Of a stretch of DNA of 64,000 nucleotides, positions 1 to 64,000 are shown in pieces. Under the pieces are notes generated by a model that ran no database searches, was not told the origin of the DNA, and worked only from the letters and a program-made list of their open reading frames with translations. The position numbers were made by a program, and so were the translations under genes. Source of the DNA: Closterium sp. NIES-65 (taxonomy: Eukaryota; Streptophyta; Zygnematophyceae; Desmidiales; Closteriaceae). Position 1 is the first letter of the stretch. Each line of letters starts with the position of its first letter. The stretch is taken from NCBI GenBank assembly GCA_948144175.1, contig CANXME010002675.1, positions 124,001 to 188,000 of the forward strand, read 5' to 3'.

Positions 1-789
1 TCGCAGCGAGTGCTGGTCTATGGCTCGGCCCAAGGCAGCTTTGCGCACCTCCTCCCCCACTCCGTCTGCTGCTGTTGCCCCCGGCAAGTACCCCATGGCT
101 AATTCCCGCTCCAAAGCCGTCAGCTCCTCCCATCTTTTCTTACGGTGATCATACACCATCCCTGGACCTGGAGTCCCTTCCACTTCGACAAATCCCCATG
201 CCTTTGCATAGGCCACCAGTGTCGGCCAGGCCCTCCTTGCTTCCCCCACTCGGTTACACTGATACTGTCGCGGATGATCTGGCTTTACCACTTGGGCGGC
301 CACTCTCCCTGGTTCCAGGATGTCTTCCACAATTCGACTCTCATCTCTCCACACCTTTGCTAATCTCGCCCTCAGTTCTCCTTCTGGCAGGACGTTCTGC
401 CATTACTGCCGCACTCTATGACACCTTGCCCCCAGCTGTGCCCCGTCACAACTCACTCCCCTTCCCAATTCTGCTTCCACTAGCTCGCGTACGGCTCGGA
501 CCGGCTCCCTGATATCACTCCTCATATCCACATGTTCTAGGATGTAAGCATATTCCCCGCCAGATTCTCTCGCCCACCTCATAATTGTCAGCAGTGTTGT
601 CACCATCGCCGTGCGGTCATCCTGCATTCCTCTTCCCTTCCCCGCTCGGGAAGTACCCTGGCACTCCCACCCTGCTACCAACAGGTCCACCTTTCCCCAG
701 CGGTTCACATCTTCCCTGGTAAGCTGTCCCACATCCCACTTCTCATTCTGCATGGCCTCCCGTATCACTTCCTTCGCCAGTTGAGCTGG
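1..789 (-). CDS. C-terminal half of C5 cytosine methyltransferase (pol fragment)
   Basis: This continues the methyltransferase after the chromovirus. Visible motifs: motif IV with the catalytic cysteine as GWECQGTSRAGKG (Cys codon 661-663; usual core PCQ, here ECQ), motif VI as ILEHVD (usual ENV), the RVRQ-x-WQN segment of motif VIII, and a motif IX/X-like end (LTALERELAMGY, then ALGRAI). The catalytic Cys remains while the neighbouring Pro and the ENV Asn differ, so activity is uncertain. A TAA at 403-405 interrupts the frame just before WQN. The fragment runs off the window edge, where RT would be expected. It is related to DNMT-type enzymes but not assigned to a named clade. Confidence 0.7.
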
Positions 790-794
790 GTACC

Positions 795-1160
795 TGTGAG
801 AGGACGTCCCCGTTATAATATTTTCTCACTAATATATTTTTCCGTTATCCTATTCTTCCTTTTCTCCTCTTTATTTTGGTCTTTATCTCATCTCAATCGG
901 CCTACTATTCTATTTTCTAAAGCCTTCTATTTATTTCTCTTATTTCCTACCTTTCCCACCGACATACCTATTACACGGCACCGACAGCGCCGACAGTGGT
1001 GTATACGATGTAATCTGGGCGTAATCCCAAGTGCCAATAGCCTTCGGGTGTGTTCCCGAAGGTTCGTTTTATCTCGTTTATCCTTGTACTTTCTGAGTAT
1101 AAATAGGCCTTGTATTCAGTTTTAGTGACAAGTTTCGATTGAGAATTCGATCCTGTGACA
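795..1160 (+). repeat. 5' LTR of chromovirus
   Basis: 366-bp LTR bounded by TG...CA. Compared with the 3' copy it lacks 36 bp near 1044-1051 (the segment after AATAGCCTT) and otherwise differs at two positions I can see. It carries a TATA-like box at 1098-1105. Confidence 0.9.
1098..1105 (+). promoter_or_regulatory. TATA-like box in 5' LTR
   Basis: TATAAATA lies about 55 bp before the LTR end, where a Pol II core promoter would start the genomic RNA. The same motif is at 6729-6736 in the 3' LTR. Inferred from sequence only. Confidence 0.5.
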
Positions 1161-1161
1161 C

Positions 1162-1176
1162 TTGGTAATCAGAGCC
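1162..1176 (+). other. Primer-binding site
   Basis: Immediately after the 5' LTR, TTGGTAATCAGAGCC resembles the usual plant initiator-Met-tRNA PBS (TGGTATCAGAGCC) with one extra A. This is where reverse transcription would be primed. Confidence 0.65.
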
Positions 1177-1268
1177 GTTCTCACTCGACGACTCTCGGCT
1201 AAGCAGCGGTCGCGGAAAAAATCGCCTCGAAAAACCGCCGGGGGCGACCAATTCGACGCCGAATTCTG

Positions 1269-1323
1269 GTAAGTACCAGTTCCGCGCTTTTCAAATTAAC
1301 CCCCTCGCGTGGTTTTTGAACAG
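1269..1323 (+). other. Candidate 55-nt leader intron before gag
   Basis: The leader has a consensus donor GTAAGT at 1269-1274 and a T-rich acceptor ending GAACAG at 1323, one base before the gag ATG region. Both sites fit the GT-AG consensus of other introns in the window. The intron is predicted only. Confidence 0.4.
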
Positions 1324-1324
1324 G

Positions 1325-2287
1325 ATGGGTTCGTCGGCGACCAACGACGTTACGCAGCAGCTCTTCGCGCAAATCGCCAAGATGGAAGCGGAGATGCGAG
1401 CGACGACTGAACGGTCACGATTGGAGAACGAGCAGCTGCAAAACGAACTCCAGCGCGTTACGCGGCTCCTCTTGACCATGAACATTCCTGCTTCGACGAC
1501 TTCGCAGCAAACGCAGCGTCAGTTTGAGGTTCCGAAACTTCGCTCGCCGGAATCGTTCGACCCTAGCGATCGAAAATCCGACGTCAGGCGGTGGCTCGCG
1601 ACGATGGAAATTTATTTTGCGGCGATCGGATGGTCGACGACGGAGTACAACGGCGAAAAAATTCGTCTCGCGACAACGTTGATGCGCGGTCCAGCTCTCG
1701 AGTGGCTCGGAAGCAACAGTAGCATTTTCCAGGGCGAAGCCACGTGGCAGCAGTTCCAGGCAGACCTTCTCAAACGTTTTGAGCCGATTAATTCCACTTA
1801 TATTGCGCGCGAAAAATTACATCACCATAGGCAATTCAGGAGTGTCGCGCAATACACGCAGCAGATGGAGGAATTTTATAATCACATTCCCGACATTACC
1901 GAGGGCGAAAAAATTCAGTCCTACATCGCGGGGCTGAAAACCGACATTCGGCGCCAGGTTGCTGCAGCGAACTACAGCAGCTACAGCGAAATCGTATCGG
2001 CCGCGTAGCGTTTTGACTTGGTCAACTCCGGAGCACGACGGCTCCACGTCGTCGGATCACGACAAGGGGATCGCTCGGCTTCAACCACGTTCGCCGACCC
2101 CATGGAAGTCGACAAATTCGACGCGAATTCACGACCTGCAAAAAACAAAACGTTTTGCAGATTTTGCGGCGGAAACGGACATCAAATTGTCGACTGTTTT
2201 CACATGAAATCTGCACGTGCGGCATTCCGAGCTCGTGGGAGTGGCGAAACTAAAGACAAAAAGTCAAAAAACGGATCTCGCCAGTGA
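1325..2287 (+). CDS. gag: Chromovirus Gag (one internal TAG)
   Basis: The ATG at 1325 is the first methionine after the leader. The N-terminus is a heptad-like coiled coil (about residues 10-50), followed by a Retrotrans_gag domain (RRWLATMEIYFAAIGW to LKTDIRRQV). A TAG at 2006-2008 interrupts the frame after VSAA, but reading continues in frame into the CCHC knuckle CRFCGGNGHQIVDC and a basic tail, ending with TGA at 2285-2287. Pol continues in another frame (-1), a usual gag-pol arrangement. The TAG is either a null mutation of CAG or a codon that is read. Confidence 0.8.
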
Positions 2288-3523
2288 TTGCGGATCGTGC
2301 TGGCGAGGAAAAGCAGATCCGAAAGCGTCAGCGCAATCTGGACCGAATTGAAATTGAAGGACAGCATTGGGCGCGAGATTTGGAGAATCAAGGGCGAAAT
2401 CCCAAGCCCCTTGACCGAAATTTGTCAGAGGAATTCGCCGAGGAAAAGAAAACCTCCGCGAAAACAGACTCGACCAAGACGGGAACTCTCCAATTCGACC
2501 CCGGAAAAAAACAGAATTTGTTAAAGTTATCTTTCAAAGATGCTTTAATGAAGACTGGCGATTTTCGCGGGTCCGGAGCCATAAACAAATTCCGGGAAGA
2601 ACTCCAGAGGAAGCAGACAATTAAAAAAGTGGTACCGGTGCCTACGGAGCTGGGAAAAAAATTAAGGAGTGTGGAAAGGAGTAGACCTTTTCACGGCGTC
2701 AACGTCCTCTCCCGGAACCAGCCCAAGACGACTCTCCACTCCCCAGGGAAGAAGTCTATGGAGCTGAAGCAGCTGAAGAGGCAGCTGGGAGTTCAAAAGA
2801 AGCTGCGAAAACTCCGAAAACCCCTCCAGGATGCATCCAGTGGATCGCAGGCGTCGACCGGATCCACCCCCTCAGGGTCAACTTGTACGGTTACTACCTC
2901 TACTCCTGGCGTTGGAGAAGAGCCTTTCTCCACGCAGCCCAGGCCAGCTAGTTGTCCAGAAGAAAACAGTGGAACCACGGTGTGTACTGAATATTGGGAT
3001 GTACCCTATGATCCTATTAACGAGACTATTTTTGAGTACTCCGAGCAACGCTCACCACTCCTGCTCGAGGTGATCTGCAACGGACAGCGCCTCCAAGCAC
3101 TCGTGGACAGCGGGGCGTCGCACAGCGTCTATGACAAAAGGCAATTGACCGACTCGGAGGTGTCATCAAGTTCTCAAGCTTCTCTGCAACGATGGTGGAT
3201 GGCAGTAAGCTACCTATCTACGGGAAACACGGTTGCTACTCCAGATTGGACCCCTTCAATGGAAGCCTGCTCTCCCCGTCACAAATATCAAAGGACTTGA
3301 CGTAATCTTCGGGAGAGACTTTCTTAAAAAGTTCAACCCCGAGATCAACTGGGTTAACCGGACGGCCAACATCAACAACGGGAGAAAAATCAGCCTTCCC
3401 AAATGGGACGACACGGGAAATATTCCAGTAGAGACACTCGCACGCTTTGAAAAGGACGTCAAACGGACCACGGCGGGATTCATGGCGATAGTCAACGAAG
3501 CAGACAACGGAGAGAAGCAGACC
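2288..3523 (+). pseudogene. Pol linker and aspartic protease, frameshifted
   Basis: Frame 1 opens at the gag stop with a long basic linker and reaches the protease active site ALVDSGASHSVYD (near 3094-3135). Sensible protease sequence then moves to frame 3 (GGVIKF, then MVDGSKLPIYGKH, about 3160-3225) and to frame 2 for PLQWKPALPVTN and GLDVIFGRDFL. Two indels are therefore needed, near 3155 and 3228. Frame 2 runs to a TAG at 3524-3526, beyond which RT continues in frame. The protease as written would not be made from one frame. Confidence 0.7.
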
Positions 3524-3526
3524 TAG

Positions 3527-5272
3527 GAACTTCCTCCAGCAGTCAAGAAAATTCTTGAAGAGTTCCAGGACGTTCTCCCCGACGATTTACCTGATCAACT
3601 ACCGCCATACCGAACACATCAACACGAGATCGTAGAAGAGCCGGGGTCCAAGCCAACGTTTCGAGCACCATACCGGCTGAGCCCGACAGAGCTTGCCGAT
3701 ATGAAAAAACAAATAGAGTATCTCTTGGAGAAAGGGCTGATTCGACCTTCGACTTCGCCGTACGGAGCTCCAGTTCTCTTCACTCCGAAACCAGACGGAA
3801 GTCTGCGAATGTGCATTGACTACCAAGCCTTGAACAAGCAGACTGTAAAAAATAAATACCCGATACCACGGATCGACGACTTACTCGATCAAATTCGCGG
3901 TGCTACGGTCTTCTCCAAGCTCGACCTCAGATCGGGATACTGGCAAATTCGTATGGCGGTTAACTCTATCCACAAAACCGCTTTTCGAACTCGGTACGGG
4001 TCATACGAGTATCTCGTAATGCCATTCGGACTCACTAACGCACCAGCCACATTTCAGGCGGAAATGAACCACATCCTTCGGCCCCTTCTGGACGAGTGCG
4101 TGGTGGTATATTTGGACGATATCCTGATCTACTCGAAAGATATGAAGCAGCACGTTGAGCATCTACGACGGGTGTTTGAAATTCTTCGACGAGAACGATT
4201 CTACGTGAAACTATCCAAGAGCGAGTTTGCGTTGAAAAAAGTCCAGTTCCTTGGACATATGGTGAGCGCTCAAGGAGTTCACGTGGATCCTAAGAAGATC
4301 GAAGCAGTGCGAACGTGGAAGACCCCTGAGAACGTGAAGGAGTTACAACAGTTCCTTGGATTCGCCAACTACTACAACCGGTTCGTACCGAACTACGCCA
4401 AGATTGCCGCACCATTAACGAACCTGTTGAAGAAGAATACACCATATCAATGGGAGGCGAAGCACCAGGAAGATGTGGAACAACTTAAAACCGCACTCAC
4501 GTCCGCACCTGTCCTTATCCTGCCAGACCCTGAACTTGACTATGTCATCGAGGCCGATGCTAGTGATCAAGCAGTGGGCGCAGTACTCATGCAGGATCAA
4601 GGGAAGGGACTGCAACCCATTGCATACCTCAGTAAAAAACTTCACGGTGCAGAACTCAATTACCCCATCCATGACAAAGAGGCCTTCGCCATCGTCAACG
4701 CATTTAAGGCATGGAGGTGTTATCTCGAAGGACGAAAAACGACCGTCTACACCGACCACTGCAGTCTCAAGTACCTGAAGACCCAACCAACACTTTCCAG
4801 GCGGCAGGTCCGGTGGATTGACTTTCTCGAAACCCACTTCCATTACGACATCGTGTATAAGCCGGGGCACAAGAACAAGGCAGACGCACTGAGTCGCCCT
4901 GCACACGTTGCCGCCTTACAAATCGATGGCATGAACCCACTTTTGAAGGGACTCTTCACGCATGGATACACCATCGACCCCGAAGTCTCTGTAGCAGAAA
5001 TGCGCCATCTTCTACAATGGGAACAAGACATCGCATACCGCAAGGGCTCAACAAAAATATGGGTACCTAATTACCCTCCTTTACGGCAGTTACTGCTCGA
5101 AGAATATCATGATGTTCTCTACGCGGGCCACTTCGGTAGTAACAAGATGCTTGCCGGTATTGCGAAGCATTATTATTGGCCCCACATGGCGGATGACGTA
5201 CAAAAATTCGTCACCTCGTGCGACACATGCCAACGGATGAAGAGCAGCAAACAGAAGAAAGCAGGGTTACTA
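3527..5272 (+). CDS. pol: Chromovirus reverse transcriptase, RNase H and integrase zinc domain
   Basis: One long open frame between TAG 3524-3526 and TAG 5273-5275. RT motifs run from the N-terminal [11 protein letters not shown] through [15 protein letters not shown] to the catalytic YLDD (4109-4120). RNase H follows with EADASD, HDKEAFA and [10 protein letters not shown]. The HHCC zinc domain of integrase is at the end (AGHFGSNKM, then SCDTCQRMK). No frameshift is visible across almost 600 codons. The TAG at 5273 sits in AGLL-x-PLPVPEQPW, where Ty3/gypsy elements normally have Gln. The annotated start by ATG at 3701 would omit the RT N-terminus, so the domain is better read as part of a longer Pol. 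Confidence 0.9.
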
Positions 5273-5275
5273 TAG

Positions 5276-6148
5276 CCCCTTCCTGTCCCTGAACAGCCTT
5301 GGCAAGTGGTTAGCTTCGACTTCATCACCGGGTTACCACCTACCAAAGCTGGTTACGACGCCATTCTAGTCGTCATCGACAAATTCTCCAAAATGGGACA
5401 CTTCATTCCGACACACACAACGGCTCGCACCGAGGAGACAGCGCAATTATTCTTCCGCTACGTCATCTCGCAACATGGCATTCCAACCACGCTGATCTCC
5501 GACAGAGACCCGAAATTCACAAGTAAATTCTGGAAGGAGCTCATGTCGCTCATGGGGACCAAACTCGCCATGTCATCAGCCTATCATCCCCAAACGGATG
5601 GTCAGACAGAGCGCCTCAACCAGATTGTCGAACAGCTTCTGCGAGCAGCGTGTAAGGACGATATCTCTAAATGGGATGTCCATCTGCCGGTTCTCGAGTT
5701 TGCGTATAACAACGCCACGCACGCCGCAACAGGGCAAACTCCTTTCTTCCTCTGTTACGGTCGCAACCCACTCACGCCTCAGAAACCAACAGTACCTGCC
5801 ACGGTGCAACCCGCACATGATTTCATTTCCACTATGCACCAATTGTGGGAGCGCACGCATAAACGTCTTCTGACTATCCAGCAGCAACAAAAGAAGCTCG
5901 CTGATCGGAGTCGCAACGATCATTCCATCAAGATTGGCGATCAAGTGCTTCTGGATACACGCAATCTCGACATTAGCCATCTTCCGTCTAAGCTCCGACC
6001 TCGCTTCTGCGGACCTTTTCTCGTCGAGGCGCAGGTCACTCCAGTAACCTTCCGCTTGCGTTTACCAGCTACCTGGAGAATTCACAATGCCTTCCATGTT
6101 CAACTTCTCAAGCCCTATCGGGACCCAAACACGGTCTTCAAAGGTCGC
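5276..6148 (+). CDS. Chromovirus integrase catalytic core and C-terminal domain
   Basis: It continues the RT frame after the TAG at 5273. The DDE triad is recognisable: Asp in VVSFDFITG, Asp in LISDRDPKF and Glu in QTDGQTERLNQ. The C-terminal GPFLVEAQVTPVTFRLRLP and HNAFHVQLLKPY segments are typical of gypsy integrases. It would insert the cDNA into chromosomal DNA. A TAG at 6149-6151 separates it from the chromodomain, again at a position (GR-x-LPPPLPVIV) where related elements have Gln or Pro. Confidence 0.9.
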
Positions 6149-6151
6149 TAG

Positions 6152-6379
6152 CTGCCGCCGCCACTGCCAGTGATCGTTAATGGGGAACCGGAGTACGAAG
6201 TCGAAGCCGTTCTGGCGCACCGACGACGACGTAGCGGCACCTTGGAGCTCTTGATTCGTTGGAAAGGCTTTGATCCTTCCGAGGATAGCTGGGTACGTGA
6301 ACACGATATGGATAACGCCCGCCGTCCTCTCCAGGACTACCTTGTAAAGCAGGGTGTTACTTCTACCACCCAGCTTTGA
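6152..6379 (+). CDS. Chromodomain at the Pol C-terminus
   Basis: In the same frame as integrase, YEVEAVLAHRRRRSG, LELLIRWKGF and DPSEDSWVRE form a chromodomain with the aromatic residues expected for a methyl-lysine cage. It ends in TGA (6377-6379). In chromoviruses this tail guides integration to marked chromatin. The stop overlaps the start of the polypurine tract. Confidence 0.85.
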   Translation: MPPPLPVIVNGEPEYEVEAVLAHRRRRSGTLELLIRWKGFDPSEDSWVREHDMDNARRPLQDYLVKQGVTSTTQL

Positions 6380-6389
6380 GGGGGGGAAG
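6378..6389 (+). other. Polypurine tract
   Basis: GAGGGGGGGAAG lies immediately before the 3' LTR, the expected primer site for plus-strand synthesis. Confidence 0.7.
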
Positions 6390-6791
6390 TGTGAGAGGAC
6401 GTCCCCGTTATAATATTTTCTCACTAATATATTTTTCCGTTATCCTATTCTTCCTTTTCTCCTCTTTATTTTGGTCTTTATCTCATCTCAATCGGCCTAC
6501 TATTCTATTTTCTAAAGCCTTCTATTTATTTCTCTTATTTCCTACCTTTCCCACCGACATACCTATTATACGGCACCGACAGCGCCGACAGTGGTGTATA
6601 CGATGTAGTCTGGGCGTAATCCCAAGTGCCAATAGCCTTGCGTGCTTATGCGCACTTGTGATTGTAGTATTGGGAAGGGTGTGTTCCCGAAGGTTCGTTT
6701 TATCTCGTTTATCCTTGTACTTTCTGAGTATAAATAGGCCTTGTATTCAGTTTTAGTGACAAGTTTCGATTGAGAATTCGATCCTGTGACA
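6390..6791 (+). repeat. 3' LTR of chromovirus
   Basis: 402-bp LTR, 36 bp longer than the 5' copy because it keeps the segment with CGTGCTTATGCGCACTTG. It has a TATA-like box at 6729-6736. It ends CCTGTGACA, followed by the right target duplication GTACT. Confidence 0.9.
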
Positions 6792-6796
6792 GTACT

Positions 6797-7805
6797 GCTG
6801 CTGCAGTATCTGTACATGCTTCCAAGCCATCCTCCTCACCTCTGGGTCTATTTCCACATACACCCATCTTATCACCTTCAGTGCTGCTTCCAATGCCGCC
6901 GCTAAGCCTGCCCCCAACCCTCCAAACAGCTCCACTAAGGTAACGCTATACTGGTCCACATTAGCTCCGACCTTGCCCTCTTTGGTACTCCCCCTCCTTA
7001 CGCTCTCTCTTCTCATGCCCTCCGCCCTCCAAGCCTTCTTCGGTTCTGTCTTGACAAACTGCACCGGCAGCTCACTCAACTCCTTTCCCTCGATCCAGAA
7101 ATCCGAGCGGTAGAGCACCTGTTCCTGCCAGGTACATATTGTTGTACCTATCTTGAACAGCAGCTCCATCCCCAGCAGAACATCATAATCCTCCGATTCC
7201 GTCAGCCCACGTTGCACTCTTATCGTCGTTTCTCCCTTCTCTCCCGGCTGCAGAGTGATCTTGATGAGGTCCTTAGTACAGGGCATCCACTTTGGTGCCC
7301 CGCCCTCGGCTGTCATGATCAGTATGCCTCTGTTTACTATTTCCAAGCCCCCATTCTCCCGTAACTGTTCTGTCAGCTTCCTTCCCAGCAGGACACTCTG
7401 TGCGCCTGTATCCACTACGGCGTTCTCCACTGGTATGCCCCTGACAGCCACTGCCTTAGGTTCTACCACCAGAGTCGTAGGTTGGCAGACAAGTCTCTCC
7501 TCAGGATGTCGTCGAGCCGTCCTCGGCTTATTACTTTCTTCTCGTTGCCGAGGGGTTCTCCTTTCAGGCTGCTTCTGCTCTGTCGTGCCATCCTTCCCAC
7601 CGTTGCGCAACCCCAACTCCTCTCGGTCTCTAGGTGGTATAGCCATGGCCCCGTACTCCGCCTCCTCTCTCTCATACTTCTCCTCTTCATCGTCCTCCCA
7701 AGCCAGCAATGCCTTCTCAGGGTCCTCACTAATCCCAGTCTTCTCCAGCTGTCCCTTCAGCTTTGCCAACTCTCTCTCTAACTGTAACTCCCTTGCCGAT
7801 TTTCC
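6797..7805 (-). CDS. Aspartic protease and N-terminal half of C5 methyltransferase (pol fragment)
   Basis: The open frame starts with a charged, glutamate-rich linker, then a retropepsin-like protease with VVDTGAQSVLLG (DTG codons 7404-7412) and the downstream hydrophobic DVLLGMELL element. After a basic linker comes methyltransferase motif I, VELFGGLGAGLAAALEAA (about 6908-6937 onward), followed by an acidic VEIDPEVRR segment that fits the SAM-binding motif II. The frame is cut at QQQY by the chromovirus and its target duplication. Removing the insert joins this fragment in frame to the one ending at 789, so the domain was continuous before insertion. Whether the ancestral enzyme was active is unknown. 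Confidence 0.75.
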
Positions 7806-7905
7806 TCACATTCTCTCTCCCTTGCTGTAGCACCTGTCTTCAGTATGCCCCCTCTTCCCACATCCGGTGCAGATAGGTGCCTTGGGGCAGTCCTGTCCCC
7901 CTCTT
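7806..7905 (-). CDS. Gag C-terminus with CCHC zinc knuckle
   Basis: The frame contains a CX2CX4HX4C knuckle at 7830-7871 (CTGCGKRGHTEDRC), the nucleic-acid-binding end of retrotransposon Gag. A TGA at 7806-7808 follows seven codons later, and the same frame stays open into the protease. It may be a genuine gag stop passed by readthrough, or CGA mutated to TGA. Nothing recognisable remains of the capsid region upstream. Confidence 0.65.
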
Positions 7906-8766
7906 GAAACAAGACTTAACTCAGTCTTGAGATAAGAGGAGGAGATAGGTGCCTTGGGGCAGATTTGTGCCTTGGGGAAGCCTGAGATACGAGGAGGGGA
8001 TCAGAACAGAGTGATTACATACGTCAAGAGGAAGAAGGGATGAGCTGGTCACCTGGATGAGAGGCGGAGGGAGAGGGAGGAGGAAGTCAGGCAGGGATTC
8101 AAGGGAGAGTGAGAAGGAAGGGACAGCAGAGGGGGATTCACGACAGGGGTCAACCGAAAAGCAGTCGACTTTAAGCTCAATCCAAGGTGAAAATAGAAAT
8201 TAAGGAGCAACACGAAGGGATGTGTGTGCAAAATCATTGATGGCAGAAGGTCAATGGACAAGAGCAGCCAAGAAGGATGAGCAAGAAGCAAGCAGGAAAT
8301 GGAGTAGAAATGCCTCAGGAACAAAACAAACTTTGAAAAAGTGCCTTTCCATTTTTTTGACTTCAGAGCCCTGGATGAACTCGAACTCTCAGCTCTGTAC
8401 AGAATCGTGGCTTCACTCTCCCTTACCAACCAGCAGGGAGGTCTTAGCCAGAGTCGTGTCAGACTCAGTTTGCTGCTTGTGCATGTTTGCAGACAGACAC
8501 TGCTGCGTGTGGTCATTCCACACCCTCAAATCTCTTCTACCTTGCAACCCACAGTCACATGGCTCCAGTCGCATGCGCGCTACCAGTACCAAGACCACAG
8601 GATACAGCAAAGGAGAGGATGGTGGTCAGCGGAGCTGATGCGAGTGGAAATAGGGGAAAATGGAATGCGCGCGTCACGACTAGCATAAAGAGGAGGAGAA
8701 ATGGTGGGGAGTAGAGGAGAGATGGACCTAGAGTACAGCCAAGCAAAGGACTTGTTGGGGGCTTAC
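7906..8766. other. Junction region, no gene seen
   Basis: Between the retrotransposon remnant and the last L1 LRR exon. It includes a partial duplication of the knuckle-encoding DNA (about 7946-7980) and, at about 8470-8660, a block that recurs at about 12975-13165 in an L1 intron. I see no conserved coding frame. Confidence 0.5.
8470..8660. repeat. Duplicated intron block (copy 1)
   Basis: Near-identical to about 12975-13165, including ACAGACACTGCTGCG, the shared CAAATCTCTTCTACCTTGCA and ACCAAGACCACAGGATACA. It shows that L1 exon-intron units were copied as blocks. Confidence 0.7.
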
Positions 8767-11700
8767 AGAGTGTTCAGTTTTGCAAGGTTGCCAATTTCTG
8801 CAGGAATTGTGCCATTGAGCTTATTGACAGAAAGTGATCTGAAATGACAGAACGGGTATGCGGTAGATATAGGAAGCTCAAGTTTGCGTGGCAATGAGCG
8901 ACAGATAGGATGAAGCAAGCAACTTTCTGACATTGCACGAAATGTAGCACGATGGAGATTGTTGGTGGGATGTGTGCTGGCTCTGGCACGTGATAGATGG
9001 GGGCAGAGTAGTGAGGAGAGAAGTGCACTTTGTGTGCCTCAAGGAGTGTCATCAACGCATAGAATGGTCACGGAGAAGAGCGCATGGGATATGTGGGTTT
9101 CTGAAACTGGTCCGTGACCAACCGAACCAGTTCATTTGTCAAATTGTCCATTTAGGCGCTAGAGGTACAGGTTCGGTACAGTAATAAACGGCCCAGTTCA
9201 GGGCAAATCGGGTCGGTTCGGTCCAGTTCGGTAAAATTCTCCAGTCCAACTGTGACCTCTAGTAGAGACTTTTTTCAATGTGCGTTTCCTTTGTAGTGTG
9301 TAGCTTGTATATCTTGCATACATGCTTGGTGGTCGTGTGTTTACATCCCTAGTTCCCTGCACTCCTGGGCTCACTTCAGGAGAAGTGAAAAGAGACGTGT
9401 TCTTTTTCTGCCCCAAGGCACATCATAATTTGCACAGGTAACTGAGAGCATGGGAGAGAGAAGAACAGAGGCGATGGCAAGACAGCGGCAAAAAGAAAGT
9501 AAAGAAGTGGAGAGAAAATGACAAGTAGAAAGGTTGTGCTGAGAGAGTAGGCCTGAGCAAAGGTCGATTCCAAAGGCCGGGGTCCATTGTTAGTCATTGT
9601 GTTTGGGTGGACCCAGACTGGATTGACGTAGACGTGGCCGTGATATGGCAAAAGAAAGAGCTCACTTTCCCCGCTTCCAGCGACAAGGCACTAACCACTC
9701 GTGATTCATAGCATCAACTGGAGAGGAGATAAGAAACAAGAGCACACCAAGCCAAGCAAAGGCCTTGCAGGGCAGCTTACAGGTAATTCAAGTTTGCAAG
9801 GCTGCTGATTTCAGAGAGAATAAAGCCAGGCATGCGTGTCCAACTTAGGATTCTCTTAGCATGGAATTTAGATCTACATCCCCGGCAATGTAGGAAATCT
9901 CCTCTGTGGGCTCCTTCTTCACAGCAATTCCTGGCGGCCTTTCTGCTTCCTCCCGTCTTATTCCCAAGATCCACTTTCCAGAAAACGCCTCAGAGCTACC
10001 AGTGTGTTCCCTTTGCGTCGCCACCCTCCTATCAACGAGCGTGTCTCCTAGCACCAACCCACGCTCTCCATGCCAATCTGCACGCTTAGCAGACACTACC
10101 TCCAGTCTCTGAACTATGCCCCACATAGACATGTGCATTTGTACGAGTTTCAAAACACTCGACTCGTTCCCTGCACTCGTCACGGGCCGAGTGACGAGTG
10201 AGAGGATCGGTCGCAAAAACTCGGCCGAGCCAAGCCGAGTTTTACTCGGCAAGTTACGCAAAACTCGTCAGAAACTCATGAACCGTGTGCGTATGTTTTT
10301 GGGACTCGTGAGCATATTTGGACGTGTGAGTCTACAAGGATTTAGCAAGTTTCAAAAAACGTCGTCCGACATTTGGGGAGGGGAGGGGTAAGCAATGACA
10401 GCACGATGTATGGTGTGTTACCCCCCCCCCTATGTTCCCATACACTAGGTTTTCCTCTTCGGAGCTTCACCTAGCCTGTGAGTAACTTTGGGGGTAAGGA
10501 GTGAAACCCTAACCCCTGGGGCACGGTTCTCTTCTGAGCTACCTTGGCCAGGCTAGTCCTGAGCCGGGGTTACGACGAAGTCATACAAGCCAAAAAAAAA
10601 AAAAAAAAAAAAAAGTGGGTAACTTTGGTGGCCTAGCTGCCTGCAGTAGCCCATGATCCACATAACAATATTTTAATACTGTTCGTTACCTCCTCTGTCA
10701 TGCCTCCACTCCTTGTTCCCTAAAAAAATTTGCTTTTCATCACACCACCACTTCGATTCGAACAACTTTGACCCGAACTGATTGGGGTTTGGTACTCGCT
10801 CACGCCTACTTACAGGCGGTTTAGGTTTGTAAGCATGCCAATTGCGGTGGGGATTGAGCCAGTGAGCTGGTTGTTTTGAAGATATCTGCAATGATGAGCA
10901 CGAATGGGCACGCATAGAATTGAGCTAGGGACTAGCTCCAGTGGGAGGTAGAATTAACATTGCATAGAAATGAACTGGGGATAGAACAAATCAACTCTAG
11001 TGGGAGGCAGAATTCCTGTAACAGAGGTGCGAAAGGCTGCACGATAGACTTTGTCCGTGAGATGTGGGCTGACAATGGCAGAGGATAGAAGGGATCAGGA
11101 AAAGTGAGAAGAGATGTGTTCATTGCCAGCCCCAAGGCACCTCATAATTTGTGCTGGGAACTGAGCATAGGGGGGGGGGAAGAACAGCGGCGATGCCAGG
11201 ATAATGGCAAAAGTAGCACACGGAAGTGGAGGAAAAAGCACGGTTAACGAGTAAAAAGGTTGCACAGAAAGGGTAGGCCTGAGCAAAGGTTCAGGTCGGG
11301 TCAGGTCAACTGCAAAGTTTTGGCCGGGGCCTCTTGTTACTCATTCGGTTCGGGTGACACTAGCTTCACCTGATTGACGTGGCCATGGCCATGGTTGAAA
11401 GAAAGCTGGAGCTCACTTTCTACGCTTCCAGCAACAACAAAATAGCCACGTGTGTTTCGTACTGGGCTTGCTTCAGAACATCTTGGCTACCGAACTTGGA
11501 TCTTTTTGAGTTGAAGTGCACGAGAACCCATTCAGGCTCCAACTTGAGGAGTTGAACATCAAACCATAAATTGTTCAGGGTGGTTCTCAACCCGAACCAA
11601 AATGGTTTGGTTTGTTAGACTATTCCCCTGACTTCAAGCAGATTTGACTGAACCAGTTCAGGTTGGGTACTTTCTCACGCCTGCTTACAGTTGCTGCAGG

Positions 11701-14700
11701 TTACTAAGCGTGCCGATTGTAGTGGGGATTGAGTCAGCGAGCTGATTTTTTTGAAGATATCTGCGACAATGAACACGAATGTTCACGGGTCGGGAATAGC
11801 ATCAATAGGAGAAATGGTGGAGTGGAGAGGAGGAAGGAATAAATGAGATCACAATCAAGTCTGCAAGGTTGCTGATTTCAGAGTGTTCAGTTTTGCAAGG
11901 TTGCCAATTGCAGCAGGAAGAGTGCCACTGAGCTGATTGACAGAAAGTGATCCGCACGATGAGTATAAATGGTCATGCGCCAGATATAGGAAGTCCAAGT
12001 TTGCATGGGGAGGAGCGACGGATAGGGGCAAACAATCATATCAATTGGAAGGCGAAATCCTTGAAAATGCAACAGAGGCATCAAAGGCAGCACGATGGAC
12101 ATTGTCTGTGGGATGTGTGCTAACACTGGCGGGGGATAGATGGGAATATGAGAATTGAGGAGAGACGTGCACTTTGTGTGGCCCAAGGAGTGTCACTGAC
12201 ATATAGAATGGCCACGAGGAAGAGCGCATAAGAGAGGTGGGGAGAGAGGTGGAAAGTAGATAGGAAGAAAGGAAAAGGTAGGAATGAGGAGGAAAGGACG
12301 GATGATGCGGAGAGTGCTTTTGAGGGAGGAAGAGAGGGGCGCAAGAAGCTAGCAATATTATTTAGGTTCTAGGGCTGGAACAGAAGGTAGTTTGATTTGA
12401 CTAGACCCGCCCGTTCAACCAGGTTCAACCCGAACCACCGAACCAGGTACTTGCTCATGCCTCACAGGATTTGCAGGTTTGCGAGGTTGCCTATTGCAGT
12501 GGGAATTGGGCCAATGAGTTGATTGCCTTGAAGATATCTGTCAAAATGAGCATGAATGGGCATGCAGAAAAGATACAGGAAGCTCAAGCTATAGGAACAA
12601 GCAACTCTATTGGGAGACAAAATCCATAAAAACGCAACACAGGCATCAAAGGTACTGTGATGGTGGGGTGGCATGTGTGCAGACAGGGGCAGGGGTTGAA
12701 TGGGAGCATGCGACGTGTAGAAAAGAATTTATTGCCCGCCTCCGTACTTGCTCCTGCCTACTTACAGGCCTCTGAGGTTTGTAAGCATGACAAGTGCAGT
12801 GGGGATAAAGCCACTGAACTGATTCTAATAGAAATATCTGCGACAATGAACACAGATACGAACGCATGAGGTGTAGGGATTGGGATTACAGAACAAGAAC
12901 AGCTCAGCTCACAAATAGACTTGAAACTCCGGCTCACTCTCCCCTTACCAACCGGCACATAGTTGCTTGCTTATTGTGCATGTCTGCAGACAGACACTGC
13001 TGCGCGTGGTCATTCCACACACACCCTCAAATCTCTTCTACCTTGCAATCCACAATCATATGGCTCAAGTCGCATGCGCACTAACAGTACCAAGACCACA
13101 GGATACAACAAGGAGAGGGTGGTGGTCAGTGGAGCTGATGCGAGTGGATATAATGGAAGAGGGGTCAATGGAATGCATCGGTCAGGACTCGCATAAAAAA
13201 TAGAAGAAATGGCAGAGATTAGATAGGAAAAGAATCTTAATTACAGCCAATTAGAGGCCTTGCCGGGCGCTTACAGGTGATTCAGTTTTGCAAGGTTGCC
13301 GATTGCAACAGGAATTGTGCCACTGAGCTGATTGCTAATAAGTGATCTGCGATGATGAGAAGGGATGTATATGTATGCAGGTATCGAAAGCTCAAATTTG
13401 CATGTCAACAAGAGACGGATTGTAGCAAGGAACTCCAATGGAAAGAGAAATTCCTGATTGGCGGAATGATGAATATTGTCAGTTGGATGTGGGCTGACAA
13501 TGGCAGGAAATGCGTGGGCCTAGAAAACGTCAGAAGAGATGTGCACGTTGTGTGCCTCAGGGAGTGTCATTGTCGTATACAATAGCCACGGGGAAGGGCG
13601 CATGGGAGATGGGAGAAGAGAGGTGGAAAGTAGTTAAGAATAAGGGAAAGCGAAGGAATGAGGAGGACAGAGGAATGATGTGAAGTGTTTTGTGAAGGGA
13701 GGGCGAGAGGGATGCAAGTGGTATACAAAGATTTTGAGGTTCTTGGACTGGAAAGGACGGAAAGTGGGAGCAATACGAAGGAATGTGTGAAAAAAAAGTC
13801 GAGGGAAGAGGGTAAATGGACAAGTTCAAGAGGTACGAGCAAGAAGCAAGGAAGAAAATGCTCGGCCAAGTCGGGGCGAGTATTACTTGGCGAGCTTTTT
13901 GTGCTCGGCGAGAACTTGGCCTTGCTGACAAGCATTTGGGCAAGTTTTCCGTGCTCGGCGAGAGTTTTAATCTTGTCTAGCATGCGGGAAACTCGTCTCG
14001 TAACCCTAACAGACAAATTTGTGGGACTGAGAAAAGCAGTTGTACCCAACCACTGCAATGCAATTTCCACCGCTCGCAAAATTGCCAAGCGGGTGAAATC
14101 TGACGTGCCTTGCTTGCTAATCACCTACGATCAAGTCAAAGTGTTCGCGAGTTGTCTTCGCGAAACAGATTGACGCGTTCCACAACCAACCACCCTCCAT
14201 CAGTCAGGAGGACCCGTCTCCCTGAGATCAAGATCCACGCTCACGTGGTCAAATCCGCCCTCCCACTGTCACGATTCGCCCTCCCGCAGTCACGGTCTGC
14301 CCTCCCGCAGTCACAGTCTGCCCTCCTGCAGATAGCCCACGCACCATCACGGACAGCATGCAGGCAACCACGTCCTAGTCATACGGTGCAGATGTACCCC
14401 ACCGGTTTGGGAGGCAGCGGTGCAGTGGAGCAGGGGATTCACAAGGAAAGCCCGATCACGTACGAACAACATACGGAAATCTATATATTTTCAATACAGA
14501 ACAAATCGCAAGAGAGAGGGACGGGAGCTTGGTGGCGAGGATGTAAATACGTTGCACAAGGGCTCACATGTAGACAGGAGCATAGGACAAAACCCGGCAC
14601 AGTTCAAGAACAAATTTGCCCCGAACCAACCAAGGCCTCTTTATCACCCATCTGTTTCAGGTTGTAGTGCAACTCAACTCCTTCAGGTTCGAACACGAGG

Positions 14701-17700
14701 ACTTGGAAGGTAGTTCGGTTCAACTATGCCGGCCGGTTTGACCACGTTCAACCTGAACTGGTTTGGGTCCAGTATTTGCTCATGCCTCACATGCTTTGCA
14801 GGTTTGCGAGGTTGCCAATTGCACTGGGAATTGTGCCGGTGAGTTGATTGCTGCAAAGAAATCTGCCATGATGAGAAAAACGGGCGTGCACGGTAGACAT
14901 ATGAGGAGCAGTGGATAGGAACGAGCATCTTCATTAGGAGGTAGAATATTTGAAAACGCAATACAGACATGAAAATGCAATACAAGCATGAAAACGCAAT
15001 ACAGGCATGAAAACGCAATACAGGCATGAAAACGCAATACATCCATAGTGGGGGGAATGTGTGCTGACTGTGTGTGCTCGACATGCAATCTGCAATCACT
15101 CCGTTCGCTACGCACTACTAGTACCAAGAACATAGAGGTGAGATGGCGGAGAGTGGAGAGGAGAAGAACCTAGAGTAAATCCAAGGAACGCCATTGCTGG
15201 ATGCTTACAGAGAACTCAGACTTGCAAGGTTGCCAATTTCAGCGGGACTTGTGCCACTGAGCTTGTTGGCATAGATTGATCTGCGTTGACAGAATGGGTA
15301 TGCGGTAGATATATGGGTATGCTCAAGTTGGCATGGCAATGAGCAACAGATAGGAGCAAGCAAGCAACTCCATTGGAAGGCGAAATCCCTGACACTGCAA
15401 CAGAGGCATGAAATGCAGCCCAATGGAGATTGTTGGTGGGAAATGTGCTAGCTCTGGCACGGGATAGATGGGGGCAGAGTAGTGAGGAGAGAAGCGCATC
15501 TTGTGTGGCCCTAGGAGCATCATCGATGTATAGAATGGCCATGGGGAAGAGGGCAGGTGGGAAGAGAGGTTAAAAGTAGATAGGACTTAACGTGATGGAA
15601 GCATGTGTGCCTCCAAAGCAACTCCCTTCAGTTTTTATATTTCACTTCAAGTTTCCATACCATACTGCACTTTGTTTTCAAACTTTCTGCGGATACTCTC
15701 TAGAGCACCTCTAAACCAGTATCTCCTTTTCCATGTACAATCGGGTCTGTTTGGCTACACTAAACCTACAGTGTCTGCTGTAGTGTATTGACTACGTTAC
15801 CTGTCTCCTCTCAAGGGTTGCGTCTGAAGAGTAACAATATGTGAGAAGAAGGAAGCGGGGAAAGTGAGTGCAATGGTCAGGACCAGCACAGAAAAAAAGG
15901 AGGAGAAACGGCAGAGAGTAAAGAGAAGAAGAACCTGTAGTGCAGCCAAGGGCCTTGCCAGGGGCTTACAGAGATTTCAGCTTTGCAAGGTTGCTGATTG
16001 CAGCAGGGATCGTGCCAGTGAGCTTATTGACAACAAGTGATCTGCAACGATGAGTTTGAATGGGTATGTGGTAGTGAAGCTCAAGTTTGCAACGAGCGAT
16101 GGATAAGAGAAAGCAACTCCATTGGAAGGCAAAATTCTTGGAGAAGTGCAACGAGGCATGAAAAAATCACAATGGACAGCGCCCGTCGGATGTGTGCTGA
16201 CTTCGGTAAAGGATGAATGGGGACAGGAGAAGTGAGGAGAGGCGTGCACTTTCTGTGCCCCAAGGGCCAAGGAGTGCCATTGAATAAAGGAGTAAGCAAA
16301 GGTTGGAGTATACGTGGCCCAAAAATGGAATCCCCTATTCATGAAGCATACTTATTAGTTCATATGTTGTCATTAGTGGTCGAGCAGGCATGAGCATCTC
16401 GGCTTGCCGGGTCGGGTCGGACCCGACCAGGAAATCGGCCCGGGTCGGGTCGGCCCGGGTCGGGTCAGGTCCCCTCGGGTCGGGTTTGCCCGGCCGGGTC
16501 GGGTCGACCCGTGGCCCGACTTCGGGTCGGGTCAGGTCGGGTCGGGTCGGGTCGGGTTTTGACCCGACATGATACCCGACCCCGTTTCGGGTACCGTGCG
16601 CCTATGTGAAGTCTGGTTCCTATACCCGACCCGAACCCAGTACCCTAAACCCGGGTCAAGCCTGACCCGGTACCCTAAACCCGGGTCAGGTCAGGTATCC
16701 TGGATGGTCCGACCCCTCCCGCCCAGATCGTGTCGGGTCGGGTCGGGCCTTTGATCATGCCTATCAAGCTATATTAGTCAGAGGGTGCTCCTCGAGAGAT
16801 TTTACCAACAACTAGGCACCCCAAACTCAGCTTTGGGGCACCTCACCACGTCTCCCAATTTTAAGCCAACCGCTACATCTTTGGGTTCAAATTTGGGTCG
16901 AGATTTCTCGCATCTTAGGGCGAACATACAAGCGCCACAAGTTAGAAAAATGTACGACTTGAACCATTTGAGTTCAGTTCAGATACTTCAGGTGTTTGAA
17001 AGGAGAGCTTGTTTGGGTTTGCCTGTTGCTCATATCTAACAGGTACTTCTCAGTCTTTCTCCTTCATACGAAGGTCAAGGGATTCGCTGTGATTGTCAAT
17101 AGTTCAGAGCAGGCGTGCACTCACTTCTGGTGAAGTGTGTCTTAGCAACACCTCTGCCTCATACTATGCCGCGCATGGCATCCACCAGACTCACACCCTC
17201 CTGTACTACCCTAGGGGAATAGTTTCATCGAGATCCGCACTAGAAGATCACCAAGGCTGCTCGTTGCATCCCCTCTCATGACTCCACTCCCCCTTCCCTA
17301 TAAAGCTCCACTCCCCCTTCCCTCTAAAGCTATGCTCCCCCTTCCCTTCCTGCCGCTCGTTCTACCAGGTCCGATGCTAACCGGTTTAAGTTCGGTACGT
17401 GCTCATGCTTACTTACATGTGGTTGAGGTTTGTAACCATGCCAAGTGTAGCAGGAATTGAGCCAGTGAGCTGATTGTATTGAAGATTTCTGCAACAATGA
17501 ACACGAATGGGCACGCATGCAACATAATTTAAGATTGCCGAAAAATGACTTGAAATAGGAGAAAGCACCTCCAGTGGGAGGCATTTGTGCAGAGTGACGT
17601 TCCACCTTAGGTGGTCTTGTCGCAGCTACCGTGCAGCCAAAGGCCGCCAGCGCGAGACGCTGATAACGAAAACCAGAAATGAAGAATGAGAGGCGACGTG

Positions 17701-18899
17701 CCTTCACAGCCTACACTATGCCTATGGGTAAAGGCAGAGGGCTAAGGCTAAGGTTAAGGATAAGGGCGGAAGCTAAACCCTCTTTCTCGCTCTCCCTCTT
17801 GCTGATATAAAAAACAAGAAATGACTAACAAGCTCTCTCTTTGCATTGCTCCACTCACAACAATCACAATGCCTCCATTGTGAAATACCTCCACCTTTCT
17901 TGCACCCCTCCTTCTCCACCAGTCCACATTTCACACCGCCTCTCCAAACCTCCACATGTCCAGCACATCTAGGCCTTAGACAGCGTACATAATAGAGAGC
18001 TCACAGAGGCTGCTGATGGAATCCGGAATGGGCCCTCTTAGATTGAGGGACAGTAGGTTCCTGCACCCACATGCACCCAGGCATGCCACCATGTGGTTAC
18101 CATCAAATCAGGAGAATGAAAAGTGGTGCGGCCTTAGAGGTGGTCCTAGCACGCTCATGGTGGTAGTCGGCATGAGCACAGTACCAAACCGAACCAGTTC
18201 GTTTATATACCATCAAAAAGCGAACCAGTTTACTATCGAACCAAACCGGTTCGTTCACGAACCGGTTTACATGGTACCGGTTCATGGTTTATTAAAAAGG
18301 CTAACGAACCGAACCAGTTCGGCTGAACCAACCCAATTCGGTACCGAACGTAAGCAGTTCGTTTTTCCATTGGAATTTGAATATGGGAAACACAGAGCTA
18401 GAAAGTTCAAATATGTATATATATATATAATAATGGGAGGCGCATAGTTAAAAGGTGGAAGGAGGATTTTGTACAACTATGACGGAGCTAAAGCTTGAAA
18501 AAAACTCATATAATTGTTTTTTGGGTTACATTCAAACTTGCATGACCAAGGTCGATATGTCGCACCTTGGAGATTTGGCAAACACGAACTGCACGAACCG
18601 ACGAAGAGGAAGTAAAAAAAAAAAAAAAAAAAAAACAACAACAACAACAACAACGGTTCAGTTCATGCAGTTTTGTTTTTTTGCTCATGCCTAGTGGTCG
18701 TCACTGTATGCGAACACTGAGGGGGACATCCCCTTGCATGAGCACATGGCAGACAGAGTGCAGATTGAATCTCACATCACCAAGACCATTCCGCTGCTGT
18801 CGCATGTGATACCCTTCGCACTGCTGCAGTCCGGATTGGAAACCCCCCAACCAGGCAACGTCTGACCCCATGCCGTCTGGCAGTCCTGCAGGAATTGCA
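8767..18899 (-). CDS. LRR gene L1, single-LRR exons (fragment, probably decayed)
   Basis: Exons in order: 18899-18776 (LRRNT), 18060-17989, 17488-17417, 16041-15970, 15280-15209, 14862-14791, 13346-13275, 12837-12766, 12537-12466, 11951-11880, 11760-11689, 10885-10814, about 9852-9781 and 8838-8767. After the first, every exon is 72 nt, starts after CAG, ends before GTAAG/GTGAG and is in phase 2, so each encodes one 24-residue LRR (for example NKLTGTIPAAISNLAKL). The LRRNT exon has a plant-like DCQTAWGQTLPGWG and C-x-C end. This is the ectodomain style of plant LRR receptor proteins. No signal-peptide, membrane or kinase exon is visible, and the gene is cut off by the retrotransposon region. 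Broken splice sites (see individual exons) suggest a pseudogene. Confidence 0.65.
9100..9245. repeat. Degenerate CGGTTCGGT-type repeat
   Basis: Short inverted words (GAACCAGTTC, GGTTCGGTAC, CGGGTCGGTTCGGTC) without clear ends. It resembles the interiors of the MITEs described below. Confidence 0.35.
9781..9852 (-). pseudogene. Degenerate L1 LRR exon
   Basis: The 3' half (LSEISSLANLNYL) and the GTAAGC donor are clear, while the 5' half and acceptor have diverged. Upstream DNA (about 9853-10100) resembles 47640-47790 in L3, including a shared EEISYI-encoding stretch, so this is a recombined or repeat-derived unit. Confidence 0.4.
10130..10290. repeat. ACTCG/CTCGGC-word degenerate repeat
   Basis: Dense ACTCG, CTCGGC and their complements (CGAGTGACGAGTG, AACTCGGCCGAG, CGAGTTTTACTCGG). 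A similar block is at about 13850-13985. The intron location suggests a mobile origin, but no terminal repeats could be fixed. Confidence 0.4.
10497..10614 (-). repeat. Candidate SINE-like retroposon with Pol III-type boxes
   Basis: A 23-A tract at 10592-10614 is flanked by imperfect direct repeats GTGAGTAACTTTGGGGG (about 10478-10494) and GTGGGTAACTTTGGTGG (10615-10631). On the minus strand, TAGCTCAGAAGAG (10541-10529) resembles a tRNA A box and GGTTTCACTCC (10508-10498) a B box. The box orientation and the A tract conflict, so its structure is unclear and it is not a functional tRNA gene. Confidence 0.35.
11880..11951 (-). pseudogene. L1 LRR exon with both splice sites lost, fused to a second half-exon
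   Basis: The LRR reads SLSVNQLSGTLPAAIGNLA, but the acceptor is CGG instead of CAG, and the expected GTAAGC donor is replaced directly by GAAATCAGCAACCTTGCAG, the 3' half of another LRR exon. This looks like an unequal recombination joint between two repeats. Confidence 0.6.
12766..12837 (-). CDS. L1 LRR exon with in-frame TAG
   Basis: 72-nt LRR exon in good splice context, but its fourth codon is TAG (YFY-stop-NQFSGF). The aligned residue in other repeats varies (N, Q-neighbour, E, S, K), so a Gln or Glu codon is a plausible ancestor. Confidence 0.5.
12975..13165. repeat. Duplicated intron block (copy 2)
   Basis: Partner of the block at 8470-8660 in the same orientation, lying one LRR exon away from the 13346-13275 exon, as copy 1 does from a downstream exon. 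Confidence 0.7.
13850..13985. repeat. CTCGGC-word degenerate repeat
   Basis: Repeated CTCGGCGAG, GGCGAGTATT and TTGGGCAAG words, same flavour as 10130-10290, in an L1 intron. Confidence 0.4.
16385..16762. repeat. GGGTC-word repeat with hAT-like ends
   Basis: Dominated by CGGGT pentamers and their complement (GGGTCGGGTC, ACCCGACCC). The left end CAGGCATGAGCA and the right end TGATCATGCCTA are inverted relative to one another, like the MITE ends at 18168-18693. The flanks match only partly (GGTCGAGC and TATCAAGC), so its ends are tentative. Not telomeric. Confidence 0.5.
18168..18693. mobile_element. hAT-like MITE (CCGAACCAG-word interior)
   Basis: 526 bp. The left end CGGCATGAGCA mirrors the right end TGCTCATGCCTA. 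Flanking 8-mers GTGGTAGT (18160-18167) and GTGGTCGT (18694-18701) fit a hAT target duplication with one mismatch. The interior is degenerate GAACCGGTTC-type inverted words, a short AT repeat and an A22 tract. No transposase. Confidence 0.6.
18776..18899 (-). CDS. L1 LRRNT exon with lost acceptor
   Basis: 124-nt exon encoding the LRR N-terminal cap (FLQDCQTAWGQTLPGWG, SNPDCSSAKGITCD). It has the same length and phases as the L2 exon at 51828-51951, and the pyrimidine-rich DNA upstream is also homologous. L2 has GAAG just before the exon, whereas L1 has CGCAT, so the acceptor AG is missing here. The donor GTGAGA is intact. Confidence 0.7.
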
Positions 18900-19320
18900 A
18901 TGCGCGTTGGTGGCACAGGTGAGGGAATGGGGAGAGGGGCGGGGGAGGGTGTTGGCGGGTGGCACAGGTAGAGATAGGAGGAATGAAGAGTAGAAGAAGT
19001 TTTTGTCTGGGTTGGGGGGGAGGGGGGGAGGGGGTGTGAGGAGTGCACGCAGCAAGCAATGGCACATTGCAAACAGCAACACCATCTTAATTTATGGCTC
19101 CAAAAATAAATCATTGCTGCTTGTCAGGCACGATACTTAATGCTTCCCAAGTATCTCAGAAAAAACTTACAGGCAGGGCAAACACGTTACCAAACCACAA
19201 AAATCACCATGGCTTGTCACAAAACGCCACAGCCAATCATGAACTTCGTTCCGCTTCTCTTTCCAACCAAATGGCTCGTCCGAAGCGATCGCTTCATCGC
19301 AGCCAATCGCAGGTCTCTAC
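18900..19320. other. L1 upstream DNA
   Basis: 18900-19085 is homologous, in inverse orientation, to the intron before the L2 LRRNT exon (51640-51827), including a pyrimidine-rich coding-strand tract. The corresponding signal-peptide exon is not visible upstream. No other gene is seen. Confidence 0.45.
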
Positions 19321-19666
19321 TGTGTGTTCGTATTGTGAGTGCATTTTGATCTCAAGAACGCAAACACCTTACTAGTCAAAAGTCTGCTTGCTAATGCCGA
19401 TAGCATTCTCCTCGTTTTTACGACTTCAACGATATGCGCAGCTCTTCATTTCGTCAACGTTTCACTAGTAGCGCCTCACAAACGCTTTGTGTAGCCTTGA
19501 CGGGCCCTTTACGAGGATTCTGCTCGCGAGCCCTTGACGTGCCTTTCACAGGGCCTTCGCAGGGCATTCACGTTCACTAGTGCCTGACGGGACCTTCGCG
19601 ATGGTTTCAAGAGGGTTCAATAGAGATTTCACACAAGTGCCACAACTTAGAATTGAACGCTGGTCT

Positions 19667-19933
19667 TAGGGTTGAGCAAGGAAACGAACTTTTGTTCGAT
19701 TCGCCTCGGGTTTTTTTTTTTAGCTTAAAGTGTTCGTGACAAACGTGTTCGAGGATCGCCCGAACACCTGCTGCAATTTGCCTTGCTTTGAACACGAACG
19801 TGTTCGAGGTTCGCCCGAACTCGCCTTAACAGGCAAACACCGAACATCTGTTTTTGCTAAAAATGTTCGCCGAACCGAACACTGTTCGGTTCGGCGAACG
19901 GCTGTGTTCTTGCAGGGGCGAACACGATCCCTA
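19667..19933. mobile_element. hAT-like MITE (GAACA-word interior), perfect TSD
   Basis: 267 bp with ends TAGGGTTGAGCA and GATCCCTA. The flanking 8-mers are identical, GCTGGTCT at 19659-19666 and 19934-19941, the hAT target size. The interior is a degenerate chain of GTTCG/CGAAC words (AACACGAACGTGTTCG, CCGAACACTGTTCGG). It interrupts the left arm of the large inverted repeat. Confidence 0.75.
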
Positions 19934-20061
19934 GCTGGTCTCCACTATGCGAGGAATTTCCTCGTGCTGTTCAACCAGCTGGTACAACAATTTATGGGTC
20001 AACCCAAAGTACACAAATGTGCCTCGTAACCAGACGTATCAAACATGTTACGCATGCATCT

Positions 20062-20973
20062 TAGGGATGAGCATGGAAACGAACACCTGCTTTTTGGCTA
20101 AAAATGTTCGGGGTGAACGTGTTCGGTGTTCGCCCGAACACGTTCGGTGTTTGCCCCGCTATTGCTGCTGAGCCGCGTCGAGCACGAACGCGTTCGTGTT
20201 CGTGTCGGGGCGAAAACGAACACGAATGTGTTCGACGCGACTGTCCCGCGATCTACAATCTACGTTGCGGGACATTCTGTTTGAGCTCAAACTTAGTCGC
20301 GCTATTCAGCAGCAGCCATTACTACCACACCCCCCACACATCATGCCGTTATCACCTCATTAGGACTTTGCGTAATTAAGTAATTACCTTAGGTTAGTCT
20401 GTCTAGACTTGGGTATGCAAGATTTAGATTTTCGGGAAAAGATTAGACAGGGATACCGCAGAATCTCGTAAGTTAAGAGTTGGGGGTAAGCATTCGCCAA
20501 TTTCGTATGCATGGGATTGAGAGGAATAGTGTTCGCATTTTTCGTGAGTTGGGGGTTGTGGGGGGTTGGCGAGCAATCGCAAATTTCGTAGATATAGAAA
20601 GGAGAGAGCATTTCGCCATACGTGGGGGGAAATCCAGGTGGCAAGCTGGATAAAAATAACTATGGATCCGTAACTAGATCTTGGAAAATGCTGATCCAGC
20701 CTATATATTTTCCCCCAGTTTCCCGCAATTCCCCTGCCCGCCGAACCGTATTTCGAGCGTAACAAAAGATGCCCAGGGGCGAACATGAACGTTCGCCCCC
20801 AACACGTTCGTGTTCGCCTTAGCATGCAAGATGTTCGCCCTCATAGGCGAACATCGAACACCATTTTTTGTAAAAGGTGTTCGGCAAACCAAACACCGTT
20901 CGATTCGCCGAACGGCAGTGTTCGAGCTGGGGCAAACGGGAACACGTTTGTGTTCGCCCCTTGCTCATCCCTA
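20062..20973. mobile_element. hAT-like MITE, 912 bp, inserted in the inverted-repeat arm
   Basis: Ends TAGGGATGAGCA and TGCTCATCCCTA are perfect inverses. The flanks ATGCATCT (20054-20061) and ATGTGTCT (20974-20981) match at six of eight positions. Both terminal zones are GAACA-word repeats, with about 500 bp of unrelated AT-richer DNA between (20270-20760). Deleting it restores the arm of the large inverted repeat, which supports its boundaries independently. Confidence 0.75.
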
Positions 20974-21412
20974 ATGTGTCTCGTTTCACCTTGAGTCGCA
21001 TATGCAACCTAACACTTTTGTCGAACGCGCCTGAAGTTCAAAATTCAGTACATTGTGGACCATGGCATATTTCTAGCCCAAATTTCTCTTTCCGTCAAAC
21101 TCATTTTCCCACTCTAGTCATTTTTTCGCATCGACTATGACAATTAAAGGAGAGAAGAAGTAACTAGAATGGGAGAATGAGTTCGACGGAAAGAGAAATT
21201 TGAGCTATAAACATGGCGTGGTTGACAAGGCACTAAATTTTGAACTTCAGGCGCATTCGACAAACGTGTTAAGATTACATGTGCGACTCGGGGTGAAACA
21301 GGCGCATGCGTAACGTGTTGGATGCGTGTGGTTACGAAGCGCGTTTGTGTTCTTTGGGTTGAACCATAACTCTTTTGTAACAATCAATTGAAAACAACAC
21401 TTGAAAATCTCT

Positions 21413-21629
21413 TGTCAGAATGTTATTTGTCTAGCCTGCAGTGGGGTGCTCAATACTGAGTACAACCCTTTAGGGTTTTCTATTTGTGTGTCCTGTTGCT
21501 TGCTAGTGCATTCATTCTTCCTTCCAATTCTCCTTCCAAAACCCTAACTCCTAGTCTAGAGCAAACTCAACTACCTCCTAGTGTGGGCCTAGGCTACTAA
21601 GCCTAGGCCCCACACCTACTATCTTAACA
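21413..21629 (+). repeat. 5' LTR of the non-autonomous element
   Basis: 217 bp, TG...CA termini, with the palindromic AGCCTAGGCTACT/AAGCCTAGGCCC segment near its end. Confidence 0.8.
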
Positions 21630-21697
21630 TGGTATCTAGAGCCGGCATGATCCTGCCGCCTAGTTCATCAGGCCCACCACCTACTTCCGCTGCCGTA

Positions 21698-21806
21698 TTA
21701 TCCGCCGCGCGCCCCGTGGTGCGCGGCATTGCTTTTTCATCCCGCCACGCGCTTCGAACGCGTGGCGGCCTTTTCTGCCCGCCGCGCGCTCGGGGCGCGC
21801 GGCGGT
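21698..21806. repeat. Array of three GC-rich hairpins
   Basis: CCGCCACGCG-CTTCGAA-CGCGTGGCGG (21742-21768) and CCGCCGCGCG-CTCGGGG-CGCGCGGCGG (21780-21806) have perfect 10-bp arms and 7-nt loops. A less perfect one (GCCGCGCGC/GTGCGCGGC) is at about 21701-21727. They are separated by about 11-15 nt. Confidence 0.75.
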
Positions 21807-22119
21807 TTTCCCGTCCGTCGGAGCGCCCTCGGGGGGGCCTGCGCGCTGCCCTTCCCGCTGCTCGTCGCGACGTCCGTGCGGGACCCGCGGGGCGTCGCCG
21901 CTGCTCGTCACGGCGCCCCCTGCGGGACCCGCGCGGCGTCGCCCTGCTCGTCGCGACGTCCGTGCGGGACCCGCAGGGCGTCGCCCCTGCTCGTCGCGAC
22001 GCCCCCTGCGGGACCCGCGCGGCGTCGCCCTGCTCGTCACGACGCCCCCTGTGGGACCCGCGGGGCGTCGCCCCTGCTCGTCGCGACCCCCCCCTGCGGG
22101 ACCCGCGGGGCGCCGTCAG

Positions 22120-22600
22120 GCCTGCAGCAGCAGACGCCGCCGCCCTGCAACAGCAGCCGCTGCCAGAGCCTGCAGCAGCAGCCGCCGCCAGAGCCTGCAG
22201 CAGCAGCGGCCGCCAGAGTCTGCAGCAGCAGCCGCCGCCAGAGCCTGCAGCAACAGCCGCTGCCGAGCCTGCAGCAGCAGCCGCCGCCAGGCCTGCAGCA
22301 GCTGCCGCCACCGACACCAGCAGCAGCCGCCGCCGCTCTGCCGCAGCAGCCACCGCCGCCCAGCAGCAGCAGCCGCCGCCAAGTCTGCAGCAGCAGCCGC
22401 CGCCAGAGCCTGCAGCAACAGCCGCCGCCGAGCCTGCAGCAGCAGCTGCCGCCAGGCCTGCAGCAGCTGCCGCCACCGACAGCAGCAGCAGCCGCCGCCG
22501 CTCTGCCGCAGCAGCCACCGCCGCCTAGCAGCAGCAGCCGCCGCCAAACCTGCAGCAGCAGCCGCCGCCAGTGCCTGCAGCAGCTGCCGCCCCTGGACCC
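22120..22600. repeat. CAG/CCGCCG repeats with about 170-bp duplication
   Basis: CAGCAGCAGCCGCCGCC-type units. The block 22216-22383 recurs almost unchanged at 22388-22548. It lies inside the non-autonomous LTR element. Confidence 0.7.
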
Positions 22601-22609
22601 GGTACGCTC

Positions 22610-23300
22610 TGTGCTGCCCCTGCCTGTGCTGCCCTGTGCTGCCCGTGCCTGTTGCTGCCTGTGCTTGTGCTGCCCTGCCTGTGCTGCCCTGTGCTGCCCG
22701 TGCCTGTTGCTGCCTGTGCCTGTGCTGCCCGTGCCTGTGTTGCCCGTGCCTTTGCTGCCCGTGCTTGTGCTGCCCGTGCCTGTTGCTGCCTGTGCCTGTG
22801 CTGCCCGTGCCTGTGCTGCCCGTGCCTGTGCTGCCCGTGCTTGTGCTGCCCGTGCCTGTGCTGCCCGTGCCTGTTGCTGCCCGTGCCTGTTGCTGCTTGT
22901 GCCTGTGCTGCCCGTGCCTGTGCTGCCCGTGCTTGTGCTGCCCGTGCCTGTGCTGCTTGTGCCTGTTGCTGCCCGTGCCTGTGCTGCCCTGTGCTGCCTG
23001 TGCCTGTTGCTGCCTGTGCCTGTGCTGCCCGTGCCTGTGCTGCCCGTACCTGTGCTGCCCGTGCCTGTGCTGCCTCTGCCTGTTGCTGCCCGTGCCTGTG
23101 CTGCCCTGTGCTGCCTGTGCCTGTTGCTGCCTCTGCCTGTGCTGCCCGTGCCTGTGCTGCCCGTGCCTGTGCTGCCCGTGCCTGTGCTGCCTGTGCCTGT
23201 TGCTGCCCGTGCCTGTGCTGCCCTGTGCTGCCCGTGCCTGTGCTGCCTGTGCCTGTTGCTGCCCGTGCCTGTGCTGCCATGTGCTGCATGTGCCTGGTGC
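22610..23300. repeat. 15-bp GC-rich minisatellite
   Basis: Unit CCTGTGCTGCCCGTG with variants, about 45 copies. As 15 is divisible by three, frames stay open on both strands. Confidence 0.85.
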
Positions 23301-24004
23301 TGCTCGTGCCTCGCGCTCGCGCCCTCGTGCGCTCTGCTACTGTCTGCGCCCTCGTGCTCACTGTTTCTGCTCTCCCCCCCCCCCGTTTGCGGGTATGGGG
23401 GTGGCTAGTGTGCATTCCTCCCTTTGCTCCTCCTCCTCCTTCGTCTCCCACTGCTGCAGCTGTCGCTGAGGGGGGTGGTTGTGTGGGAGACTGGGGTTTC
23501 GGGTTTAAGGGGGGTGCATGGGAGTGGAGCTAGCGGTGTAGCAGCGGGTGTGTGTCAGGGGGGTGGGACTGTTTGGGGAAGCTGCTTGGAAGTTGCCGTA
23601 CTGTAGTCCGCAGCACCTGTAGTCCAGGGCGCTGTCCCGGTAGCCCAGTGAGCTAGATTTCTACGTCAGCCGCCTGGGGTCCGTTGCTCGTCTGCCGCTA
23701 CTTTAGCCGCGGGGCCTGTTACTCCTGTAGTCCGGGCGCTGTCCGGTAGCCGCTGTGCCAGTCTGCCTCTTGTTGCCCGTGTGTCTGCCGCTTCAGCCGT
23801 CGCCTCCTATCTCCTCTCCCCTCACTCTCCCTCCTCCTTCTCACTTGCCCATTGTGACTACCACTAGCTTTGCTTATAACTGTGAACTCTAAACTATTTC
23901 TTCTTGAACTTGTGCTCAGAATGTGTGGTGACATTGTGATCCACCCTGAGCTTGTATTGCTTTGCCTGCTCTGCTGATTACACCCCACTTTGGCTATGGG
24001 GGTG

Positions 24005-24221
24005 TGTCAGAATGTTATTTGTCTAGCCTGCAGTGGGGTGCTCAATACTGAGTACAACCCCTTAGGGTTTTCTATTTGTGTGTCTTGCTGCTTGCTAGTG
24101 CATTCATTCTTCCTTCCAATTCTCCTTCCAAAACCCTAACTCCTAGTCTAGAGCAAACTCAACTACCTCCTAGTGTGGGCCTAGGCTACTAAGCCTAGGC
24201 CCCACACCTACTATCTTAACA
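24005..24221 (+). repeat. 3' LTR of the non-autonomous element
   Basis: 217 bp, nearly identical to the 5' LTR. Followed by TCTCT, the target duplication. Confidence 0.8.
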
Positions 24222-24603
24222 TCTCTCTCATAATAGAGATTAGTGTTCAAATCTGATTGGTGACACTTTTCTGGCACTTCAATTTAATAGTGAGCCTTTC
24301 TAGGGTTTAGGATGTACAGGGGTTCCCGTGTGGTGTGGAGTGGAGCTCTCAGTTTGGTGTAGGAGAATAAATCATGGCGCCGTGGTAGCTTCTCCTTGTT
24401 TAGTCTGGTCTGGCCCAATAAAGTGCCGTGAAATCTTCTTTTTTTGGGGTCCCGTGAAATCTCAAAAAAAACATTTGGTTTCTTAAAGTATTCATTTTTA
24501 CTTTAAAATTTATTTAGTTTAATTTGTTCTATTCAAGATTTGCTAACGAAGATCTTTTTGAATTGATGGAATTTATTTTGATCTAGAAGAATAAATTCTA
24601 TCA

Positions 24604-24645
24604 ATTGAATTGAATTGAATTGAATTCAATTCAATTCAATTTTTC
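24604..24645. repeat. ATTGA palindrome
   Basis: Four GAATT/AATTGA pentamers followed by their inverse centred on GAATTC form an almost perfect AT-rich palindrome, in the unassigned insert 24311-24954. Confidence 0.7.
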
Positions 24646-25270
24646 ACGAAAAAACTTAAAGCCGGTGGCCCAAATTGTTCATGCTTTTAAAAGTTGACCA
24701 GAGGGAGTTTCTCTGGTGTGGGCTTTGGCGAGAGTTTCCGATTTCGTCTAGGTTCGTTTTTTTCGCGAGACCCAGCCAACCCTCGGTTTTCCCCCTGGTG
24801 AGTGAATCTGTCTTCGGAAGTCCCAAATTGCAAGTGTGTGACTTTCAAAAGCTTGGACACTCAACTTCGTCAAGTTTAAAAAACTTGACCCTCGCGGCCC
24901 GCAATTTGGGACGCGGGCTTTCAACTTGACTTGAATTGTCATTATCATATTTTTGTTAAGCCCCGTGAAACCCTCGCAAAGGCCCTGTCAGCCACTAGTG
25001 AACGCGAATCCCCCGGAAAGGACTGTGAAAAGACCGTCAAGGCCCCGTCAAGGGCATGCGAGTAGAATCTCCGTGAAATGCCCGTCAAGGCTCCGCGAAG
25101 CGCTTGAGTCGCTAGTAAGGCGCTAGTGAAACATTGACGAAATTAAGAGCTGCGCATATCGTTGGAGTCGTGAGAACTAGGAGAACGCTATCAGCATTAA
25201 CAAGCAGACTTTGCTTTCTAAGGCGTTTGCGATCCTAAGATTTGGAAACAGTGTCGATACGCTTTCTGAA

Positions 25271-26657
25271 CTCCTAAAACCGTCCAGTTGGACATCCCAA
25301 GAGACACTTCAGGGACAGAGCCAAAATCTGTCCCAAAATGACTCGTAACGGCACAGTTTTGGACGGAATTCGGACATGGATAGTTGGCAAAGTCACCTTC
25401 CTTGCAACACACGGGGTTGCATATACTCGTTTGTACAATGCTGTCACTTCCCTCCAATTCGGTCCAATGACGAAGTGTACCCGTTGAAGTGTACACATGG
25501 GTAGAGTCAATGGCGACGTCTACACATTTCGTGTAATCTCGCCGATTTGCAAACACGTGCCATCATATGCGAAACTAGCAAGTGCAGGGCTTTGCCAGAA
25601 AGAATCTCGAGAAGCTTTTGACGACCATGCATAGAAATCTGAAACGATCTCTTTTGTGCTGCCCGAAAAGACCTTGAAAAGACCCAAACAAAGGACACCA
25701 TTCGGCTGGGTTTGGGACGTTTTGCTATGACTATGGCTTTGTTCGGCAGGCACATCCGCCCGGATGGCTACAGTAAAGCGATCACCCTCGAACCTTCCTT
25801 GAAAAGCTCTTGATAGGTTATCAAGGCTCATGATAAGCCCACGGCTGCTGGGGGATGACTGCCGAACAGCCTTTTAGGCCCTCAAAAATATGGATGTCGC
25901 CGCGTTCCTGGACTCCAGGTCGCGTCTCCAAGCCGCACTTCGGCCCGATTAGAGTTGGGATAGATTTTGGACGGAGTCGTTTTTGGGACAGTCTTGGGTT
26001 ACTTTTAGGCCATTAGCGGGACAAGGTGATTGGGGGTCAGCACAGGACTTCTTTGATGTTAGGAACATTCCTCTCCTAGCAATCTCGCGCATTTTTTATG
26101 CGCGCATGGTGAGGCCTCTCGAGGTTGCATCATGCGCGCATCACTGGTGCGCGGCCACTCATCACAAAAATGCGTGTGTCTGAAAATCATCTGACATTCG
26201 CGGCAGCCTATCGTACGTTTGACAAGCGTTTGACAAACGTACAAGGAAACTCTAAAAAACGTTTGCCTTTGGCGGAATGTTTTCCAGTCACATTCTAAAT
26301 GTTTGCTCCTAACTATTTCTTGCTTGTGCGCAGGATTAGGGTTCCGGGCCTAACAGATAGTCGAGCATGTCTCTTCGCGTGGGAGCAGATAGCGAGAAAT
26401 TTGATTCTCTCCAAGAATTCCTTGTGTAGGCTTTTGTGTACCATTTGTTACATTCATGACATTTGCACTTATGTTTCTTTGAATATGATGATGTAATTTT
26501 CTCTATGAAAATAGTGTTTCCAAGAGTCATGTTTAACCATTTGAAGGAAATTTTACACCTATTATATTCTTACAAGGCCTAAAAAGAACATAGTCAGGGA
26601 ACAATTTCATGTTTACAAAAGTCACAATGCGTTCAAGTTCTCTACGTTCGCTAGACC
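25271..26657. other. Unassigned DNA downstream of gene C
   Basis: No conserved coding frame. A short GCGCGCAT palindromic patch (about 26098-26140) and a CGTTTGACAA duplication (about 26216-26240) are visible. 26280-26657 is AT-richer 3' flank of gene C. Confidence 0.45.
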
Positions 26658-29600
26658 TCACCAAACGAATCTATTAAGAAGGCTCACTTCATCGTCCTCA
26701 CATGAGGGAACAATGTGTACGAGACTGAGAATGCAGTCGACATCAATCAGTGTAAAATCATCCTCGCCCTCTGTGGGTAGAAGGCGCTTGCATCCCGTTG
26801 ACGGGCATAGTCGCTTGTCCTCGGTGTAATACTACACGTATGCTCCGCGCCTCAGCTCCCCATCTTTGTTGTAGTGAAACAGGACAAGACAACGGCCGTA
26901 CCAGGGGGACCCCTTCCCTGCAGGGTTGATTGCAACAGATGAGAAGTTCTTCTTGCCCGGGCTAGCCTTGACAAACTGCCCCCTTGACGTCCATTCCATC
27001 TTGTCGTGGGGCGGAATCGCAAGTGCCGTGTGCACCTGAAACCACGAGCATGAACCAAGAAAATGTGAAACCAGCGAAAGAGGCGGCGGAGAGCATAGCG
27101 AAAGGGGGAAATTGGCCAAGGGCTGGAGTGGGTGGAAAAGCATTTTGGAGAGGAGGAAGGGGGGCTGGAGTGGGTGGAAAGCATTTTGGAGAGGGGGAAG
27201 GGGGGCTGGAGTGGGTGGAAAGCATGCAGGAGAGGGGGAAAGGGGGCTGGAGTGGGTGGAAAAGCATTTTGGAGAGGGGGAAGGGAGGCTGGAGTGGGTG
27301 GAAAGCATTTTGGAGAGGGGGAATGGGGGCTGGAATGGGTGGAAAGCATGCAGGAGAGGGGGAAGGGGGGCTGGAGTGGGTGGAAAGCATGCAGGAGAGG
27401 GGGAAGGGGGGCTGGAGTGAGTGGAAAGCATGCAGGAGAGTGGGAAGCGGGGCTGGAGTGAGTGGAAAGCATGCAGGAGAGGGGGAAGGGGGGCTGGAGT
27501 GAGTGGAAAGCATGCAGGAGAGGGGGAAGGGGGGCTGGAGTGAGTGGAAAGCATGCAGGAGAGGGGGAAGGGGGGCTGGAGTGGGTGGAAAGCAGGCAGG
27601 AGAGAGGGAAACGGAGCTGGAGTGAGTGGAAAGCATGCAGGAGAGGGGGAAGCGGGGCTGGAGTGAGTGGAAAGCATGCAGGAGAGGGGGAAGGGGGGCT
27701 GGAGTGAGTGGAAAGCATTTTGGAGAGGGGAAAGGGGGGCTGGAGTGGGTGGAAAGCATGCAGGAGAGAGGGAAGGGGGGCTTGAGTGGTTGGAAAGCAT
27801 GCAGGAGAGGGGGAAGGGGGGCTGGAGTGAGTGGAAAGCATGCAGGAGAGGGGGAAGGGGGGCTGGAGTGGGTGGAAAGCATGCAGGGGGAAGGGGGGCT
27901 GGAGTGGGTGGAAAGCATGCAGGAGAGGGGGAAGGGGGGCTGGAGTGGGTGGAAAGCATGCAGGAGAGGGGGAAGGGGGGCTGGAGTGGGCGGAAAGGAT
28001 GCAGGAGAGGGGGAAGCGCGGCTGGAGTGAGTGGAAAGCATGCAGGAGAGGGGGAAGGGGGGCTGGAGTGGGTGGAGAGCATGCAGGAGAGGGGGAAGGG
28101 GGGCTGGAGTGGGTGGAAAGCATGCAGGAGAGGGGGAAACGGGGCTGGAGTGAGTGGAAAGCATGCAGGAGAGGGGGAAGGGGGGCTGGAGTGGGTGGAA
28201 AGCATGCAGGAGAGGGGGAAGGGGGCCTGGAGTGGGTGGAAAGCATGCAGGAGAGGGGGAAGGGGGGCTGGAGTGGTTGGAAAGCATGCAGGAGAGGGGG
28301 AAGGGGGGCTGGAGTGAGTGGAAAGCATGCAGGAGAGGGGGAAGGTGGGCTGGAGTGGTTGGAAAGCATGCAGGAGAGGGGGAAGGGGGGCTGGAGTGAG
28401 TGGAAAGCATGCAGGAGAGGGGGAAGGGGGGCTGGAGTGGGTGGAAAGCATGCAGGAGAATGGGAAGCGGGGCTGGAGTGGGTGGAAAGCATGCAGGAGA
28501 GGGGGAAGGGGAGCTGGAGTGAGTGGAAAGCATGCAGGAGAGGGGGAAGGGGGGCTGGAGTGGTTGGAAAGCATGCAGGAGAGGGGGAAGGGGGGCTGGA
28601 GTGAGTGGAAAGCATGCAGGAGAGGGGGAAGGGGGGCTGGAGTGGGTGGAAAGCATGCAGGAGAGGGGGAAGGGGGGCTGGAGTGAGTGGAAAGCATGCA
28701 GGAGAGGGGGAAGGGGGGCTGGAGTGAGTGGAAAGCATGCAGGAGAGGGGGAAGAGGGGCTGGAGTGGGTGGATTCGGCGGCAGTGAGAAAAAATGGCAT
28801 ATCCATACGACCGGTTTAGCACCTGCAAAACTTGCGTGTTGATGCCTGCTTGTCTGAGTCGCAGAACCATCGCACTCATGGCGGGTTCACCAACAGTCAA
28901 GACGTAGCTCCGAAACACTGAGTCGGTGATGTCCCCAAGGACCATCTTCTTGTGGGTCTTAGTAAGCACCCTCCGGCCAGCCAGGCATGCCTGTCACCGT
29001 GGAGAGGAGAGGGTTGGTATAGGGAGGGGGAGGGTTGTATGGTGAGTCCTTTTGGAGGGAGGAGGAGGGGGGGGGGATAGGGGATGGATGCGAGGTGTAG
29101 GCGAAGAAGGGAAAGGCCACGAAGGGGGAATGGGTGTGGGGGAAAGGGGGAGAGGTTGTGGGGACGAAGAAGGTTATGGGGGGGTAGGAATCGATTACTT
29201 TGGTTAGGTTGGTCCTAAATGTGATTGCCAACTCATGCAGAGAGCATGGAAACAGAAATGCGGGCAAAGAGACGAGCGAACAGAACGTGGCACAGAGCAG
29301 GGCAGACACAGAAGTGAACAAATCAGGGAAGCGGTGAAGGGAACAGAGCGGGGCACAGAGCAGGGCAGACACAGAAGTGAACAAATCAAGTAAACAGTGA
29401 AGGGAACAGAGCAGGGCACAGAGCAGGGCAGACACAGAAGTGAGAAATCTGGGAAACAGTGAAGGGAACAGAGCGGGGCACATAGCAGGGCAGACACAGA
29501 AGTGAACAAATCAGGGAAACAGTGAAGGGAACAGAGCGGGGCACATAGCAGGGCAGACACAGAAGTGAACGAATCAGGGAAACAGTGAAGGGAACAGAGC

Positions 29601-32600
29601 GGGGCACAGAGCAGGGCAGGCACAGAAGTGAACAAATCAGGGAAACGGTGAAGGGAACAGAGCAGAGCACAGAACGGAACATGGCAGGGTAACAGCACAG
29701 GGAACAGAGCAGGGAAACAGAACAGGGCACCGTGTAGGGGAGACACAGTATGGAACATAGCAGGGTAACAGAGCGGATAACAAAGAAGGGGAAATGACGA
29801 GGGGAACAGAGCAGTGTGAGAGAGCAAGAGAGCCGAGCAGGGAAAAAGAGCAGGGGGGGAGAGCATGAGACCCGAGCAGCGAAACAGAGCAGGAAAGAGC
29901 ATGAGAACCGAGAAGGGAAACAGGGTAGGGGAGAGAGCATGAGAACCGAGCAGGGAAACATGGCAGGGGAGAGAGCATGAGAACCAAGCTCGGGCAAACT
30001 GAACATGGCACAGAGCAGGGCAGACACAGAAGGGAGCATAGCAGGGAAACTGAAGGGAATACAGCAGGGCACAAAGCAGGACAGACACAGAACGGAACAT
30101 GGCAGAGGATAACAGTGCAGGGAACAGAGCGGGGAAGACATAGTAGGGAACACAGTTGGGAAACAGAGCAGATAACAAAGAAGGGGAAATGACTAGAGGA
30201 ACAGAGCAGGGGGAGAGAGAAGGAGAACCGAGCAGGGAAATAGAGCAGGGGGAGAGAGCAAGAGAGCCGAGCAGGGAAACAGAGCAGCGGAACAGAGGAG
30301 GGGAACCGAGCAAGAGAACAGAGCATGGCATCACTTCAGGAGATCACAGCATGGGATTAAAATAGGGAAACTTAGCAGACGACGGGGTGCAGGGGAACAG
30401 AGCAGGTTCGTAAAACTCACCTCTTTCATCCAGGTCTCGTACGTGCTGTCCCCTCCGGCCTCCCGCGCGAGTTGCCTAACTACCGCATGCTCCAGGTGTT
30501 TCCGGACGATTCGATCTTCAACATTCTTCCAGTTCGTGCCACGTGAAGGACGCTTCATAGTGGTCTTGTGGGAGTGCTCGTTGCAGTTCGACGAGTACTC
30601 GGCAGGGATCCCCCTCATACGGATGGTTGATGGGAGGTGAACGAGAAGATGAATCTTAACAATTTTCCACTTTGACTTCTGCTTAGGGAAAGCGACACGA
30701 AGAGCCTTCACCATCCTGGAGAAAATTTAGATACAAGGCATGCAGTTAAGAGGGGGAATGCAGGCCGGGAAGGGAGAAACGGGATGCGGGAGGGGGAGTG
30801 AGGAAGCAGACAGCGAAAACAGAAACATGGAAGGAGGGAGCAGGGAGGTGGGTTATGGAGGGACAGCGATGCAGTGCAGAGGGAGAAGATGGGCCCAGGA
30901 AACCACATCACAAACGGACTAATTACTTGATGGTGGCGTCTTTCATCCATTCCAGAGATTCGTCGGTGTGGTACTCAGCGCGGATGAACTCCTTGTACCA
31001 CTCGACCATCTTGACAATGGCCGTGCGGATATCTTCTCGTCCTGGGAGGTTGATGATGAGGGGCAGGACCTGCATCATCGCCCGATGCTCTGCAGCTGAA
31101 AAGCAGGCAGTGGATGTGAAGTAGGCCCACGCCAAAGGAAGACGTAGCACGGAAGCTGGTGTGGCCTCCTTCAAAATCTTGTATCGCCTAGGCGTGAATA
31201 ACAGTTAGTCAGAGCACGGAAAGCAAGCACGGAGGGGAGTAGCATGAAGCAAGGCGCAGAAAGCAAGCACGGAGGGAAGTAGTATGAAGCAGGGCGCGGA
31301 AAGCAAGCACAAAGGGGAGTAGCATGAAGCAGGGTGCGGAACAACTCACTCCAGAAGAATCTTCCGTTCCCTCCGGGTCAGCTTCTTCACCAGGCACTTC
31401 ATGGCATGCAGCCATATGCCCTGCTCCCAGATGTGCATTAGTCCGGGGGCACAGCAAGGTACGTGTTGCCCCAGAGAGTTTTTGCGAATTCCCAGTCCCA
31501 CAAAAGGCTCTGCGTCGGGGGTCAAGGACACAAACTCACTATGGCGGGTCAGGATAATAAATACGAACTGCAAGATGCAGATCGGAGTAGGTTTTCGGGC
31601 ACACTAGCCACAGCAGTATATGGTGGATACGGAGGGAAACCATATGAGAACCACAAGGATGCACGCGGAGCAAGCTGGGCAAGGCGCACCTTCACAAAGT
31701 GTGTAGAGGACTTATTCTTCACCGCCTTCAGCTCCTTTCTGGTCTTCGCGGCTTTCATCTCGTTGTGAAAATCCTTCTGACCCTTCACAGTTCTAAGGAC
31801 AATGGTGTCTTCCTGCTTCTTTTTGGTTTCCGCAGATTCCTTCCGACCCTCGACATTTCTGGGGACAATGGTCTCGTCCTGCTCATCCAGGCGCTTCTTA
31901 TCAGTTGGCTGTTGAGTCAACTCAAAGTTCATCTCATCCAGGCCCTCCTTTTCAGCCAAGCACAACGAGCACGGATGGTGTGAGTTGCATGCCATCGTAC
32001 AGGTGATCTTAGAAGACTCCGGGTGATCGGCCACCCATGAATAAAGGAGCGTGAATGCTCTATACTGCACGCCGGCATTGTCTTCCACCATCACACCGCC
32101 CCTGCACAGCTGCCAGGATGAGGGGTAAAGCAGGGGGGGGTATGGTGAGGATGGGAGACCATGTTAGATATGTCAGTGATGGTGTGAGCATGGATTGCTG
32201 TAAGCAAGCAGATGAAGGACGGTTAGGAGGAGGGGGACAGCAAGCAGGGATGGTTTCAACGGCAGGAGACAGTGGTACAAGAGGAATCCGAATGGTATTA
32301 GGTGAAGCATGGTGGCTGGGAGCAAAGTAATTTCGACTGAATCCGGCGTCGTGGCACGCATGCGAAAGAATAACAGAGGAGAAGGGGGGTCAAAAAGGGA
32401 GGGGAGGGTGGATTAGACAGGCAATGAAAATAAGTAGGGTAGTGTGGAGGATTCTGGAGAGTACAAGGGATGCGCGCCTTTGGGCGAGAGTAGCAGTGTC
32501 TCACCCTAAAAGATATGAAGCCGCCTTTAAAGCTTGAATCATGATCCCTGCAGCGTCCTGGAACACTCGAACCTTCTCTTCTGGCGAGAGGTCAGCTGGG

Positions 32601-33710
32601 ATGTTAGGCAGGAGCCCAAGAAGCTCAGTGCCTCCTTCAAGCCACCTAGCCCATTCAGGAATGTTCCCAAAGGACAACAGAAATGGGTGGGCAGATTGGC
32701 GCCCGCTGTACGATAGATTGGTCTGGTCTGAGAACAAAATGAGAGCTATAACTATGCCAAACTTCCGCACCCTTTCCTGCCACAGTGATGATAAAGAGAA
32801 GGAAAGACGTATTGGATCCTAGGTTTCAATGCTCGTGTCCAACGCGACATGAGATGGCATGGAACTTACCCAATCCGTGTTTGCAGGGGTACTGTAGCGG
32901 CGAACCCCATCAACCTTCCACTCTTGAGGCATGATGCTGAATCCCTTGACAGCCGACATCTTGTTGAACATGGACTGAAGGAGCTGATGGTGATAAGGAT
33001 GGCAACAATGATGGAAAACAGAAGCGTAGGATTGATGGTTCCATTTGGACTGATGGTTTAATCGGTCTCAGAAACACATTCCACTGTGACAAACGTGACC
33101 CCGCACGCATAGATACACTCACAGTTATCGCGTTTTGGCGCTTGAAGGTGAGAAACCCAACCTCGTGATCCACTTCGATCTCCTCGACAATCCATTCATT
33201 CTCCGCTCCAAGGTCAAAGGTGTTCTCGTACTTCTCCAGGTCCCTGTAGCTGTTCCAGTCGTCCAGCTGCTTTGGATCTAATTTTGGGTGTCTAACTAAC
33301 TGTATTGTGTCGTTTATCGCCGCGTTGGTTAGACCGTGAGATCATGCCAAAATGTATATTTCCGCCTTAACATCAAGAATTTCCTCTGTAGGAGCTTCTT
33401 CCACCACGAGTGTGGTGCTGCACGTACGAACGGCATCACGAACTCGCTTTGCCGGCTGCGGGTGCTGCTCTACTCCGTTCGGAAGTGCCGCTGTAGGAAT
33501 TGAATGCGCTGGCGCGGGAAGGGTGGCTGTTGCTAACGGAACAAAGGTATACTACTTCTCCACGCCACGGTCTAGCTTCTTACGTCTAGCATCCTCTTCA
33601 GCCTTGCGTTTTTGGGCCCGCTTACAGCCGTCATGGTTAGCTTGATGGCTACTTACGTATTGATAGGAGTACACACGCTTATTGCAGAACTCACAAGCCT
33701 GAGCCTCCAT
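26658..33710 (-). CDS. Gene C: Plavaka-type DNA transposase, nine exons
   Basis: Exons: 33710-33123, 32983-32870, 32776-32505, 32101-31690, 31567-31350, 31187-30927, 30715-30421, 28990-28823 and 27035-26658. All introns are GT-AG and phases fit throughout. The N-terminus has a C2H2-like finger (CEFCNKRVYSYQYVSSHQAN). Plavaka hallmarks follow: RRYSTPANTDW, the SDQTNLS and HPFLLSFGNI block in exon 3, HPCSLCLAEK in exon 4, GLMHIWEQGIWLHAMKC in exon 5, and the HLPSTIRMRGIPAEYS...NEHSHKTTMKRPSRGTN block in exon 7. It would be a cut-and-paste transposase acting in the nucleus. Problems: TAG 33552-33554, TGA 33342-33344 and TAG 26832-26834. After the last TAG, conserved-looking sequence continues to TGA 26658-26660. 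A small unrecognised intron in exon 1 could remove the first two stops. Assignment to Plavaka (KDZ-related) rests on remembered family motifs. Confidence 0.75.
27036..28822 (-). other. Gene C intron 8 filled with a 41-bp minisatellite
   Basis: About 40 copies of a 41-bp unit (GCTGGAGTGAGTGGAAAGCA on the plus strand, then a G/A-rich half) occupy 27117-28772. On the gene strand the unit is pyrimidine-rich and contains CTTTCCACTCACTCCAG, like an acceptor. Because 41 is not a multiple of three and units lack stops, very long overlapping frames appear; they are artefacts. Confidence 0.85.
29240..30330 (-). repeat. 63-bp minisatellite in gene C intron 7
   Basis: Units of about 63 bp (GAACAGAGCGGGGCACATAG then CAGGGCAGACACAGAAGTGA) are regular at 29280-29690 and degrade into GAACAGAGCAGGG words to 30330. 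They lie inside the intron 30420-28991 and are pyrimidine-rich on the gene strand. Confidence 0.8.
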
Positions 33711-34477
33711 CGAGCAGATCTGTCCGTAAGACTGAAAGGGTGTTTGGCACACCAGTTTGATATGTGAATGCCAACAATGCACAAGAATGAGATAGCGCCT
33801 GTCGAATGGACGATAGTTTACAAGGGAAGGGTTGGGCGCGAATACGAATTGGCGATCTGAGTCTGAACACCTGTTTCCATTGACCCTGATTGGCGATTGG
33901 TTATCGGGTGTCGGTAGTTGGTATGCAATTGGTTAGGGTTTGTGGCGTTCTGCTCGAATTTAGGTCACCCAGTTTGTTGGTGCGCGACCACGCGCAGTTG
34001 GGCGAGTGGGCCATGCGACTCTCATACTCCGCATATTGTAACTTTTGTCACGTACAAAAACAGCTCTCTTGTCGCAGCAACCTGACGAAGTTTTGTACCG
34101 AGCTGGGAACATTTCCACTTGCGACATGGACCTGACATTAGTTTCGCATACACGCCAATCGTGTCAGAAATACACAAGCCGCTCGAATGTCATTGGAGCA
34201 GAGAAACCTGTCAGACTTCTCCACACTGTTCACCATGTTGACAGGATATCACGAGCACGCTATTCGATGACGACGTATGGGAGCAGGGATTTTGGCACAA
34301 AGTTGACCAACGAAAAGCAAGGGCGTTTGGGTCCTACTTCAGAAACTACAGTACCTGCTTCGACTTTGCGTTGAGCTGCCTGGGCAACGGAATTTCAACC
34401 CTTACCTAAGGCAAGATCCGGCTCAAACTGTGAGTTTACTATCTCAAGGTATGGAGGAGAAGGGCAGACCCAAGTTA
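33711..34477. promoter_or_regulatory. Divergent intergenic region of genes C and D
   Basis: The start of gene C (minus) and the first recognisable exon of gene D (plus) are about 770 bp apart, so promoters for both should lie here. No core promoter motif stands out, and further 5' exons of D may also be hidden here. Confidence 0.35.
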
Positions 34478-36135
34478 TCGCGATGTCGTTTCCAGCACAT
34501 GAGCATGCCATCCCCGTTTGGGGGGGGTGGCTTGAAATCAAGCCCTCAGATTACTGCACGTTGAGAAACGAGCAGTGGATCAGTGGCTCGGTTATCGAGT
34601 GGCTATCATCGTGAGTAGCTCAAAACGCAAAGGTAATAGACATGGCGGCACCTTGATCAAATTTACTCACGCGCTACCGCGAGTTTCCACATTTCCATGG
34701 CGTTCCCGCAGGATGTTACACTATGAGAACGGACTCGAAAATGCTGAGTGGCTTTGCACATCGCCGTATTTCTGGACACTCGTCGCGCGGCCGGGGTCTA
34801 AGAGAATCACTAGGCTGGCATATGGCCTCGACATCTTATCGTTTAAACACGTGCTTGTTCCTATTAACAAGGAGTATGTGCTCGGGCAATTGTTTGAAGG
34901 ATTCATACGTTCAAGGTTGCAGCAATCTAATGATCTTTGAATGATTCCAAGGTGCAGTGCGCACTGGAGCCTTGGAGTCATTGAAATCAACCATGCTCCA
35001 GGATCTCTAATCCCGATCAAGTGTGTATTGTGGCATGCGGACTCATATGCAAGTCACGTCGACATCGATGGTCCATTAAAAAAGTGAGCTATTTGTGATG
35101 CTTATGAAACTTGTGTATTGCGGACCGATCCTAACTACATGTACGTCCCAATGCGCAGATGTTTGATGACAAACGTCATGAAGCGCTACGCATGGGTCAC
35201 GGAGACAGAGGCAAAATCGTGGGCTGACGCGATCCAGTTACACGTCATTGAGATACGTGCACGGGATACCCGGTTGTGCATGGACAGGCGTCGGATGCGC
35301 GAATGGGAATAGGGAGTGGGAGGGACGGTGGAGCATGGACAGGCGCGCGATGCGCGGATGGGTAAGGGAGTGGGAGGGACGGTGGTGCATGGACAGGCGT
35401 AAAATGCGCGGATGGGTAAGGGAGTGGGAGGGACGGCGGTGCATGGACAGGTGTGAAATGCGCGGATGGGTACGGAGGTAGGAGAGTAGGCTATGCATGG
35501 ACAGGCATGGGATGCGCGGATGAGTAGGGAGTGGGAAAGACGCCTATGCATGGACAGGCGTGGGATGCACGAATGGGAATGGGGAGTGGGAGGGACAGTG
35601 GAGCATGGACAAGCGCACGATGCGCGCATGGGTAAGGGAGTGGGAGGGACGGCGGTGCATGGACAGGCGTGGGATGCGCGGATGGGTAAGGGGGTAGGAG
35701 AGTAGGCTATGCATGGACAGGCGTGGGATGCGCGGATGAGTAGGGAGTGGGAGAGACGGCTATGCATGGACAGGCGTGGGATGCGCGAATGGGAATGGGG
35801 AGTGGGAGGGACGGTGGAGCATGGACAAGCCCGCGATGCGCGGATGGGTAAGGGAGTGGGAGGGACGGCGGTGCATGGAGAGGCATGGGATTATGCATAA
35901 TACAAGCACCATCCACTCCGAGTGCGCTATGCAGGTGCGTCAGCAAGACAACGAGAACGACTGTGGCGTTTTTGTGATGCGTGTCATTCATACGCTTGTC
36001 GAGACCAAGTTCGACAGATTGAATGCGTGTGACTTGGTCGGGACGCCAAGACAGTGGAGGCGCCAGTATCATGACGATTTGGCTAGGTGGTCCTGTGTCT
36101 ATCACAATGCATGTGGGTCGATCCAGGCTGATTGA
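34478..36135 (+). CDS. Gene D: Ulp1-like cysteine protease (C48 family)
   Basis: Exons: about 34478-34610 (LRNEQWISGSVIEWLS, the usual N-terminal Ulp1 block), 34712-34873 (ends FKHVLVPINK), 34958-35083 (AHWSLGVIEIN with the catalytic His, then the Asp of WHADSY), 35159 to about 35243-35256, and 35935-36135 (QQDNENDCGVFVMR, oxyanion Gln and catalytic Cys at 35962-35964), ending in TGA. Exon phases agree for the first four; the donor of exon 4 is ambiguous. The His-Asp-Cys triad is complete. Ulp1 proteases cleave SUMO-like modifiers, and copies are often carried by eukaryotic transposons. The 5' start is not identified. It is divergent to gene C and precedes gene A. Confidence 0.75.
35262..35890 (+). 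repeat. 54-59-bp minisatellite in gene D intron 4
   Basis: Units GCATGGACAGGCGTGGGATG, CGCGGATGGGTAAGGGAG and GGGACGGCGGT. A 216-bp higher-order copy is visible (35493-35705 versus 35709-35900). Most units have GGGTAAGG, resembling a donor. Confidence 0.8.
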
Positions 36136-37832
36136 TGCCATTAAGCCTGCTTGGTGTTGGTTAGTGACATGCATTTGCACCTGACAATCTGTTGCTTCGT
36201 ACTGCTCGACGCTTGATGGAAACTGACATGACAGTACGGTAACTGCTTTGCATGGTGTGTTAAGCTCTAAGCCGACCACTACATGGTGTCAGTCAGGACA
36301 CTCAGAAACACAACATTGTGGTTGGGGTCTTGCTGAACTTGATGAGTAGTCAGGAACAACCTCCAAGAGGCATGGCAGGCAACCATGTGAGTATTTCACA
36401 TTCACATGCACCTCAACACGAATTGTCCTTCTGCAGCGCCCTAGAAAGGGTGCTATGCATCGGCCCGTGAGCGTAGTAATGTGGACACTATGCAGCTTCT
36501 ATCATCTCCAAGGCTGTAACATCTACGCGGCGAGCCAGTTGTTGATGTGATCCAAATTGTGCTTGCTCTCACGAATTGCACAATGTTTATTGATGGTTGC
36601 TAGGTGTGAACACTGGAATAGTCGTTGTAAGTCACACCAAGTATTCACCCTAATCTGAGACTGCAAATGCACAGAAGCATACCAATGTGCGATACGGCGG
36701 CCGGACTGACACTTTTAGTTTACGCGTGCAGGATGATTAGTTTGAAGCAACCTGTGAGCACCTTGTTTTGAAGGGAAACTTTGTGAACCTTTCAACATTT
36801 CCCAAAATCGTCATTTCCTTATTGCATCAATCATGTTACATCCTCGCTACAAATAGCCGTGCCACAAAATCAATGTTTCAACGCAACCAGTCGGGGTATT
36901 CTCAAACCGCGATGTCTTGCATCCATCACGGCTCCAAACGCACAAATGTGCGCCGACAACGCGCTGCCAATTTGATGCTGTCACATCGATTTTATTTTTT
37001 GGTGTGCGGCAAGGCTTGGTTCAGTTCCCATGCTCACGCATGTAATTACTTTCTACTTGACGCACTTATAATTCCGATCAGGCATTGTGGGCGCTAGGGC
37101 GTTCTAGCCCAAGTAGTCTGCTGCAATTTAGGATTCGAAATATTGGCTCATTGACACCGCGTTCCTTGCAACCCCCAGGGCAGCTAAACTGTTGCGCTGC
37201 ACCAACCCCCACCACCCAACGTGCTGCCACCTGGTAACTTGTTACAGGAACAAGCATCTTCATGCCGATTCTCATGCCGGGAGATGAGACCACGCTATGC
37301 TCCACGTTCAAAGCACCTAGTTCGTCTTGCTGGAAGCCGTTCGGTTCTCGTCACGATACCCCCCTACGGTAGGCACGTCAAGCAACAACGGTAGTAGTAC
37401 TACCTGGTAGTCAATGTCGATGTTCCCTCTGGCACTCGATCCAAAGTGAGAATATGGCAGTGGTAGCACGTAATAGCCGCCACCTCGCTGTTCTCGTAAT
37501 AGGCTCATCCAGCTATGGCGCTCCGAGTGGCTCTCGTAGGAAGCACGTCCTGCTTTGGCGTTGCGATTGGCTCTCGTAGTAGGCTCGTCGTGCTCTGGGA
37601 AGGCGGTGATGTTATCTGACGGCGCGTCCAGCAAGGGCGCGTTTCGCGGCCGTTGGCGAGTTTTGCGGGCACGTAGTGCGATTGCGCGCTGTTGTTCTGG
37701 CAGGCACGTCCAGCTCGCGCGCCGCTGTTCCTTGCGTCTCTAACACGTATTTATGGAAAACTTGATACTTAGGGATGCACAGCAGAATTTTGTGACCGTT
37801 AATTGGGCTTGTTTAGCGGAATTGATAGAGAG
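36136..37832. other. Intergenic DNA between genes D and A
   Basis: No conserved coding frame. 37490-37640 holds imperfect roughly 52-bp repeats (GCTCTCGTAGTAGGCTCGTC). The promoter of gene A should be near 37600-37830. Confidence 0.45.
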
Positions 37833-40800
37833 ATGGCAGACATCATCGTTTCTGAACAGGCCAATGCTAGTGTGCTCCTCGGTAGCGCTGGAGCTTTACA
37901 TCCCTCGAGCGACGCGAAAACCGACGCGGAACAGCAGCTGCACGACAAGATGACGCCTCACGATACCTCCCAGCTAGTTGTGCGGTATCGTCGGAAGAAC
38001 ACACTTCCTGCACGCGATGCCAAGGTGGAATCGAAAGGGGCATCTTCATTAGATAGTGAGCAATCTGAAGAAGAGGCCTACGATGGCAAGGTTAGACGCG
38101 GCGGTTCATGCGGGTGGAGGAACGGTCGAAAGCTGAAGTCGTTGGACCAGTGCAAACCTGCTACGGGGAGGAAAGGTACGCAATGAGCTTTTATCCAGCT
38201 TCTTCAAGTTTGCATGTCTTAAAGTTGCTCGTTAATAATTTGGATGTGTTCACACCCAATCCAAAAAGGTGCTGCCCTCCTATTAACTGAGCGTATCGTC
38301 CTTACTTCATGCGTATTGTAGGTACCTTCGATGGAGCCAATAAAAATAAGAAAGAAAGATAAGACGCGGCTGGTGCAACAGGAATCGTGCAAGATGTAGA
38401 TGACAAGGAGCAACTGCTAGAGAAAGGGCATAAGCGTGGGGATGAGCGTGATGGAGAGCGTGAGGGCAGGCGTGAGGGAGGGCTTGAGGGCAGGCGTGAA
38501 GGCAGGCGTGAGGGCAGGCGGGAGGGAGAGCGTGAGGCTGAGCGTGAGGGAGAGCGTGAGGGAGAGCGTGAGGGAGAGCGTGATGTTAAGCGTGAGGGAG
38601 AGCGAGAGGGAGAGCGTGAGGGAGAGCGTGATGTGAAGCGTGAGGGAGACCGTGATGTGAAGCGTGTGGGGGAGCGTGGGGTGAAGCGTGAGGGAGAGTG
38701 TGATATGAAGCATGATGAGTCTTCTCCCTCTACTCCAGCAGGTGTTCGTGCGGCGGATGCACATAATGTTCGAGGGCATGAGGAGGGTGGGAGGGAGAGC
38801 CGTGGCGCTGAGCTAGAAGATCAGAGGGGGGTGTCAGGGAGGGTGAAGGCACAGTCCAGAAAGGCTGGAAAGAAGGCCGCTGCTGAGGTCAAATCTTCTG
38901 ATGGAGAAGATAGTTCTGAGGAGGAATCAGGGAGTTCATCCGCAAGCGAGGAGAAGTATGATGAGGAAGAGGACGAGAGTGATGACGCTGAAACTGGGTC
39001 CGGGAGTGATGACGACGGTAGGAGAGGGGGGTGGGCGCGAGGAGCGCGCAACCACCGCTATAGCGGAAAGCGTGGTCATGCAACCGGTGGTAAGGCTGGT
39101 AGTGGACGTAAACGGCAGAGACGTAGAGAGTGCGCTCAAGGAAAGCGAGCAGATACTGAGGGTTACGCCCGGCGGCGTTTTAAGGAGCGTCCTGTTGTGA
39201 GACAGGACGTTGGCTTCTACAATGAGATGAGGACCATGGTGAACTCGGATGATGCTGGTCCGTCGAATCGTCGGGAGAACGTTCGGATGAAACGGGCAGC
39301 AACCAACGATCCGTATGCTGCCCTTGCTTCCACCTCAGGATTGGGAAAGAGAGCATCTAGATTTCAAGATTCAACTGTGCGTGACAACGCTGGCCAGCAG
39401 CATGACAACACGCACAATCCAGCCAGTGGTAGTGACGATCCGGCCTGTGGTGGGGGGCTGGGGGCGGAAGATGGTGAGGCGGGTGGTGTTGGAGATTGGT
39501 TCAATGATGGCAGGAAAGTTGGACGCTCTGACCCAGCAACTCCACCCCCGTTCGCATCGGCAAGAGGCGATTCCCCGCTCGACGCTAGCAGAGTGCCCAT
39601 CATTACCTCGAGCAATTCTCGTAATGAATCCATGCAGCAACTCTTCCAGGCATTGCAGGAAGCTAATCGGTAGATTGCCGAGCTAAAGTCCGGTCGTGGA
39701 CCTTCGCTGGACTGGGGGGGAAGTGGGACGCAAATCCCGCCACTTACCTCGATATCCAGTGAACAACCTGAGCCGCCTGAAACGCCGGGCGCTGTGGCGG
39801 AGAGCGCTGTACAAGGCACTCCCATCACCAGGAGGCATGGGATGCCAAACACGACTAATTTGAAGGTAAGTGCCACCAATTTCTCCTACCGATTGCCACA
39901 CCTGACTCGCTAGCGTGCTCATTATATGGTTTTGTTTGACCAATGGTGCATATTTAATACTCTTTCTCCAATTGTCTAGTTTTTCCCACTCTCTGGTCAC
40001 ATTCCCACTCTCTGTTTTCCTTCTCTGCAGTGATTCATTCTCATCCCACCCTCTAGTCTCATTATCTGCAGTGACTCATTCATATTCCCGCTCTCTGGTT
40101 TCCTTCTCTGCAGTGATTCATTCTCATCCCACCCTCTGGTCTCATTCTCTGCAGTGACTCATTCACATTCCCACTCTCTGGTTTCCTTCTCTGCAGTGAT
40201 TCATTCTCATCCCACCCTCTGGTCTTTTTCTCTGCAGTGACTCCCACTCTCTGGTTTCCTTCTCTGCAGTGATTCATTCTCATCCCACCCTCTGGTCTCA
40301 TTCTCTGCAGTGACTCCCACTCTCTGGTTTCCTTCTCTGCAGTGATTCATTCTCATCCTACCCTCAAGGCTCATTCTCTGCAGTGACTCATTCACATTCC
40401 CACTCTCTGGTTTCCTTCTATGCACTGATTCATTCTCATTCCCACCCTCTGGTCCCATTCTCTGCAGTGACTCATTCACATTCCCAATCTCTGGTTTCCT
40501 TCTCTGCAGTGATTCATTCTCATCCCACCCTCTGGTCTCATTCTCTGCATTGACTCATTCACATTCCCACTCTCTGGTTTCCTTCTATGCAGTGATTCAT
40601 TCTCATCCCACCCTCTGGTCTCATTCTCTCGCTGGTCATTCACATTCCCACTCTCTGGTTTCCTTCTCTGCAGTGATTCATTCTCATCCCCACCCTCTGG
40701 TCTCATTCTCTGCAGTGACTCATTCACATTCGCACTCTCTGGTTTCCTTCTCTGCAATGATTCATTCTCATCCCACCCTCTGGTCTCATTCTCTGCAGTG

Positions 40801-43530
40801 ACTCCCACTCTCTGCTTTCCTTCTCTGCAGTGATTCATTCTCATCCCACCCTCCGGTCTCATTCTCTGCAGGGACTCCCACTCTCTGGTTTCCTTCTCTG
40901 CAGTGATTCATTCTCATCCCACCCTCTGGTCTCATTCTCTGCAGTGACTCCCACTCTCTGGTTTCCTTCTCTGCAGTGATTCATTCTCATCCCACCTTCT
41001 GGTCTCATTCTCTGCAGTGACTCCCACTCTCTGGTTTCCTTCTCTGCAGTGATTCATTCTCATCCCACCCTCTGGTCTCATTCTCTGCAGTGACTCCCAC
41101 TCTCTGGTTTCCTTCTCTGCAGTGATTCATTCTCATCCCACCCTCTGGTCTCATTCTCTACAGTGACTCCCACTCTCTGGTTTCCTTCTCTGCAGTGATT
41201 TATTCTCATCCTACCCTCAAGGCTCATTCTCTGCAGTGACTCATTCACATTCCCACTCTCTGGTTTCCTTCTATGCACTGATTCATTCTCATTCCCACCC
41301 TCTGGTCCCATTCTCTGCAGTGACTCATTCACATTCCCACTCTCTGGTTTCCTTCTCTGCAGTGATTCATTCTCATCCCACCCTCTGGTCTCATTCTCTG
41401 CAGTGACTCATTCACATTCCCACTCTCTGGTTTCCTTCTATGCAGTGATTCATTCTCATCCCACCCTCTGGTCTCATTCTCTCGCTGGTCATTCACATTC
41501 CCACTCTCTGGTTTCCTTCTCTGCAGTGATTCATTCTCATCCCCACCCTCTGGTCTCATTCTCTGCAGTGACTCATTCACATTCGCACTCTCTGGTTTCC
41601 TTCTCTGCAGTGATTCATTCTCATCCCACCCTCTGGTCTCATTCTCTGCAGTGACTCCCACTCTCTGGTTTCCTTCTTTGCAGTGATTCATTCTCATCCC
41701 ACCCTCTGGTCTCATTCTCTGCAGTGACTCCCACTCTCTGGTTTCCTTCTCTGCAGTGATTCATTCTCATCCCACCCTCTGGTCTCATTCTCTGCAGTGA
41801 CTCCCACTCTCTGGTTTCCTTCTCTGCAGTGATTCATTCTCATCCCACCCTCTGGTCTCATTCTCTGCAGTGACTCCCACTCTCTGGTTTCCTTCTCTGC
41901 AGTGATTCATTCTCATCCCACCCTCTGGTCTCATTCTCTGCAGTGACTCCCACTCTCTGGTTTCCTTCTCTGCAGTGATTCATTCTCATCCCACCCTCTG
42001 GTCTCATTCTCAGCAGTGACATATACTCATTCCCAATACCCCACATTCCCATTCTTTGGTTTACCCTACATTCTCATTTTAAACAGCTGTACACGGAAGA
42101 AGCAAGGAAGCGCATGTCTATGGAAGCTGAGGACCATCTTTTCACGTTCTACCCAAGCTTTGAGAAGCGGATTCTTGTTTTGCATGAAGTCATTTCTGAG
42201 CATTATGTGGTTCCATTGATATTGCTGAAGGAGGCCATGGCGGATAAAACACGGAGGGATGCATTCAAGCGCGTGTATACGCAGTGGAAGAACGAGCGCG
42301 GGTTTTACGTCAAACGGACCGTGCTCAAGGGGTTGGGGGTTCCTATGAGTGGCTTGCGGGCAGCGGAAATCCACATCAACACTGAGCTCAAGGAGGATCT
42401 CTGGGGGGAGTATGGCCCGAGTGAGTAAACACCTGCCTGACCTTTTCCCCCACCCTCCCCCCCTCCTCCTTGTTTCACCATCTCAGCCCTAGCACCCGTT
42501 TCTTGCAACACCCCATATCTGTACTCCATAGCTTGGCGTTTCCTTTACATGGACCGTTGTAGAAACCTGTGATTCGCCAGCCCATCCACCCTCTTCCCTT
42601 TTCACACCCCACCCATTGAACCATCTTCGTTCGCCTGTGTTGCAGGTGCCGACGCCCAACTGAGCACATGGGGAAATGCTGAGGTTACTGATCTCCCGTT
42701 CGGCAACGAGATCTTCTTCAACGCAGCAATGGACGCCTTTGGTGAATTTGCCATGGGGAACGACATATGCTTGAAGGCGTATCATGTTGCCTGGACTATC
42801 TTGGTGGTGAGTGGCTTGTGAGGGTCCTTTTACTTGTTTCTCATCCCACACTTTTCTCCTTGGTAAACCCGTGCCATCCCGTGTAAACCTTAAACCCCCG
42901 TGTTTCCACCTCCCTCTCAGGTGCTTCTTGAAACCTTGGTATCCACCTGCCCAGGGGAGTTGCGCCCACTCTGGGTTCACGATTTCACTCACGGGCTTAC
43001 GTTGTTAATATTTTTCACCAATCCCCTCACGTCCATGCAGTACCCATCAGTATCCTTCCCCTCCCGTGTTTCCGAACACTCTTTGGTTTCCTCTTCCTTT
43101 CAGAAGCTGCCCCACTCCTCTATCACCTTTCATGCTCACACTCTACCACCATGGCATACTTCACTGGATGTTGTGCTTGCCCCACATGATTCTGACCTCT
43201 CACACTTATCACGCTTGAATCTGTCCATGCTCCCCTATTTTGACAATGTAGATTGACTACGGCTTGTCGAAGGTCAAGAAGTCGACGATGAACCTCACAA
43301 ACTCCCACCGAAAGAACACGCGGTGGGTGGCAAGCATCCGCAGGGCGGTGAAGCGGGCAGTGACGGATCATTTCAGCCAAGTGAACCCTGTCTACGACCC
43401 ACGGATGAAGGGGTTTAGGTGGGGGAATTTTGGCTTGTTCGTCCATGAGTCGGGGTTCGAGGAGTATAGGCCAAGACCACAACCCTGCAATCCGACAAGG
43501 AGGGTGGCGTCAGTGCACGTCTAGAGGAGA
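37833..43530 (+). CDS. Gene A: charged protein of an unrecognised family, paralogue of gene B
   Basis: Exons: 37833-38175, 38322 (or 38382)-39865, 42087-42420, 42646-42806 and 43252-43530. Phases agree with gene B at every homologous junction. Exon 1 has SQLVVRYRRKN and an acidic patch. Exon 2 starts with an RE-rich repeat (EREGEREGERDVKREG-like), then an acidic, basic and GLN-rich stretch. Exons 3-5 hold the most conserved part: FYPSFEKRILVLHEVISE, KRVYTQWKNERGFYVKR, GLRAAEI, LKAYHVAWTILV, NSHRKNTRWVASIRRAVKR and GFRWGNFGLFVHESGFE. A TAG at 39671-39673 interrupts exon 2 although homology to gene B continues to the donor. TAG 43522-43524 is followed by RR and TGA 43528-43530. With a 38322 start, exon 2 also has TAA 38360-38362. 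Function unknown; nuclear location is only suggested by composition. Confidence 0.65.
38440..38715 (+). repeat. RE-rich coding repeat in gene A exon 2
   Basis: Repeats of 12-bp CGTGAGGGAGAG encode EREG/GERE-type residues, with occasional DVKREG. Gene B has a different repeat in the equivalent exon. Confidence 0.7.
39866..42086 (+). other. Gene A intron 2 with minisatellite rich in acceptor-like sites
   Basis: From about 39990 to 42020 the intron consists of roughly 27 units of 73-79 bp, each with two TTCTCTGCAG-type motifs (TTTCCTTCTCTGCAG and CTCATTCTCTGCAG). An 853-bp higher-order duplication is visible (40476-40862 repeats at 41329-41715). The true donor is GTAAGT at 39866. The true acceptor inferred from homology is AACAG at 42086, just downstream of the array. 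Confidence 0.85.
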
Positions 43531-43584
43531 TGAATGGTGGAATTGCAGTGCTCCGAGCTTGGGGTAAGATCAGATGTGGGGACA

Positions 43585-44470
43585 GGGGAACCACAGCAGG
43601 GAGGGGAGGAGAGGAACCACAGCAGGGAGGGGAGGAGAGGAACCGAAGCAAGGAGGGGAGGAGAGGGACCACAGCAGGGAGGGGAGGAGAGGAACCACAG
43701 CAGGGAGGGGAGGAGAGGAACCACAGCAGGGAGGGGAGGAGAGGAACCACAGCAGGGAGGGGAGGAGAGGAACCACAGCAGGGAGGGGAGGAGAGGAACC
43801 ACAGCAGGGAGGGGAGGAGAGGAACCACAGCAGGGAGGGGAGGAGAGGAACCACAGCAGGGAGGGGAGGAGAGGAACCACAACAGGGAGGGGAGGAGAGG
43901 AACCACAGCAGGGAGGGGAGGAGAGGAACCACAGCAGGAAGGGGAGCAGGGGAACCACAGCAGGGAGGGGAGGAGAGGAACCACGGCAGGGAGAGGAGCA
44001 GGGGAACCACAGCAGGGAAGGGAGGAGAGGAACCATAGCAAGGAGGGGAGCATGGGAACCACAGCAGGGAAGGGAGGAGAGGAACCACAGCAGGGAGGGG
44101 AGCAGAGGAACCACAGCAGGGAAGGGAGGACTGGAACCACGGCCGGGAAGGGAGGAGAGGAGTATCAGCAAGGAGAGGTGCGCAGGAGTAACAGCCGGGA
44201 GGGGAGCACAGTAGTAACAACATGAGGGGGAAGCAAGGATTGACATCAAGGGGGCAGGGTTAAGAAATAATAGCACAGCAGGGAGGATGCAGCGGGGAGT
44301 AGCACAGCAGGGAGGATGCAGCGGGGAGTAGCACAGCAGGGAGGATGTAGCGGGGAGTAGCACAGCAGGGAGGATTTTACTGGGGAGTAGCACAACAGGG
44401 AGGATGCAGCGGGGAGTAGCACAGCAGGGAGGATGTAGCAGGGAGTAGCACAGCAGGGAGGATGAAGCAG
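43585..44470. repeat. 26-bp and 29-bp minisatellites downstream of gene A
   Basis: 43590-44170: units GGAACCACAGCAGGGAGGGG with AGGAGA, 26 bp, about 22 copies. 44268-44470: units AGCACAGCAGGGAGGATG plus CAGCGGGGAGT, 29 bp, seven copies. Long frames here are artefacts. Confidence 0.85.
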
Positions 44471-45150
44471 AGTACGGACTTAGGGTTGATAGTGGGTAGT
44501 AGTAGCGCAAGTGTCATTAACCGAGGATGATTAGTAGAGTAGCTAAGAACCAGAGAATAAGTAGGCATATAATGTGTCGTAAACCTTTTCAAGCTAATAT
44601 TATGATTTACACGTACATGCCTTCCCTCTTACGGTGTATTTATGGAAAGTGCTAAAGAAACTACCAACTGGGTTTTCCAAACTCCGATTATGTTTTTTTA
44701 TAATACCCCATAAACCCTTTCCAAGATTATTATATGCATATAAAAGTAAATAGCAAACCTTATACAAGTCTAAAATTGAAGCACATAACATGATTTAACC
44801 AAGTTCTCCCAAACACAATGAGAAGTTCCTCACAACCATTTCCAAACTGTTTTAAAAACACTCCGATCATATGCAAAGCATTTGACATACCATCTGGAAA
44901 AAGTTCGATACTTTCTTCTAAAAAAGTACCGACCCCTACATCTTCAAATCATCTGCAAAAACACAACAAACACACTTCATGAGAGGTTTTCCGCCACTTG
45001 ATTTTAGTGATGCGGTGGAGGTAGGGCGGTGGGAGGGGATGGGTAAGGCGATGGTGTGAAGGGGTGGGGACGGATGGGATGGAAGCATGGCGTGGTTCGA
45101 TGGCGCGGATGTGTTGCGTGCGTGCGTGTGGTGAGTGAGTGGCACGGCAG
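44471..45150. other. AT-rich unassigned DNA
   Basis: AT-rich to about 44950, then GC-richer DNA leading to the first L3 exon. No gene seen; upstream L3 exons could be hidden. Confidence 0.4.
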
Positions 45151-48100
45151 GGATTCAAAGGCCGTGGTGGTGCATGGCAGCGCTTCCATAACTGCCTCCA
45201 TCACCAACCTCGCTGCTCTGCAGTACCTGTCCGTCCCCACCCACCCACTTCCTCCACCACTCCATCCACTCCGCATTGCTGCATCGCATGCACCATGCCA
45301 TCACACCATCCATCACAGTCCTCCTGCTCTTACGCTCGGTGGCCGTGCTTGCTCGTCCATGCCCCGCCTCACCAGGAAGTTTCAAAGTGGCCATGCCATG
45401 TCTATGCAGAGACCTCTCCCCCCCACCCCCCCCTCCCCCCCCTCTCTTTCCCCCCACACAACCGCATCTAGCTCTCCACTTGCTTCACAAGCCACACCTG
45501 GCTGCCGCGCTTGCTGCCTTTGCATGCCTCAACTCTGCAGAAGTTGGTGCAGTTGATGCAGCAGTTGGATGTGATGTGATCTGCACCAGGGCGTCTCTCT
45601 GCACGACGCCTCATTCCGCGTCCCTCTTGCCATCTCTCTTGCTTCCTGCCTCCCCACGTCCACAGGGATCTCACAAACGAGCAGCTGGTGGGGCCCATCC
45701 CCTCCCTCACAAGTCTCTCCAGCCTCACTCTCCTGTACGTGCCCCGCCTCCGTACACACAACGCACCGGAGCCGTGCATGCCGCGGCCGTGCCCTTGTCC
45801 CCCTGCTTGCCCTTGTCCCCCTGCTTGCCCTTGTCCCCCTGCTTGCCCTTGTCCCCCTGCTTGCCCTGGTCCCCCTGCTTGCCCTGGTCCCCCTGCTTGC
45901 CCTTGTCCCCCTGCTTGCCCTTGTCCCCTTGCTTGCCCTGGTCCCCCTGCTTGCCCTTGTCCCCCTGCTTGCCCTTGTCCCCCTGCTTGCCCTGGTCCCC
46001 CTGCTTGCCCTGGTCCCCTTGCTTGCCCTTGTCCCCCTGCTTGCCCTGGTCCCCCTGCTTGCCCTTGTCCCCCTGCTTGCCCTGGTCCCCCTGCTTGCCC
46101 TTGTCCCCCTGCTTTCCCTTGTCCCCTTGCTTGCCCTGGTCCCCCTGCTTGCCCTTGTCCCCCTGCTTGCCCTGGTCCCCCTGCTTGCCTTGGCCCCCCT
46201 GCTTGCCCTTGTCCCCTTGCTTGCCCTTGTCCCCCTGCTTGCCCTTGTCCCCCTGCTTGCCCTTGTCCCCCTGCTTGCCCTTGTCCCCCTGCTTGCCTTG
46301 GTCCCCCTGCTTGCCCTTGTCCCCCTGCTTGCCCTGGTCCCCCTGCTTGCCCTTGTCCCCCTGCTTGCCCTGGTCCCCCTGCTTGCCCTTGTCCCCCTGC
46401 TTGCCCTTGTCCCCCTACTTGCCCTGGTCCCCCTGCTTGCCCGTGTCCCCGGCCCTTGTCCCCCCGCCCTTGCACCCCCGCCCTTGTCCCCCCGCCCTTG
46501 CACCCCTGCCCTTATCCCCCCGCACTTGTCCCCCTGCCCTTGTTCCCCCGCACTTGTCCCCCTGCACTTGCCCCCCCGCACTTGTCCCCCCGCACTTGTC
46601 CCCCTGCACTGTCCCCCTGCACTTGTCCCCCCGCACTTGTCCCCCCGCCCTTGTCGGCTCGCCCTTGGCCCCCTGCCCCTGACCCCCTCCCATTGCGCTG
46701 CTTCTCTCCTCTGCAGCCAAAGATTTTTACTGCCCTTGCTTTCTCCTATCTCAAGGAGTTGATGTTTCGTTCCACCATTCCTCTGCATGTGCGGCATGGC
46801 TGACTACATGTGTGGCATGGCTGACTGCATGTGCTGCATGGCTGACTGCATGTGCGGCATGCATGGCTGGCTGCATGTGCGGCATGCATGGCTGACTACT
46901 TGTGCGGCATGGCTGACTGCATGTGCGGCATGGCTGACTGCAAGTGCGGCATGTCCTCAGAGCCATAGGAACAGACAGCAGCCAGCTCACAGGCACCTAC
47001 GAGGGACTGGCCTGGCTCTCCTCGCTCTCCAACTTGCAATTGCTGTATGCCCTTCACACTGCCATGCCCTGTTTTCAGTTCACACACGCCCTCATAACTG
47101 TGCCACTCGGCATGGAATTGGCACTCCATTTCGTCTCTAAGTCATGCTGCCCTCATTGCTGCGCTGCCGCCATGCCACATTGCTCCAAAAACTTGTGTAC
47201 AAGCCGCGAGTCGTGCCGTGTTCCACCCTCTGCCCACCCCATGGCTTCTCGCACGTGCCACAACCCTCCCACCACCACCACCCACCAGGAATCTTTTTGG
47301 CTTGGCGGAACTCACAGGGAGCTTGTCCTCTCTACACGTTCTCTCTCATCTGGAGAATCTTCAAAGCCTGTAAGTTCGATTCCAGTGGGCCGGGAGCCAG
47401 TGCTGCCTTGATGCTTCAACTCGTGTAGCTCATCATTTCAGTCAGTGAACTGACTTTGTGGCCGCCTCTCATTGTGTCTTGGTATGGTAGCATTGACTCT
47501 TCTCCGACGCCCTTGGGTGTGCATGTGCGCCACAGGACACTAAAATCTCTCACCAATGCCAAGGGGGAAATACCCACGGAGATCCGATACCTCACGGCCA
47601 GGAGATGCGATAGAGTGAAATGCGCGGACAGTGGGAACAAGACTGGGAGAAACGGGAGGAGAATTGTCAAACAAATAGCGGGAATTGCTCAGAGGAAGAA
47701 TCCAAGAGAGGAGATTTCCTACATTTCCAAGGATGTAGCTTTTGATCTATCTTACGACAACCCTAGGAGATGCCTAGGAGAGTTGGTAAGGTAGGTTGAC
47801 AAGTGACTCGAACATGTTTTGTTTGATACAATTTGACTAAACAAGTTGAACTAAACCAGATTGTTTGACTCGAAGAATTAGATTTTATAACTTAAATGTT
47901 CGAGTCAAACAAAACCTGTTTTCTCTTCGACTCAAACATGGTTGAACTTTGCCCACGCCTAGATACGGATCGGTTCAAGTCAGGTCGGGGCGACCTGGTC
48001 AGGTCGAGCCCACTACGGGGGCAACCTGCCTCAGCAAAATATCGGGGATCGATCTGACCGGACTTTACGCTGTTTGAAGGCCTAGTCTCTGCACAACCTT

Positions 48101-48488
48101 TGTAATCTTCTCTCCATTCCTTTCATTTCTTTTTGTTGCTGTCTTGTTTTTGCCTTGCCCTTTCCCTTTCCTATGTTCAATCCCCGCACAAATTATTATT
48201 TGACTTGGAGCAAGAACACGCCTCTCCTCACTTCTCTTGCCCCCATCTATCCCATGCCATTGTCAAAACACATCTCATGAACAAAGTCCATTGCACGGCC
48301 TTACATTAATAGGAATTTTGCCTGCCAATAAAGTTAGCTTATACCAGCGCGTTTCCATGCAATCTTCAGCTCTCTATATCTGACTCATGCATGCCCCGTT
48401 GTGATCATTGGCGCAGAAATCTTTACGAAAATCAGCTCACTGGCTCAATCCCCACTGCAATCACCAACCTTGCAAACCTAGTCGTCAT
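45151..48488 (+). CDS. LRR gene L3, five LRR exons (partial)
   Basis: Exons 45151-45228 ([14 protein letters not shown]), 45666-45734 ([19 protein letters not shown]), 46961-47044 ([20 protein letters not shown]), 47289-47369 ([19 protein letters not shown]) and 48417-48488 ([21 protein letters not shown]). Each follows AG, precedes GT and is in phase 2, so they splice in frame. Lengths vary (69-84 nt), unlike the uniform L1 exons, except the last, which is 72 nt and L1-like. No cap, membrane or kinase exon is seen. The gene may continue on either side or be a fragment. Confidence 0.55.
45778..46660 (+). repeat. 18-bp minisatellite in L3 intron
   Basis: Units TTGTCCCCCTGCTTGCCC and TGGTCCCCCTGCTTGCCC, about 37 copies to 46445, then a C-rich tail. 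It lies between exons 45666-45734 and 46961-47044. An 18-bp period keeps frames open on both strands. Confidence 0.9.
46790..46955 (+). repeat. ATGTGCGGCATGGCTGACTGC repeat
   Basis: About seven imperfect 20-26-bp units directly before the L3 exon acceptor at 46960. Confidence 0.75.
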
Positions 48489-49466
48489 GTAAGTAGAGAT
48501 GAGCAGGTGGTGGTGAGCCCTGTAAAAGATGGATAGGTGAACATCAGGGCACAATGGGAAGAAGATCATATCCTTAGCGAGAAGATGGTACAAGCCTCAG
48601 AGGCAAGGCAGAGTGTTCTCTACTCATAATATCTTGGGAAGTAGTGTAGCCATAGATGTATGGCTGAACACTTGAGGCTAGCTGCCGCCCTAGAAGTTGA
48701 GGGCAAGGCTAGCCAACCTTGCCAAGCTAGCAAGTGAGGCCTCTTGTTGCACATGCAGGCCAGGCTGGAACATATGGCACACCATAGGGGCCAAAAATGT
48801 GAATATGGAATGCCAGAAATGTGAATAAGGAATGCCAGAAATGAGAATAAGGAATGCCGGAAATGAGAATAAGGAATGCCGGAAATGTGAATAAGGAATG
48901 CTAGAAATGTGAATAACGAATGCCAGAAATGTGAATAAGGAATGCCAGAAATGTGAATAACGAATGCCAGAAATGTGAATATGGAACATATGGCACATCA
49001 TAAGTGGCAAGGCCAGCAGTGACCACACTTCATGGTAGTTGAGTGTAGTGGGGTATGGACATGCCATGGTGAGCATAAATATGAGAGGAGAAAATCGCAG
49101 CCTGCGACCTTGAGTCAATTTGCTCAAAGAGCAAGTCCATCAGTGACTTTGCGAGTTACTTCTTCTCAAGTTATGGGACCCGTCAAATTTCGGATGCAGC
49201 CGCTCCTTTTCCCACCGGCCCACCCACGTGGCTCACTGTGCGCCTAAATTGCATCTACGGGCCGCCCGTGGGAACTCCGAGATCAGTCGCAAGTGCGAGC
49301 GTGAGAGGGAGAGCAAGCTCGCAGCTTGACTGGCGGCGGGCAGGGTCACCTCGCGGGGCCGCGTTGGCCCGAGTCCTCGCAGTGGAGCGACGCCGTAGTC
49401 GAGCGCTCCACCCTCCACCCTCTCCACTTAAGTCCAGCGGCGGCGGTGAGCCGCGAGGGGATCATT
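48489..49466. other. Intergenic DNA between L3 and L2, with 22-bp repeat
   Basis: 48795-48985 is nine copies of AATGCCAGAAATGTGAATAAGG, bordered by GGAACATATGGCACAYCATA on both sides. 49200-49466 is GC-rich and is the likely promoter or 5' leader of L2. Confidence 0.5.
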
Positions 49467-52221
49467 ATGGCGCTACTACTAGAGCGATGGGTGCATCACG
49501 CACTCAGTGCCAGGCTGGCACTCGCATGCTGCGTCGCCGTGCTTCAACTCGCCACGCCCCTCGCGCTTGTCAACACACAACCGCTTCAAGCGTCGCAAGG
49601 TGATGCGATGGTCAGTGCGGTGTCAGCAACTAAAGCACGACAACTTGAAACCAACAGTCTCAAATATATTACCTTGCTACCCACTAGGTTAAATATAACA
49701 CCTCGTCACCTTGCAGCGAATTGCCATTAACACAGCCCACAGACGTTGCACCGTCCCCCCCTGGTGCCAACGTCTTTATTGGCTCTGGGAGTCGGCCCCT
49801 CCTGCAGGCACCTCGAGTTCGCTCGTTGCTCAGGCCATGGAAGATCGTTAGCTGGGTTCAAGTATGGTAACCACATTTGAGTTCAACTCCAAAATGTAAT
49901 GTCCCAAAACACTCCCACGGGAGTCTTTTGGAACAGATTCGGGACACTTGAGAAAGTGTCCCCGAAGACTCTTTCGGGACTAAGTGAAATGTCCCGAAAC
50001 AGTTTTCAGCAATTGACCCCAAAGTGACTTCGAGGACAGTTTCAAGACAGTTTGCGAGAGGGTTTCGAGACCCATGCAGGTCAATTTTGGGTTAGCTTGC
50101 ATTGCATCTGCACCTTTTGCGTTTGGCCTTAGAGCCCCATTATATTTACACCAGTACATTATTACAATGTTAATACAAAGAAAACACTAAAAACGCTAAT
50201 GCATTATTTTTGCACCATAATGTATACAAATGACCACCACTTCCAAAGCCATAAGGCCTAAATATATTATCTGGCATAACACAAAAACACCGCAACATCG
50301 TGGCTTCAGTTGAGTCATAACAAACGTTTTGCAGACATGAAGCAATAAATATTACCCTTGAACCGACCAAGTTGTTAGAAGACAATAACAAGAATGATTT
50401 GATCCAATAATATTACATTGAACTGCAAAATAGGCATATAGTATGCTGGAAACCATCATTTGTTAGTCATTGAGATTAGAAAACCAAGCTCCAGAACAGA
50501 ATGAAACAACTTACCGTCGACAAAACCATTGCAATCTTCTTTAAAAAAAATATGTTCAGACAGATCTTAAAAAACAACGTTGACACACCAAACATTTTTG
50601 TTTAGATCAGAAATAACAACGTTCAAGACAATGAAATTGCAAGAAAACGTACTGGTGAAGTAGATGATTGACGATTTTGAATCGTACAAGACGCCATGAT
50701 CCCTTTCCACAGTCATTGAGAAGATGTCACTTGCTATTCTGATTCAATGCCACGGGAAAAAGGACAACCGGATGGGAAAGCCAGTTTGAAATGTGACGCA
50801 TTAACATAGTAAGGGACGTAAGCAGTGACGCGAGATGAGAGAAATTTAAAAAAAAGCTAAAAAACAAATCGTCTAGATCATGGTTCTGGTTACGAAAGAC
50901 GAGTTAGAACAAGAGCGTAATTAATGAGAAGTTCTCACAGGCGGAAAATGCGGACCAGCCATTATATGAACCGCTAGGCTCTTTTAATACCAGTATTACA
51001 CCTCGCTACCCACTGGGTTGAAACGAGGGTGTTCTTTGGCGTAGCGGAATGCCTTCAACAGAACCCAGAGGCGTTACACCAAAGACTGCCCTTGCCAACG
51101 TTTCGAAGTTCCCTCTCTATAAATTTCCAACCACGCCCTCTAGGAACAAGGCAGGCATCAATCGGCTAGCATACCATAGTTTGACTGTGAGCTTGCTGGT
51201 AGCGTAGATCATCAGAAGTATCCAATGATGCCATCACTTGCGTACCCTAGGAGATGCCCCTCCCAACCCTAAACTTTCTGAAAATGCAATTATCCATGCA
51301 ATCCAGACAGCGTTTCTTTCTGACTCGGGAGGTCAATTGCACACACGATCCGAGCACCTGCGTTTGGTTGTGATAAAATGGCGGTTCGGGATGAGCTGTT
51401 TAGTCGGAAACAGAAACGAAAAGCAGTTGCTGTGGTGTTTCGTGAAAAAGTGGTGGCGAATGTCTGTGGTTTGGTAACGATTTCATCCTGCCCATACGTT
51501 TCTGCTGGGGTACTTGGGGGGGAAATTGGGTATCCTACCTCACTGACACCTATTTGTAACCCTCATCGTTTTTTTTTTTTTTGTTTTTTTTGGTTTTTTT
51601 TTCCTTTTCAAAGCTTCAATTGCGAGATTGCTTTCTTTGAGATATGTGCGTTGCTTGCTATGTGTGCCCTTTACGCCACTCCCCCCACCCAAACACACAA
51701 ACACAACCAACTCCCCGTTTCCTTTCTACTCTTCATTCTGCCTACCTCCGCCACCCTCCAACACCCACCTCACCCTCTCCTCCCCTCTCCCTATTCCCTC
51801 CCTCACCTCCACTCTACCAACCCGAAGTGCAATTCCTGTGGGACTGCCAGACGGCATGGGGACAGACGTTGTCTGGTTGGGGGGACGCCCATCCGGACTG
51901 CAGCAGAGCAAAGGGTATCACATGCGACAGCAACACAATGGTCTTGGAGTTGTGAGATTCAATCTGCACTCTAACTGCAGTGTGCTTGACGCTCGTGTAG
52001 GGGGTTGCCCCCTAAGTATGCGCATGTAGTGACCACCATGTGCGCGTGTGCTACCAACAAGGCCGCGCCACACCACTCTTTCACTCTCTTGATCAGATGG
52101 TAACCATACGCCAGCATGCTTGGGTGCTCTTGGGTGTTCTTGGGCGCAGGAAGATACCCGAGCTCAATCTAAGGGGGTCCATTCCGGACTCCATCAGCAA
52201 CCTCCGCCAGCTCTCTATTCT
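49467..52221 (+). CDS. LRR gene L2, N-terminal exons
   Basis: Exon 1 49467-49599 encodes a 44-residue start with a hydrophobic core (ARLALACCVAVLQLATPLAL), a likely signal peptide. Exon 2 51828-51951 encodes the LRRNT cap (FLWDCQTAWGQTLSGWG, SRAKGITCD). Exon 3 52150-52221 encodes the first LRR (LNLRGSIPDSISNLRQLSIL). Junction phases (1, 2, 2) agree and exons 2-3 match L1 in length. It would be a secreted or membrane LRR protein. After exon 3 there is a MITE and no further LRR exon, so the gene seems truncated or continues after very long introns. A repeat of CATTGGGCCCAAATG lies just after the donor. Confidence 0.65.
50100..50960. other. AT-rich stretch in L2 intron 1
   Basis: AT-rich DNA between similar motifs CTTGCTACCCACTAGGTT (about 49674) and CTCGCTACCCACTGGGTT (about 51003), which suggests an insertion or duplication. 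No coding frame. Confidence 0.35.
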
Positions 52222-52279
52222 GTACGTTCTCCACTGTGTTGGGCATTGGGCCCAAATGCATTGGGCCCAAATGCATTGG

Positions 52280-52824
52280 TAGGGATGAGTAAGGGGCGAA
52301 TACGAACGTGTTCGCGTTCGACCCTGCACGAACACAGCCGGCGAACCGAACATTGTTCCGTTCGCCGAGCACCTTTTACAAAAAAAGGTGTTCAATGTTT
52401 GCCTGTGAGGGCAAACATCTTGTAGGCACAGGCGAACACGTTCGTGTTCGCCCATGGACAACTTAGACCCTAACCCTAAACGCTTGCTAACTACTCAAAC
52501 CTGCCCATTCTTAATGATACACATATTCTGGTAATAGGTATTGTACTCACGTCGCCTCTATGATGGAGCATTGAGGCTCCTTAGACCATTAGGTAAGGAA
52601 GGTAGTTGGCATTTTGGGGGTCGCGACCAGGTCGCGACTAGTTTGAGCTAAAAAAAAGAGCTCAAACACAAAAGCCCGCGACCCTAAAATTTGTCGTGGG
52701 CTAATTGACGTTCGTGTTCGACGCGGCTCTGCCACTTGAAGAAAACGAACACCGAACATGTTCGTGCGAACATCGAACACGTTCGAGGCCAACCGAACAG
52801 GCGTTCGTTCTTTGCTCATCCCTA
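52280..52824. mobile_element. hAT-like MITE (GAACA-word interior), 8-bp TSD
   Basis: 545 bp, ends TAGGGATGAGTAA and TTTGCTCATCCCTA. Flanking TGCATTGG at 52272-52279 and 52825-52832 is identical, though the surroundings repeat CATTGGGCCCAAATG, so coincidence cannot be excluded. The interior has GTGTTCGCGTTCG and GAACACGTTCGTG words at both ends and unrelated DNA between. Confidence 0.7.
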
Positions 52825-52832
52825 TGCATTGG

Positions 52833-53437
52833 GCCCAAACGCATTGGGCATGTTGGCGTCAGGTGAGAAGGAGGGGTGCAAAAAGGGTGGAGGTATTTCA
52901 GTGTGGAGGCATTGCGAATGCTGTGGGTGGAGCAATGCAAAAAGAGAGGGTGGGTTTCCGCCTCCTAATACGTTCGAAATATGGTGTGTCGGTCAGGATA
53001 AAAAATGTTAAGGGCAGAGTAAAAAACCCATGGCGAGGATGGAGAGCGCAAAATTGTGTGGTAGTTAGCCAGAATGCCCAAGTGGGATCCATAACATCAT
53101 GTGGTGGCTAGAATCATCCTGAATTTGCAGCTGCGAAGGTCTTGCCACCAAGAAACGCAGCATTGACGTTGCTGCTTGCGGTTAACGTCCGTCATTGCTC
53201 TGCGACACCGAAGTGCGAGTTAAGAAAGAGTAGTCTGAAGTATGCTTGAGGCATATATGATTTGGAAAGGCATCTCAAGCCGATGCACCTGTTTTATGGT
53301 AAGGACAGGACTGGGTTTTGCGCGGAGAATTGAGAGGGTAGTTGAGGAGAATTGAGGGGGCAGTTGAGTTTCGATTTATAACAATGTTTTTCTGCAGATA
53401 ACGAAAACGGCAGGAACAGATCTTGGGTGCAGATAAT
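52833..53437. other. L2 intron-like DNA
   Basis: 52850-52990 is homologous (inverse orientation) to 17800-17980 in L1 (GGTGGAGGTATTTCA...GGAGGCATTG). No LRR exon follows, and nothing recognisable is seen to 53437. Confidence 0.45.
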
Positions 53438-53566
53438 TGTCAGAATGTTATCTTATGCTCTAGCCTGTAGTGGGGTGCTCTATTGCGAGTACAACCCTTC
53501 TAGGGTTTCCTATTTGTATCCCCATTCTTGCTAGTGCAGTCCTCTTCTTTCTTCTAAACTTTCACA
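53438..53566 (+). repeat. Short copia-like LTR (129 bp), single copy
   Basis: TGTCAGAATGTTATCT to TTTCACA, followed by a PBS-like TGCTATCAGAGC. It resembles the 217-bp LTRs at 21413 and 24005 in its first 90 bp. No second LTR is seen, so the element is truncated. Confidence 0.6.
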
Positions 53567-54549
53567 TGCTATCAGAGCAGGTCGATCCCCCATCACAAAA
53601 ATCCTGCATCCGGAAAACCAATGAAAAAAGTTGCTTTGGAGTTTTGTCGAATTATTCTTGAACAACGTTTTTCGAACGCTTTTTTGAGAAAGTATAGGCT
53701 GCTTTCCAAATGCTTTCTCGAACACTTTTTAAATGCTTCTCCAATGCTTTTCTGTTCAAACCTGCCAGGTGAACACCTTCGGAAGAAGTTTGGTACAAGT
53801 TTCCGCAGAGCAATTTCGAAGATCGGATCTCATTGCAATGTACTCTTTATGGAATTTCGGGCTCATTAAAATAAGCTTATGTAGGAGACTTGCACGACCT
53901 TATATGTAATTCAAAACTATGTTAAGTTGCCTCAATCTTGCATTCAAAATGAACAATACAGAAGATTTGGTAAAAGCTGATAATTCCACCCTAAAAACGC
54001 ACATAAAACTGCATCCTAAACCCTCTGTGCCTAGTCAGTTAGGTTGAGCTGCATCATCCTACGACCTGCTTAGCATCCTCCAATACACTATGTCTTCCAC
54101 CGAACCCCATCTCTGGTGCTCTAGGTCGAGCGTGCCCCTGCGTCCACTGCTTCATTGCATGCTCTGCCCTCTCATGCTCCGCCCTTGGCGCTCCCCAGTC
54201 ATGCCTAACCTGCTGCCCCCCTTGTGCACTCCCCTCTATCTGCTCGTGCCTTTTCTGTTGCCCCCCCAACTCTCTCAACTCATGCCTTTTCTGCTGCACC
54301 CTCTTGCACTATCTGGTTGCCTTGCTGGTTGCCCACCCTTGGACACTCCTCACATTGTCTCTACTGCTGCCCCCTTTGCTGACTCCACGCTTTTGCCGCC
54401 CGTGCTACCCCCCATGTTGGCTCTACTTTCTTGCCTGGCGTGCTGCCCCCCTTGCTGTCTCCACCAATGCCTCTACCTCCGTTTTGATGTCTCCTTGCAA
54501 GTGTGTGATGCCTATCCTGCTGCCTCCCCTTGTAAACTCCACTCATGCC
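53567..54549. other. Truncated LTR-element interior and pyrimidine-rich DNA
   Basis: 53567-53880 follows the LTR without a recognisable Gag. 54100-54545 is a degenerate TGCTGCCCCCCTTGCT repeat just downstream of gene B. Confidence 0.4.
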
Positions 54550-55440
54550 TCATCTGCTGCCCCCCTTGTTTAGTCGCCCCATCGCTTGACCCTCTTGCCT
54601 CCCCGGCGTTTGCCACTCTTGTGTCTTTTGCCCCTCCTTCGCTCCTGGCCCCCCCCCCTTCTCATCCTCATCCTCATCCTCTTCCTCCTCTTCCACTTCT
54701 TCCTCCTCTTCCTCTTCCCTCCTGCTTCCCTTGCCTCTGCCTCTTTTGTGCTTTCTGCCCTTCCTCCTCTCCTGCCCCCTATGATTTTCATCCTCCTGCT
54801 CCCCCTCCTCCTCCTCCTCATCCTCTTCCTCTTCCCCCCTGCTTCCTCTGAATTTCCCTCTCTTCTGCCTTCCGCCCTTCCTAAGCTCCCGCCCCCCCCG
54901 TTCCACATCCTCCTCCTCCTTTTCCTCATCCTCATCCTCTTCCTCCTCTTCCACTTCTTCCTCCTCTTCCTCTTCCCTCCTGCTTCCCTTGCCTTTGCCT
55001 CTTTTGTGCTTTCTGCCCTTCCTCCTCTCCTGCCCCCTATGATTTTCATCCTCCTGCTCCCCCTCCTCCTCCTCCCCACCCTCTTCCTCTTCCCCCCTGC
55101 CTCCCCTGATTTTCCCTCTCTTCTGCCTTCTGCCCTTCCTAATCTCCCGCCCCCCCCCGTTTCACATCCTCCTCGTCTTCCTCCTCCTCATCCTCTTGCT
55201 CATCCTTCTTGCCTCCCCTGCTTTTGCATCTCTTGTGCCTTTTGCTCTTCCTCCGCTCCTGCCCCCACTGTTCCTCCTCCTCCTCATCCTCCTCCTCCTC
55301 CTCCTCCTCCTCCTTCTCCTCCTCCTCGTCCTCCTCCTCCTCCTCCTCCTCGTCCTCCTCCTGATCCTCGTCATCCTCCTCGTCATCCGTCTTCAAGTCC
55401 TCCGCGTCGTGCACCTCCTGCTCTTCCTCCTTCAAGTCCT
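54550..55440 (-). repeat. Glu/Lys/Arg-rich coding repeat of gene B exon 6
   Basis: About 250-bp units encode an acidic run, then QERRKGRKHKRG-type and RKGGRQKRGK-type basic blocks. A G-run of nine at 55050-55058 region of one copy (C tract 55150-55158) versus eight in another (C tract 54892-54899) shifts the frame, so the true C-terminus is uncertain. Confidence 0.6.
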
Positions 55441-58400
55441 TCTTCTCCTCGTCAGGCGCGGCCGTCCCCTTGAACGCCTCAAATCCTGACTCGTGAACAT
55501 ACAGGCCACGGTCGCCCCACTTGAAGCCCTGCACGACTGTGTTGTACACGGGGGTGTGGCGTGTGAAGTGGTCCTTGATAATCCACCGCACATTTTGGTG
55601 CAAACTCGTCATCCACTCGGTGTTCTTCCGGTGGGAGTTCGAGACGTTCCAGTCGGTCTTCTTAACCTTTGCCAAGCCTTGGTCAATCTGAAAAAGCATA
55701 GCAAAGTATGGGAAAGAGGGGAAATAGAGACATATGTGGACACTCGCGTGTAGAGTTCACGGGCTGCGCAAATAGCCCCACATTCCAGTCTGGCGGGCAA
55801 GAATTGCAAGCAAAGCTAGAGCGAACTGACGGGAGAGCAATAATGCCTTACCACCATGATTGACCAGGCAATGTGGTAGGCTTTGACGCACACCCGGCGC
55901 CCAACACAGAGATTCCGAAATGCTTCCGGGACCGCATCGACAAACCGGCCGTTGGCAAACGGGAGCCCGTCTCTGCTGTTTCCCCACGAGCTGACCCGCT
56001 GATTCCCTCCTGCGCGCACGCAAGACAAGGCGGGGACAAAGATCATGCACGACATGGTTAGGGGTTGTCCAAAGGGTATGGACGAAGTGGAGGGCGGTAT
56101 AGAATGAACGGAGGGTTGGCTGGAGGGCAGTAGAGCAGGGAAGGGCGGGAGAGAAGGGGAGGGCAGGAGAGAAGGGGAGGGCAGGGGAGAGGGGGAGGGC
56201 AGGAGAGACATGGAGGGCGGGAGAGAAGGGGAGGGCTGAAGAGAAATGGAGGGAGGGAGAGAACGGGATGGCGGGAGGGAAGGGGAGAGCTGTAGATTAA
56301 AGGGGGGGCGGGAGAAGGGGAGAGTGGGAGAAGAACCAACGTTAAGCTGTCATGCGGATGTGACTGCACATGCGCTACAAGCCTGGGCAAGGAGAGCAGG
56401 TATGTAGTTGCGTGCCACAGTGGGGATGCATTAGGGTAAGTTGTTCATCATCGTCACGAGGGGTGCACGAGCAGATGAAATGAATGGTGAAGTAAAACAG
56501 AAACGCGCGTACTCACTCGGTAGGTATTTTCTCCACATCTTCTTCTTCTTGGTGCCCATCCAGAGATCGGCTGCACGCAGGCCTTGCACCTTCTTGCCGA
56601 AAGTTACAAGCATTCTGCGCTTGAGGTGGAAGCCACGATCGTTCTTCCATGACGTCCAAGCGCGTTTGAAGCCGTCGACGATGTTTTTGTCTTCCATAGC
56701 CTCTCGCAGCTGCATCAGCTTAATTATGTGCGTCTCGCTGATAACCTGATACAAAACCTGAAGGCGCTGTTTGAGAGTTGGGTAGAAGTCTATGGCATCG
56801 TCTGGCCATTCTAGGCACATCCGGTCCCGCCCCACGGCGTAATGAACCTATGACGGACGGGTGGATTGGAAACGTAAAATTGAGTGATGCCTCCGAATGA
56901 AGGGCGGAATTCAGAGGTTGAGAGAAAGGGCTGTTGCCATCACTACGCCGCATGGCTCCCATACCAACAACAGCACCATGAACATGGGCTCTGGAAGAGG
57001 TGGGGGAGGGATGGGAGAGAGGGTGCAGGGAGAGGAAGGATAGCTGCTATGATGAGCTATCACTCCGCCGCATGACACCCACCCCACCACCAGCACCATG
57101 AACAGGAGCTCTGGTTGAGGTAGGGGAGCGATGGTAGAGTGAGAGGGGAGAGAGAGGGGATAAAATAGTCAGATCGAAAGACGGGAGAGTAGGCAGAGTG
57201 AGAGGGCACCGTACGCCCAGCGCGAGGGTTCATGTTCTCCTCGTACGAGGAGTCTCAACTTCCACTGCAGCCACCCGCCTGCACGCTACGCCGCATGCCA
57301 CACGCATGACCAGCAGCACCTTTTACAGTGGCTCCGGACGAGGAGGGAGAGGGACGGGATAGAGAGGGGAGGGAGGAGCGGCGGACAGAAAGGGGGCCGC
57401 GTGGGGTTGACGGATACGGCTTCCTCTATTCCCTCCGCCGCATGACACCCACACCACCCCCAACACCATGAACAGGGGCTCTCGCAGAGGGAGGGGATGG
57501 ATGGGAGAGTGAGGGAAGTGAGATGAAGGATAACTGCTATGCTTAGCTATCCCTCCGCCGCATGACACCCACACCACCCCCAGCACCATGAACAGGGGCT
57601 CTCGCAGAGGGAGGGGAGGGATGGGAGAGAGAGGGGAGTGTGATGAAGGATGACTGCTATGCTTAGCTATCCCTCCGCCGCATGACACCCACACCACCCC
57701 CAGCACCATGAACATGGGCTCTCGCAGAGGGAGGGGAGGGATGGGAGAGAGGGTGTAGGGAGAGGAAGGATAGCTGCTATGGTGAGCTATCACTCCGCCG
57801 CATGACACCCACCCCACCACCAGCACCATGAACAGGAGCTCTGGTTGAGGTAGGGGAGCGATGGTTGAGTGAGAGGGGAGAGAGGGATTAAATAGTCAGA
57901 GCGAAAGACGGGAGAGTAGGCAGAGTGAGAGGGCACCGTACGCCCAGCGCGAGGGTTCATGTTCTCCTCGTACGAGGAGTCTCAACTTCCACTGCAGCCA
58001 CCCCCCTGCACGCTACGCCGCATGCCACACGCGTGACCAGCAGCACCTTTTACAGTGGCTCTGGACGAGGAGGGAGAGGGACGGGATAGAGAGGGGAGGG
58101 AGGAGCGGCGGACAGAAAGGGGGCCGCATGGGGTTGACGGATACGGCTTCCTCTATTCCTTGTGCCGCATGACACCCACACCACCACCAGCACCAGGAAC
58201 AGGGGCTCTCGCAGAGGGAGGGGAGGGATGGGAGAGAGAGGGAAGTGAGATGAAGGAAAACTGCTATGCTTAGCTATCCCTCCGCCGCATGACACCCACA
58301 CCACCCCCAGCACCATCAACAGGGGCTCTTGCAGAGGGAGGGGAGGGATGGGAGAGAGAGGGAAGTGAGATGAAGGATAACTGCTATTCTTAGCTATCCC

Positions 58401-61400
58401 TCCGCCGCATGACACCCACACCACCACCAGCACCAGGAACAGGGGCTGTGGAAGAGCTAGGCGAGGGATGGGAGAGAGGGGGGAGGGATAGGAAGGATAA
58501 CTGCTACAATGAGCTATCCTTGCGCCGCGTGCCACCCACACCAGCACCAGCACCATGAACAGGGGCTCTGGTTTAGGGTGATAAGGGATGGGAGAGAGGG
58601 GCCAATGGAGGATGGATAACTGCTATGGTGAGCTAGGGGTCGGGGGCAGAATGTGAGAGCATCGTACGCCCAGCGCCACGTCCCTGAAGCGAGGCGTACT
58701 GGGAATGCCTATCCCACTGCAGACATGCCGCTATCACTGCGCATAATGCCACAAACACGCTTACCAGCAGCAAGAGGGGTTGAGAGAGAGAGCTGCAGCT
58801 ATCACTGAGCCCCATGCCACACATTGTTTAACACTAAAACAATCTCACCTTCAGCAGCTTGGGTGTGGGCATCCCACGCGTTCGATGGACCGGTACGTCT
58901 ACCGTCGCTGGGCTTTCTGGCGCCACGCCTGGATCGAGGCCCCCTACAGATGGGCCGCTCGACAGAGACGCTAGAGGAGGAGGCCTAGATGGAGGGGTGC
59001 AGGGCTTGACAGGTCCTTCTGATCCTGGCCTTGCCTTGAGTGCAGCGATTTCGCGATCCCGCTGGGCAAGCTCTTGCATGAGCTGCTCCACAGTCCTGCC
59101 ACCAGCCACATCCGGCCGACTGGATGCGCCAGGTGTGCCCATGCTCTCTCCCCTCCCCTCCTTAGTCGCCGGATCCATTTTCTCGTCCCCCCCTTCTCTC
59201 CTGCTCTCTCGTACATCCCACATGGAGCCTTCCACACCGCCGCCACATTCACCCAAGGCATTCGCCCACACACCTCCTCCCACACCGTCATTCGCTGCTG
59301 CAGCTGCCGAGGGTTCGTGCCGCCTCGTTGCCCCCTCGTTTTTCACATGAACCGCGCGACCCCCCATATGGTTGGGGGGCGGGTCCGTCGCTTCCCTGCC
59401 AAACCGCGCTGACCCCCAAGCCATCTGATCTCCCTTCCCAGCCGGACCCATCAGATTGCGTAACGCAGCGTACGGGTCCGCGGCTTGCCGATCATGAGAG
59501 CTTGATGTACATCGTATCCCCATGGACTCGTAAAAATTCAACTCCCGCTTCGCCTTGCTATGCACACCCACAATTTTAGCTTCGAATCGAGGTCTCTGGC
59601 GCTTGCCATGTGGTTTGGCACGACGCACACTATGTTTACAGCTCTTCACCTGTCCCCTCTCCGATTTTTGCTTAGCGTTGCCCTTCTTGAGCTTCCGCAC
59701 ACTCCTCCTCTTCAAAGGCCGGGCCTCCTCCCCATCCTTGCTCTCCGGCTCCAACTCCTCATCATCCTTGTCCTCCTCCTCCTCATCCTCGTCCTCGTAT
59801 ACCTCCTCAATCCCGGATGAGCTGCCCGACTCACTGTCGCTTGAATCTTCCTCGGAACCAGACGAGCTCGAAACGTGCACATTGGGGCCGTGCCGAGCTT
59901 GTCTCGCCTTATGGTCGCAACTGCCCGGATCCACAGCCTTGCACCGTTAGTACGGAATCACAGCTTCACGTCCATCTTTCCCATCAGTCACTGCTGCTGG
60001 CTCGTCCTCGTCATGATCGTTAACGCCACGGCATGTAGGCACGGCATGATCCTTCTCGTCGCCACCATCCGCATCCTGCGACTGCCTGCCCGAGGGACCG
60101 CCCTTAGCCCCGGCAGCCCTGCCGCCGTTGCGCATGCTGCCACCACGAGCTTCCGGCTCAGCATGATCCTTCTTGTCGCCACCATCCGCATCCTGCGAGC
60201 CCGAGGGACCGCCCTTGGCCGCGGCAGCCCTACCGCCGTCGCGCATGCCGCCACCACGAGCTTCCGGCTCGGCATGATCCCCCTCGTCGCCTCCATCCGC
60301 ATCCTGCGACGGCCTGCCCGAGGGATCGGCCTTAGCCGCGGCAGCCCTGCCACCTTTGCGCATGCCGCCACCACGAGCTTCCGGCTCGGCATGATCCTTC
60401 TCGTCGCCACCATCCGCATCCTGCGACTGCCTGCCCGAGGGACCGCCCTTAGCCGCGGCAGCCCTGCCGCCGTTGCGCATGCTGCCACCACGAGCTTCCG
60501 GCTCGGCATGATCCTTCTCGTTGCCACCATCCGCATCCTGCGAGCTCGAGGGACCGCCCTTGGCCGCGGCAGCCCTGCCGCCGTTGCGCTTTCCGCCACC
60601 ACGGGTAGTGACCGGCTCGGCATGATCCCCCTCGTCGCCCCCATCCGCATCCTGCAAGCCCGAGGGACCGCCCTTGGCCGCGGCAGCCCTGCCGCCGTTG
60701 CGCTTTCCGCCACCACGAGCTTCCGGCTCGGCATGATCCCCCTCGTCGCCTCCATCCGCATCCTGCGCCGGCCTGCCCGAGGGATCGGCCTTAGCCGCGG
60801 CAGCCCTGCCGCCGTTGCGCTTTCCGCCACCACGGGTAGTGACCGGCTCGGCATGATCCCCCTCGTCGCCCCCATCCGCATCCTCCGACTGCCTGCCCGA
60901 GGGACCGCCCTTGGCCGCGGCAGCCCTGCCGCCGTTGCGCTTTCCGCCACCACGAGCGCGTTGGCCTGCCGTCCCATCTGCGAAGGCGGACATTACAGGT
61001 ACATAAGATATAAACAATATATAGGGAGTTGCAGCATGACATGCGGCGTCATTGTTATGAGTAACGTGCAAAATATAAAGCGACGATATCACACCCACAG
61101 CGTACCTAAGCTGTCAGGTCCCCCGTCTTTGCCCTCCTCGTCGCCTTCACACGCAGGCGTTTCCTCACGATGTGAACGAGTGCCTCTTTTTCTTGGACGG
61201 TGCTTACGGCCCCCCCGGTTGTCTCGCTTGTCCGCTATCGCTGATGTGGAAACACAATTGGAGAGACGATAACCTCCAACAGGTCAGACACGACTACAAG
61301 CATCAATTCATGCATACAAGTAGAATATTCCGCATCTGCAACCATAAACACATACCTTTCTGGCCGCCTTTGGGAACGAGATCATCTAAGCGCTTCACGC

Positions 61401-61656
61401 GCTTATCCCTTGGTTTTGAAGGGGATGATATGCCCTTGTTTGCGTATGGCTCCACCTCGCAGTCGCTATTCGATTCGTCACCGGATGACGAGACACGTCT
61501 GGCCCCAACAACATCTCGCGACGTCGACGCATTATTTTTGCGATACTCGATTACGAGCTCGGCCGTCTTATCTGCTGTTACTAACTCGCCAAAGTTTGTT
61601 TCTTCGGGGGTTTTAGTCGATTCAGCCAGTACGATCGCCCCCTCGTTCCCCTTCAT
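54550..61656 (-). CDS. Gene B: charged protein of an unrecognised family, paralogue of gene A
   Basis: Exons: 61656-61356 (ATG; TAELVIEYRKN), 61240-61106, 60977-58849, 56847-56517, 56009-55852 and 55687 to the 3' end. Phases 1, 1, 0, 1, 0 agree and match gene A. Exon 3 has eight 36-40-residue repeats and a TAA at 59947-59949 with clear coding on both sides, including EQLMQELAQRDREIAALKAR. Exons 4-6 match gene A: FYPTLKQRLQVLYQVISE, RAWTSWKNDRGFHLKRR, CVKAYHIAWSIMV, NSHRKNTEWMTSLHQNVR and GFKWGDRGLYVHESGFEAF. The C-terminus is a Glu-rich tail with basic repeats; it ends at TAG 55139-55141, or with frame changes as far as TGA 54550-54552. I do not know the function; composition suggests a nuclear protein. 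Confidence 0.65.
56880..58640 (-). repeat. About 120-bp minisatellite in gene B intron 3
   Basis: Units carry CTATCCCTCCGCCGCATGAC, ACCACCCCCAGCACCATGAA and GCTCTCGCAGAGGGAGGGGA. A 727-bp higher-order duplication is visible (57323-57829 repeats at 58050-58556). It lies between exons 58849 and 56847. Confidence 0.85.
59985..60975 (-). repeat. Eight 36-40-residue coding repeats in gene B exon 3
   Basis: Each unit encodes RGGGKRNGGRAAAAKGGPSG followed by DADGGDEGDHAEP, with small length changes that keep the frame. The repeat is acidic and basic in turn and likely disordered. Confidence 0.8.
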
Positions 61657-62129
61657 TGTCTGATTTCCTTGTTACCATGTCTAGCTTTCCATTAACGCAG
61701 TACTATGAGGTTGCGGGTTGTGCTAACGCCTAGAACCTGACAGCAGTCTACGAGCATAAGAAATTGGTTGAGGAGGGTGAGGGACGAGGCAAAGTCTGGG
61801 GCCTAGAGCAGGCGATCGTCACATCTGGAGGCATGCAAGGGGAGCACGGAGGTGATGAGGGTTTGAGTGTTTCCTGCTATGGTGCACGTTGCGACTGCCA
61901 GGTCCCCCATTTCCGCCCTCAACCAATCGCCTGAGGGTTGAGGGGTATAAAGGAAAAAAATGCAGCACTGCCGTGTTAAGATTCCGTGGGACCTAACGTG
62001 CTTAATTGAGTATCAGTCCACAAGCGGCAGGGTGGGCTTCTTTTTGTTAAACCCGACAGTCAAATGCGCTACTGTATCTGGGTTTGCGAGGGTCATAATT
62101 ATTCTGCCCGGGTTGTCGAACTGCTTACA
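61657..62129. other. Region upstream of gene B
   Basis: Likely promoter or leader of gene B. No gene recognised. Confidence 0.35.
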
Positions 62130-62354
62130 ATGAAGTGCCTTGCGTGCCACACAAACCTACACAAGCTGCACGTCAAGAGTCACATAGGGTCTGCGGAGAA
62201 ACGGCGACGCTCGATCGCAGCAAGTCGTACAGCGATGCGACAGGTCAACACGAAGCCGTTGCGGCACGCCTGCGATAAAAATGCAGACTCAAAAGTTCCT
62301 TGTGTGTGGTTGCGACTGGTTCGCAAATCAGGGAGATTCGCGTACGTGGCATAG
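62130..62354 (+). CDS. Possible zinc-finger fragment
   Basis: A short frame starting at ATG 62130 has CLACHTNLHKLHVKSH, a Cys2-His2-like arrangement, then a basic SAEKRRRS stretch. The style resembles the N-terminal finger of transposase gene C, but no further transposase exon is seen. It may be the first exon of another transposon gene or a chance frame. Confidence 0.3.
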   Translation: MKCLACHTNLHKLHVKSHIGSAEKRRRSIAASRTAMRQVNTKPLRHACDKNADSKVPCVWLRLVRKSGRFAYVA

Positions 62355-63440
62355 CGTGGAGTCGAGTGGAATGGCGCAAGGCGGGGCACGTAATGGCACA
62401 TTAGTTTGCAAAGCCTCAATAGTGTGGTGTACGTACATGATAAAAATAGAATTAGAGGGTTATGGAGTTGTAAGGAAAATCTCGTTTTCCTTACTTTGCA
62501 TCCCTGCTCAATGCGTACATCACTGTAGCACCTCAGTCAGCACCGTTACCACTCGCATCGACAATCCGCCCGCCACTTTCGCACGTCGCACCCCAACCTC
62601 ACGGCTCGGCGGTAACCCGCACTCCGGACCTTCGCCTTGACATTTTTCCAACCTCAGTCCCAGGCCCGTCGCGCGACAACTACAGTCCATTACCATTACC
62701 ACTGTGGTTTCGCTATATAACCTTTCGCTCATACCTTCGCTCAGTTGTACTTTTTTCCCGACAGTGCAATCCTCGTTCGCTCACTCAATTGCACTCGTAA
62801 CAGGAGTCCCCCTAACCCATTAGCATAGTGACAAGTATGCAACATAACAGTGTAAAACCAAACACCACCTTCACAGAACATGCACATAACGGTCTGTGGT
62901 GGAGCAGTCATTCTGATACATCGATTGATTAGTAAGTATGCATTATTTGATTGCTGCCTGGTCGTTATGCAACACGTATGGGCATGTCTCCTCTCATGCC
63001 AATTGAGGTGCAATAATAATTGAGCCAGACACAAACTCCCCATATGGGGCATGGCTGCTCTCATGCCATACAGGGCAACCTTTATGCAGGGACCCAAGAG
63101 CATGCTGTGTTGCATGTTCTAGGTTCATGCTGGAACGGAGTTGAGAAACCCCTGCTGTTCTACCCACTAGAGTTGTGGGGACATGCAGGTATGTTTTGCA
63201 GCATCTCACTGACCCATTGTGTATTGTTTGTATACATGTCAAGCAGGAACGCCAGTGACAAACACTTCCCTACGGGTAGTGTTCTTTAGACATGGAGGAC
63301 TGGTTGTGGCCAACACTCTCATTTGGCCACACTTGTTGTCAAGTCATGCAGGACTGATTCAAGGCCTCTCCATTGCGCTTTGTGTCATGTTTGTTGGCAT
63401 ATCAAGCTGGCAGGACGGATGAACAAACAATTCCCTATTG
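62355..63440. other. Unassigned DNA
   Basis: No gene recognised. About 63235-63275 and 63405-63440 are two diverged copies of a segment (AGCAGGAACGCCAGTGACAA / GCTGGCAGGACGGATGAACA). Confidence 0.35.
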
Positions 63441-64000
63441 ATCTTGTCCTCATTCCCCCATGCTACCCGCTTCCTTGTTCTTCACTCACATACTTATTCC
63501 TCCCACGTACCCGCCTCACTCCCTCCTGCTTCCCGCCTCATTACCTCTGCTTCCCGCCTCATGTCCCCTCGCTTCCGGCCTCATCCCCCCTTGCTACCCA
63601 CCCCATTCCCCCTTGCTTCCCACCCCATTCTTCACTGCAACCCTCCTCATTCTCCCTTGATACCCTCCCCTTCCCCCCTTGCTTCAGGCCTCATTCCCCC
63701 TTGCTTCGGGCCTCATACTCCCTTGCTACCTCCCTCATTTCCCCTTGCTTCAGAGCCGCGTCCCCCTTGCTTCCCGCCTCATTCTCTCTTGCTACCCCCC
63801 TCATTCCCTCTGCTTCCCGCCTCATGTCCCCTCGCTTCCGGCCTCATTCCCCCCTGCTACCCACCCCATTCCCCCTTGCTTCCCACCCCATTCTTCACTG
63901 CTACCCTCCTCATTCTCCCTTGCTACCCTCCCCATTCCCCCTTGCTTCAGGCCTCATTCTCCCTTGCTTCAGGCCTCATTCCCCTTTGCTTCGGGCCTCA
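63441..64000 (+). repeat. Pyrimidine-rich minisatellite, runs off the window
   Basis: Units of 17-20 bp such as CCTCATTCCCCCTTGCTTCC, with a larger duplication (about 63540-63670 recurs at 63810-63940). The composition is like the intron arrays above, so it could be intronic. Confidence 0.75.

Follow-up and report, generated by a model that had tools for sequence, protein, structure and literature searches.

A DNMT3-related methyltransferase in a Ty3/gypsy retrotransposon family of Closterium

Retrotransposons are usually targets of DNA methylation, and the question raised by this locus of Closterium sp. NIES-65 is what one of them would do with a cytosine methyltransferase (MTase) of its own. 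The window, a stretch of 64,000 nucleotides, was originally predicted to hold an MTase between the protease and the expected reverse transcriptase (RT) of an LTR retrotransposon. Using the window, its extension to the left, and copies elsewhere in the genome, we determined which element this is and what its enzyme may be used for.

The interrupted copy in the window

The MTase-bearing element lies on the minus strand, contains two in-frame stops, and is split by a Ty3/gypsy element on the plus strand. Its CCHC zinc knuckle, CTGCGKRGHTEDRC (7830..7871), is found as an identical string in the intact copy L034, where it is the third of three. An in-frame TGA stop (7806..7808) separates the knuckle from a retropepsin-like protease with a DTGA motif (7158..7448; Pfam PF13975, gag-asp_proteas, E 4e-4), which scored 21.4 bits and thus fell below the cutoff of 28.2. 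The N-terminal part of the MTase, with motif I (LVELFGGLGAG), lies at about 6792..6950, and the middle part (406..795; PF00145) contains motifs IV (ECQ, 658-666), VI (EHV, 529-537), and VIII. On the piece 406-795 alone, PF00145 reached 23.2 bits (cutoff, 22; E 5e-5), and Pfam gave no MTase match on the pieces 6792-7805 and 1-402. After an in-frame TAA stop (403..405), the C-terminal part with motifs IX/X-like (1..402) continues in frame into an RT to the left of the window (locus L009). Every motif that had been predicted here was therefore found, all on the minus strand.

The element inserted in the MTase (795..6791, plus strand), of which the original prediction made no mention, lacks an MTase and has its own gag, RT, RNase H, and integrase domains, with terminal repeats at 795-1160 and 6390-6791 and a target duplication, GTACC/GTACT, alike in four of five bases. 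Because intact L034 matches the window on both sides of this insertion (6792-7892 at 95.4% and 1-794 at 97.0% DNA identity), the separated MTase pieces are one gene. On L034 these matches share 5 bases, as expected if the nested insertion had produced a 5-bp target duplication. A single continuous polyprotein path, as proposed, is however not what the window shows: the frame is broken there by the TGA, the TAA, and the nested element. Extension to the left, where RT and integrase had been expected, recovered the RT in frameshifted form; the element breaks off before the integrase, and the extension examined contained none for this copy. The window copy is a broken one, interrupted by a nested Ty3 element. 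Eight other open reading frames (ORFs) of the window had no Pfam match, and an Rfam scan of the window returned nothing at the gathering threshold.

Intact copies and split repeats

When the 130-residue MTase piece of the window was compared with the same genome, 150 matches were scored (1052 candidates). Forty-seven other copies were at least 96% identical to it, 22 of them within open frames of at least 2000 amino acids, and a reading of the window copy as a member of an old, rare subfamily was dropped. Intact copies, for which a search had been suggested, were single ORFs in the order gag-protease-MTase-RT-RNase H-integrase, which places RT and integrase downstream of the MTase as originally predicted. 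L034 is one such copy, with identical repeats, a 4-bp target duplication, and 95-97% identity to the window copy. In L012, Pfam identified protease, RT, RNase H, and integrase in Ty3/gypsy order with the MTase inserted after the protease, including both rve integrase (PF00665) and H2C2; no tyrosine recombinase family was detected there at E 0.01. This Ty3/gypsy family is abundant in the genome and encodes a DNMT3-related MTase in one ORF with gag, protease, RT, RNase H, and integrase.

These copies resemble Ty3/gypsy LTR elements in the protease-RT-RNase H-integrase order, the TG...CA ends, and the short target duplication, but they have split repeats and no complete, identical LTR at both ends. 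When 11 copies were read as having plain LTRs, none showed a target duplication together with TG...CA ends, and we therefore read the repeats as split. Intact copies are laid out as A1-ORF-B1-GC-A2-B2, DIRS-like split direct repeats in which one terminus carries A and the opposite one B. They end in TGTC...GACA and are flanked by exact 4-bp target duplications in all 11 copies with both ends located. The right end of L018 was not located, the left repeat of L019 and L028 was not found within the stretch examined, and no repeat pair was found within that stretch for L010, L012, L015, L026, and L027. L023 sits within a tandem array.

We infer from this layout a circle model of integration. The reverse-transcription repeat would be B-GC-A, with a polypurine tract ahead of B1 marking one boundary and a primer site behind A1 the other. 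The integrase would open a circle of two-LTR-like form at GACA-GC-TGTC, a site inside this repeat, yielding the circularly permuted genomic form. It is possible, at somewhat below an even chance, that the split repeats arise instead by a DIRS-type mechanism in which a B1-A2 splint joins two cDNA ends and no such circle is opened. DIRS/PAT elements share the repeat order A-coding-B-A-B according to the available text of PMC5890265 and PMC4157794, and the latter describes A1-B1-A2-B2 split direct repeats and, in some elements, an MTase domain. However, DIRS/PAT elements lack an integrase gene in that account, whereas the copies here combine a DDE integrase (PF00665) with exact 4-bp target duplications, and in five of six copies B1 is preceded by, or begins with, the purine-rich GRRRGGGGGCA, as for the start of an LTR. 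This combination casts doubt on split repeats as a mark of tyrosine recombinase elements, and it suggests an integration route that could be traced in extrachromosomal circular DNA.

The methyltransferase domain

Among C5-MTases of solved structure, DNMT3 is the closest to the catalytic domain by both profile and fold, and the predicted fold is confidently DNMT3-like (DNMT3A in the PDB, E 1e-18). As in animal DNMT3A/B/C, the motif order is unpermuted and AHRxRxxW and ERExxMG...LGR blocks are present; the domain differs in being part of a polyprotein, in having WECQ instead of SPCN, and, in L012, in having no ADD or PWWP match in Pfam. The original prediction had treated ECQ and EHV as departures from PCQ and ENV, but they are not local oddities. 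Among the ORFs of the first set of genome loci, all 26 that contained a G-x-[EP]-C-[QN] string carry WECQ, and L034 to L037, of the window's own subfamily, carry both WECQ and EHV. We therefore no longer regard EHV as a mutation confined to the window copy, and intact copies have kept ECQ. Of the 81 domains collected from all sources, 59 have WECQ as motif IV, 16 have WPCQ, and 6 have something else (WECN in 1); at motif VI, 72 have EN-, 6 have EH-, and 3 have something else. WECQ and EHV are thus inherited and no product of decay. DNMT3, with SPCN in human DNMT3A, is a better yardstick than a bacterial PCQ enzyme; because PCN, the criterion for DNMT3, occurs in none of the 81 domains, we call the MTase DNMT3-related only. 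Human DNMT3A (three stretches) was the outgroup of the MTase tree and its sole DNMT reference from hosts. To assess viral descent, IMG/VR was scanned once, with no relative detected. In a viral structure library, MTases of phages, giant viruses, and herpesviruses matched at 9-28% identity with a best E value of 5e-16, against 1e-18 for DNMT3A, a rough comparison because the libraries differ.

Purifying selection on the MTase is strong. Four pairs have dN/dS values of 0.057-0.096, within the Ka/Ks of under 0.2 given for KnitGypsy-Dnmt3 of Klebsormidium nitens in the available text of PMC5890265; very young pairs (0.25-0.37) and the distant pair L012-L014 (0.24) lie above 0.2. The reading that we favor, and consider probable, takes the locus as one broken copy, split by a Ty3 insertion, from an abundant Ty3/gypsy family with a DNMT3-related MTase, and predicts that this enzyme methylates cDNA of the element itself ahead of integration. 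The MTase would be packaged together with RT and act on new cDNA, and methylated inserts might then resemble already methylated self DNA or dampen their own expression.

Catalysis is not certain because the proline of motif IV is replaced by glutamate in the WECQ domains. A catalytically dead MTase, retained because it lets the particle bind DNA or RNA, would fit that exchange and the K. nitens domain, which produced no methylation in yeast, a result its authors call inconclusive (PMC5890265, in the available text). We consider it unlikely given the catalytic cysteine in 81 of 81 domains, the motif VI glutamate in 80 of 81, the strong purifying selection, and the confident fold. It is similarly improbable that the enzyme works in trans, with host chromatin or RNA as its substrate instead of element cDNA. 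A PHD finger, a module that frequently recognizes histones elsewhere, occurs in a second group of relatives and in P0095 of the first group, but Pfam found no chromatin-reading domain in L012, and CpG levels carry no element-specific signal either way. MTase elements have CpG values of 0.71-0.82 against 0.64 for the surrounding window, and the one MTase-less Ty3 element measured has 1.16; the elements are thus no more depleted in CpG than their surroundings, and by this measure self-methylation gains no support.

An own methylase kept under strong purifying selection makes the element's gain from self-methylation a testable question. The Closterium genome offers many near-identical recent copies, with MTase-less Ty3 elements as controls, and the relatives supply natural motif IV variants.

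Precedents and relatives

The Closterium elements are a variant of a kind already known, since KnitGypsy-Dnmt3 was published before (de Mendoza et al. 2018, PMC5890265). This is the sole report of a DNMT-bearing charophyte Gypsy that we found in a search outside which most subscription journals lay. As described in its available text, KnitGypsy-Dnmt3 shares with the elements here a Gypsy domain composition, a DNMT3-related domain in the Pol ORF, the DIRS-like repeat order A-coding-B-A-B, and a charophyte host, and has fewer copies than are found in Symbiodinium. That text does not mention target duplications, ECQ, a second Gypsy architecture, or hosts such as Closterium, bryophytes, and Haematococcus. 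SymbioDIRS-Dnmt3, in the same source, is alike in its DNMT3-type domain in Pol, its split repeats, and two domain orders in one host, but has a tyrosine recombinase in place of a DDE integrase and a dinoflagellate host. The Closterium family is not described in the available portions of PMC6338049, PMC12344493, PMC9861306, PMC4157794, PMC9915684, and PMC9033089.

Relatives of the MTase elements were found in other Closterium strains, Sphagnum, Calypogeia, Haematococcus, and metagenomes. No Klebsormidium protein was among the matches listed, one list comprising the best 120 of 223. Other Closterium strains and metagenomes also contain proteins with the protease-MTase-RT-integrase order; in the second group, which includes Haematococcus, the MTase lies between RNase H and integrase. 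Stand-alone C5-MTases are common and the window pieces lie 6 kb apart, but a host or bacterial gene hit by a chance gag-protease insertion, which we regard as scarcely credible, is refuted by the intact copies: in many of them a single open frame spans protease, MTase, RT, and integrase, and repeats and target duplications are present. The same domain order in other strains and metagenomes also speaks against it. More tentatively, and less likely than not, these relatives may form a green algal and bryophyte Ty3/gypsy clade that captured a DNMT3-related WECQ methylase, integrates through a circle opened at GACA-GC-TGTC, and methylates its DNA before insertion. According to a 2019 opinion paper, land plants such as tracheophytes lack methylase-bearing transposons (PMC6338049, in the available text), and the relatives in Sphagnum, Calypogeia, and Haematococcus extend the known range of methylase-bearing elements.

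Breakage of the window copy and the intact family

The C5-methyltransferase (MTase)-bearing copy of the window runs from 7907 to 1 on the minus strand, in the order CCHC knuckle, TGA, DTGA protease, motif I, gap, motifs IV, VI and VIII, TAA, and motifs IX/X. The original prediction placed these motifs in one polyprotein path. All of the named motifs are indeed on the minus strand; however, the path is broken by an in-frame TGA (7806-7808, minus strand, between the CCHC knuckle and the DTGA protease), an in-frame TAA (403-405, minus strand, between motif VIII and motifs IX/X), and a Ty3/gypsy element that fills the gap. The protease gives a weak Pfam match below the cut-off (E 4e-4), the middle MTase piece is barely above its own (23.2 bits), and gag-like similarity upstream begins only at 7895. 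In the DNA left of the window (L009), where RT and integrase had been expected, the frame does continue into RT but then breaks, and matching ends before the integrase region. Because an inverted A repeat (one part of the split repeat described below; ~0.5 kb, 510 bases, 94.7% to the intact copy L034) sits beyond the broken RT, ~1.1-1.6 kb left of the window, the copy is rearranged rather than merely shortened.

The nested element (795-6791, plus strand) is bounded by terminal repeats 366 and 402 bases long; it has Ty3 capsid, RT, RNaseH, and integrase domains and the target duplication GTACC/GTACT, with 4 of 5 bases alike. No MTase was found in its four scanned ORFs. It looks broken as well, because its ORFs occupy different frames.

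Searching this genome with the 130-residue middle MTase piece gave 150 scored matches of 1,052 candidates. Among these 150, 48, one of them the window itself, had at least 96% identity over residues 1-130, and 22 of the 47 others have open frames of at least 2,000 aa. One intact copy of this subfamily, L034, encodes 2084 aa with three CCHC boxes, DTGA, WECQ, EHVD, CGDFR, and TDQG. The window pieces are 95.4% and 97.0% identical to it in DNA, and their two matches overlap on it by 5 bases, as expected if insertion of the nested Ty3 duplicated 5 bp of its target. Since L034 reads WECQ and EHV, these motifs of the window copy are inherited; L035, L036, and L037 also carry both, and ECQ is retained in intact copies.

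A profile search with PF00145 of the genome, which totals 874 Mb in 2400 contigs, gave 901 candidates (123 scored), and a search with the MTase domain of another intact copy, L012, gave 1467 (122 scored); 40 of the latter 122 lie in stop-free open frames of at least 2,000 aa, and 14 have a stop within the match. We fetched 20 stretches, 19 picked from PF00145 matches, mostly for long frames, plus L009. Eight of them (L010-L017) hold one ORF of 2134-2321 aa that combines 2-3 CCHC boxes with protease, MTase, RT, and integrase strings, and the Pfam order of L012 is zf-CCHC, protease, DNA_methylase, RVT_1, RNaseH, H2C2, and rve. The predicted placement of the MTase between protease and RT is thus borne out, and full single ORFs occur in L010-L017 and L034. 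On contig C1367, six MTase matches (five via the L012 MTase, one more via the window piece) lie inside 190 kb (249312-439635).

Split repeats and target duplications

Reading the copies with plain LTRs yielded no convincing target duplications. The repeats are split, in the order A1-ORF-B1-A2-B2. A measures ~0.4-0.8 kb and is 97-100% identical; B spans 0.14-0.26 kb in the cleanly measured copies (L011, L022, L024, L025, and L034). Under the split-repeat reading, the element starts with TGTC and finishes with GACA, and the 4-base flanks are identical in all 11 copies whose two ends were located (GAGG, CATC, GTAG, TGCC, ACTC, TCTC, ATAC, ACCG, ACGC, AGTT, and AGCA); outside this count are L018, which failed, and the other fetched 10-kb stretches, which lacked an end or a repeat pair. 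The B1/A2 junction is GACA-GC-TGTC (GATA in L020). In five of six copies, B1 begins with, or comes just after, a purine-rich GRRRGGGGGCA; the B1 of the sixth copy, L016, is interrupted. We infer that reverse transcription would produce B-GC-A as the repeat, that the A2|B2 boundary would be the meeting point of the two cDNA ends, and that integrase would open the circle at GACA-GC-TGTC. On contig C995 (~460042-475156; L023), three head-to-tail MTase copies are spaced by exactly 7064 bases and joined at GACAGCTGTC, with the GACA-GC-TGTC junction between them. This array fits a circular or tandem intermediate, but recombination would also produce it.

Relatives, second architecture, and selection

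DNMT-bearing retrotransposons are already known. KnitGypsy-Dnmt3 of Klebsormidium nitens, as described by De Mendoza et al. 2018 (PMC5890265), has its domain set and repeat order in common with the present family, and a 2025 paper (PMC12344493) places some DNMT3 members in retrotransposons of streptophytes and dinoflagellates. New relative to the accessible literature are the hosts Closterium, bryophytes, and Haematococcus; a second architecture, with the MTase after RT/RNaseH; WECQ across the whole family; and exact target duplications flanking split repeats in a DDE-integrase element.

An intact copy had its best protein matches in Closterium, including fragments from strain Naga37s-1 (up to 94%), which points to a probable Closterium host; Closterium is a desmid (class Zygnematophyceae). 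Relatives among the matches listed came from the algae Closterium NIES-53, -54, -65, -67, and Naga37s-1 and Haematococcus lacustris; from the bryophytes Sphagnum magellanicum, S. compactum, S. balticum, and the liverwort Calypogeia fissa; and from metagenomes. The bryophyte matches sit on 13-67 Mb contigs, which speaks against contamination. With near-duplicates counted, the MTase precedes RT in 46 rows (first group) and follows RT/RNaseH in 17, including four from Haematococcus (second group). Proteins P0089 (second group) and P0095 (first group) have a PHD finger on the C-terminal side. A single branch divides the two orders in quick trees of both the MTase (66 rows; support, 98) and RT (30 rows; support, 100). 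Rooting on the very long human DNMT3A branch nests the second group and leaves P0070 and P0100 (first group) near the base; therefore, MTase-before-RT may be the older order, although this rooting is weak. The comparison, which included one MTase-less RT, is compatible with a single capture and relocation as well as with two captures. The metagenomic protein P0136 (610 aa), possibly a stand-alone relative, has an MTase of this lineage with PPCQ, a domain labeled PF12237 by its source, and no RT in the protein.

By Nei-Gojobori over 13 pairs, MTase dN/dS was 0.066 for L002-L006 (dS 1.22), 0.057 for L018-L005 (dS 1.05; RT 0.032), 0.096 for L018-L026 (dS 0.19; RT 0.084), and 0.066 for L010-L020 (dS 0.15; RT 0.085). 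For very young pairs, the MTase gave 0.25-0.37, on few changes, and other domains as much as 1.2. The MTase value for L012-L014, a distant pair, was 0.24; the remaining tested pairs had dS >3 or were saturated.

Predicted role and other window features

The MTase, a neighbor of protease and RT, would be packaged with both and could methylate the element's cDNA. De Mendoza et al. argued for such methylation in their own elements; in that paper (PMC5890265), de novo CG methylation was shown for the dinoflagellate SymbioDIRS domains, and none was detected for the K. nitens domain, a result termed inconclusive. Counting against cDNA methylation, no CpG depletion beyond the surrounding window was seen in 11 MTase-bearing copies (observed/expected, 0.71-0.82 versus 0.64). 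The single MTase-less Ty3 measured (795-6791, plus strand), though, has 1.16, compared with those 0.71-0.82 and with 0.64 in the rest of the window.

An ARAGORN call of tRNA-Arg (CCG) at 21738-21824 (minus strand) is doubtful because Rfam gives nothing there at the gathering threshold. Many long open frames of the window stem from long tandem arrays (27120-28773, 39997-42022, 45790-46450, and 60038-60957), with units of 41, 73, 18, and 117 bases, among others. Single leucine-rich repeat blocks, e.g., LSVNKLNGTIPAEIGNLAKLNTL, occur in separate open stretches at 8760-9067 and in L009; they resemble exons of a plant-type receptor gene.
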